Origin: Pseudogemmobacter humi
Lineage (GTDB): Bacteria > Pseudomonadota > Alphaproteobacteria > Rhodobacterales > Rhodobacteraceae
Length of the DNA stretch: 45,666 bases
Direction of reading: 5' to 3'
Assembly: GCF_900609055.1 (NCBI RefSeq)
Contig: NZ_UXAW01000036.1
Location: 1 to 45,666, forward strand
This document shows, one piece after another, positions 1 through 45,666 of the stretch. The position numbers were made by a program, and so were the translations under genes. Positions within the stretch are counted from its first letter, which is position 1; each line of letters starts with the position of its first letter. The notes beneath the pieces are model-generated. The model saw only the letters and a list, made by a program, of their open reading frames with translations, was not told the DNA's origin and made no database searches.

Positions 1-45
1 CACCCGATACGACCGGTGCCCGGAAACCTTCTTCTCAGCCATCAT
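1..45 (-). CDS. possible 5' end of a gene running off the left edge
   Basis: Reading leftward from tandem ATG codons at 45 and 42, the frame stays open to the window edge and gives 15 residues (MMAEKKVSGHRSYRV). It would be the next gene in the leftward small-gene series, about 50 bases after the stop of the 63-residue ORF. The frame is also open upstream of the two ATGs and there is no strong ribosome binding site, so the start is uncertain. No family is recognisable from so short a piece. Confidence 0.25.
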   Translation of the reverse strand, partial: MMAEKKVSGHRSYRV

Positions 46-95
46 GCTCGCCGCAACGGTCTTCTTCTGGCTATGATCCAGAACGAGTCCTGAGC

Positions 96-287
96 CTAGA
101 TACCCTCTTCGGCAACCTCCAGCCTCTGTAGCCATACCCGCAAGCCAGCTTCGATCCTTGCTTCGATATCAGCCGAGCGGAGATCATGCCGCAGCGCCAG
201 CTGTCCGACCAGTTCCGTGAGCCGCGGGTTTGCAGGGCCATAGATTGCCCAGTCATCAAGCGCCTGACGGTCCGGATGGCTGGCCAT
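96..287 (-). CDS. small hypothetical protein (63 aa)
   Basis: A 63-residue acidic protein beginning MASHPDRQALDDW. The ATG at 287 is chosen because a purine-rich GGGAG ribosome binding site lies just upstream; the same frame is open for much longer, but the extension is an antisense shadow of the phosphoesterase gene. The C-terminal half (ALRHDLRSADIEARIEAGLRVWLQRLE) is predicted helical. There are no cysteine motifs or membrane segments. It follows the phosphoesterase gene on the same strand after an 89-base gap and may be co-transcribed with it. I do not recognise the family. Confidence 0.6.
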   Translation of the reverse strand: MASHPDRQALDDWAIYGPANPRLTELVGQLALRHDLRSADIEARIEAGLRVWLQRLEVAEEGI

Positions 288-376
288 GGCCCTATCTCCC
301 TTGCGATACCCCGGATGCGACAAGGCTCGGGTTATCTTGCGCGACAAGGGCGATACCGCACCACCCCTGCCACCAG

Positions 377-1180
377 CTACACCTCCAGCACAAACGCCGG
401 ATCGAACCCCGCCTCTTCGCCCGGGTAGCCGCGCTGATTGGTGACGAAGCGGATCGGCCCGTGATCGCCCTGGCCGGTCCAGGCGTCGCCCTCGTGGCTG
501 TGCCCCCAGATCCAGCTGTGTATGTCGTGGGCCTTGGTCTCGTCCCACAGGTTGTTGGCGAACCCGGCGCTGAGCGCGCGATCCTGGTCGCGGCCGATCT
601 CGCGGGCGGGGTGAATGAGCTGCCGCACCGGCAGGTGGTGCGTCATGACGACGGTGGGGCCGGGATGTGGTTGCGCCAGGGCATCGAACACCGCAGCCTT
701 CTGTTCCGCATGCAGCACCAGCATGTCGGCCTTGGTGAAAAGCCGGCCGGGTGCGGTGCGAATGGCATGGTAGTCGTTGAGCAAGCGCGGGACGACAGTC
801 CGCGCCAGAGCTTCCAGCCCGGGATAGAGCTTGAAGTCGGTCCACAGCGTCGCGCCGACGATCCGCACCCCGGCGATCTGGGTCGAGGCCCCGTGCAGAA
901 CACGGATGTCGAGCCCTTCGGCATGCAGGGTGGCAATCTGCCGCGCTTCCTCGGCGAGAAGCTCCGACCAGATCGAGCCATAGGCCTCATGGTTGCCCCA
1001 GATGACCACAACCGGACAGCCGTACTTGCGCGCCGCCGCAGCCGGGATGTCCAGGTGACGACCGCGCGTGTGCGTGTCGCCTGCGATCAGAACCCCATCC
1101 ACCGGCGCGGACAGATCCGGCAGGTCAAAGCCGTCCCAGAATTCATCGTGAAGATCGCTCCAGACCAGAAACCGCGCCAT
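377..1180 (-). CDS. calcineurin-like metallophosphoesterase
   Basis: A 267-residue cytosolic protein with the complete two-metal phosphoesterase signature in order: SDLHDE near residue 8, GDTH near 34, WGNHE near 61, THH in the second half, and GHSH near the C-terminus. These residues normally bind the dinuclear Mn/Fe/Zn centre and hydrolyse phosphomono- or diesters; the substrate cannot be read from the sequence. There is no signal peptide or membrane segment. It starts 9 bases after the stop of the upstream 72-residue gene, so it looks like part of a leftward operon of small proteins. Such enzymes occur in mobile elements as well as housekeeping loci. The tRNA-proximal setting and short unknown neighbours favour an accessory role, but that is inference. 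Confidence 0.85.
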   Translation of the reverse strand: MARFLVWSDLHDEFWDGFDLPDLSAPVDGVLIAGDTHTRGRHLDIPAAAARKYGCPVVVIWGNHEAYGSIWSELLAEEARQIATLHAEGLDIRVLHGASTQIAGVRIVGATLWTDFKLYPGLEALARTVVPRLLNDYHAIRTAPGRLFTKADMLVLHAEQKAAVFDALAQPHPGPTVVMTHHLPVRQLIHPAREIGRDQDRALSAGFANNLWDETKAHDIHSWIWGHSHEGDAWTGQGDHGPIRFVTNQRGYPGEEAGFDPAFVLEV

Positions 1181-1189
1181 ACCGCCCGT

Positions 1190-1408
1190 TCACACAGAAA
1201 GTCCCGGGGCGATACCGTAGTCCGCCAGCGCGGACAGCACCACATCGACCCGGGTGATCCCCAATTCCTCGGCCTTGCGCATGATCTCGACCTGCACGCT
1301 CATCGGGACATGCAGTTCCATCACCGACTCGAAGTCGCTGTCCGGATTTGCCCGCAGGAACTCCAGCCAAGTGGTCATGCTCTGGATCCGATCCGCCACC
1401 GCGCTCAT
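1190..1408 (-). CDS. small hypothetical protein (72 aa), coupled to the ORF upstream
   Basis: A 72-residue protein (MSAVADRIQSMTTWLEFLRAN...). Its ATG at 1408 overlaps the TGA of the upstream 39-residue ORF in an ATGA arrangement typical of translational coupling. A second in-frame ATG (MTTWLEFL) lies ten codons in. The C-terminal part (MSVQVEIMRKAEELGITRVDVVLSALADYGI) has the spacing of a short helix-turn-helix or ribbon-helix-helix segment, but I cannot assign a family. It ends 9 bases before the metallophosphoesterase start. Coupling on both sides argues that it is a real gene. Confidence 0.6.
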   Translation of the reverse strand: MSAVADRIQSMTTWLEFLRANPDSDFESVMELHVPMSVQVEIMRKAEELGITRVDVVLSALADYGIAPGLSV

Positions 1409-1524
1409 AGCTTGATGTCCGAGGCCTGGGGCACGGTGTTCAGCTTCTCGTCGATTTGGCGCTTAAAGCTGTCTGTCTGCACCTGTGCCTGCAAGGCACA
1501 GATATTGTCGTGGTCGATGCCCAT
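1405..1524 (-). CDS. very small hypothetical protein (39 aa)
   Basis: A short frame beginning MGIDHDNICALQAQVQ, found by reading upstream of the next gene. The ATG at 1524 has a good purine-rich ribosome binding site (AAAGGAAG) about six bases upstream, and the stop overlaps the next start as ATGA. The product is hydrophilic and largely helical. No family is recognised. It is too short to judge from composition; the support is the ribosome binding site plus the coupled junction. Confidence 0.5.
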   Translation of the reverse strand: MGIDHDNICALQAQVQTDSFKRQIDEKLNTVPQASDIKL

Positions 1525-1553
1525 GACGACTTCCTTTCAATGTTACGGGCGGA

Positions 1554-1772
1554 CTACGCCGTCGGCGCGCTTCGGGGGCAGCGGCGATATGGTCTATCGT
1601 GGCCAAGAAACATTCGTTCAGTCAGGATCGGCTGTAGCGTCCGGGCGATCAGTAGCCACATGGCGATGTCGCGAGGCAGAGCCTCGAACCCTTGGGATTT
1701 GCGCTCCCCGACGCTAGGGCAGATCGAGGTGGGCTTCGGGGCGCCGACCGATTTTTGCTTTGCGGTCCTCAT
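1554..1772 (-). CDS. doubtful small ORF (72 aa) coupled to the zinc-ribbon gene
   Basis: A 72-residue frame starting MRTAKQKSVGAPKPTS whose ATG overlaps the stop of the upstream zinc-ribbon membrane protein gene (ATGA at 1769-1772). The composition is unremarkable and basic, with no recognisable domain. The coupling is its main support. It could equally be a chance frame in a 245-base spacer. Confidence 0.35.
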   Translation of the reverse strand: MRTAKQKSVGAPKPTSICPSVGERKSQGFEALPRDIAMWLLIARTLQPILTERMFLGHDRPYRRCPRSAPTA

Positions 1773-2089
1773 CTATACCAACCTTCCGGCATGCGGGGGA
1801 TCACGTAGCGCAAGAACAGACCGACACCACCTGAGAACAGCATGAAAGGCGAAAGGAGCAGAAAGCCGATCAGCCCGTCGAACCAGGTTGTCGAGTAGTC
1901 TGACGCCACCCATGTGCCAAAGACCATGCCTGCAACGATAAAAAATGCCGCCATTCCCAGCATGAAGGTCGACGCCCGCCGCCAGCTCTCGACCGAACGG
2001 CCCCACACGCCCCGGACCGCCCCGCAGGCAGGGCAGATAGAAGCCTCGGCGTGGATTTCTGTCATGCAATGCGGACATTGCGATGGCAT
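1769..2089 (-). CDS. zinc-ribbon membrane protein (106 aa)
   Basis: The N-terminus carries two CxxC knuckles (CPHC at residues 5-8 and CPAC at about 19-22), the pattern of a small rubredoxin-like zinc ribbon. Two hydrophobic segments follow, at about residues 42-62 (FMLGMAAFFIVAGMVFGTWVA) and 73-95 (LIGFLLLSPFMLFSGGVGLFL). A GAGGAGG ribbon-binding sequence lies about seven bases before the ATG at 2089. The likely topology is cytosolic ribbon plus membrane hairpin; the function is unknown. It is divergent from the XRE regulator at 2163, so the shared 70-base spacer probably carries both promoters. Confidence 0.7.
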   Translation of the reverse strand: MPSQCPHCMTEIHAEASICPACGAVRGVWGRSVESWRRASTFMLGMAAFFIVAGMVFGTWVASDYSTTWFDGLIGFLLLSPFMLFSGGVGLFLRYVIPRMPEGWYR

Positions 2090-2108
2090 GGCGGCCTCCT
2101 CGATGCCG

Positions 2109-2136
2109 AATGTATCTTAAAACAGGTAGAGTTAAA
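2109..2136 (-). promoter_or_regulatory. putative leftward promoter for the small-gene operon
   Basis: Read on the minus strand, TTTAAC (2136-2131) and TACATT (2114-2109) are separated by 16 bases, a plausible -35/-10 pair. It points at the zinc-ribbon gene and lies beside the XRE operator palindrome, so the divergent repressor could control it. Similarity to consensus is only moderate. Confidence 0.3.
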
Positions 2137-2144
2137 AGCGTCGG

Positions 2145-2163
2145 TGCACAATAGCATTGTGCA
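2145..2163. promoter_or_regulatory. palindromic operator overlapping the XRE start codon
   Basis: A perfect inverted repeat, TGCACAAT-AGC-ATTGTGCA, whose last base is the A of the ATG of the XRE regulator. No Shine-Dalgarno sequence fits between the palindrome and the start. The length and symmetry suit a dimeric helix-turn-helix repressor, so autoregulation is the obvious reading. That is inferred from position, not shown. Confidence 0.6.
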
Positions 2164-2390
2164 TGAAGGCCACCCCCAGAAGCCCCCTGCGAGACATCGT
2201 GGCGCGGAACATGCGCAGGCTTCGGGCTGAGCGCGGCTGGTCGCAGGAGCATCTGGCGCACGAGTGTGGGTTAAACCGGACCTATCTCAGCGCAGTCGAA
2301 AGGTCGGAACAGAACATTTCCATCGACAACCTCTATCGGGTCGCGCAAGGGCTGGGTGTCGAGGGCTGGATGTTGCTCAAGGGGGACTGA
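2163..2390 (+). CDS. XRE-family helix-turn-helix regulator (75 aa)
   Basis: The protein is essentially one DNA-binding domain of the Cro/C1 type. The first helices (LRDIVARNMRRLRAERGW) are followed by SQEHLAHECGLNRTYLSAVERSEQ, the classic turn and recognition helix, and then NISIDNLYRVAQGLGV. I start at the ATG at 2163; an upstream TTG gives two more residues but would lie inside the operator palindrome. There is no effector domain, as in repressors of mobile elements and restriction or toxin modules. It is divergent from the leftward small-gene operon and its 3' end overlaps the tail of the opposing RHH-like ORF. Confidence 0.9.
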   Translation: MKATPRSPLRDIVARNMRRLRAERGWSQEHLAHECGLNRTYLSAVERSEQNISIDNLYRVAQGLGVEGWMLLKGD

Positions 2391-2632
2391 TCCCGGATGT
2401 CACGGGATGCTGCCGCCTCCGTTGAATCTTGTGGCGGCGACTGTTCGATCATCATGGCTTTAGGGTGCCGATCTTCTGCTGGCCCGACCAGTTCCCCATG
2501 CTCGTCCAAGATCACGAACACGGCTTTGGACGGGTCGAGGAATCTTCGCTGTTCGATTTTATCAAGTAGCCGCAGGGCAAGCGAGGGCGGCATATAGGCT
2601 TCAAACCGTAAGCGACCGCTTGTCCCCAGCAA
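2333..2632 (-). CDS. ribbon-helix-helix-like protein, start uncertain
   Basis: The N-terminal third has the layout of a ribbon-helix-helix (CopG/ParD-type) DNA-binding fold: a short strand (RLRFEAYM), helix A (PSLALRLLDKIEQRR), a turn, then helix B (DPSKAVFVILDEH). The tail is low-complexity and overlaps the XRE gene's 3' end by 58 bases in the opposite direction. The only in-frame starts are a TTG at 2632 and an internal ATG at 2593 that would cut off the strand. A different frame upstream (2601-2759) reads like the end of another protein. The gene may be a remnant or an orphan antitoxin-like regulator. Confidence 0.45.
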   Translation of the reverse strand: MLGTSGRLRFEAYMPPSLALRLLDKIEQRRFLDPSKAVFVILDEHGELVGPAEDRHPKAMMIEQSPPQDSTEAAASRDIRDQSPLSNIQPSTPSPCATR

Positions 2633-2759
2633 TCATGCCGACGAAGCGCGGCGCTGCGTCCGAGCAGTCGCTTTCGGTGACACCACATAGAAAGGGAAAA
2701 TCCGAGCGGCGAGCACTGATCGCCTCATCGATCTGACCGGTTAAGGCGCTGATCAGCCT
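2601..2759 (-). pseudogene. possible gene remnant in the tRNA-proximal spacer
   Basis: This frame is open for 52 codons from just after a TGA at 2762 to a TGA at 2601. It encodes a protein-like stretch containing DEAISARRSDFPFLCGV and ending in MIAGDKRSLTV. It has no start codon before the late ATG at 2636. The same frame beyond the TGA (AEFSGRIALVRNSQT) also reads like protein. This is consistent with a decayed gene but not decisive. No family is recognised. Confidence 0.25.
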
Positions 2760-2838
2760 TCAAGTCTGGGAGTTCCGCACCAAGGCGATCCGTCCAGAAA
2801 ACTCAGCCAGAAGAGCTCACGCCCCCGCCCGAGGAGCC

Positions 2839-2857
2839 GCCTTTTGGAACAAAAGGC
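2839..2857. terminator. hairpin downstream of tRNA-Pro
   Basis: A perfect stem GCCTTTTG / CAAAAGGC with a three-base loop, about 30 bases past the tRNA 3' end on the minus strand. There is no clear T-tract, so it could aid tRNA 3' processing or mark a junction rather than act as an intrinsic terminator. Confidence 0.35.
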
Positions 2858-2887
2858 AAGACTTTGTGAAACTTCACAGCGGGAAAT

Positions 2888-2964
2888 TGGTCGGAGCGAG
2901 AGGATTCGAACCTCCGACCCCCTGCTCCCGAAGCAGGTGCGCTACCAGGCTGCGCTACGCTCCG
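2888..2964 (-). tRNA. tRNA-Pro (anticodon CGG)
   Basis: A 77-base cloverleaf on the minus strand. The acceptor stem CGGAGCG pairs with CGCTCCG, followed by discriminator A and an encoded CCA (2890-2888). The D arm reads GCGCAGCCTGGTAGCGC. The anticodon stem CCTGC/GCAGG closes the loop TTCGGGA, giving CGG. The T arm contains GGTTCGAATCC. It decodes CCG proline codons, which are common in this GC-rich genome. Its 3' end faces the accessory-looking genes at 1-2887, the usual geometry for island integration at a tRNA gene. Confidence 0.97.
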
Positions 2965-3017
2965 ACCGTGGGCGCGGGATTAGACGGTTGCCGCAGAAGA
3001 TGCAAGGGGGAACGCAA

Positions 3018-3045
3018 GCGCGCGGGAGAAAGCTCTCCCGCGCGC
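3018..3045 (-). terminator. terminator hairpin after leuB
   Basis: A perfect 12-bp inverted repeat (GCGCGCGGGAGA / TCTCCCGCGCGC) with a four-base loop, starting 8 bases past the leuB stop. It is very GC-rich and lacks a good T-tract. It sits between leuB and tRNA-Pro, both read leftward. Confidence 0.65.
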
Positions 3046-3052
3046 GGCGAAA

Positions 3053-4159
3053 TCAGAGGCTTGCGTCCAGGGCGGCGAGGATGGCGTCGCCCATCTGGCC
3101 GGTCGTGACCGGGGTGCCGCCCTCGGGGCCCATCAGATCGGCGGTGCGCACGCCGTCGGCCAGCACCTTCTCGACCGCTTTCTCGACACGTGTCGCCTCG
3201 TCGCCGAGGTCGAAGGAATAGCGCAGCGCCATCGCGAACGACAGGATGCAGGCGATCGGGTTGGCCTTGCCTTGCCCGGCGATGTCGGGGGCCGAGCCGT
3301 GAACGGGCTCATAGAGTGCCTTCGGACGGCCGTTCGCCATCGGCGCGCCGAGCGAGGCCGAGGGCAGCATGCCGAGCGAGCCGGTCAGCATCGCCGCCGC
3401 ATCCGACAGCAGGTCGCCGAACAGGTTGTCGGTCACGATCACATCGAACTGTTTCGGCCAGCGGCAAAGCTGCATCGCGCCGGCGTCGGCATACATATGC
3501 GACAGCTGAACATCCGGGTAATCGCGGTCGTGAACTTCCTGCACCACCTCGCGCCAGAGGATGCCGGATTCCATCACATTGGCCTTCTCCATCGAGCAGA
3601 CCTTGTTCGAGCGGCGCCGCGCCAGTTCAAACGCCGATTTCGCCACGCGGGCGATCTCGGATTCGGTGTAACGCTGGGTGTTGATGCCGACGCGCTCGTT
3701 GCCCTCTTTGAAGATGCCACGCGGCTCGCCGAAATAGACGCCGCTGGTCAGCTCACGCACGATCACGATATCCAGCCCGGCCACCACCTCGCGCTTGAGC
3801 GAGGAGAAATCCGCCAGCGCGTCGAAGCACTGCGCCGGGCGCAGGTTCGAGAACAGGTCCATCTCCTTGCGCAGGCGCAGCAGGCCGCGCTCGGGCTTCA
3901 CGCTGAAATCCAGCTTGTCGTATTTCGGGCCGCCGACCGCGCCGAGCAGAACGGCGTCCACCGCCTGCGCCTTCGCCATGGTGGCGTCGGTCAGCGGTGT
4001 GCCGTGGGCGTCATAAGCGCAGCCGCCGACCAGATCCTCGGAGACATCGAAGGCAATGCCGCGCTTGTCGCCCATCCAGGCGATGACTTTCCTGACCTCG
4101 GCCATGACTTCGGGGCCGATGCCGTCGCCGGCGAGGATCAGAATGGAGGGGTTGGCCAT
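3053..4159 (-). CDS. leuB: 3-isopropylmalate dehydrogenase
   Basis: A 368-residue cytosolic enzyme that oxidatively decarboxylates 3-isopropylmalate with NAD+ in leucine synthesis. The N-terminus [14 protein letters not shown] is the family signature. Further typical segments are [15 protein letters not shown]-like [25 protein letters not shown] with catalytic Arg/Tyr, [14 protein letters not shown], and the NAD-binding [21 protein letters not shown] 4159 is used because the family starts just before this strand; an in-frame extension of 20 residues is Pro/Arg-rich and unlike the family. The other leu genes are not in the window. A strong hairpin follows the stop. Confidence 0.97.
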
Positions 4160-4228
4160 CGGGGCGCTCCGTTTCAGGGGGATCGCGCGCGGGCTAGCCC
4201 AAGGCCGCCCCGCGGTCAAGCGGCGGAC

Positions 4229-7980
<3,752 letters not shown>

Positions 7981-8033
7981 GGTTCCGCCGAAGTCTGAAT
8001 GCGCGGACCCTATGGCGGATTTTACCTGGTGTG

Positions 8034-8065
8034 AAATTCATAATTCTGGAGAGGATTATGAATTT
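8034..8065. promoter_or_regulatory. AT-rich palindrome between flgI and metH
   Basis: A perfect 11-bp inverted repeat (AAATTCATAAT / ATTATGAATTT) around a 10-base centre, in an otherwise GC-rich genome. It starts 54 bases upstream of the metH start and 10 bases past the flgI stop. It contains CATAAT, which could serve as a -10 element. Possible readings are an operator for a methionine-pathway regulator or a weak terminator for the flagellar operon; I favour operator/promoter. Confidence 0.45.
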
Positions 8066-8074
8066 TATAGAATA

Positions 8075-9175
8075 TCATTGGATCACGAATTCCGCGTGCA
8101 GCGCCCCGGCGGCGTGGATGCTTTTCAGGATGTCGATCATGTCATGCGGCTGCACGCCAAGCGCGTTCAGCCCCGCCACCACCTCGGACAGATTTGTGCC
8201 GCCCGCCACCTCGGCAAGGCCACTGCCTTCGGTCGCGATCTCGGCCGAGCTGCGCGGCACGACGACGGTTTCGCCCTCGGAAAACGGGTTGGGCTGCACC
8301 ACGACGGGACGCTCCTCGACCCTGAGCGTCAGATTGCCCTGGGCCACCGCCACGCGGCTGATGCGGACATCGGCGCCGATCACGATGGTGCCCGAACGCT
8401 GATCCACCACCACCCGGGCGCGGGTTTCCGGATCGACCCGCAGGGATTCGATCCTGGCGATAGCATGGGCGGGAGAGCCGCCGCCGATCCGGCTCAGGTC
8501 CAGCGCGATTGTGCCACCGTCCAGCATCGCGGCCGACCTTCCGCCGAATTCCCGGTTGATCGCCTGTTCGATCCGCGCCGCCGTGGTGAAATCCGCCGTT
8601 TTCAACGCCAGCCGCAGCACCGACACCTGGGTGAAATCAAAGGTGACCTCACGCTCTACCCGCGCGCCCGAGGGAATGGTGCCCGCTGTCGGCACGCCCT
8701 GGACCACCCGTGCGGCCTTGCCCTCGGCCGAGATGCCGCCAGCGATGATCGTTCCCTGCGCAACCGCATAGATCTGCCCGTCGGCGCCGTTCAGGGGCGT
8801 CATCACCAGCGTGCCGCCGAGCAAGCTTTTGGCATCGCCGATGGCCGAGACGGTGACATCGATCCGCGCGCCCGCACGGGCGAAGGGAGGCAGCGTCGCA
8901 GTGACGAAAACCGCGGCCACGTTTTTCGGCCTGTAATCCTCGCCCGCGACGTTGACACCCAGCCGTTCCAGCAGGTTGGCCATGATCTCTTCGGTGAAAG
9001 GCGAATTGCGAATCCCGTCGCCGGTGCCGTTCAGCCCCACCACAAGGCCATAGCCGACCAGGTCATTGCCACGCACGCCGTCGATTTCGACAAGATCCTT
9101 GATGCGCACCGGCTCGGCCCCGACCGGAGGACCGGCAAGCCAGAGGAAGGCCAGCGCCAGAAAAAGGCGGATCAC
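8075..9175 (-). CDS. flgI: flagellar P-ring protein FlgI
   Basis: 366 residues with a Sec signal peptide (hydrophobic LFLALAFLWLAG, cleavage after ...PVGA) followed by the family opening EPVRIKDLVEIDGVRGNDLVGYGLVVGLNGTGD. The length is normal for FlgI, which forms the periplasmic ring bushing of the rod. The start is a GTG at 9175 that overlaps the flgL stop (GTGA). It is the last flagellar gene in a flgE-flgK-flgL-flgI run. Confidence 0.96.
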   Translation of the reverse strand: MIRLFLALAFLWLAGPPVGAEPVRIKDLVEIDGVRGNDLVGYGLVVGLNGTGDGIRNSPFTEEIMANLLERLGVNVAGEDYRPKNVAAVFVTATLPPFARAGARIDVTVSAIGDAKSLLGGTLVMTPLNGADGQIYAVAQGTIIAGGISAEGKAARVVQGVPTAGTIPSGARVEREVTFDFTQVSVLRLALKTADFTTAARIEQAINREFGGRSAAMLDGGTIALDLSRIGGGSPAHAIARIESLRVDPETRARVVVDQRSGTIVIGADVRISRVAVAQGNLTLRVEERPVVVQPNPFSEGETVVVPRSSAEIATEGSGLAEVAGGTNLSEVVAGLNALGVQPHDMIDILKSIHAAGALHAEFVIQ

Positions 9176-10167
9176 CGCAGATACTCCGTCAGGCTGAGGC
9201 GCGAGAGCCGTGCGGTTATGGTGTAGAAAGCATCCAGCCGGCTTTCCAGATCCTCAAGCCGCACGGTGGCCTCGTAGGGATCGGCCTCGATCAGCGCGGT
9301 TCGCGCAAGCGTAAGCGCAGACTTCTCAGCCGAATTACGGGCCTGGGCGCGGGAAAGCTGCTCTTCGGTGGTGCCGATGCGGCCGGCAAGAACCGCCCGC
9401 GCATCCGAGGACGACTGAAGATCGACCCCCGCGCCCAAGGCAAAGGCCGCCCGTGCCGCGTGATCGCCTGCAAGCAACCCGCGGTCGAGCAGCGCCACTT
9501 TGGCAAAACCGGCGAGGGTTTCCCGGATCGCGGGATCAAGCGCGGTGAAGGGCAGGGATGCCGTCTCGCCTGCCGCGACCGCGATCCCCCCCACGGGCGC
9601 ACCGCCCGTATAAAGCGCCTCATAGCCGGCGCCAGCGAACCAGGAATCGACGGCCGCGGAAATATCTTCGGGCGTCGCTACTCCGGCGATTGCGGTTTCC
9701 AGCGCGCCGAGAATGCTTTGCGCATCGGGCAGCGGTGCAACGGCGGAATTTACCCCGCCGAAGACCGGACGTTCAGAAACCCGGGTGTTGAGCGCCGCGA
9801 TGACGGTCTCGAAATCCCGCATCCCGCTGGATGTCACCGCAGCCAGTTGCGGGGCGCTGAGACCGCTGGCCGTGCTCAGAAGATTGCTCCCAAGCTGCTC
9901 TGCCGCCTGCGAGATCATCGCCAGTGCGCTTTGCATCGCGCTGGCGGTCAGCGTCAGTTCGCTGGTCGCGGCCGTATAGCCGGAGATCCGGGCCAGCGCA
10001 TGATCGGTCGCGGCCAGCCGGCCGAAATCGCCCCGCAGCGTGGCGCCGGTATCGGCCTGTTTGCCGGTAGCCATCTCCTGCGTGGTCGCCTGAAGTTTCG
10101 CCCGCAGATCGGCGCCCTGACGCACCAGCGCCGGGGTCAGGAACGGGTTCGAGCTGATACGGTCCAT
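9172..10167 (-). CDS. flgL: flagellar hook-filament junction protein FlgL
   Basis: 331 residues with flagellin-like helical ends: the N-terminal segment SNPFLTPALVRQGADLRAKLQATTQEMATGKQADTG and C-terminal coiled-coil LEDLESRLDAFYTITARLSRLSLTEYLR. The middle is variable and Ala-rich, as in alphaproteobacterial FlgL. Position directly after flgK (one-base gap) and before flgI supports the call over flagellin. It joins hook to filament outside the cell and is exported by the flagellar type III system, so there is no signal peptide. Confidence 0.88.
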   Translation of the reverse strand: MDRISSNPFLTPALVRQGADLRAKLQATTQEMATGKQADTGATLRGDFGRLAATDHALARISGYTAATSELTLTASAMQSALAMISQAAEQLGSNLLSTASGLSAPQLAAVTSSGMRDFETVIAALNTRVSERPVFGGVNSAVAPLPDAQSILGALETAIAGVATPEDISAAVDSWFAGAGYEALYTGGAPVGGIAVAAGETASLPFTALDPAIRETLAGFAKVALLDRGLLAGDHAARAAFALGAGVDLQSSSDARAVLAGRIGTTEEQLSRAQARNSAEKSALTLARTALIEADPYEATVRLEDLESRLDAFYTITARLSRLSLTEYLR

Positions 10168-10168
10168 C

Positions 10169-11623
10169 TTACAATCCCAGCAATGTCCTGATCATTTCAT
10201 CCACGGCCTGAATGACTTTCGCATTGGCCGCAAAATTCTTCTCGATTACCAGAAGCGCCTGCATTTCCTCATCGATATTCACGCCCGCAGCGGATTCCAG
10301 ATCGCCGAGCGCGGCATAACGGGCTGAGGTGAACGACTGTTCTGTATCCGCAGAAATCCGGTGCGAGGACACACGCGAAAGGATATCCGCAGCCAGCCCG
10401 GGCAGAGTGCGGCTGCCCGGCATCAGTGCCGAGCCGGTGGAGCGCGACTGGTTCAGCGCGCCGGACAATGCGGTCAGAAGCGTATTGTTGCCCGCAGGAC
10501 CTGGCCCCGTCGCACCGATGCCGTCGCGCAGCCTGGAGAGGTCGCCCCCCTGCAACGGGTCGGGTGCAGCATTCAGCCGGATGCGCGAGGCAAGGCCGGT
10601 TTCCAGCGCCGGATCGAAGGCAAGCCCGCCATCGGTAAACAGGCCGGGTTCGCCGGTCGCAAGGCTCGGGTCCACAGCCGGATCACCGAACCGCTCGATC
10701 AGATCGCGCGCCATGGTGTCGAGCAGCGCCTGGCCCTCGACCGCCAGCCCGTCGCGCACCGCAAAAAGCGCACCAAGCTCGCCACCCTGGATCAGACTGG
10801 CCGGACCCGTGGTCGCCATCGGCTTGCCGTTGATCGTCAGTCCGTAGAGACCGCCGCTGCCGATGGTCATTTCCGGCACGATAGTATGCACCGCGGTGAA
10901 GCCGATCTCGACCGCCGAACTGTCCAGCAAAACCGCGCCGCCCGTAGTGACCAGCGCGATCTGATTGCCCTCGCGCGGGATTTCCTTCAGCGGAACGATC
11001 GCGGCGATACCGTCGATGATCTGCTGACGCTGGTCCATCAGCGCCGCCGTTTCACGCCCCGAGAAACTGTAGGAAGCGATGACGGAATTCAGCTCCTGCA
11101 CCTGTTTCAGCCCGGTGTTCAGCCTTTCGACCGCGCTTGCGATGTTCTGATCGGCCCGCAGTCGCTCGGCCTGGATCGCATCGCTGGCAAAGTTCAGCCC
11201 CTCGGCCAAAGCCCGCGCGGCGGTGACCGCCGCACTCAGCCGCGCCTCGGATTCCGGGCGGCTGGCGGCTTCGAGCAGGGCCTGGTCCAGCGCGTGAACG
11301 CGCGAGACCAGCGAGCCCGCAGCCTCGGTGTCGCCAAGGATATTTTCCAGCCGGGACAAAAAACCCGCCCGGACCGCACTGTCGCCGGCCGCGGCCTGGG
11401 CGCTTCGGCGGTCGTTGATCAGATAAAGGTCGCTGTGGCGCGTGATGCCCACCACCCGGACGCCCTGGCCCTGGCCGCCCAGGCTGAGCGCAGAGAGCGA
11501 AACCGAGCGTCTGGCATAGCCCGGGGTGGTGGCATTGGCCACGTTTGACGAGATCGCCTCGGCCTGCCGCGAGGTCGCGGAAATGCCGGTCAGCGCGCTG
11601 TTGAGGGCCGAGGTGATGCTCAT
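10169..11623 (-). CDS. flgK: flagellar hook-associated protein FlgK
   Basis: 484 residues. The N-terminus ALNSALTGISATSRQAEAISSNVANATTPGYARR is the FlgK/FlgE-type rod-hook signature, with the typical SNVANATTPGYARR. The C-terminus SAAGVNIDEEMQALLVIEKNFAANAKVIQAVDEMIRTLLGL is the matching terminal helix with the VNIDEE box specific to FlgK. It caps the hook at the hook-filament junction and is exported without a signal peptide. It lies six bases from flgE and one from flgL. Confidence 0.96.
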   Translation of the reverse strand: MSITSALNSALTGISATSRQAEAISSNVANATTPGYARRSVSLSALSLGGQGQGVRVVGITRHSDLYLINDRRSAQAAAGDSAVRAGFLSRLENILGDTEAAGSLVSRVHALDQALLEAASRPESEARLSAAVTAARALAEGLNFASDAIQAERLRADQNIASAVERLNTGLKQVQELNSVIASYSFSGRETAALMDQRQQIIDGIAAIVPLKEIPREGNQIALVTTGGAVLLDSSAVEIGFTAVHTIVPEMTIGSGGLYGLTINGKPMATTGPASLIQGGELGALFAVRDGLAVEGQALLDTMARDLIERFGDPAVDPSLATGEPGLFTDGGLAFDPALETGLASRIRLNAAPDPLQGGDLSRLRDGIGATGPGPAGNNTLLTALSGALNQSRSTGSALMPGSRTLPGLAADILSRVSSHRISADTEQSFTSARYAALGDLESAAGVNIDEEMQALLVIEKNFAANAKVIQAVDEMIRTLLGL

Positions 11624-11629
11624 GGCGGT

Positions 11630-12955
11630 TTACCGTTTGATGTTGGTGGTTTCCTGAAGCATCTCGTCCACGGTCTGGATGACCTTGGCGTTCGAGGAAT
11701 AGGCCCGCTGGGTCTGGATCAGCGAGGTCAGTTCCGCCGCCACATCGGTGGTGGAGCCTTCGCGCGCATAGCCCTCGATCGAGCCGGTCGGCCCGTCGCC
11801 CGCATCCCAGAGGAAGAACGAGCCCGACTGCGGCGAGACCTGGTAGGTCTGGTTGTGCAGCGAGACGAGGCCGTTCGGGTTGGGCACATCCACCAGCGGG
11901 ATCTGATACAGCACACGGGTGAAACCGGTGTCGTAGGTGGCGGTGATATAGCCGTTGGCGTTCACCTCGACCGTGGTCAGATTGCCCACCGGCGAGCCGT
12001 CTTTGGTGATCTGCACCGGAGCGAATTCGTCCGACAACTGGGTCAGCCCGTTGGGATCGCCGACCCGGCCGATCGCCACGTTCATCGGCCCGCCCGCGAC
12101 CATCAGCGGCAGAGTGCCGGTGGCGGAATCATAGGCGGGCCAGGGCGGGGTGGCGCTCGCGGCGGTTACCGTCGCCAGCGTTCCGCCCGCCGCGCGGGAA
12201 TCGTCAAAGGTCAGGACATATTCGCCGATCACCGCATTGTTGCTGGCCGAATCGCGGATCACCATCGTCCAGGTGTTGGAATTGGGCGAGCCCGCGGCCG
12301 GGACCGTGGGCGTGAAGCTGAAATCGAGCGATTCCGAGGTGCCGAGATTGCCGAAATACTCCACCGCATAGGGCAGGGCATCGCCGCCCGCACTGGGCTC
12401 GGTCGCGGTGGCGGGCAGGTTCACGCCCAGAGTCATCTGCGTGGTCGGATCGCCCGAGGTCTGGTTGGCATTGATCACCACCGGAACGAGGCCGGTGATC
12501 GTGTCGCGCGGAAAGACCGGAATCGTGCCGTCCGATGTGGCCGGCCAGCCCATCAGCACAAGGCCGGAATCGGTTTTCAGCACCCCGTTCGCATCGGTGC
12601 GGAACGAGCCGGTCGTGGTCATCAGAAGGGCACGATCACCGGCGCCGGCGCCAAGCATGACCTCGGGCAGCACCGGCAGCATGCCGCGCCCCGATACCGC
12701 AAGATCGAGCGGATGCGAGGTGCCGACAAGGCCGCCCCGCTCTTCGATCAGGCGGACGGTCGAGGCCCGCACGCCGCCCGCGGAATAGACGCCCGAGCCG
12801 CGCGAATTGGTGATGACCATGCTGGAAAATTCCGCATGAGCCCGTTTGTAACCATAAGTGCCTGAGTTCGCGATATTGTCCGAGATGGTGGCCAGCCGGG
12901 TGGCATTGGCGTTCAGCCCGGCCACACCCGCGGCAAGCGCAGAGGAAATCGTCAT
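11630..12955 (-). CDS. flgE: flagellar hook protein FlgE
   Basis: 441 residues. The N-terminal SALAAGVAGLNANATRLATISDNIANSGTYGYKRA is the hook/rod motif and the C-terminus ELTSLIQTQRAYSSNAKVIQTVDEMLQETTNIKR is the matching helix. The middle is a Thr/Gly/Pro-rich beta region. I start at ATG 12955, with AGAAAGG about ten bases upstream; a GTG three codons earlier would overlap the ribosome binding site. It forms the universal-joint hook. It is the first gene of the run ending with flgI, with its own 83-base leader after motB. Confidence 0.94.
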   Translation of the reverse strand: MTISSALAAGVAGLNANATRLATISDNIANSGTYGYKRAHAEFSSMVITNSRGSGVYSAGGVRASTVRLIEERGGLVGTSHPLDLAVSGRGMLPVLPEVMLGAGAGDRALLMTTTGSFRTDANGVLKTDSGLVLMGWPATSDGTIPVFPRDTITGLVPVVINANQTSGDPTTQMTLGVNLPATATEPSAGGDALPYAVEYFGNLGTSESLDFSFTPTVPAAGSPNSNTWTMVIRDSASNNAVIGEYVLTFDDSRAAGGTLATVTAASATPPWPAYDSATGTLPLMVAGGPMNVAIGRVGDPNGLTQLSDEFAPVQITKDGSPVGNLTTVEVNANGYITATYDTGFTRVLYQIPLVDVPNPNGLVSLHNQTYQVSPQSGSFFLWDAGDGPTGSIEGYAREGSTTDVAAELTSLIQTQRAYSSNAKVIQTVDEMLQETTNIKR

Positions 12956-12971
12956 CAATCGCACCTTTCTG

Positions 12972-12990
12972 CTGCATGACTTTGATGCAG
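12972..12990. promoter_or_regulatory. short palindrome upstream of flgE
   Basis: CTGCAT / ATGCAG arms around seven bases, 17 bases before the flgE start. It may be an operator or a leader hairpin near the ribosome binding site. I see no clear flagellar sigma-28 or sigma-54 promoter. Confidence 0.3.
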
Positions 12991-13038
12991 ACTGAAGGCA
13001 GGATCCTAAATTTCCGCTAATTCCTCAGATTTTTCTCA

Positions 13039-13845
13039 TCACCTGTCGCGGCGCAAAAGCACGATCTCGATCCGGTTGTTGCGCTTTGCCGCCGGATCGG
13101 CCACGGCGGGCTTGCGGTCGGCAAAACCGCCGATCCGCTGAAACCGCGGCGCCTGGATACCAGCCTCTTCCAGCAGTTGCCGCATGGCGCGGGCGCGGTC
13201 CGACGAAAGCTCCCACGACGGATTATCGGCCAGGGTCACCGGGTAAGTCTGGACAAAACCGTTCACGGCGATCTTGTTGGTGGCCAGATTCAGCGCCTCG
13301 GCCAGCACCGATGCCAGTGCAAGAGTGGCCGGCGTCGGATCGGCGCTCTGGCCCTGGAACAACACCGCATCGTCAAGATCGAACAATTCGATCACCAGAC
13401 CCTCGTCGGTGACGCGGGTCACGACATGGCGCAGAAGCTGCTCCATCGTCCGGCTTTCTCCGCCCTGGGCGAACAGCTCTTTCTCGACGGTTTTCAGAAT
13501 CTCGGCCTCGGCGCTGGCCTCACCGGAGCCGCCGCGACTATCCGAGATTCCGCCGGTTCCGTTCTGCGCGCTCTGTTCCTCGGTGAACATGGATTCCCCC
13601 CCCAGCGAATCCTCTCCCCCGCCCGAGACCCGGTTGATCGGGATCGTCGGATTGAAATAATCCGACAACCCTTTGCGCTGCTTTTCCGTCGTCGCATTCA
13701 GCAGCCACATCAACAGAAAGAACGCCATCATGGCGGTCACGAAATCGGCATAAGCCACTTTCCAGGCGCCGCCGTGATGACCGCCGCCCGAGACCTTTTT
13801 CTTCCGTTTGATGATGACCGGCTGAGCATTGCCTTGCCCGGCCAT
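13039..13845 (-). CDS. motB: flagellar motor stator protein MotB
   Basis: 268 residues. The N-terminal basic tail IIKRKKK precedes one membrane helix (VAYADFVTAMMAFFLLMWLLNAT), with the proton-carrying Asp34 in YADF. The plug and linker follow (residues about 55-120). The C-terminal OmpA-type peptidoglycan-binding domain has NPSWELSSDRARAMRQLL and KRNNRIEIVLLR. ATG 13845 is preceded by AAAGGGG; the longer frame begins at a GTG just upstream of that ribosome binding site. MotB anchors the stator to peptidoglycan. motA is not adjacent, so the partner is elsewhere. Confidence 0.95.
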   Translation of the reverse strand: MAGQGNAQPVIIKRKKKVSGGGHHGGAWKVAYADFVTAMMAFFLLMWLLNATTEKQRKGLSDYFNPTIPINRVSGGGEDSLGGESMFTEEQSAQNGTGGISDSRGGSGEASAEAEILKTVEKELFAQGGESRTMEQLLRHVVTRVTDEGLVIELFDLDDAVLFQGQSADPTPATLALASVLAEALNLATNKIAVNGFVQTYPVTLADNPSWELSSDRARAMRQLLEEAGIQAPRFQRIGGFADRKPAVADPAAKRNNRIEIVLLRRDR

Positions 13846-13955
13846 TTCAACACCCCTTTCACTCACCCGGAGCCAGTCTGGCAGGGCGCGGTGAACAGCC
13901 GCTTAAAGGCTTGGGTTTTAAGGAAAAGGCGCGAAACCGCCGTAATTCGCGGCGC

Positions 13956-14651
13956 TCAGACCCGTTTCAGCCAGATCGCGCCGGGGCCCAGCTTTTCCAC
14001 AAAAGCGGCATGGGCGGCGGCCTCGGCGTCAGAGAGACGCAACGGCAGCGGCGCCGGGCGCGGGCGGGGACGCCAGTCCTGTTCCGCACCCTGCGCGGCG
14101 CCACGGCCGCCGCCGGAGGGCGCCAGCACCAGATCAGGCTGACGGCCGCCGATCAGCTCCAGATAGACCTCGGCGAGGATTTCGCTGTCGAGCAGCGCGC
14201 CGTGTTTCTCGCGCCGGGAATTGTCCACCCCGAAACGGCGGCAAAGCGCATCGAGCGAAGCGGGCGAGCCCGGAAAACGCTGCCGCGCGATGGCCAGGGT
14301 ATCAATGGCCCGCTCCCAGGGGATGACCCCAAGACCCATCCGCTTCAGCTCGAAATTCAGGAATTTCATATCGAAGGCGGCGTTGTGAATCACCAGTTTC
14401 GCATCGCCGACGAAATCGACGAAATCCTGGCCGATGCGCGCGAAAACCGGCTTGTCGCGCAGGAAATCATCGCCGAGGCCGTGGACCTCGAAAGCCTCCT
14501 GCGGCATCGCCCGTTCGGGGTTGATATACTGGTGATATGTGCGCCCGGTGGGCAGGTGGTTGAACAGCTCGACCCCGCCGATCTCGACGATCCGGTCGCC
14601 GGTTTCGGGATCGAAGCCGGTGGTCTCGGTATCCAGAACGATCTCACGCAT
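13956..14651 (-). CDS. dnaQ: DNA polymerase III epsilon subunit (3'-5' proofreading exonuclease)
   Basis: 231 residues. All DEDD-type exonuclease motifs are present: Exo [12 protein letters not shown] (residues about 4-14), Exo [13 protein letters not shown], and Exo III with [17 protein letters not shown], which has the catalytic His and Asp. The C-terminal tail is Pro/Arg-rich and is probably the alpha-subunit tether. It overlaps coaE by eight bases and is the last gene of the maf-aroE-coaE-dnaQ run, an order also found near the origin in Caulobacter. Confidence 0.96.
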
Positions 14652-15246
14652 GCGCTGCCCCCCGCTCCGCCCTGATATGGGCGATCAGCGCCTGAACATA
14701 AGCGCGGGTGCTCTCAATGGACAGGGTTTCCACGATATGATCGGCGCGGGCGCGTTTCTCTCGGTCGGGCATCTGACGCGACAGAATCAGCGCAAGCTGC
14801 GTCTCGGTCATGCCGGGGCGGGCGAGGACGCGGGCGCGCTGGATCCCGGGCGGCGCGGTCACCAGCAGGGTGGCGTCGCATTCGGCCTCGGTCCCTTTCT
14901 CGAACAAGAGCGGGATATCGAGGACCAGGATGTCGGAGCTGGCCGAGGCCAGAAAGGCCGCCCGATCCTTTGCCACCAGCGGATGGACAAGGGATTCCAG
15001 CACCCCCAGCCGGGACGGATCGATGGCCAGCGCGGCCTTGAGTGCTTCACGTGAAACACTGCCATCCGCAACGGCAGCCGGGAAATGCGGCGCCAGCAGA
15101 TCCGCCGCCGCGCCGCCGGGGGCATAAAGCCGGTGCACAGCCGCATCGGCATCCCAGACCGGGATCCCCTCAGCCACGAACAGCGCGGCGGTGGTCGATT
15201 TTCCCATCCCGACCGAGCCGGTAAGCCCAAGACGAAACGCCGTCAT
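14644..15246 (-). CDS. coaE: dephospho-CoA kinase
   Basis: 200 residues. [13 protein letters not shown] (7-18) is the P-loop, followed by the family features [24 protein letters not shown] and the [12 protein letters not shown]-type lid region. It phosphorylates the 3'-OH of dephospho-CoA in the last step of CoA synthesis. The start overlaps the aroE stop as ATGA. The codons for GSVSREAL (about residues 60-70) also form a near-exact parS palindrome, so this stretch is under two constraints. Confidence 0.96.
15043..15058. promoter_or_regulatory. parS-like ParB site inside coaE
   Basis: TGCTTCACGTGAAACA differs by one base from the canonical palindrome TGTTTCACGTGAAACA. It lies in coaE, 1.7 kb left of the candidate origin, and parB is in the same window. 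One mismatch usually still allows ParB binding; here that is inferred. Confidence 0.8.
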
Positions 15247-16082
15247 GCGGAGAGCACCGCCTGACGGGTTTCCTCATCCACCACCGGACGTTTGCCGAAC
15301 CAGCGCTCGAACCCCGGCACCGCCTGGTGCAGCAGCATCCCGAGCCCGTCGACCACGGTGCAGCCGCGATCCTCGGCCTCGATCAGAAGCTGGGTCTTGA
15401 GCGGCGCATAGACGATATCGGTCACGAGGCAGCGCTGATCCAGGCGGTCAAGGTTGATCACCAGATCCGGCTTGCCGGTCATGCCGAGCGAGGTCGTGTT
15501 CACCAGCGTCGCGCAGCCTTCGATCATCTGGCCGACATGGGTCCAGTCGTGCACCACCACCTTGGCGCCGAAATCCGAGCGCATCCCTTCGGCCCGCGGG
15601 CGGGTGCGGTTGACGATGCGGATCTCGGGCGCGCCGACCTCGACCAGCGCGGCGACAACCGCACGCGCCGCACCGCCGGCGCCCAGCACCGCGGCGGGCC
15701 CGGCGGTCGGATCCCAATGCGGCGCGTTCTGGCGCAGATTGGCGATGAAGCCCGAACCGTCGGTGTTGTCGGCATGGATCTTGCCGTCCTTGCGGAAGAT
15801 CAGCGTGTTCGCCGCCCCGATCAGCGCGGCGCGGTCGGTGATGATATCGGCAATCGACAGGATCGCCTCTTTATGCGGCAGGGTGATGTTCACCCCGACA
15901 AATCCCATCTGGGGCAGAGTGCGCAGCACGTGCTCCAGATCCTGCGGCGCCACATCCATCGGAATATAATGCCCCGGCAGGCCATAGCGTTTCAGCCAGT
16001 ATCCATGCAGCGCCGGGCTTCGGCTGTGGGCGATCGGATGGCCAATCACCCCGGCAAGCGGAATTTTCGCAAGTTCGGTCAT
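15243..16082 (-). CDS. aroE: shikimate dehydrogenase
   Basis: 279 residues. The substrate-binding N-domain has [19 protein letters not shown], with the Ser pair for shikimate, and [11 protein letters not shown] with the catalytic Lys. NTDGSGF supplies the Asp partner. The Rossmann domain has [15 protein letters not shown] and NRTRPRAE, the usual NADP preference loop. It reduces 3-dehydroshikimate in aromatic amino-acid synthesis. It overlaps both neighbours by four bases (maf stop and coaE start), so the block is tightly coupled. Confidence 0.96.
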
Positions 16083-16702
16083 GCCGGGATGATCCCCCGA
16101 AGCGAGAGCCAGGACAAGAGCGGCAAAAGCGGCATGCCGAGAATTGTGAAATGGTCGCCCTGAAGCGCGGAAAACAGCCGGACGCCCTCTTCCTCCAGCC
16201 GGTATCCGCCGACCGAATGGCGGATCTTTTCCCAGTTTCGCGGGATATAGCTGTCGAGATAAGCCTCCGAGAAGTCGCGCATCGTCAGCCGCGCCTCGGA
16301 GACATGACGCCAGACCGGCTTGCCCTCTTCATAAACCACCGCGGCCGACAAGAGCCGGTGTGTCTTGCCCCGCAGGGCCAGCAGATTTTCCCGCGCCTCC
16401 TCCGGGGTTTCGGGCTTGGCGAAGATCCTGCGGTTCAACTCCAGGATCTGATCGCAGCCGATCACCAGCGCATCAGGGCGCTTCTCCGCGATCTTGCGCG
16501 CTTTCACCTCGGCCAGGGTATCGGCCATGTCGCGGGGCGAGGCGCCTTCGGCCTCCAGCGCGCGGCGAATCGATTCCTCATCAACCCGCGCGGGCAGGGA
16601 CTCAAAGCTCAGACCGGCGGCCTCCAGCATGGCGATCCGCGTCGCCGAGGTCGAAGCGAGCACAAGGGGCGGCAAAAGGCGGGCAGCTTTCTCGGGGGTC
16701 AT
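16079..16702 (-). CDS. maf: Maf-like nucleotide pyrophosphatase
   Basis: 207 residues. The family opening [19 protein letters not shown] is at about residues 13-31, then [10 protein letters not shown] and the central Lys/Asp motif [12 protein letters not shown]. Maf proteins hydrolyse non-canonical or modified NTPs. It starts the leftward block maf-aroE-coaE-dnaQ. A consensus DnaA box ends two bases upstream of its ATG, so DnaA binding could affect its expression. The equivalent Caulobacter gene is also the second one left of the origin. Confidence 0.93.
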
Positions 16703-16704
16703 TC

Positions 16705-16713
16705 TGTGGAAAA
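16705..16713 (-). promoter_or_regulatory. DnaA box (TTTTCCACA)
   Basis: An exact match to TTWTNCACA on the minus strand, directly before the maf ATG and at the left edge of the candidate origin. Confidence 0.65.
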
Positions 16714-16952
16714 TCCGGTTTCGTTCCTGCGGTTCCGGTCAGGATGAACCGGGGCAGAATGGGGAAGAACATCTGAACCGGCGCCTGGCGCGAAAGCCGC
16801 TCCGATCTTATCCCAAGGACCATGACATTTTCCACGGCTTTGGGACAGAGCAGGTTATCATCCCCCTGTCCAAAACAATCCCGATCAAAGTTGCCCATAA
16901 TAATGCTTTGATTTACAATGATTATTATCCGTTTTCAGATTTTCTTCTCTCT

Positions 16953-16972
16953 TTACCCACAGCCTTTCCACA
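16953..16972 (+). promoter_or_regulatory. tandem DnaA-box-like pair
   Basis: TTACCCACA and CTTTCCACA, same orientation, starts 11 bases apart (one helical turn), each one mismatch from TTWTNCACA. They lie just right of the AT-rich tract, where a DnaA oligomer would be expected to nucleate unwinding. Confidence 0.5.
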
Positions 16973-17110
16973 ACCGGCTGACCCCGGGAAAACCCATGGG
17001 GAAAAGCCGAAATCCCGATATCCCCTGCCCCAACATCATCATCATCTTTTCTCTTTCTTTATGAATATAAGATGAAGGCTGACCCGTTTTCCGCCTGACC
17101 CCCGGCGGCG

Positions 17111-17139
17111 TTGACTTTGAGATGCAAAGCCCCTATCTG
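17111..17139 (+). promoter_or_regulatory. putative promoter of the rho operon
   Basis: TTGACT (17111-17116) and TATCTG (17134-17139) with 17-base spacing, about 90 bases before the rho start. The -35 is 5/6 and the -10 weak, normal for this group. It borders the candidate origin, so origin activity and rho transcription may interact. Confidence 0.5.
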
Positions 17140-17232
17140 CCTTGCCAGCAAAGCCGTCCGGCCGATGCGCCTCCCGATTTCAAGCCAGATCCGGCCCGCG
17201 TGAGTGTCACGCGCCGTCCGCAGGTATTCTCC

Positions 17233-18501
17233 ATGACCGAACGTCTGAATCTCTCCGATCTCAAAGCCAAGACCCCGGCCGATCTTCTGGCCATGGCCGA
17301 GGAATGGGAGATCGAGAACGCCCCTTCGATGCGCAAGGGCGAGATGATGTTCCAGATCCTCAAGGAACATGCCGAAGAGGGCTACGAGATCGGCGGCGAT
17401 GGCGTGCTCGAAGTGCTCCAGGACGGTTTCGGCTTCCTGCGCAGCCCCGAGGCGAACTATCTGCCAGGCCCCGACGATATCTATGTCTCGCCCGAGATGA
17501 TCCGGCAGTTCAGCCTGCGCACCGGCGATTCCATCGAGGGCGTGATCAAGGCTCCGCTGGAAACCGAGCGCTATTTCAGCCTGGTGAAAGCGACGAAGAT
17601 CAATTTCGACGATCCCGAACGCGCCAAGCACAAGGTGCATTTCGACAACCTGACGCCGCTTTACCCTGATGAGCGGCTGAAGATGGAGATCGAGGATCCG
17701 ACGATCCGCGATCGCTCGGCCCGGATCATCGATTTGGTGGCGCCGATCGGCAAAGGCCAGCGCGCGCTGATCGTGGCGCCGCCGCGTACCGGTAAAACGG
17801 TGCTGCTTCAGAACATCGCCCGTTCGGTCGCGGCGAACCACCCGGAATGCTATCTGATCGTTCTGCTGATCGACGAGCGGCCCGAGGAAGTCACCGACAT
17901 GCAGCGCAGCGTGAAGGGCGAGGTCGTGTCCTCGACCTTCGACGAACCGGCGACCCGGCACGTCGCGGTGGCAGAGATGGTGATCGAAAAGGCCAAGCGG
18001 CTGGTTGAACACAAGCGCGACGTGGTGATCCTGCTTGATTCGATCACCCGTCTCGGCCGGGCCTTCAACACCGTGGTGCCGTCCTCGGGCAAGGTGCTGA
18101 CCGGCGGCGTCGATGCCAACGCGCTGCAACGCCCGAAACGGTTCTTTGGGGCTGCGCGGAACATCGAAGAGGGCGGCTCGCTGACCATCATCGCCACCGC
18201 GCTGATCGACACCGGCTCGCGGATGGATGAGGTGATCTTCGAGGAGTTCAAGGGCACCGGCAACTCCGAGATCGTGCTCGACCGCAAGGTCGCCGACAAG
18301 CGGGTGTTCCCGGCGATGGACATCCTCAAATCCGGCACGAGGAAAGAGGATCTTCTGGTCGAGAAATCCGACCTGTCGAAGACCTATGTTCTGCGTCGGA
18401 TCCTGAACCCGATGGGCACCACCGATGCAATCGAGTTCCTGCTTGGCAAGCTGAAGCAGACCAAGACCAATGCGGAATTCTTCGATTCCATGAACACCTG
18501 A
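17233..18501 (+). CDS. rho: transcription termination factor Rho
   Basis: 422 residues, the usual alphaproteobacterial length. N-terminal helical domain [28 protein letters not shown], then the OSB RNA-binding fold ([24 protein letters not shown]). The ATPase core has P-loop [14 protein letters not shown], Walker [18 protein letters not shown], and the Q/R-loop region ([20 protein letters not shown]). ATG 17233 is chosen because the family begins here; the in-frame extension upstream is Pro-rich and contains the promoter. It is the first gene of the rightward block, 22 bases before mnmE. Confidence 0.97.
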
Positions 18502-18523
18502 GTCTTGCGCCAGCGGGGTTGCG

Positions 18524-19804
18524 ATGGCGGATACGATCTATGCCAGCGCGACGGCCCGCGGCAGAGCGGGCGTCGCGATCATCAGAATTTCCGGCCCGGC
18601 GGCGCATGAGATCTGCGCCGCCTTTTGCGGTTCGGTGCCGCGCGTGCGGCAGGCGGCTTTGCGCAATATCTCGTGGCAGGGCGAGGTATTGGATCAATCT
18701 TTGGTGCTTGTTTTCGAGGAAGGCGCTAGTTTCACCGGCGAGAAGGTTGTGGAGTTCCAGCTTCACGGAGGTATTGCCGTCGTTTCGGCAGTGCTGCGGG
18801 CTATCGGAGAAACCGGCCTCGCGCGGCTGGCCGAACCTGGCGAATTCACGCGCCGCGCGCTGGAAAACGGCATGCTGGATCTGACCCAGGTCGAAGGTCT
18901 CGCGGATCTGATCGATGCCGAAACCGAGGCGCAGCGCAAACAGGCATTGCGGACGCTTTCAGGTGAGATCGGCAAGCGGGTGGAGATCTGGCGCGGTCGT
19001 CTGATCCGTGCCGCCGCGCTGATCGAGGCCACCATCGACTTTGCCGATGAGGATGTGCCGGTCGATGTCACGCCCGAAGTTCGTGCGATCCTGTTGGAAT
19101 TGCTGGCAGAACTGGAACGGGAAGCCGCCGCGGTGAATGCGGCGGAGCGTATCCGCGAAGGGTTTGAGGTGGCAATCGTCGGCGCACCGAATGCCGGGAA
19201 ATCCACACTGCTGAACCGTCTGGCCGGGCGTGAAGCGGCCATCACCTCGGAAATTGCCGGGACCACGCGCGATGTGATCGAGGTGCGGATGGACCTCGAC
19301 GGGCTGGCCGTGACCCTGTTGGACACTGCCGGGCTGCGCGAAAGCCAGGATCTGGTGGAGCAGGAGGGCATCCGCCGCGCCGTGCAACGCGCGCAAATGG
19401 CGGATCTGCGGATTTTTCTTGGTGAACCAGAGGGTTATCTGGCTCCGTCGGAAGGTGACCTTCTGGTTTCGCCCAAGGCTGACCTTTCGGCTCAAGGTGA
19501 TGGTCTGGCGGTTTCAGGCCGCACCGGGCAGGGGGTAGATGTGCTTTTGCGCGAGATTTCGCACCGCCTCTCGGAAAAAGTTGCCGGAGCTGGTATTCTG
19601 GTGCGGGAACGCCATCGTCTTGCGCTTGAACAGGGTGTCGCTGCGATTCGCCGGGTTCTTGGGATGATGAATGCTGATTTCCTGCCGGAAATCGTTGCCG
19701 AAGAACTCCGCGAGGCGATTCGGGCGCTGGATGTGCTGGTGGGCAGGGTGGATGTGGACGAATTGCTGGGGGAAATCTTCGCCAGCTTCTGTATCGGGAA
19801 GTGA
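18524..19804 (+). CDS. mnmE: tRNA modification GTPase MnmE
   Basis: 426 residues, somewhat shorter than the E. coli protein but with all parts: the N-terminal folate-binding domain ([22 protein letters not shown]), the helical domain, the inserted G domain with P-loop GAPNAGKST (220-228), GTTRD and DTAGLRE, and the C-terminal FCIGK motif with the invariant Cys. With MnmG it makes the cmnm5U34 wobble modification. Its TGA (19802-19804) sits two bases before the mnmG ATG, next to a parS site. Confidence 0.96.
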
Positions 19805-19806
19805 GG

Positions 19807-21681
19807 ATGTTTCACGTGAAACATTTCGATGTGATTGTGGTGGGCGGTGGCCATGCCGGGGCAGAGGCCGCAGCAGCCTCGGCCCGGATGGGCGCGATGA
19901 CGGCGCTGGTCACCATGCGGGCCGCGACGATTGGTATCATGTCCTGCAATCCGGCGATAGGTGGTCTAGGCAAGGGTCATCTGGTGCGCGAAGTTGATGC
20001 GATGGATGGGATCATGGGCCGCGCCGGGGATATGGCGGGGATCCAGTATCGTCTGCTGAACCGGCGCAAGGGGCCGGCGGTGCAGGGGCCGCGCACTCAG
20101 GCGGACCGTCGACTTTATCGCGATGCGGTGCAGGGATTGCTTGCGGCCGAGCCCCAGCTCACGATCCTGGAAGGAGAGGCGGCGGCTTTGCTCCTCGACA
20201 GCGGTCGTATCGCGGGCATCGCACTGGCCGACGGGTCAGAGATCCACGCGCAGGCGGTGGTTCTGACCACCGGAACCTTTCTGAACGGGCTTATCCATGT
20301 CGGCGATAAGAGCCTCCCGGGTGGCCGGGTTGGCGACAATGCCTCGGTGCGGCTGGCACAGCAGATCCGCGATCTCGGGCTGACCACCGGACGGCTGAAA
20401 ACCGGCACGCCACCGCGGCTTGATGGACGGACCATCGACTGGAACCGGCTGGAGATGCAGCCGGCGGACGAAGATCCTGTGGTTCTGTCCTTCCTTCACC
20501 ACAAGCCCCTGGTGCGGCAGATTTCCTGTGGGATCACCCATACCTCGGCCGCGACGCATGAGATCATCCGCGACAACCTGTCACGCAGCGCGATGTATGG
20601 CGGGCATATCGACGGCGTAGGGCCGCGCTATTGCCCCTCCATCGAGGATAAGGTGGTCCGGTTCGCCGACAAGGACAGCCATCAGGTCTTCCTTGAGCCC
20701 GAAGGGCTGGACGATCCCACTGTCTATCCGAACGGCATATCGACCTCGCTACCCGCCGAGGTGCAGGAAGCCTACGTCCGCACCATTGCCGGACTTGAGC
20801 AGGCGGTGATCACCCAGCCCGGATATGCCATAGAATATGATTACCTCGACCCGCGGGGCCTGCGCGCGACGCTGGAAAGCCGGGCGGTCCAGGGTCTGTA
20901 TCTTGCGGGTCAGATCAACGGCACCACAGGATATGAGGAGGCTGCCGCTCAGGGCATGGTCGCCGGGCTGAATGCCGCGGCGACCATGCGTGACGCGGAT
21001 CCCGTCAGTTTCTCGCGCAGCGACAGCTATATCGGGGTGATGATCGACGATCTGATCACCCGCGGGGTGACCGAGCCCTACCGGATGTTCACCTCGCGCG
21101 CGGAATACCGGCTCTCGCTAAGGGCCGATAACGCCGACCAGCGGCTGACGCCAAAGGGCATTGCCCTCGGTTGTGTGCGTGAAGAGCGGATCCGCGCGTT
21201 CGGCGAGAAGACAAAGGCGCTGGAAAGCGTTACCAGCCTGTTGAAATCGCAGAAGTTCACTCCAAAGGAGCTGGCGCAGGCCGGAATCCTGGTCAGCCAG
21301 GATGGGGCGCGCCGCTCGGCCTGGGATCTGCTGGCGATGCCGGATTACGATCCGGCGGTGATTGATTCGCTCGTGCCGGCGCTGGTGGATCATCCGGACA
21401 CCGTGCGCCGTCAGGCCGAAATAGAGGCACTTTATGCGCAATATGCCGATCGTCAGGCCGCCGATGCCGAGGATCTGCGCAAGCACGAGGCGATGCTGAT
21501 TCCGGCCGATTTCGATTACGCCGCGCTGTCTGGTCTGTCGGCCGAACTGTCCGGCAAGCTCAGCCGGGTCCGGCCCGAGAATATCCAGCGCGCGCGGCAG
21601 ATCGAGGGGATGACTCCGGCCGCAGTGATGCTGCTGATCGCGGCTTTGCGCAAACCGCAATCGCGTAAACTGGCGGGCTGA
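19807..21681 (+). CDS. mnmG: tRNA uridine 5-carboxymethylaminomethyl modification enzyme MnmG
   Basis: 624 residues. FAD dinucleotide-binding [21 protein letters not shown] at about residues 9-29. Family motifs are [45 protein letters not shown], and PGRVGDN-like [10 protein letters not shown]. The C-terminal domain binds MnmE and tRNA. I start at ATG 19807; a GTG two codons earlier overlaps the mnmE stop. The first residues, MFHVKH, are not conserved in the family generally. They are what the parS sequence encodes in this frame. Confidence 0.97.
19808..19823. promoter_or_regulatory. parS site at the mnmG start
   Basis: TGTTTCACGTGAAACA, an exact canonical parS palindrome. It begins at the T of the mnmG ATG and specifies residues MFHVKH. 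It is 2.4 kb left of parA. Confidence 0.93.
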
Positions 21682-21684
21682 GCG

Positions 21685-22320
21685 GTGGATCAGGCGCTTT
21701 GGACGGAACTGCGCGCGAGCGGGGCCGCGCTGGAAAAGCTGCGTCTTTTCGCGGCTTTGGCCGAGAAATGGACCCGGAGCATCAACCTGATCTCGCGCGC
21801 GACGGTGGCGGATCTCTGGTCGCGACATATCGAGGATTCTGCGCGGATTCTGACGCTGGCTCCTCCCGCGCCCGCGATCTGGGCCGATTTTGGTGCGGGT
21901 GGCGGATTTCCCGGCCTTGTCGTTGCGGTGTTGCTTCAGGATCGCGGGCTTCGGACCCGGATTGTTCTGGTGGAATCGGATCAGCGCAAGGCGACGTTTT
22001 TGCGCGAGGCGGCGCGACAGCTTGGCCTTCCGACCGTAATCTGCGCCGAACGCGCCGAGGCGATTACGCCGCTTGGGGCAGATGTAGTGTCGGCCCGGGC
22101 ATTAGCCCCCCTAAATATGCTTTGCGAGATTATGGAACGCCATGGAACGCCCGACGGCATGGCGTTGTTTCCCAAGGGCGAAACCTGGCAGGAAGAAGTG
22201 GATGTGGCGCGGAAAAACTGGTTCTTCGATCTGGAGGCGGCGTGCGATCCGGGCCATAAAGGGTCAGCCATCCTGAAACTGAGGAATCTGCGCCGTGCCA
22301 GCCGCGATGCCCTTGCCTGA
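21685..22320 (+). CDS. rsmG: 16S rRNA (guanine527-N7)-methyltransferase RsmG
   Basis: 211 residues, GTG start at 21685 three bases after the mnmG stop. Core features of the class I fold: [19 protein letters not shown] (family signature), [18 protein letters not shown] (SAM-binding loop), [22 protein letters not shown] and [21 protein letters not shown]. It methylates G527 in the 530 loop of 16S rRNA; loss gives low-level streptomycin resistance in other bacteria. Its end overlaps parA by 26 bases. Confidence 0.96.
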
Positions 22321-23113
22321 TGTTCCGCCGTTGCCCGCCCATGTGATCGCCATCGCGAATCAGAAAGGCGGTGTGGGCAAGACCACGACCGCCATCAACC
22401 TTGCGGCCGCGCTGGCCGAGCGGAACTTACGGGTTTTGCTGGTGGATCTGGATCCGCAGGGCAATGCCTCGACCGGGCTCGGGGTGGCGACGGGTGACCG
22501 CAAGCTGACGACCTATGATCTGATCCTGTCCGAGACGCATCCGGAGACGATCATCCGCAAGACCTCGGTGCCCAATCTCTGGATCAGCCCGGCGAATTCG
22601 GATCTGGCCTCGGCCGATATCGACCTGGTGTCGAATGAGAAGCGCAGTTTTCTGCTGCATGACGCGCTGCGCCACCCCGAAATCGACGCCATGGCCTTCG
22701 ATGTGGTGCTGATCGACTGCCCGCCTTCGCTCTCGCTGCTGACGGTGAACGCGCTGGTGGCGGCGCATGCGGTCCTGGTGCCGCTTCAGGCCGAGTTTTT
22801 TGCGCTGGAAGGGCTGTCGCAACTGCTGTTGACGGTGCGGGATGTGCGGCGCTCGGCCAATCCGAACCTGCGGATCGAGGGTGTGTTGCTGACGATGTAT
22901 GACGGGCGCAACAATCTGGCGCAGCAGGTCGAGACCGATGCGCGGGAAAACCTTGGCGATATGGTGTTTCGCACCATCATTCCGCGCAATGTGCGGCTGT
23001 CCGAGGCGCCCTCGCATGCGATGCCGGTGACGGAATACGATTCGACCTCGCGCGGGGCCGAGGCCTATCGTGCGCTGGCGGAAGAAATTGCCGCGAAACT
23101 GCGGCGTTCGTAA
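22295..23113 (+). CDS. parA: chromosome partitioning ATPase ParA
   Basis: 272 residues with the deviant Walker A of the ParA/MinD class (KGGVGKTT, 24-31), [14 protein letters not shown] (A' region) and [17 protein letters not shown] (Walker B). The GTG at 22295 has GAGGA about a dozen bases upstream and overlaps rsmG; ATG at 22307 is the alternative. The first 15 residues are Pro/Ala-rich. ParA forms the dynamic ATP-dependent nucleoid gradient that moves ParB-parS complexes. It is 19 bases before parB. Confidence 0.96.
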
Positions 23114-23132
23114 CGAAAACAAGAGGCGGAGC

Positions 23133-24014
23133 ATGGAACGCAAAGGGCTTGGGCGGGGTTTGTCGGCGCTGATGTCGGATGTGAATCTGCGCCCGGAAAG
23201 CGAAGGACCACGGCGGGCGGATTCCAGGCTGCCGGTGGCGAAGCTGCGCGCCAACCCTTTGCAGCCGCGTAAGGATTTCGATCAGGCGGGGCTTGAGGCG
23301 CTGGCCGATTCTCTGCGGCAGAAGGGTGTGATCCAGCCCCTTGTGGTGCGACCCAAAGGCGATTTCTATGAAATCGTGGCGGGTGAGCGGCGCTGGCGGG
23401 CGGCGCAGATCGCGCAGCTGCACGAGGTTCCGGTGGTGATCCGCGATCTCGACGATACCGAAGTGCTGGAAGTCGCGATCATCGAGAACATCCAGCGTGA
23501 GGATCTGAACGCGATCGAAGAGGCGCTGGGACTGCGGCAGCTGATCGATCGCTTCGGCCATACCCAGGAGAAGATCGCCGAGGCGCTGTCGAAAAGCCGC
23601 AGCCATGTGGCCAATCTGCTGCGTCTGCTGAACTTGCCTGATAAGGTGCAGCTGATGGTGCGGGAGGGCGCGCTCTCGGCCGGCCATGCGCGGGCGTTGA
23701 TCAACGCGCCGGATTCGCTGTCTCTGGCGCGGTCGGTGGCGGCGCGGGGTCTTTCGGTGCGTGAGACCGAAAAACTGGTGAAAGAGGCCGGCGATCCGAA
23801 GCCGGTCAGGGAAGAGCGGACCTCCAGGGGGGCGGAAAAGGACGCCGATACCCGCGCGCTGGAAGGCGATCTGACCGCGCAACTCGGGATGTCGGTGCGA
23901 ATCGATCATCGCGATCCCGGCGGAAGTCTGGTGATCAGCTACCGAGACCTCGAAGAGCTGGATCTGTTGTGCCAGCTGCTGTCCTCGGGGCCGACGGGCC
24001 TGGCGCGGGATTAA
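23133..24014 (+). CDS. parB: chromosome partitioning protein ParB (CTPase)
   Basis: 293 residues. It opens with MERKGLGRGLSALMSD, the ParA-stimulating tail. The CTP-binding domain has NPLQPRKDFD, GVIQPLVVRP, GERRWRA (84-90) and ENIQREDLNAIEEA. The parS-reading helix-turn-helix is TQEKIAEALSKSRSHVANLLRLL. A C-terminal dimerisation domain ends at LEELDLLCQLL. ATG 23133 follows AAGAGGCGGA. It binds the TGTTTCACGTGAAACA sites and spreads as a CTP clamp. Its TAA shares TTAA with the opposing hemW stop. Confidence 0.97.
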   Translation: MERKGLGRGLSALMSDVNLRPESEGPRRADSRLPVAKLRANPLQPRKDFDQAGLEALADSLRQKGVIQPLVVRPKGDFYEIVAGERRWRAAQIAQLHEVPVVIRDLDDTEVLEVAIIENIQREDLNAIEEALGLRQLIDRFGHTQEKIAEALSKSRSHVANLLRLLNLPDKVQLMVREGALSAGHARALINAPDSLSLARSVAARGLSVRETEKLVKEAGDPKPVREERTSRGAEKDADTRALEGDLTAQLGMSVRIDHRDPGGSLVISYRDLEELDLLCQLLSSGPTGLARD

Positions 24015-25183
24015 GCGCCCGAAAGTTCCAGCACCAGGCGGTTGAGCAGCAACCGGCCCGCTGGCGTTGCCGCGAGCCGGTCGTTTTCGATGCGAATCAT
24101 CCCGGATTCGGTCAGTTCCCGCATCGCTTTCGGGGGGGCGCCGTTCAGGGCGGTATAGCGGGCAAGCGACATGCCTTCGGTCAGCCGCATCGACATCATC
24201 ATATATTCAACGGCCTGAGAGGCGCGGGGAATCACCTCGCGCGGCAGTTCGCCCTTGCCCTGGCGGACCGCTTCCAACCAGAGTTCGGGGGAGCGATGGG
24301 TGCTGGTGGCATATCTTATGCCATCGAGCGTCAGCCGACCGTGCGCCCCGGGACCGATGCCGAGGTAATCGCCCATTCGCCAATAGACGAGGTTGTGCCG
24401 TGATTCGGCGCCTTCACGCGCGTAATTGGAGACTTCATAATCGTGAAGCCCATATTCGGCGCAGATTCCCGCGGTCAGTTCATACATATCGGCGGCCAGG
24501 TCCTCGTCCGGCAGCCCTGCCAGCTTTCCGGCGTCGAAAAGTCGGGCGAAGGCAGTGCCCTCTTCAATGGTCAGTTGATAAAGCGAGATGTGATCCGGCC
24601 CGCGGGTGAGCACTGATCGCAACTCTTCCTCCCAGGCGGGCAGGTCCTGATCCTGACGGGCATAGATCAGATCGCAAGACGTGCGCTCAAAGATGCTGCG
24701 GGCCAGATCCAGCGCGGCAAGCCCCTCGGCGGCGCTGTGCTGGCGACCCAGGCGTCGCAGGTCCAGATCGTTCAGCGCCTGAAGGCCCAGCGAAACCCGG
24801 TTGACCCCCGCTTGGCGATAGCCGGTGAAACGTGCGGCCTCGACCGAAGTCGGGTTGGCCTCCAGCGTTACCTCCAGATCATTGGCGAGCCGCCAGTGCC
24901 GCGCGATCCGGTCGAGGATCGCGCCGGTCACCGCGGGGTCCATCAGCGAAGGTGTGCCGCCGCCAAAGAACACCGAGCGCAGGATCCGACCCCCGGTTTC
25001 AGCGGCGGCGCGGTCCAGCTCGGCCAGATAGGCCCGCCGCCATTCATCCTGGTCGATGCGCTGGCGCACATGGCTGTTGAAATCGCAATAGGGGCATTTC
25101 GCCTTGCAGAACGGCCAGTGGATGTAGAGGGCGAAGCCGCCCTCTTGCCAGTCCTCGGGCGCGGAGTGTTTCACGTGAAACAT
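24011..25183 (-). CDS. hemW: radical-SAM heme chaperone HemW
   Basis: 390 residues. The radical SAM cluster motif is CKAKCPYCDFNSH (CxxxCxYC plus DF, characteristic of HemN/HemW). Further motifs are FFGGGTPSLM and EANPTSVEAARF, and the C-terminal HemN domain follows. The CxxxCxYC spacing and lack of the longer HemN N-terminus favour the chaperone HemW over coproporphyrinogen dehydrogenase. The start codon and MFHVKH N-terminus lie in a parS palindrome that also contains the rdgB stop; the genes overlap by 13 bases. It is convergent with parB, sharing a TTAA. Confidence 0.93.
   Translation of the reverse strand: MFHVKHSAPEDWQEGGFALYIHWPFCKAKCPYCDFNSHVRQRIDQDEWRRAYLAELDRAAAETGGRILRSVFFGGGTPSLMDPAVTGAILDRIARHWRLANDLEVTLEANPTSVEAARFTGYRQAGVNRVSLGLQALNDLDLRRLGRQHSAAEGLAALDLARSIFERTSCDLIYARQDQDLPAWEEELRSVLTRGPDHISLYQLTIEEGTAFARLFDAGKLAGLPDEDLAADMYELTAGICAEYGLHDYEVSNYAREGAESRHNLVYWRMGDYLGIGPGAHGRLTLDGIRYATSTHRSPELWLEAVRQGKGELPREVIPRASQAVEYMMMSMRLTEGMSLARYTALNGAPPKAMRELTESGMIRIENDRLAATPAGRLLLNRLVLELSGA
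25167..25182. promoter_or_regulatory. parS site at the rdgB-hemW junction
   Basis: An exact TGTTTCACGTGAAACA. On the minus strand it encodes the last residues and stop of RdgB (CFT, then TGA) and, in another frame, codons 2-6 of HemW following its ATG. It is about 8.2 kb right of the candidate origin. Confidence 0.93.
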
Positions 25184-25782
25184 TTCTCCATCATCGCGGC
25201 CACCGCCCGGGCACGATGGCTGATCGCATTCTTCTGCGTGGCGGGCATTTCCGCGAAGGTGAGGCTATGGCCGTCGGGCTGGAACATCGGATCGTAGCCG
25301 TGACCCTCGGCGCCGCGGCGGGGCCAGACCAGCACGCCGGGGCAGGCGCCCTCGACATATTCATCATGCCCGTCGGGCCAGGCCAGCACCAGGGTGCAAC
25401 GGAATTGTGCAGCACGGGGCAGGGGCGCCTGACGCTCTTCCAGCAAAGCCCATGTCTTTTCCATCGCCATGCCAAAATCGCGCCCCTGAGGGGTCTGCGC
25501 CCAATCGGCGGTATAGACGCCGGGTGCCCCGTCGAGCGCATCGACCGTCAGGCCGGAATCGTCCGCCAGAGCGGGCAGGCCGCTGGCCAGGGCCGCATGA
25601 TGCGCCTTTATCCGGCAGTTGCCGAGGAAAGTGTCCTCGGTTTCCTCGGGTTCCGAAAGCCCGAGTTCCCCGGCCGACAGGCAGGTGATGCCCAGAGGCG
25701 CCAGCAGCGCGGCGAATTCCTCCAGCTTGCCCTTGTTGTGTGTGGCAACGACCAGCCGGTCGCCGGAGAATTTGCGTGTCAT
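25171..25782 (-). CDS. rdgB: dITP/XTP pyrophosphatase RdgB
   Basis: 203 residues of the Ham1/RdgB family: [14 protein letters not shown] near the N-terminus, [17 protein letters not shown] (metal binding), [27 protein letters not shown] (active-site Asp pair) and [10 protein letters not shown] at the C-terminus. It removes deaminated purine nucleotides. Its ATG overlaps the rph stop, and its TGA lies inside the parS that begins hemW. Confidence 0.96.
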
Positions 25783-26492
25783 CCGATTGCCTCTTTCTGC
25801 GCGGCGATCAGAGCGGCGGTGCCCTGAAGCCCCAGCCCCATCAGAGTCGCCAGATCTTCGGTCGAGAAGGGGGCACCCTCGGCCGAGGCCTGGATCTCGA
25901 CCAGTTTCCCTTTGCCGGTGATGACGAAATTGCCGTCCGTTCCGGCGGCGGAATCTTCATCGTAATCAAGATCCAGGACAGGCTGGCCCGCATATATACC
26001 ACATGAGACAGCGGCGACGTGATCCAGTAGCGGATCGCCCGTCACCAACCCCTTCGCCATCAGCCGGTTCATTGCGATCCGCAGCGCCACCCAACCGCCG
26101 GTGATCGCCGCGCAACGGGTGCCGCCATCGGCCTGAATCACGTCGCAATCCACGGTGATCTGGCGCTCGCCAAGTGCCTGTCGGTCCACCACGGCGCGCA
26201 GGCTGCGCCCGATAAGTCGTTGAATCTCTTGCGTTCTGCCCGATTGCTTGCCCGATGCGGCCTCACGGCGCGAGCGGGTATGGGTCGAGCGCGGCAGCAT
26301 ACCATATTCGGCGGTGACCCAGCCCATGCCCGAGTTCCGCAGGAATGGCGGCGGTTTGTCCTCGATCGAGGCGGTGCACAGCACATGGGTGTTGCCGATG
26401 CGGATCAGGCACGACCCCTCGGCGTGAAGCGACACGCCGGTTTCGATCGAAACCGTGCGGAGCTGGTCGAGTGCTCTTCCCGAGGGGCGCAT
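25779..26492 (-). CDS. rph: ribonuclease PH
   Basis: 237 residues. The start [19 protein letters not shown] is the exact family opening, preceded by GAAAGGACAGAAT. Phosphate and RNA-binding features follow: [70 protein letters not shown] and [13 protein letters not shown]. It trims tRNA 3' ends phosphorolytically. The longer in-frame extension is discarded. It is divergent from hrcA and coupled to rdgB. Confidence 0.97.
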
Positions 26493-26568
26493 ATTCTGTC
26501 CTTTCGCTGGATTCAGGCCAGATATGCGAGGGCTGGCCCGCGATGCAACCCCGATCGACGGGGGCGGA

Positions 26569-26597
26569 TTGACGACCGGGCGCATTGCACCTTTATT
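26569..26597 (+). promoter_or_regulatory. putative hrcA promoter
   Basis: TTGACG (26569-26574) and TTTATT (26592-26597) with 17-base spacing, 30 bases before the hrcA start. No CIRCE palindrome is visible beside it. Confidence 0.5.
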
Positions 26598-26626
26598 CAG
26601 GGGGAAAGGCGCGGGTTGCGAACCAG

Positions 26627-27697
26627 ATGGCAGACAGGACACAACTTCTTGCGGAAATGAGCGAGCGGTCGCGCGAGGTGTTCCGCCGCGTGGTCGAAGG
26701 GTATCTGGCCACCGGCGGGCCGGTCGGCTCGCGCACGCTGACGCGGGGGTTCAGCGAACAGGTTTCGGCGGCGACGATCCGCAATGTGATGCAGGATCTG
26801 GAGTTTCTCGGACTGCTGGACAGTCCGCATGTTTCGGCCGGGCGGGTGCCGACCCAGCAGGGGCTGCGGCTGTTCGTCGACGGTTTCATGGAGATGGGCA
26901 CCGTCGATGCCGCCGACCGCGAGCGGATCGATGCCTCGCTGGGGCCGGGCGATCAGGATGTGGGATCGTTGCTGGACCATATCTCCTCGGCTTTGTCGGT
27001 GCTGACCCGGGGCGCGAGCATTGTTCTGGCGCCGAAACACGAAACCGCGCCGATCAAGCATATCGAATTCGTCTCGCTCTCGGCCGACCGGGCGCTGGTG
27101 GTGCTGGTTTTTGCCGATGGGCAGGTGGAAAACCGGCTGTTCCAGCCGCCGCCGGGGCAGACGCCCTCCTCGATGCGCGAGGCGGCGAATTTCCTGAATG
27201 CGATGATCGAGGGCCGGACGCTCAGCGATCTGCGGCTGCGGATAAGGGCCGAGATCGAAAGGCGCCGGCAAGAGATCGACAGTCTCGCGCGCGATCTGGT
27301 GGAAAGCGGTCTGGCGGTTTGGGAAAACGCGGGCCTGTCGTCCGAGCGGCTGATCGTGCGGGGCCGGGCGAATCTGCTTGAGGCGGCGGGCGTCGAGGAT
27401 GTCGACCGCATCCGCATCCTGTTCGACGATCTGGAGCGCAAGCGCGATATCGCCGAATTTCTGGAACTCACCGAGGAAGGCGATGGGGTGCGCATCTTCA
27501 TCGGCTCGGAAAACAAACTCTTTTCACTTTCGGGTTCAAGTCTGGTCGTTTCTCCCTATATGAACGCCGAGCGAAAGATTATCGGTGCCATCGGCGTGAT
27601 CGGGCCCACGCGGCTGAATTATGGGCGGGTGGTGCCGATCGTCGATTATACGGCGCAGCTTGTGGGGCGGATGGTTTCCGACCGCGGGCGAGGCTGA
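26627..27697 (+). CDS. hrcA: heat-shock repressor HrcA
   Basis: 356 residues from ATG 26627. The winged helix opens with [28 protein letters not shown] and has [39 protein letters not shown], the family signature. The C-terminal GAF-like domain ends near [22 protein letters not shown]. It represses groE and other genes by binding CIRCE elements; none occurs in this window, so its targets are elsewhere. It forms an operon with grpE, 23 bases downstream. Confidence 0.95.
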
Positions 27698-27720
27698 AAC
27701 CAGAAGGACGAGGAGTAATC

Positions 27721-28263
27721 ATGGCGCAGGAAAATCACGCTGCCCAGGATGCTGACGAGAATATGGATCTGCCGGACCTGGAAGAGATTATCGGCGATAC
27801 GGATTTCGAGCTGCTGAGGACCGAGCGCGACGAATATCGCGACAAGTTCATGCGCGCGCTGGCCGACGCCGAGAACTCGCGCAAACGGGCCGAGCGCGAC
27901 CGGCGTGAGGCCGAGCAATATGGCAGCACGCGGCTGGCGCGCGACCTGCTGCCGGTTTACGACAACCTCAATCGGGCGCTGGCGGCGATTCCCGAGGAGA
28001 GCCGGCTGGCCTCGGCCGCGCTGATCGAGGGGGTGGAGCTGACGCTGCGCGAGCTGACCAATGTGATGCAAAAGCACGGGATGAAGCCGATCACCCCGGC
28101 GGTGGGCGAGGTGTTCGATCCGCAGGCGCATGAGGCGATGTTCGAGGCGCCGGTGCCGGGAACGAAAGCCGGGCAGATCATCCAGGTGATGACCGAAGGA
28201 TTCATGCTGCACGACCGGCTGTTGCGTCCAGCCCAGGTTGGGGTGTCCTCGACCCCGGGCTGA
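27721..28263 (+). CDS. grpE: GrpE, DnaK nucleotide-exchange factor
   Basis: 180 residues. An acidic N-terminus is followed by the long coiled-coil ELLRTERDEYRDKFMRALADAENSRKRAERDR, then the beta-wing with QKHGMKPITPAVGEVFDPQAHEAMFEAP and a C-terminal HDRLLRPAQVGVS. A strong GGACGAGGAG ribosome binding site precedes the ATG. GrpE exchanges nucleotide on DnaK. dnaK/dnaJ are not in the window. Confidence 0.96.
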   Translation: MAQENHAAQDADENMDLPDLEEIIGDTDFELLRTERDEYRDKFMRALADAENSRKRAERDRREAEQYGSTRLARDLLPVYDNLNRALAAIPEESRLASAALIEGVELTLRELTNVMQKHGMKPITPAVGEVFDPQAHEAMFEAPVPGTKAGQIIQVMTEGFMLHDRLLRPAQVGVSSTPG

Positions 28264-28273
28264 GGGCGCGAGC

Positions 28274-28346
28274 GGGGGTTTTGCACCCCCCATGCCGCCG
28301 GTTTCTCGAACCGGTGGCGAACCCGACGGCATACCCCGCAGGGTAT
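28274..28346. repeat. three-hairpin intergenic element between grpE and mutS
   Basis: Three consecutive perfect hairpins: GGGGGT/ACCCCC (28274-28290), CCGGTT/AACCGG (28298-28314) and ATACCC/GGGTAT (28331-28346), followed by TTTGGGTCAGGATGAAG. It lies between convergent genes and could terminate both. From memory, intergenic sequences ending in GGTATTTGGGYCAGGATGAAG are widespread in Rhodobacteraceae genomes, so it may belong to a dispersed REP-like family; this window has one copy. Confidence 0.55.
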
Positions 28347-28363
28347 TTGGGTCAGGATGAAGA

Positions 28364-30991
28364 TCAGTCCAGCAGGGCTTTGAGATCGTAGATCAGGCTG
28401 AGGGCCCCGATCGGCGTGAGCTGGTCGGGGCTTATCTCTTTCAGTTTCGCCTCTACCGCGCTTTCTTTCGCGGGCCTCGCCGGGGGCGGCGGGGGGGCGG
28501 CGCGGAACAGCGGCAGGTCGTCGATCATCGCGGCGGGTTTGTTGCCCTCGCGGTCGCCTTGTTCCAGGGCTTCGAGCACGACGCGGGCGCGTTCGATCAC
28601 CGCGGGGGGGAGGCCCGCGAGCCGGGCGACCTGGACGCCGTAGCTGCGGTCGGCGGCGCCGCGGCGGACCTCGTGCAGGAAGATCACTTCGCCCTCCCAT
28701 TCGCGCACGGTGACGGTGGCGTTCTCGACCCCGGCGAGTGTGCCGGCGAGGCGGGTCATCTCGTGGTAATGGGTGGCGAACAGCGCGCGGCAGCGGTTGG
28801 TATCGTGCAGATGTTCCAGCGTGGCCCAGGCGATGGAGAGCCCGTCCCAGGTGGCGGTGCCGCGGCCTATCTCGTCGAGGATGACAAGCGCGCGGTCGTC
28901 GGCCTGGTTCAGGATGGCGGCGGTTTCGACCATTTCCACCATGAAGGTCGAGCGGCCGCGCGCCAGATCGTCCGAGGCGCCGACCCGGCTGAACAACTGG
29001 CTGACGAGGCCGATATGGGCCGATGCCGCGGGAACGAAGCTGCCGGCCTGGGCGAGCAGCGCGATCAGCGCGTTCTGGCGCAGGAAGGTGGATTTCCCGG
29101 CCATGTTCGGGCCGGTCAGCAGCCAGATCGCGGGGGAATCGCCGGTGGTCAGGTCGCAGTCGTTGGCGACGAAGCTCTGCCCGCCCTGGCGTGCGAGGGC
29201 GCGTTCCACCACCGGGTGGCGGCCCGAGGTGACGGTGAAGGCGCGGCTGTTGTCGACCTTCGGCTCGGCCCAGTCGGCCGAGGCGGCGAGATCGGCGAAA
29301 CCGGCGGTCAGATCGATCTCGGCCAAAGCGCGGGCGGCCTGGCCGATGGGGGCGGCGGCGTCGAGAATGGCGCGTTTCAGGCCGTCATAGTGACGTTTCT
29401 CGATCTCCAGCACCCGGTTGGCCGCGTTCAGGATCCGGGACTCCAGATCCGACAGGGCCACGGTGGTGAAGCGGACCTGGCCCGCCGTGGTTTGGCGATG
29501 GATGAACAGATCGGGCTGGGCGCGCAGCTTATCTTCGTGGGTGGCGGTGACCTCGATGAAATAGCCCAGCACGTTGTTGTGCCTGATCTTCAGCGAGGCG
29601 ACGCCGGTATGTTCGGCATATTGCGCCTGCATCTTGCCGATGATGCCGCGGCCCTCGTCGCGCAATTGCCGGGTTTCATCCAGTTCTGCGTCGAACCCGG
29701 TTGCGATGAAACCGCCCTCGCGCGCGAGCAAGGGCGGCTCGGCGACCAGAGCGTTGTCGAGCAGATCGACCAAGGCTTCGTGGCCGGTCAGGCGCTGAGC
29801 GGCCTCACGCAGCAAGGCGGGCGGGTCGGTCAGCTTGTCATGCAGCGTCAGCGCCTGGGTCAGACCGGCGCGGATCGCGGCAAGATCGCGCGGTCCGCCG
29901 CGGTCCAGCGCAAGGCGCGACAGCGCGCGGTCGATATCGGGCACCCGACGCAGATCCTCGCGCAGATCTTCGCGCAGGCGGCTTTTTTCCACCAGATAGC
30001 GCAGGGATTCGTGGCGGGAATGGATCACCGCCAGGTCGCGCGAAGGCGATGACAGCCGCCGTTCCAGCAGCCGCGCGCCGGCGGCGGTGACGCTGCGGTC
30101 GATGGCGGCGAGCAGCGAGCCCTCACGCCCGCCCGACAGCGCCTGGGTGATTTCCAGGTTCCGGCGGGTCGCGGCGTCGATCTGCATCGTGCGCCCGGCA
30201 GCCTCTTTCACCGGCGGGCGTAAGAGCGGCAGGTTGCCCCGCTGGGTCAGGTCGAGATAGTCGATCAGCCCGCCCATGGCGGAAAGCTCGGCCCGGGTGA
30301 AGCTGCCGTAGCCTTCCAGCGAACTCACATTCCACAAAGCGCAGAGGCGCTTTTCGGCCCCGGCGGAATCGAAGGACGCCCGCGACAAAGGCGTGGCGGC
30401 GCCGCCGGTCTCTTGCGCCATGACCTCGATTTCGCGCTCGCCGCCATCTGCGAGCAGCAGCTCGCGGGGCGAGAGCCGCGCCAGTTCCGGGCCGAGCCTG
30501 GCGCGCGGGCAGGGCATCACCCGGAACTCGCCGGTGGAGATATCGGTCCAGGCCAGCGCGCCTTCGTCACGCACCTCGGCGAAGGCGGCGAGGAAATTGT
30601 GCCGCCGCGCCTCAAGCAGCGAATCCTCGGTCAGGGTGCCGGGCGTGACCAGCCGCACCACATCGCGCTTCACCACCGATTTCGCGCCGCGCTTCTTTGC
30701 TTCGGCCGGGTCTTCAAGCTGTTCGGCGATGGCGACGCGAAAGCCCTTGCGGATCAGCGTCAGCAGATAGCTTTCGGCGGCATGATAGGGCACGCCGCAC
30801 ATCGGGATCGGCTCTCCCTTGTGAAAGCCGCGTTTCGTCAGCGCGATGTCCAGCGCCTCGGAGGCGGCCAGAGCGTCGTCGAAGAACATCTCGTAGAAAT
30901 CGCCCATCCGGTAGAACAGAAGCGCGCCGGGGTTCTGCGCCCTGATTTCCAGATATTGCGCCATCATCGGCGTGACGGTTTCGTCTGACAT
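28364..30991 (-). CDS. mutS: DNA mismatch repair protein MutS
   Basis: 875 residues. The mismatch-reading Phe-x-Glu is F32-Y-E34 in [12 protein letters not shown]. The connector, lever and clamp follow, and the ATPase has P-loop [16 protein letters not shown], Walker [22 protein letters not shown] and [12 protein letters not shown]. The length is normal for MutS1. ATG 30991 is used; the extension upstream is not conserved-looking. It is convergent with grpE and divergent from maeB. Gene order here is not the common mutS neighbourhood of enterics. Confidence 0.97.
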
Positions 30992-31037
30992 GCTGCCCCC
31001 TTGTGCCGCGCTGACCCTACAAAAGCGCGCGGCTGGC

Positions 31038-31062
31038 GAAAAGCCTTGCAAACGGGCTTTTC
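31038..31062. promoter_or_regulatory. inverted repeat in the mutS-maeB spacer
   Basis: GAAAAGCC / GGCTTTTC arms around nine bases containing TTGCAA, in the 125-base spacer between divergent genes. Position suggests an operator or shared promoter element rather than a terminator. Confidence 0.35.
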
Positions 31063-31116
31063 ATACGGGGGGGCAAGGGTCTATGACCCGCGCACCCAGA
31101 ACAGGATGGCTCCCTG

Positions 31117-33372
31117 ATGACCCGCTCCAAGACCACGCCCGAAGAGGCGCTTGCCTATCATTTCGAGCCGCGCCCCGGCAAATACGAGATCACCGCCTCG
31201 AAACCGATGGCGACGCAGCGCGATCTGTCGCTGGCCTATTCGCCCGGCGTGGCGGTTCCGGTCCAGGCCATCGCCGCCAATCCTGAAACCGCTTACGACT
31301 ACACGGTCAAAGGGAACATGGTCGCCGTGGTGTCGAATGGCACCTCGATCCTGGGGCTGGGCAATCTGGGCGCGCTGGCGTCGAAGCCGGTGATGGAAGG
31401 CAAGGCGGTGCTGTTCAAGCGCTTTGCCGATGTGAACGCCATCGACATCGAACTCGATACCGAGGATGCCGACGAGATCATCAAGGCGGTGAAGCTGATG
31501 GCGCCGACCTTCGGGGGGATCAACCTCGAAGACATCAAGGCGCCCGAGTGTTTCATCATCGAGCAGCGGCTGAAAGAGATCTGCGACATTCCGGTGTTCC
31601 ATGACGATCAGCATGGCACGGCGGTGATCTGCGCGGCGGGGCTGATCAACGCGCTGGAGATTTCCGGCAAGAACATCGCCGATGTGAAGATCGTGCTGAA
31701 CGGGGCCGGAGCGGCGGGGATCGCCTGCCTGGAACTGGTCAAGTCGATGGGCGCGCGGCATGAGAACTGCATCATGTGCGACACCAAGGGCGTGATTTAC
31801 CAGGGCCGCACCGAGGGCATGAACCAGTGGAAATCGGCCCATGCGGTGGTGACCGCGGCGCGGACGCTGGAAGAGGCGATGGTCGGGGCGGATGTGTTCC
31901 TGGGCGTCTCGGCCAAGGGCGCGGTGACGCCGGCGATGGTCGCCAGTATGGTGGAAAATCCGGTGATCTTCGCCATGGCGAATCCCGACCCGGAGATCAC
32001 CCCGGAAGAAGCCCATGCCGTGCGCGCCGATGCCATCGTGGCGACGGGCCGCTCGGACTATCCGAACCAGGTGAACAACGTCCTCGGTTTTCCCTATCTG
32101 TTCCGCGGCGCGCTGGACATCCATGCCCGCGCGATCAACGACGAGATGAAGATCGCCTGCGCGCAGGCGCTGGCTAAGCTCGCGCGTGAGGATGTGCCGG
32201 ACGAGGTGGCCATGGCCTACGGCCGCAAGCTGTCCTTCGGGCGCGACTATATCATCCCGACGCCGTTCGATCCGCGGCTGATCTACACGATTCCGCCCGC
32301 GGTGGCGAAAGCGGGTATGGATACCGGCGCGGCGCGGCGCCCGATCATCGACATGCGGGCCTATGAGGCCAGCCTGAAGGCGCGGATGGACCCGACGGCG
32401 AGCATTCTGCAAGGGCTGCACGCCCGCGCCCGCCAGGCCCAGGCCCGGATGATCTTTGCCGAGGGCGACGATCCGCGGGTGTTGCGCGCGGCGGTGGCCT
32501 GGCAGCGCTCGGGGCTGGGGAAATCCCTGGTGGTGGGCCGCGAGTCCGATGTGAAGGAAAAGCTGGAGGCCGCGGGCCTCGGCGATGCGGTGCGCGAGCT
32601 GGAGGTGGTGAACGCCGCCAATGCCCGCCATCTCGATGCCTACAAGGATTTCCTCTACAAACGCTTGCAGCGCGAAGGGCACGACCGCCAGGATATTCAC
32701 CGCCTGGCCGCGCGCGACCGCCATGTCTTTGCGGCGCTGATGCTGGCGCATGGCCATGGCGACGGCTTGGTGACGGGCGCGACCCGCAAATCCGCCCATG
32801 TGCTGTCGCTGATCAACAACGTGTTCGACGCCCGGGCCGAGCATGGCGCGGTGGGGGTGACGGGCCTTTTGCACAAGGGCCGGATCGTCTTCATCACCGA
32901 TACGCTGGTGCATGAATGGCCGGACGAAGAGGATCTTGCCACCATCGCCATCCGTGCCGCAGGCGTGGCGCGCAACATGGGGGTAGAGCCGCGGGTGGCC
33001 TTCGTCAGCTTCTCGACCTTTGGTTATCCGGTGTCGGAGCGCGCGACCAAGATGCACAAGGCGGCCTCGGTTCTGGACCGGATCGGCGTCGATTTCGAAT
33101 ATGACGGCGAGATGGCGGTGGATGTGGCGCTGAACCCCGATCAGATGGCGGCCTATCCATTCTGCCGCCTGACCGGCCCGGCGAATATCCTGGTGGTGCC
33201 AGCGCGGCACTCGGCTTCGATCTCGGTCAAGCTGATGCAGGAAATGGCGGGGGCGACGGTGATCGGGCCGATCCTTTCGGGCGTGAAGAAGCCGATCCAG
33301 ATCTGTTCGACCTCGGCCACGGTGAACGACATTCTGAACATGGCGGTGATGGCGGCCTGCAAGGTGGGATGA
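31117..33372 (+). CDS. maeB: NADP-dependent malic enzyme with phosphotransacetylase-like domain
   Basis: 751 residues in two parts. The malic enzyme half has YSPGVAVPVQAIAANPETAYDYT, VSNGTSILGLGNLGALASKPVMEGKAVLFK, the catalytic Asp/Lys region INLEDIKAPECFIIEQRL, HDDQHGTA and the NADP-binding LNGAGAAGIACLEL. From about residue 430 (ARQAQARMIFAEGDDPRVLRAA) a phosphotransacetylase-like domain follows, as in MaeB-type enzymes, where it is usually regulatory by acetyl-CoA. It converts malate to pyruvate with NADPH formation. Its stop overlaps the next gene as ATGA. Confidence 0.96.
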   Translation: MTRSKTTPEEALAYHFEPRPGKYEITASKPMATQRDLSLAYSPGVAVPVQAIAANPETAYDYTVKGNMVAVVSNGTSILGLGNLGALASKPVMEGKAVLFKRFADVNAIDIELDTEDADEIIKAVKLMAPTFGGINLEDIKAPECFIIEQRLKEICDIPVFHDDQHGTAVICAAGLINALEISGKNIADVKIVLNGAGAAGIACLELVKSMGARHENCIMCDTKGVIYQGRTEGMNQWKSAHAVVTAARTLEEAMVGADVFLGVSAKGAVTPAMVASMVENPVIFAMANPDPEITPEEAHAVRADAIVATGRSDYPNQVNNVLGFPYLFRGALDIHARAINDEMKIACAQALAKLAREDVPDEVAMAYGRKLSFGRDYIIPTPFDPRLIYTIPPAVAKAGMDTGAARRPIIDMRAYEASLKARMDPTASILQGLHARARQAQARMIFAEGDDPRVLRAAVAWQRSGLGKSLVVGRESDVKEKLEAAGLGDAVRELEVVNAANARHLDAYKDFLYKRLQREGHDRQDIHRLAARDRHVFAALMLAHGHGDGLVTGATRKSAHVLSLINNVFDARAEHGAVGVTGLLHKGRIVFITDTLVHEWPDEEDLATIAIRAAGVARNMGVEPRVAFVSFSTFGYPVSERATKMHKAASVLDRIGVDFEYDGEMAVDVALNPDQMAAYPFCRLTGPANILVVPARHSASISVKLMQEMAGATVIGPILSGVKKPIQICSTSATVNDILNMAVMAACKVG

Positions 33373-34274
33373 TGAGCGGCGCCGAGGCCCTGACACTGGC
33401 CTTGCCCGGGATGCTGCGCCGCCAGCGCAAGGCGCAGCTCTGGGTGGCGGTGATCTTCGCCACGCTGGTCACGCTGCTCTATCAGGCGACCGGCGGCTGG
33501 CAAGAGTTCAGCGCCTTCATCCTTTTCCTGCCGCCGCTGGCCTTGCTGCTGGCGCGGACGGTCTCGGGCTGGCTGCGCCGCGAACAGCGCCGCCAGGCTC
33601 TGCCGATCCTCGCCGGGGCTTTCGGGCTGAACTATGCGCCCGACAACAAGGATTTCTTCCCCGGCCTGCCTGCGGGTCTGCTGCCCGCGGGCAACCGGAC
33701 GCAGGCGGATCATGTGCTGGAGGGCGAGTTCGCCGGGGCGCCCTTCCGTTTCGCGGCGGTGCGGGTCTCGCATATGGCGCCGTCGGGCGATGCCAGCCAC
33801 AGCCCGGGCCTTCTGTTCAGAGGGTTCGTGCTGGAGTTGCTCAGCCTGGGGCTGCCGCCGAAGCTGCTGATCGCCGACCATCTGCGCACCAGGCCCGGCC
33901 AGTTCGTCGGCCCGGTGCTGAGCACCGAAGGCCTGACGTTGCGCGCGGAGATGAATTCGGATGGCATGGATTACGGGCTCTGGGCCGCGCCTGAGGCCGA
34001 TCTGCCCGGTGCGCGGGATTTGCTGGAAAACGTCACCAGGCTGGCGGAAACCGAGGGGTTGCAGCTCTATTCGCTGCGGGCTGAGGGTAGCGCGTGGTAT
34101 CTGACCCTGCGCCACGCGCCCGAGGTGTTCCGGTTCAGCGGCATCCTCGCCGGCAAAGCGCGGCTGCTGGCGGATGTGCGGGGCGCGTCGGACGAGATCG
34201 CGCTGGCCTTCCGTCTTGCCGCGGGTCTCCTCAGGGCAGAGCAGGGGCTGGCCGCGCCCGCTCTGCCCAAGTGA
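33369..34274 (+). CDS. membrane protein, DUF3137-like
   Basis: 301 residues. Two hydrophobic segments at about 25-42 (LWVAVIFATLVTLLYQA) and 48-65 (FSAFILFLPPLALLLARTV) form a membrane hairpin, followed by a soluble domain. The FPGLPAGLLP..., HVLEGEFAGAPFRFAAVRVSH and LLFRGFVLEL segments resemble DUF3137 proteins, whose function is unknown. It is coupled to maeB by ATGA and ends directly against the argG stop. I am fairly sure of the topology, less of the family. Confidence 0.65.
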   Translation: MMSGAEALTLALPGMLRRQRKAQLWVAVIFATLVTLLYQATGGWQEFSAFILFLPPLALLLARTVSGWLRREQRRQALPILAGAFGLNYAPDNKDFFPGLPAGLLPAGNRTQADHVLEGEFAGAPFRFAAVRVSHMAPSGDASHSPGLLFRGFVLELLSLGLPPKLLIADHLRTRPGQFVGPVLSTEGLTLRAEMNSDGMDYGLWAAPEADLPGARDLLENVTRLAETEGLQLYSLRAEGSAWYLTLRHAPEVFRFSGILAGKARLLADVRGASDEIALAFRLAAGLLRAEQGLAAPALPK

Positions 34275-35507
34275 TCAGCCCTTTTTCGCCACGCGGGCGT
34301 TGCGGGTGGCGATCAGACGCAGGCGCAGTGCGTTCAGCCGGATAAAGCCCGCCGCGTCCTTCTGGTCGTAGGCCCCGGCGTCTTCCTCGAAGGTGACGTG
34401 CTTTTCGCTATACAGCGAATGATCCGACCAGCGCGCCACGGTGCGGGCCATACCCTTGTAGAGTTTCAGCTTCACCGTGCCGGAGACATGCTCCTGGGTC
34501 TTGTCGATCAGGGCTTGCAGCGCCTCGCGCTCGGGCGAGAACCAGAAGCCGTTGTAGATCAGTTCGGCATAGCGCGGCATGATCGAATCCTTCAGATGGC
34601 CCGCGCCGGAATCGAGCGTGATCTGTTCGATGCCGCGATGCGCCTCCAAAAGGATCGTGCCGCCGGGGGTCTCGTAGACGCCGCGCGATTTCATGCCGAC
34701 GAAGCGGTTTTCCACGAAATCGAGAATGCCGATCCCGTGTTTCGCGCCCAGTTCATTGAGCCGGGTCAGAATGGTGGCGGGCGAGAGCGCCTCGCCGTCG
34801 ATCGCCACCGCATCGCCCTTCTCGAAGGTCACTTCGATGAATTCCGGCGTGTCGGGCGCGTCCTCGACCGCGGTGATCCGCTCGCAGACGTAATCCGGGG
34901 CTTCGACGGCCGGGTCTTCCAGCACGCGGCCTTCCGAGGAGGTATGCAGCAGGTTCGCATCCACCGAGAACGGCGCCTCGCCGCGCTTGTTCTTCGCGAC
35001 CGGGATCTGGTTCTGCTCGGCGAATTCCAGCAGCCGGGTGCGCGAGGTCAGATCCCATTCCCGCCAGGGCGCGATGACCTGGAGGCCGGGTTCCAGCGCG
35101 GCGACGCCCAGCTCGAACCGCACCTGGTCGTTGCCTTTGCCGGTGGCGCCATGGGCGACCGCATCGGCGCCGGTCTGATGCGCGATCTGAGCCAGGTGTT
35201 TCGCGATCAGCGGCCGGGCGATCGAGGTGCCCAGCAGATACAGCCCCTCATAGACCGCATTGGCGCGGAACATCGGGAAGACGAAATCCTTCACGAATTC
35301 CTCGCGCAGGTCGAGGATGTGGATGTTCTCTTCCCTGATCCCCAGCATCAGCGCCTTTTGGCGCGCGGGCTCCAGCTCCTCTCCCTGGCCGAGATCGGCG
35401 GTGAAGGTCACCACCTCGCAGCCGTATTCGGTTTGCAGCCATTTGAGGATGATGGACGTGTCGAGGCCGCCCGAATAGGCAAGCACGACTTTGCTGGGCT
35501 TTTTCAT
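34275..35507 (-). CDS. argG: argininosuccinate synthase
   Basis: 410 residues. The PP-loop [19 protein letters not shown] is at residues 6-24. [32 protein letters not shown] and [27 protein letters not shown] are family segments for citrulline and aspartate binding. It makes argininosuccinate from citrulline, aspartate and ATP. ATG 35507 is the conserved start; the 50-residue in-frame extension is a shadow. It is divergent from ilvA across 115 bases. Confidence 0.97.
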
Positions 35508-35579
35508 CGGGAAACGCTCCGTCGGGGTTTCGCGCGGGGTTAGCCGGAAACGCCTGCAAGAGCAAGCTGGCCGGGCGCG

Positions 35580-35594
35580 TTCGCATCTTGCGAA
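35580..35594. promoter_or_regulatory. short palindrome upstream of ilvA
   Basis: TTCGCA-TCT-TGCGAA, 28 bases before the ilvA ATG in the argG-ilvA divergent spacer. A possible operator; nothing else supports it. Confidence 0.25.
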
Positions 35595-35622
35595 GCGGCG
35601 GGCTTTGCGCCAGGGCTTTCGC

Positions 35623-36870
35623 ATGAAGGATTTCATCAACGATGCCGAAGCCGCCACGCGCGCCCTGCGCCAGCTGTTCCCCGCAACGCCCTTGCAGCGG
35701 AACGAACATCTGTCCGCGCGCTATGGTGCCGACATCTGGCTCAAGCGCGAGGATCTGACGCCGGTGCGCAGCTACAAGCTGCGCGGCGCCTTCAACGCGA
35801 TGCGCAAGGTGCGCGAGGCTCAGCCCGGGCAGACGAATTTCGTCTGCGCCAGCGCGGGCAACCACGCCCAGGGCATGGCCTTCGCCTGCCGCCATTTCGG
35901 GGTGAAGGGCACGATCTTCATGCCGGTGACCACGCCGCAGCAGAAGATCGACAAGACCCGCACCTTCGGCGGCGAGAATGTCGTGATCGAACTGACCGGC
36001 GATTATTTCGACCAGACGCTCGCCGCGGCCCAGACCTGGTGCGCAGCGCAAGGGGCGCATTTCCTTGCGCCCTTCGACGATGAGGACGTGATCGAGGGTC
36101 AGGCCAGCGTAGGGGTTGAGCTGCTGGAGCAACTCGGCCGGATGCCGGATCTGGTGGTGCTGCCGGTAGGGGGCGGCGGGCTCTCGGCCGGGGTGACCAG
36201 CTATCTGCGCGAGGCCTCGTTCCAGACCCAGTTCCGTTTCGTGGAGCCCCTGGGTGGCGCCTGCCTGCATGAGGCGTTTCGCCTCGGCCATCCGGAAAAG
36301 CTGTCGCGGATCAACAGTTTCGTCGATGGCGCGGCTGTGGCGAAGCTGGGCGAGCAGACCTGGCAGCGGCTGAAAGACTTCTCGCCCGACCAGGTGCTGC
36401 TGGCGCCCGAGGACCGGGTCTGCATCACCATGCTGGAGATGCTGAACGTCGAGGGGATCGTGCTGGAACCCGCCGGGGCGCTGTCGGTCGATGTGCTGCC
36501 CGAACTGGCGGATCTGATCCGCGGCAAGACGGTGGTCTGCGTCACCTCGGGCGGGAATTTCGACTTTGAGCGGCTGCCCGAGGTGAAAGAGCGCGCCCAG
36601 CGTTACGCAGGGCTGAAGAAATATTTCATCCTGCGGATGCCGCAGCGTCCGGGCGCCCTGCGCGAGTTCCTGTCGATGCTGGGCCCCGACGACGACATCA
36701 GCCGCTTTGAGTATATGAAGAAATCGGCGCGCAATTTCGGCTCGATCCTGATCGGGATCGAGACGAAACGGCCCGGCGAATTCGCCGCTTTCACCGCGCG
36801 GATGGATGCGGCAGGCTTCACCTATCGCGACATCACCGACGACGAGGCTTTGGCCGAGTTCCTGATCTGA
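35623..36870 (+). CDS. ilvA: threonine dehydratase (ammonia-lyase)
   Basis: 415 residues. PLP lysine in [19 protein letters not shown], the phosphate/serine-binding [15 protein letters not shown] and [13 protein letters not shown] loops, and SGGNFDF near the end of the catalytic domain. The C-terminus has a single ACT-like region ([20 protein letters not shown]), about 80 residues, shorter than the tandem domain of the E. coli enzyme, as in many alphaproteobacteria. It makes 2-oxobutyrate for isoleucine synthesis; feedback by isoleucine is likely. Confidence 0.94.
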
Positions 36871-36873
36871 CGA

Positions 36874-37200
36874 CTAGCTGGACAACGCCTTGTGCAGCGC
36901 CTGTTTCGAGGCCTGGTAAAGCGCGGCCAGCTCTTTGCCGTCGGCTGCCGCGCGTTGCTCGGCCTGATGGCAGAAGGCCGCGAAGGCCGCCAGGCCCAGG
37001 TTCAGCGCACTGCCCTTGAGGAAATGCAGGTCGGCCGCCGGATCCGCCGCATGGCCGGCCCGGAGGCGGGTGACGACCTGATCGGTCTCGTCGAGAAAGA
37101 TCGCCACCACCTCGCCAAGATCCCCGGCGCCGATCTCGTCGCGCAACTCGGCCAGTCTGCGGGTGTCGATCAGCGGCTTGCCCGCCTGTTTGCCGTCCAT
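36874..37200 (-). CDS. histidine phosphotransfer (Hpt) domain protein
   Basis: A 108-residue single-domain protein, mostly helical. The phospho-accepting His59 lies in DLHFLKGSALNLGLAAFAAFCHQAE, a textbook Hpt helix. No kinase or receiver domain is attached, so it should shuttle phosphate between separate proteins. It is divergent from a response regulator-phosphatase gene that starts about 140 bases away, the most likely recipient of its phosphate. The kinase is not in the window. It is convergent with ilvA (three-base gap). Confidence 0.88.
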   Translation of the reverse strand: MDGKQAGKPLIDTRRLAELRDEIGAGDLGEVVAIFLDETDQVVTRLRAGHAADPAADLHFLKGSALNLGLAAFAAFCHQAEQRAAADGKELAALYQASKQALHKALSS

Positions 37201-37337
37201 CCAATCCTCATTCGTCTGAAGGACCGCAGTATCGCAGCCAAAAGTTTAACAATGGCTGAGCGCCTTTGTCCCGCGGCTCTTCACCTCGGTTTAACCCTTG
37301 GTGGACAAGAAAGGGGCAGGGCAGATCCGGGCAGGCC

Positions 37338-38621
37338 GTGCAGCAGAGTTCCGTCATACTGGAAAAATCGGATCCGGCGCGGGCCGGGGATCACGCGGCT
37401 TCGGTCCTGGTGGTGGACGACAGCCGCGCGCAAAGGCAGCTCACGGCGGTTTGCCTGCGGCGCTGGGGCTACCGGGTGATCGAGGCGGGCTCGGCCGAAG
37501 AGGCGCTGGAGATCTGCGCCGCCCATCCGGTGGATATCGTGATATCCGACTGGATGATGCCGGGGATGAGCGGGGTCGATTTCTGCCGCGCCTTCCGCGA
37601 ACTGCCGCGCGAGAATTACGGCTATTTCATTCTTCTTACGTCGAAATCCGAGAAGTCCGAGATCGCCCGCGGGCTGGAGGCGGGGGCCGACGATTTCCTC
37701 TCGAAGCCGGTCAGCGCGGGCGAGTTGCGCGCCCGGCTGCGGGCGGGCCAGCGCATCCAGGACATGCAGGTCGAACTGGTCGAGAAGAACCGCGTGGTGG
37801 CCCGGACGCTGGTGGAATTGCAGCGGCTTTACGACACGCTGGACCGCGATCTGATCGAGGCGCGCAAGCTGCAACAGACGCTCCTGCGCGAGCGGCACCG
37901 CGATTTCGGCCGGGCCTCGGCCTCGATGATGATTCGCGCCTCGGGCCATGTCGGGGGCGATCTGGTCGGCTGTCTGCGGCTGGACGAGCGGCGGGTGGGG
38001 GTCTGGTCGGTCGATGTGTCCGGGCATGGCGTGGCCTCGGCGATGATGACGGCGCGGCTGGCGGGCTATCTTTCCGCCGGTTCGCCCGAGCAGAACATCG
38101 CCTTTACCACCAATGCGGACGGGCGGCGCCAGATCCGTGCGCCGGCCGATCTGATGGCGGCCTTCAACCGTCTGATGCTGGAGGATCTGCGGGTCGAGCA
38201 GTATTTCACCATGGTCTGGGCCGAGCTTGATCTGAAGACCGGCAGGCTGCGGCTGGCGCAGGCGGGGCATCCGCATCCGGTGATCCTGCGGGCAGGCGGC
38301 GGGATCGAGATCGTCGGCAAGGGCGGGTTGCCGGTCGGGCTGATCCCGGGCGCGGGTTATGAGGACACGGCGCTGCGGCTGTATCCCGGCGACCGGCTGT
38401 TCCTGATGTCGGACGGGATCACCGAATGCCCCGGCGCCGGAGGGGGTGAGCTGGGCGAACAGGGTGCCGGCGAACTGTTGCAGGGCCTTGCGCATCTGCC
38501 CTCGCCCGATCTGCTGGAGGCCATGGTCGCGGAACTGGCGCTGTTCGCGGGGACGGACCGCTTCCCCGACGATGTTTCCGGGCTGATCCTGGATTATTGC
38601 GGGGCGGTGCCGTCAGGCTGA
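37338..38621 (+). CDS. response regulator with PP2C-type (SpoIIE/RsbU) phosphatase domain
   Basis: 427 residues from GTG 37338. The receiver domain has VVDDSRAQ (Asp27-Asp28), phospho-acceptor Asp71 in ISDWMMPGMSG, and LTSK and SKPVSAGEL. A coiled-coil signalling helix (about 145-185, LVEKNRVVARTLVELQRLYDTLDRDLIEARKLQQTLL) leads to a PP2C-type phosphatase with HVGGDLVG, VDVSGHGVASAMMT, DGITE and DDVSGLIL metal-binding motifs. Such proteins dephosphorylate STAS anti-anti-sigma factors in partner-switching; RbaY of Rhodobacter capsulatus has, as I recall, the same architecture. No STAS or anti-sigma gene is nearby. The start is the least certain part; a TTG 24 codons upstream is the alternative. 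Confidence 0.9.
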   Translation: MQQSSVILEKSDPARAGDHAASVLVVDDSRAQRQLTAVCLRRWGYRVIEAGSAEEALEICAAHPVDIVISDWMMPGMSGVDFCRAFRELPRENYGYFILLTSKSEKSEIARGLEAGADDFLSKPVSAGELRARLRAGQRIQDMQVELVEKNRVVARTLVELQRLYDTLDRDLIEARKLQQTLLRERHRDFGRASASMMIRASGHVGGDLVGCLRLDERRVGVWSVDVSGHGVASAMMTARLAGYLSAGSPEQNIAFTTNADGRRQIRAPADLMAAFNRLMLEDLRVEQYFTMVWAELDLKTGRLRLAQAGHPHPVILRAGGGIEIVGKGGLPVGLIPGAGYEDTALRLYPGDRLFLMSDGITECPGAGGGELGEQGAGELLQGLAHLPSPDLLEAMVAELALFAGTDRFPDDVSGLILDYCGAVPSG

Positions 38622-39212
38622 CTGCGCCAGCAGTTCCTCGTGCCGGGCGACAAAGGCGGCGCGAACCAGGGCGGGCGGGCGCAGCCGGATTTCCAGCCCA
38701 CGGCTGAGGACCGGGTCGGGGCGGCCGAAGAAGCGGTTGGCCTCGGCTTCCGCGAAGCCAGCGATCTGCACCGCTTCCAGCCAGGCCGAGATGTTGTCGG
38801 CGGCCTTGATCTGGCGTTTGATCGCAGCGGGCAGGGTGGCGGGCAGGCCGAAACGCAGATGGATGGCGGCGGAAAGCCGCGCATCCAGTTCGCCGTAAGA
38901 CGGCCCCACCGCGGCCTTCACCGGGCTGATCATGTCGCCGATCACATATTCCGGGGCGTCGTGCAGCAGCGCCGCCAGCTGCCAGCGGGCCGCGATCCCG
39001 GGATTGGCGCGGCTGAAGATCTGTTCGACCAGCAGCGAATGTTCGGCCACCGAATAGGGCCAGTCGCCCATGGTCTGCCCGTTCCAGCGCGCGACAAAGG
39101 CCAGACCATGCGCGATATCGCCGATCTCGATATCGACCGGGGTCGGGTCCAGCAGGTCCAGCCTGCGCCCCGAAAGCATCCGCTGCCAGGCCCGCGCCTT
39201 CCGTGCCGTCAT
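38613..39212 (-). CDS. HD-domain hydrolase, YfbR-like
   Basis: 199 residues with the metal-binding H...HD...D pattern: His in [15 protein letters not shown] in [20 protein letters not shown], and the last Asp in [14 protein letters not shown]. The [16 protein letters not shown] stretch is closest to YfbR-type 5'-deoxynucleotidases, which remove phosphate from dNMPs. ATG 39212 is chosen over an upstream frame start that runs into the ahcY leader. It overlaps the phosphatase gene's 3' end by nine bases (convergent) and is divergent from ahcY. Confidence 0.82.
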
Positions 39213-39306
39213 CGTCACTCTCCGCTGTGGGCCGCTTGCCGGGCCCGATGGTTGCCCGCTTTGCCCGCGGATGCTAAGGGGCGTCAACCAGTTTCAGGAG
39301 CGCAGG

Positions 39307-40707
39307 ATGGCCACGGACCATATCGTCAAAGACCTCGGGCTTGCGGAGTTCGGCCGCAAGGAGCTGACCATCGCCGAAACCGAGATGCCCGGTCTGATGG
39401 CCTGCCGCGAGGAATTCGGCCCGTCGCAGCCGCTGAAAGGCGCCCGGATCGCCGGTTCGCTTCATATGACGATCCAGACCGGCGTGCTGATCGAGACGCT
39501 GAAGGCGCTTGGCGCCGATGTGCGCTGGGCCTCGTGCAACATCTTCTCGACCCAGGACCACGCCGCGGCCGCCATCGCCGCCAGCGGCACCCCGGTCTTT
39601 GCCGTCAAGGGCGAGAGCCTTGAGGAATACTGGGACTACACCGACCGGATTTTCCGCTTCGGCGGTGAAGACGGCACCTGCAACATGATCCTCGACGACG
39701 GCGGCGACGCCACGCTCTACATCCTGCTCGGCGCCCGCGTCGAAGCCGGCGAGACCGGGCTGATCGAAAATCCCGGCTCGGAAGAGGAAATCTGCCTGTT
39801 CAACCAGATCAGGAAGCGCCTGGCCGCCAACCCCGGCTGGTTCACCAGGCAGCGCGCCGAGATCCGCGGCGTGTCCGAGGAAACCACCACCGGCGTGCAT
39901 CGCCTCTATGAGCTGCACAAGAAGGGCCAGCTTCCCTTCCCGGCGATCAACGTGAACGACTCGGTCACCAAGTCGAAATTCGACAACAAATACGGCTGCA
40001 AAGAAAGCCTCGTGGACGGTATTCGCCGCGCCACCGATACGATGATGGCCGGTAAGGTCGCCGTGGTCTGCGGCTATGGCGACGTGGGCAAGGGCTCGGC
40101 CGCCTCGCTTGCCGGCGCGGGCGCGCGGGTGAAAGTGACCGAAGTCGATCCGATCTGCGCGCTCCAGGCGGCGATGGACGGGTTCGAGGTGGTCACCCTG
40201 GAGGATGCGGTGGAAAGCGCCGACATCTTCATCACCACCACCGGCAACAAGGACGTGATCCGGCTGGAGCATATGCACCGGATGAAGGACATGGCCATCG
40301 TCGGCAACATCGGCCATTTCGACAACGAGATCCAGGTGGCCAGCCTGAAGAACCACAAATGGACCAATATCAAGGACCAGGTGGACATGATCGAGATGCC
40401 CTCGGGCGCGCGGATCATCCTGCTCTCGGAAGGCCGCCTGCTGAACCTGGGCAATGCGACCGGCCACCCCAGTTTCGTGATGTCGGCGTCGTTCACCAAC
40501 CAGACGCTGGCGCAGATCGAGCTGTGGACGAAGGGCCAGGACTACCAGCCCGGCGTCTACATCCTGCCCAAGGCGCTGGACGAAAAGGTCGCCCGGCTGC
40601 ATCTGAAGAAGATCGGCGTCAGGCTGACCGAACTGCGCCCCGAACAGGCCGACTACATCGGCGTGAAGGTCGAAGGCCCCTACAAGGCGGAACATTACCG
40701 CTACTGA
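39307..40707 (+). CDS. ahcY: S-adenosylhomocysteinase
   Basis: 466 residues. Substrate residues are in [37 protein letters not shown] and [21 protein letters not shown]; the NAD site is [23 protein letters not shown]. The C-terminus ends in KAEHYRY, as in the family. It hydrolyses SAH to adenosine and homocysteine, feeding the split MetH 32 kb away. AGGAGCGCAGG lies before the ATG. The 94-base leader lacks a recognisable SAH riboswitch. A strong intrinsic terminator follows. Confidence 0.97.
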
Positions 40708-40727
40708 GCGGCCTCCTGCCGTCTTCG

Positions 40728-40761
40728 CGCCCCGCCGTTCTGCGGCGGGGCGTTATTTTTT
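40728..40761 (+). terminator. intrinsic terminator of ahcY
   Basis: A perfect 10-bp stem CGCCCCGCCG / CGGCGGGGCG with a five-base loop, followed by TTATTTTTT. The clearest intrinsic terminator in the window. Confidence 0.93.
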
Positions 40762-40766
40762 CCCCA

Positions 40767-40794
40767 TTGCCGTTTGGGTCCGACCGCCTAAACT
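40767..40794 (+). promoter_or_regulatory. putative promoter of the DUF2853 gene
   Basis: TTGCCG (40767-40772) and TAAACT (40789-40794) with 16-base spacing, right after the ahcY terminator and about 70 bases before the gene. Confidence 0.4.
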
Positions 40795-40865
40795 CGCCCC
40801 GGCCCTGAACCGGCCGTCGTTGGTTCCGGGCAATAATAATCAGGGACAACGAGTGAGAGGACGAG

Positions 40866-41207
40866 ATGGGTAAGCGGGACGAACTGATCGCAAAATATGC
40901 CGAAGATCTGAAAACCAAATGCGGGGTGACCCCGGATATGGATCTGCTGACCAAAGTCACCATCGGCTGCGGCCCGACGATCTACGACAATGACGCACAG
41001 ACCGTTGCGGCCAGCGACAGCAGCGAGCTGGAGCGCGTGAAGAAGAATTTTCTCATCAAAAAACTGGGCCTCGCCGATGGCGCGGCACTTGACGAAGGCA
41101 TCAAAGCCGCCATCGAGACCTATGGCAAATCCGAGCGCAACAAGTTTCGCGCCGTCTTCTACTATCTGCTGGTGAAGCATTTCGGCAAGGAAGCCGTTTA
41201 CGGCTGA
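40866..41207 (+). CDS. DUF2853 family protein
   Basis: A 113-residue soluble, helical, lysine-rich protein. MGKRDELIAKYAEDLKTKCGVTPDMDLLTKVTIGCGPTIY and the C-terminal SERNKFRAVFYYLLVKHFGKE match, from memory, the conserved ends of DUF2853, a small family of unknown function. GAGAGGACGAG precedes the ATG. It is a single-gene unit with its own putative promoter and its own strong terminator, which suggests high or separately controlled expression. Confidence 0.85.
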   Translation: MGKRDELIAKYAEDLKTKCGVTPDMDLLTKVTIGCGPTIYDNDAQTVAASDSSELERVKKNFLIKKLGLADGAALDEGIKAAIETYGKSERNKFRAVFYYLLVKHFGKEAVYG

Positions 41208-41246
41208 CCTGCGCATGTGCGGGTTCCGGTTGATTGCCTTTTCCCG

Positions 41247-41275
41247 AAAGCCGCGTCATGTTGGCGCGGCTTTTT
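41247..41275 (+). terminator. intrinsic terminator after the DUF2853 gene
   Basis: Stem AAAGCCGCG / CGCGGCTTT, nine-base loop, then TTTTT to 41275. It ends 17 bases before the MFS transporter start. Confidence 0.9.
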
Positions 41276-41291
41276 GCTTTTCCGGTCTGTC

Positions 41292-42494
41292 ATGTCTGCC
41301 GATACTCATCCTCTGCCCGCCGCCGAATCCACGGTGGTGCCCGTCGTCCTTGCGGTTTCGATGGGGCATTTCCTCAACGATCTGATGCAGAGCCTGATTC
41401 CGGCCTCGTATCCGCTGCTTCAGGGAAATCTGGCGCTGTCCTTCACCCAGATCGGGCTGATCACGCTGGTGTTCCAGGGCACGGGGTCGATCCTGCAACC
41501 GCTGATCGGGCTGTATACCGACCGCCGGCCGCTGCCCTACGCGCTGGCGGCGGGGATGGCGGCGACCGGGGCGGGGCTGATCGCGCTGGCGCATGCCGGC
41601 AGTTTCGCCATGGTGCTGGTCTCGGTCGCGCTGGTCGGGCTGGGCTCGGCGATCTTCCACCCGGAATCCTCGCGGATCGCGCGTTTGGCGGCGGGGATGC
41701 GGCCGGGCTTTGCGCAAAGCCTGTTCCAGGTCGGCGGCAATGCGGGAACCGCGCTCGGCCCGCTGGCGGCTGCCTATATCGTGATGAGCCGAGGCCAGCT
41801 TTCGATTCAGCTTTTCGCCGGGGTGGCGCTGCTGGGAATGCTGCTGCTGACCATCGTCGGGCGCTGGTATGTGCAGGTGGGCGCCGACCGGCTGAGCGCG
41901 CGCCGCTCGCGTCTGCGCCAGGCGGTGCCGCTGCCGGCTGTGGTGGTGCGGCGGGGCATGATCCTGCTGATCGTGTTGATGATGTCGAAATTCATCTATT
42001 CGGTCAGTTTCTCCAGCTATTACACCTTCTATCTGATGGAGCGGTTCCGCCTGACGCCCGAGCAGTCGCAGATCTGCCTGTTCATCTTCCTTGCGGCGGT
42101 GGCGGCGGGCACGATCATCGGCGGCCCGATCGGTGACCGCATCGGCAGGCGGAAGGTGATCCTGTGGTCGATCTTCGGCATCCTGCCGCTGACCCTGATG
42201 CTGCCCTGGCTGCCGCTGGTGCCGAATGTGATCGTGGCCTCGGTCGCCGGGCTGATGCTGGCCTCGGCCTTTCCGGCGATGGTGGTCTATGCCCAGGATC
42301 TGATGCCGCAGAACACCGGCATGGTGGCGGGGCTGTTGTTCGGGCTGGCCTTCGGCACCGCGGCCTTCGGCGCGGCGGCGCTTGGCGTGCTGGCCGATCA
42401 CTGGGGCATCGTCGCGGTCTACAAGATCTGCGCCTTCCTGCCGGCAATCGGCGTCGTGGCGATCTTCCTGCCCAACCCGCGGGTGACGCATTGA
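41292..42494 (+). CDS. MFS transporter, fosmidomycin-resistance (Fsr) type
   Basis: 400 residues, about 12 membrane segments. VVLAVSMGHFLNDLMQSLIPASYPLL (first helix), LITLVFQGTGSILQPLIGLYTDRRP with the MFS loop-2 motif, and GNAGTALGPLAAAYIV are characteristic of the Fsr branch. The later GGPIGDRIGRRKVI is the mirrored motif of the second half. The likely role is proton-driven drug efflux; the natural substrate is unknown. ATG 41292 is the first with a normal N-terminus. Confidence 0.83.
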   Translation: MSADTHPLPAAESTVVPVVLAVSMGHFLNDLMQSLIPASYPLLQGNLALSFTQIGLITLVFQGTGSILQPLIGLYTDRRPLPYALAAGMAATGAGLIALAHAGSFAMVLVSVALVGLGSAIFHPESSRIARLAAGMRPGFAQSLFQVGGNAGTALGPLAAAYIVMSRGQLSIQLFAGVALLGMLLLTIVGRWYVQVGADRLSARRSRLRQAVPLPAVVVRRGMILLIVLMMSKFIYSVSFSSYYTFYLMERFRLTPEQSQICLFIFLAAVAAGTIIGGPIGDRIGRRKVILWSIFGILPLTLMLPWLPLVPNVIVASVAGLMLASAFPAMVVYAQDLMPQNTGMVAGLLFGLAFGTAAFGAAALGVLADHWGIVAVYKICAFLPAIGVVAIFLPNPRVTH

Positions 42495-42523
42495 ATTTGC
42501 GCTAAATCCGCCGCGCTTCGGCT

Positions 42524-42552
42524 TTGAGCCGGCGCGCGCCCTGCGCTATGGT
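42524..42552 (+). promoter_or_regulatory. putative promoter of the small RNA
   Basis: TTGAGC (42524-42529) and TATGGT (42547-42552) separated by exactly 17 bases, between convergent protein genes and pointing at the structured region. Confidence 0.4.
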
Positions 42553-42558
42553 TCAGAT

Positions 42559-42660
42559 GACAGGGCAGAAGCCCGGGACCCTATTCATACACATGCGGTG
42601 CTCAGGGGAGCGTGTGGGGTGAAGGAGGGTCCCGTAGGGGTGCGGGGCCCTCCTGTCTTT
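42559..42660 (+). ncRNA. candidate structured small RNA
   Basis: About 100 bases between the MFS gene and the convergent EVE gene. It contains hairpin GGGC-AGAA-GCCC (42563-42574), a stem CACATGC/GCGTGTG (42591-42597 with 42607-42618 region) and a terminator-like stem AGGAGGGTCCC/GGGGCCCTCCT (42623-42654) followed by TGTCTTTT. GGGACCCT (42575-42582) can alternatively pair with AGGGTCCC (42626-42633), which would undo the terminator stem. With the promoter-like sequence upstream it looks like an independent RNA. It may instead be only the terminator of the flanking genes. No known family is recognised. Confidence 0.4.
42623..42658 (+). terminator. terminator hairpin between the MFS and EVE genes
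   Basis: An 11-bp stem with one G-T wobble and a 10-base loop, followed by TGTCTTTT. T-rich only on the plus-strand side. Confidence 0.65.
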
Positions 42661-43080
42661 TCAGGGCTCGACGCCGCCCATGCGGCAGACGATTTCCCAT
42701 TCCTCGGGGCTGACCGGCTGGACCGAAAGCCGGGTGTTGTTCACCAGCACCATATTCTCCAGTCCGGGTGTGACCTTGGCCTCGTCCAGTGTGACCGGGC
42801 GTTTCAGGGGCTTCACCGCCTTGATCCAGACGCAATCCCAGCGGGGGTCGTCGGTGGTGGAATCGGGGGTGCTCTCGCGGCAGACCTCGACGATGCCCAC
42901 CACTTCCTTGCCGATGTTGGAATGGTAGAAGAAACCGCGGTCGCCGATCTTCATCGCCCGCATGTTGTTGCGCGCCTGGTAGTTGCGCACGCCATGCCAT
43001 TCCTCGCCCTCGTCGCCTTTGGCGACCTGCTGGTCCCAGGACCAGGCGTCGGGTTCGGATTTGAACAGCCAGTAATTCAT
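42661..43080 (-). CDS. EVE-domain protein
   Basis: 139 residues covering one EVE (PUA-like) domain: MNYWLFKSEPDAWSWDQQ, EWHGVRNYQARNNMRAMKIGDRGFFYHSN and a C-terminal VSPEEWEIV. The domain binds modified bases; in other contexts it reads modified DNA or RNA. Here it is in a housekeeping-looking run with tsaD and gpsA. The ATG at 43080 overlaps the YciI stop as ATGA. ATG 43098 gives six more residues but lies inside yciI. Confidence 0.93.
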   Translation of the reverse strand: MNYWLFKSEPDAWSWDQQVAKGDEGEEWHGVRNYQARNNMRAMKIGDRGFFYHSNIGKEVVGIVEVCRESTPDSTTDDPRWDCVWIKAVKPLKRPVTLDEAKVTPGLENMVLVNNTRLSVQPVSPEEWEIVCRMGGVEP

Positions 43081-43349
43081 CCGATCACCTTCTTCCATTC
43101 GCGGATCTCGACGCGCTCGAACAGGCCGGCTTTGGCATAGGGATCGTTCGCGGCCCAGTCCTGCGCCTGTTGCAGGCTGTCGACCGTCAGCACCACGAGG
43201 CTGCCGGTCATATTGCCCGCTTCGTCCAGAAACGGCCCTGCCATTTCGACGAGGCCCGTTTCGGCGATATAAGCGAGATGTGCCTCGCGATTGGCCTTCC
43301 TGGTCTCGATATGGCCGGGTTTGTCGATGCAGATCAGCGCTGCGCGCAT
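43077..43349 (-). CDS. YciI-like protein
   Basis: 90 residues of the small YciI (ferredoxin-like alpha/beta) family: RAALICIDKPGHIETRKANREAHLAYI, with the conserved His/Arg, and SLVVLTVDSLQQAQDWAANDPYAKAGLFERVEIREWK. The Asp-Pro-Tyr segment is diagnostic. The function is unclear; some members have proposed enzyme or ligand-binding roles. It starts four bases after gpsA and is coupled to the EVE gene. Confidence 0.9.
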   Translation of the reverse strand: MRAALICIDKPGHIETRKANREAHLAYIAETGLVEMAGPFLDEAGNMTGSLVVLTVDSLQQAQDWAANDPYAKAGLFERVEIREWKKVIG

Positions 43350-43353
43350 GGGT

Positions 43354-44304
43354 TCACTCCTGTTTCAGGGGCCGCGACATCAGTTCCCTGACCGCATCGC
43401 CCAAGTTTATCTCATGGTTCACCAGCCGCGCCACCATGGCGGTGACCGGCATATCCACCCCGCGCGCTTCTGCCAGCCGCACCGCGGCCCGGGCCGTGGC
43501 CACGCCCTCGACCGTGGCGACCGGCGCCGCGCGGCCCTGGCCAAGCGCCATCCCGTGCGAGAAGTTGCGCGACTGCGCCGAGGTGCAGGTCAGGATCAGA
43601 TCGCCCAGACCCGAAAGGCCCGCCAGCGTCTCGGGCCGGGCGCCCAGACTGGCGGCGAGCCGCCCCATTTCCGCATAGCCCCGGGTGATCAGCGCGGCCC
43701 GCGCGCTGTCGCCCAGCCCCGCGCCCATCACCAGCCCGGCCGCGATGGCGATCACGTTCTTCAGCGCGCCGCCGAGTTGCGCGCCCACCACGTCGTCGGT
43801 CCGGTAAAGCCGCAGGCTGGCGGTCGAGAGCAGATGTTGCTGCGTCTCGGCCCGTTCGCCGTCGCAGGCCAGCGTCAGCGCGGTGGGCAGGCCGCGGGCG
43901 ATGTCGGCGGCAAAGCTGGGGCCGGTCAGCACCGCGCGCGCGCCTTTGGCTCCGGCCTCGGCCATCACCTCGGCGGGGCCTTGCAGCGTGGTGAGGTCGA
44001 TCCCTTTGGAACAGGCGACCAGATCGGCGGAGAGGATTTCGGGCGTGGAGGCAAGAAATCCGCGCATCGCCTGCATCGGCATGGCGAGCAGCACGGCGCC
44101 GGATTCCGCCAGATCAGTGACGTTATCGCGGATCTCTACCCCCTCGGGCAGGATGATGCCGGGCAACTTCGGCGCGCTGCGGCTGAGGCGCATCGCCTCG
44201 CGCGCGGCGGCGTCACGGGCCCAGAGCCGGACCTGGCGGCCGTCAGTGGCCAGTGCCACGGCAAGCGCGGTCCCGAATGCGCCTGCGCCTGCGATCCCGA
44301 TCAT
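43354..44304 (-). CDS. gpsA: glycerol-3-phosphate dehydrogenase [NAD(P)+]
   Basis: 316 residues. [18 protein letters not shown] is the Rossmann motif, [16 protein letters not shown] the substrate loop, [35 protein letters not shown] the catalytic Lys region. It makes sn-glycerol-3-phosphate for phospholipids. ATG 44304 overlaps the tsaD stop as ATGA. The much longer in-frame extension is an antisense shadow of tsaD. Confidence 0.96.
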
Positions 44305-45374
44305 GCTTTCGCCCCCCTCTTGCCCGAGCCGATCAGCGGCGCGGCGGCCTCGTCCAGCGGCCAGCGTGAGCGGGCGGGCATATCGGCGTTGGCCGGGGCG
44401 CCCGAGAGGTGCCGCTCGATCCCCGCCCAGGCGATCATCGCGCCATTGTCGGTGCAAAGCCGCAGCGGAGGTGCCAGGAAACGCGCGCCGCTTTCCGCTG
44501 CAACAGTCTCTAACCTTGCCCGCAGCACGGTGTTCGCCGCAACGCCCCCCGCCACCGCCAGCACCGGGGCGGGGAACATCCCAAGCGCCCGGCGGGTCTT
44601 TTCCGCCAACACATCCGCCACCGCCGCCTGGAACCCGGCGCAGAGGTCGCGGCGGTCCTGCACCGTCAGCCCGCCCTGCGCCGCGATCAACTCGTCGCGC
44701 GCGCGCAGAACGGCGGTTTTCAGCCCTGAGAAGGACAGATCGCAGCCCGGCCGGTCCAGGAGCGGGCGCGGAAAGCGGAAGCGGTGCGGATCGCCGCCCC
44801 CGGCCTCGCGCTCCACATGCGGCCCGCCCGGTTGCGGCAAGGCCAGCAGTTTGGCGATCTTGTCGAAGGCCTCGCCCGGCGCGTCGTCGATGGTGGAGCC
44901 GAGACGGCGGAACGTCTCCGGCCCCTCGACCGCCAGGAACTGGCAATGCCCGCCGGAAACCAGCAGCATCAGGTAAGGATAATCCACCGCATCGGTCAGC
45001 CGCGGCGTCAGCGCATGACCGGCCAGATGGTTCACCGCCACCAGCGGCAGGCCGGTCGCAACTGCAAGCCCGCGCGCCAGCATCATCCCTGAGAGCAGCC
45101 CGCCGATCAGCCCCGGCCCGGCGGTGACGGCGATCCCGTCCAGATCCGCCAGCCGCAGCCCGGCCTGGTCCAGCGCGGCGCTCACCGCATGGTCCAGCCG
45201 CTCGGCATGGGCGCGGGCGGCGATCTCGGGCACCACGCCGCCGAACGGGGCGTGCAGGCTGGCCTGGCCCTCGACCACCGAGGACAGGATTTCCGCCCGG
45301 CCCGCGGCATCGCGCCGCACCACGGCGGCGGCGGTGTCGTCGCAGCTGGATTCTATGCCCAGAAAGGTTGTCAC
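44301..45374 (-). CDS. tsaD: tRNA N6-threonylcarbamoyladenosine transferase subunit TsaD
   Basis: 357 residues. The start [19 protein letters not shown] and metal-binding HLAGHAL (HxxxH) are diagnostic. [41 protein letters not shown] and [11 protein letters not shown] follow. It transfers threonylcarbamoyl to A37 of ANN-decoding tRNAs with TsaB/TsaE, which are not in the window. First gene of tsaD-gpsA-yciI-EVE. It is divergent from hemD across 78 bases. Confidence 0.97.
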
Positions 45375-45452
45375 ATCCGTCGCCTGCTTGTGGCCCCCCG
45401 CCCGTCGCAGGTAGCATCCGCCCCGGTCCCAGACAATGCCGGATGCCGGAAC

Positions 45453-45636
45453 GTGACACAGACGCCCCTTCTGAACACCCGGCCCGAGCCTCAGGCCAGC
45501 CGCTTCGCCCGCGATCTGGCCGGGGCGTTCGGCTCTGCGGTCCGGGTGGTGGCAAGCCCGCTGATGCGGACCGAGTTCCTGCCGCTGCCTCTTCCCGAAG
45601 GGCCGTTTACCGCGCTGGTGCTGACCTCGGAAACCG
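45453..45636 (+). CDS. hemD: uroporphyrinogen-III synthase, N-terminal part only
   Basis: From GTG 45453 the frame reads [21 protein letters not shown]..., [19 protein letters not shown] and LVLTSETGA. This is the N-terminal domain of Hem[10 protein letters not shown] is the typical first strand and TSETGA the turn before the interdomain region. It cyclises hydroxymethylbilane. The real sequence appears to stop at about 45636; the following bases are an inverted copy of the gene's own start, so only some 61 residues are trustworthy. Divergent placement from tsaD is common in this group, as I recall. Confidence 0.85.
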
Positions 45637-45666
45637 GGGCCGGGTGTTCAGAAGGGGCGTCTGTGT
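45456..45666. repeat. 30-base inverted repeat at the window end (probable foldback artefact)
   Basis: Bases 45637-45666 are the exact reverse complement of 45456-45485, and the second copy ends at the last base of the window. It replaces expected hemD coding sequence. No transposase or other element is present between the copies. Confidence 0.85.

Follow-up and report, generated by a model that had tools for sequence, protein, structure and literature searches.

In Caulobacter and Rickettsia, the available text of an earlier report places the chromosomal origin between hemE and a COG1806 gene (PMC1914354), and the available text of a second study describes parAB as close to the origin in nearly all genomes, the Rhodobacterales being among the groups with exceptions (PMC8116508). 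For the Rhodobacteraceae, the accessible sections of a survey report Ori-Finder predictions of oriC for 101 closed genomes (Kopejtka et al. 2019, PMC6699656) and that the origin stayed ambiguous after Ori-Finder and curation in eight strains; within the main text of that survey, as far as it was accessible, only parAB is named as flanking genes and no conserved core module is described.

The window analyzed here, i.e., the whole stretch of 45,666 nucleotides (G000:C64:1-45666), is part of a 4.47-Mb draft genome of Pseudogemmobacter humi in 143 contigs. We consider it highly likely, judging from the sequence comparisons presented below, that the main chromosome has its DnaA-dependent origin in the gap between maf and rho in this window, at the ancestral alphaproteobacterial position, where it remained once the genes in between had been lost or relocated. 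The gap and the genes that frame it are as follows.

16703..17232, unstranded: maf-rho intergenic region (530 bp), candidate chromosome origin
16079..16702, minus strand: maf, left flank (NCBIfam Maf models; PRK02478 at 218.5 bits, below the model cut-off of 269)
17233..18501, plus strand: rho, right flank (TIGR00767, 687.5 bits)
22295..23113, plus strand: parA-like gene (best NCBIfam model ParA_partition at 107.5 bits, below the cut-off of 180)
23070..24014, plus strand: parB (TIGR00180, 172.8 bits)

The gene order reads dnaQ-coaE-aroE-maf (leftward), the 530-bp gap, and rho-mnmE-mnmG-rsmG-parA-parB (rightward), so that the flip in gene polarity described in the original prediction holds for maf, aroE, coaE and dnaQ on one side and for rho, mnmE, mnmG, rsmG, parA and parB on the other, while the three genes directly past parB are leftward again. 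We take this outer gene order to resemble that around the Caulobacter Cori. The GC content of the gap is 53%, compared to 58–72% (most 60–70%) in 1-kb stretches of the window. The original prediction called the maf-rho gap the only large one; in the open reading frame list of the window, however, a second stretch devoid of reading frames (none of at least 100 amino acids) spans 2262-2843, left of a tRNA gene, and Rfam and tRNA scans of the window returned a tRNA-Pro near 2888-2964 and nothing else. Further out on the left arm, after dnaQ, window positions 9172-13866 encode a flagellin-C domain protein, an FlgK-like protein, another Flg rod/hook protein and a MotB-like gene.

The closest described counterpart of this locus is the Cori of Caulobacter crescentus in the hemE/CC0001 gap, with which it shares, as far as the accessible portions of the Caulobacter reports go, a set of DnaA boxes, AT-rich DNA and parS at a distance of no more than 8 kb, and perhaps an IHF site, for which the gap has one consensus match (PMC1914354, PMC4468827). 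It differs from Cori in that hemE and a CC0001-type gene are missing from its borders, hemJ is gone as well, and CtrA sites are lacking. By a strict definition of a Caulobacter-type Cori the gap would fall outside, with neither the hemE and kinase-pyrophosphorylase (DUF299/COG1806) borders nor CtrA sites found. The original prediction had noted the missing border genes, and the genome-wide searches agreed: hemE is located elsewhere (G000:C101), and PF03618, for the kinase-pyrophosphorylase, had no match anywhere in the genome. The third gene of the cluster, hemJ, is also missing at the gap, and the only, distant, PF03653 member in this genome lies at G000:C110:34966-35373; across the genus, 12 of 13 genomes lack the origin-linked hemJ and carry distant PF03653 members elsewhere only. 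The absence of the border genes is thus true of this genome, yet it is not peculiar to it and is widespread in the family. Among 36 family genomes (neighbors counted by eye, with a few genomes incomplete) the kinase-pyrophosphorylase family was found in 3, hemE adjoining rho in 2 and hemJ adjoining rho in 19, and the corresponding numbers for the 13 genus genomes were 0, 0 and 1. Since the Caulobacter and Rickettsia origins are placed between hemE and COG1806, the gap in the window appears to be the same place without its border genes. The order in which genes around the origin would have been lost is something that we infer from these comparisons.

We then characterized the gap itself, where the following DnaA-like boxes were located.

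16705..16713, minus strand: box TTTTCCACA, perfect to TTWTCCACA; the plus strand reads TGTGGATAA in four relatives
16808..16816, plus strand: weak box TTATCCCAA, two mismatches; TTATCC in 10 of 11 aligned genus gaps
16828..16836, plus strand: box TTTTCCACG; a comparable box in roughly half of the gaps in the genus alignment
16867..16875, minus strand: weak box TTTTGGACA, one mismatch to TTWTNCACA (consensus scan)
16953..16961, plus strand: box TTACCCACA, first of a tandem pair (consensus scan and alignment)
16964..16972, plus strand: box CTTTCCACA, second tandem box; TCCACA kept in 9 of 11 gaps of the genus alignment
16997..17005, minus strand: box TTTTCCCCA (consensus scan)
17018..17026, plus strand: degenerate box ATATCCCCT, three mismatches; a TTATCC-type box here in most relatives

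The count first put forward, one perfect and four one-mismatch boxes, was reproduced with TTWTCCACA (perfect at 16705 on the minus strand; one mismatch at 16828, 16953, 16964 and 16997). Using TTWTNCACA with at most one mismatch, the gap contains six boxes against a mean of 0.73 in dinucleotide shuffles, none of 500 shuffles reaching six; the gap therefore displays the above-chance box cluster expected of an oriC, and no other 530-bp stretch of the window is as dense in boxes. Likewise, when 800 kb of the same-genus genome G007 were sampled, at least five boxes occurred in one of 2960 windows of 530 bp, namely the maf-rho gap. With the strict consensus TTATCCACA, the gap contained two boxes at one mismatch and none that was perfect. 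This consensus was discarded as a test because it proved uninformative (14 exact sites genome-wide, none in the window); at position 17018, the exact TTATCCACA is found in G006 only. Gaps across the family contain between 0 and 9 boxes, and 10 of the 51 have at most two. Several box positions are kept in the genus alignment, in line with the expectation that the boxes of an origin be conserved in close relatives. This alignment comprises 11 of 13 genomes, G004 and G011 having been left out because their gaps are longer. The G004 locus (L144) carries runs of N at 1886-3348 and 4494-5787, one of them over much of the maf-rho gap, so that no continuous sequence is available for its 1.9-kb gap.

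Two AT-rich tracts accompany the boxes, the first of which contains the inverted pair that the original prediction had put forward together with the boxes.

16885..16950, unstranded: first AT-rich tract with the ATAATAAT/ATTATTAT pair, up to 75% AT
16901..16913, minus strand: predicted IHF site, the one match in the gap to WATCAANNNNTTR
17031..17070, unstranded: second AT-rich tract, about 65–75% AT, T-rich in relatives too
17035..17046, plus strand: ATC x4 trinucleotide repeat, DnaA-trio-like on the other strand

With tracts of up to 75% AT in a gap of 53% GC, an AT-rich region lies beside the boxes, as in an oriC. The ATAATAAT/ATTATTAT pair is indeed present (16897-16904 and 16921-16928) within a 72–75% AT tract; however, it is not conserved across the aligned genus gaps, and we rejected it as a key element. 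We take WATCAANNNNTTR to be the IHF consensus. No TTAA-N7-TTAA at up to one mismatch, and no TTAA whatsoever, was found in the gap, nor was any GANTC (CcrM) site, and control by CtrA and CcrM was rejected since the sites of both are lacking there.

Beyond the gap, we searched the whole draft genome for the parS palindrome TGTTTCACGTGAAACA with up to two mismatches, using the reversed pattern as a control. The search retrieved three sites, all flanking the maf-rho gap, while the control retrieved none.

15043..15058, unstranded: parS, one mismatch (genome scan)
19808..19823, unstranded: parS, exact (genome scan)
25167..25182, unstranded: parS, exact (genome scan)

Together with the parA-like and parB genes these sites provide the parS/parAB neighborhood expected of an oriC. 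In four related genomes (G007, G012, G015 and G021) parS sites are located within ~10 kb of maf-rho, the exception being a two-mismatch site 25 kb off in G015, and none was found near dnaA. The criteria of the Rhodobacteraceae survey, as given in its accessible sections (GC disparity minimum, local GC minimum, DnaA boxes and parAB nearby), also point to the gap (PMC6699656).

To compare the gap across relatives we collected 51 loci (rho identity of at least 84% and a maf-rho gap of 300–2100 bp, others being dropped; G004 and G005 are each present twice) and built a DNA profile from 25 of the 36 loci outside the genus, those in which a simple pattern anchored the repeat. The profile revealed a module of a box, a GC-rich spacer, the ATC repeat and a T-rich tract.

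16969..17079, plus strand: core module, candidate unwinding element (DNA profile, E 1e-13, 49.8 bits)

Although built without the genus, the profile matches the window at 16969-17079 as well as all 13 genus genomes examined, whereas the best match in 780 kb of G007 background has an E of 0.34 and none of 1000 shuffles of the gap scores above 9.9 bits. All 11 untrained loci were matched (E 0.0011 or better), and in a leave-one-out series 24 of 25 loci were recovered at E < 0.01, the remaining one at 0.023. This amends the earlier reading of the gap: its conserved core is the 16969-17079 module and not the ATAATAAT pair. A sequence-only covariance model gave a single match at E ≤ 1 in the genome of the window, at 16986-17078 (E 4.2e-13), and matches in 124 of 149 family genomes, each of another genus; the other 25, some of them incomplete, had none under strict filters. 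For one of these (G014), looser limits yielded a sole match at E 0.18, 150 bp before rho.

Matches were also sought outside the family. In 24 genomes of other families, compared by eye, the best genome-wide match fell at a hemE/rho-type locus in 11 (G036, G037, G042, G044, G047, G050, G051, G054, G055, G056 and G059; E 1.4e-4 to 0.39, some of them weak), be it inside the kinase-pyrophosphorylase/hemE gap, immediately ahead of hemE or rho, or adjacent to the kinase-pyrophosphorylase gene. Three had no match (G039, G046 and G049), and in nine the best match lay elsewhere or in a context that could not be judged, several with many chance matches; G053 (E 0.68) was not placed. Weak and numerous matches in some small genomes of the class (e.g., G043, G052 and G057) were not counted as support. 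An earlier profile, applied to nine fetched loci in which the kinase-pyrophosphorylase gene or hemE is retained, matched the corresponding gap at E ≤ 0.002 in six (G016, G027, G036, G044, G047 and G050; unmatched: G029, G039 and G049). Among the titles and abstract openings listed for Pseudogemmobacter origins (10 of 2,985 papers), the hemE/maf/rho context (2 of 2), the DnaA-trio with Caulobacter (12 of 16) and the Cori unwinding element (12 of 25), none concerns such a module, which is weak evidence for its novelty.

A conserved sequence ahead of rho could also belong to gene expression: the gap might be a promoter and leader for rho and maf only, with DnaA as a transcription regulator and the true origin elsewhere. 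The genus does show, right before rho, a conserved leader and the following promoter-like element, which favor that explanation.

17111..17139, plus strand: promoter-like TTGACT-17 nt-TATCTG, taken as the rho promoter; TTGACTT in 11 of 11 aligned genus gaps

The −10 part of this element is less constant than TTGACTT in the genus alignment, and a consensus promoter scan did not list it. Yet the module does not keep its distance from rho. Of 126 module matches, 117 were upstream of rho on the same strand, 7 were on another contig than rho and 2 were in genomes without a rho match; among the 117, the distance to rho was 118–204 bp in 23, 569–791 bp in 91 and larger in 3, and the 569–791 bp range fits an intervening hemJ. 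Because the distance varies with hemJ in between, the module is not simply a rho leader. Moreover, a profile built from 18 long-gap loci alone still found 16971-17078, the best match stands before hemE in several genomes of other families, and both parS and the skew reported below point to the gap. We therefore regard a purely regulatory gap as very unlikely. The stretch at 17111-17232, with its promoter-like element and conserved GGCCGTCCG-type leader ahead of rho, is an observation in its own right and possibly reflects rho autoregulation.

Returning to the module as a candidate unwinding element, its architecture resembles the basal unwinding system (BUS), which the available text of PMC8287927 describes: a box, a short GC-rich spacer, a trinucleotide run and an AT tract, in one orientation. 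It differs in that the repeat of the window reads 3'-TAG-5' and the BUS consensus 3'-GAT-5'; in relatives the trio-like run consists of CTAC followed by ATC repeats. We applied the published BUS rule (a DnaA box with at most two mismatches, a spacer of 0–16 bp and at least three (.A.) trios) to the first 540 bp of each of 49 family gaps, i.e., the 51 minus two with N. On the rho strand the rule picked out 32 of 49 gaps vs 16% of shuffles, and on the other strand 12 of 49 vs 10%. The gap of the window yielded no strict match on either strand and passed when three box mismatches were allowed (17018). A strict BUS assignment was rejected since the box by the ATC repeat has three mismatches, and the window is not filed as BUS because only that relaxation lets it pass. 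We tentatively suggest, at somewhat less than even confidence, that 16969-17079 may be an ancestral alphaproteobacterial unwinding core, BUS-like with a divergent trio run, that was kept as the kinase-pyrophosphorylase gene, hemE and hemJ were lost or moved.

An origin should also be visible in the strand composition of the chromosome, and GC skew was sampled in related genomes. For G007, 20-kb stretches of the 3.43-Mb chromosome were used, and 36 of 40 samples were counted, the other four being near the antipode or less than 20 kb from rho; all 17 on the left of maf-rho were negative and 15 of the 19 on the right were positive. In G012, of the same genus, the skew was negative in 8 of 10 samples on the left and positive in 8 of 8 on the right (18 of 20 counted). 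The skew-minimum check proposed with the original prediction thus came out, by samples in these two same-genus chromosomes, as a sign switch at maf-rho, and the cumulative G-C minimum of the window, a local value for the window only, falls at 17287; the GC-skew minimum expected of an oriC is hence seen in the sampled G007 and G012 and locally in the window, and not in G021. In G015, of another genus, coarse sampling gave the expected sign in 8 of 9 stretches on each side, with one positive stretch 135 kb from rho on the expected-negative side. In finer sampling of the last 300 kb ahead of maf-rho, 10 of 15 stretches were negative and 5 positive; despite these five contrary stretches we no longer count G015 as a skew exception and regard it as mostly regular. 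The stretch of G015 that is richest in boxes (8 boxes) falls within the maf-rho interval.

The more distant G021, of yet another genus, has a strong skew that turns near 2.74–2.80 Mb, whereas maf-rho is at 2.91 Mb, 110–170 kb away. This would suit an origin that has moved in some lineages, the maf-rho box cluster being a relic or one of two origins. In the region concerned (G021:C3, 2.74–2.91 Mb; loci L216-L219 and L236-L244) the skew turns away from maf-rho, and parS and the module remain at maf-rho. No window of more than four boxes was found in the 120 kb around the turn, and two genomes of the window's own genus, G007 and G012, switch at maf-rho. Given the parS and module at maf-rho and the lack of a dense box window at the turn, a recent inversion fits G021 better, and we hold a moved origin to be highly improbable. 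An origin near dnaA, as in many other bacteria, is hardly credible: in both G007 and G012 dnaA does lie on the maf side, at a distance of ~82 kb, but no parS accompanies it, the module matches the maf-rho gap alone, and the two samples off the gap between dnaA and rho are negative in both genomes (small in G012, at −0.029 and −0.004, where two samples past dnaA are slightly positive), which places the switch at maf-rho rather than at dnaA.

The proposal of a chromosomal origin between maf and rho is therefore supported by the box cluster, parS, the skew of G007 and G012, and the module. At such an origin, DnaA-ATP would bind the dispersed, mostly weak boxes and IHF may bend the AT tract; DnaA would then extend from the boxes beside the ATC repeat onto one strand of 17031-17070 and open the tract, helicase loading would give rise to two forks in opposite directions, and ParB on the flanking parS would segregate the copies.

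The gap is very probably a chromosomal origin that belongs to a known kind, and its gene neighborhood, which lacks the usual border genes, is common across the family. The analysis locates the origin in a draft assembly on the basis of sequence alone, and it shows hemE to be an unreliable landmark for origins in the family. The conserved module is a candidate DNA-opening site in alphaproteobacterial origins, and as a marker it could help in genomes whose origin is ambiguous after Ori-Finder and curation; if it is indeed an ancestral unwinding core, it would be a single-copy sequence marker of the origin across much of the class.
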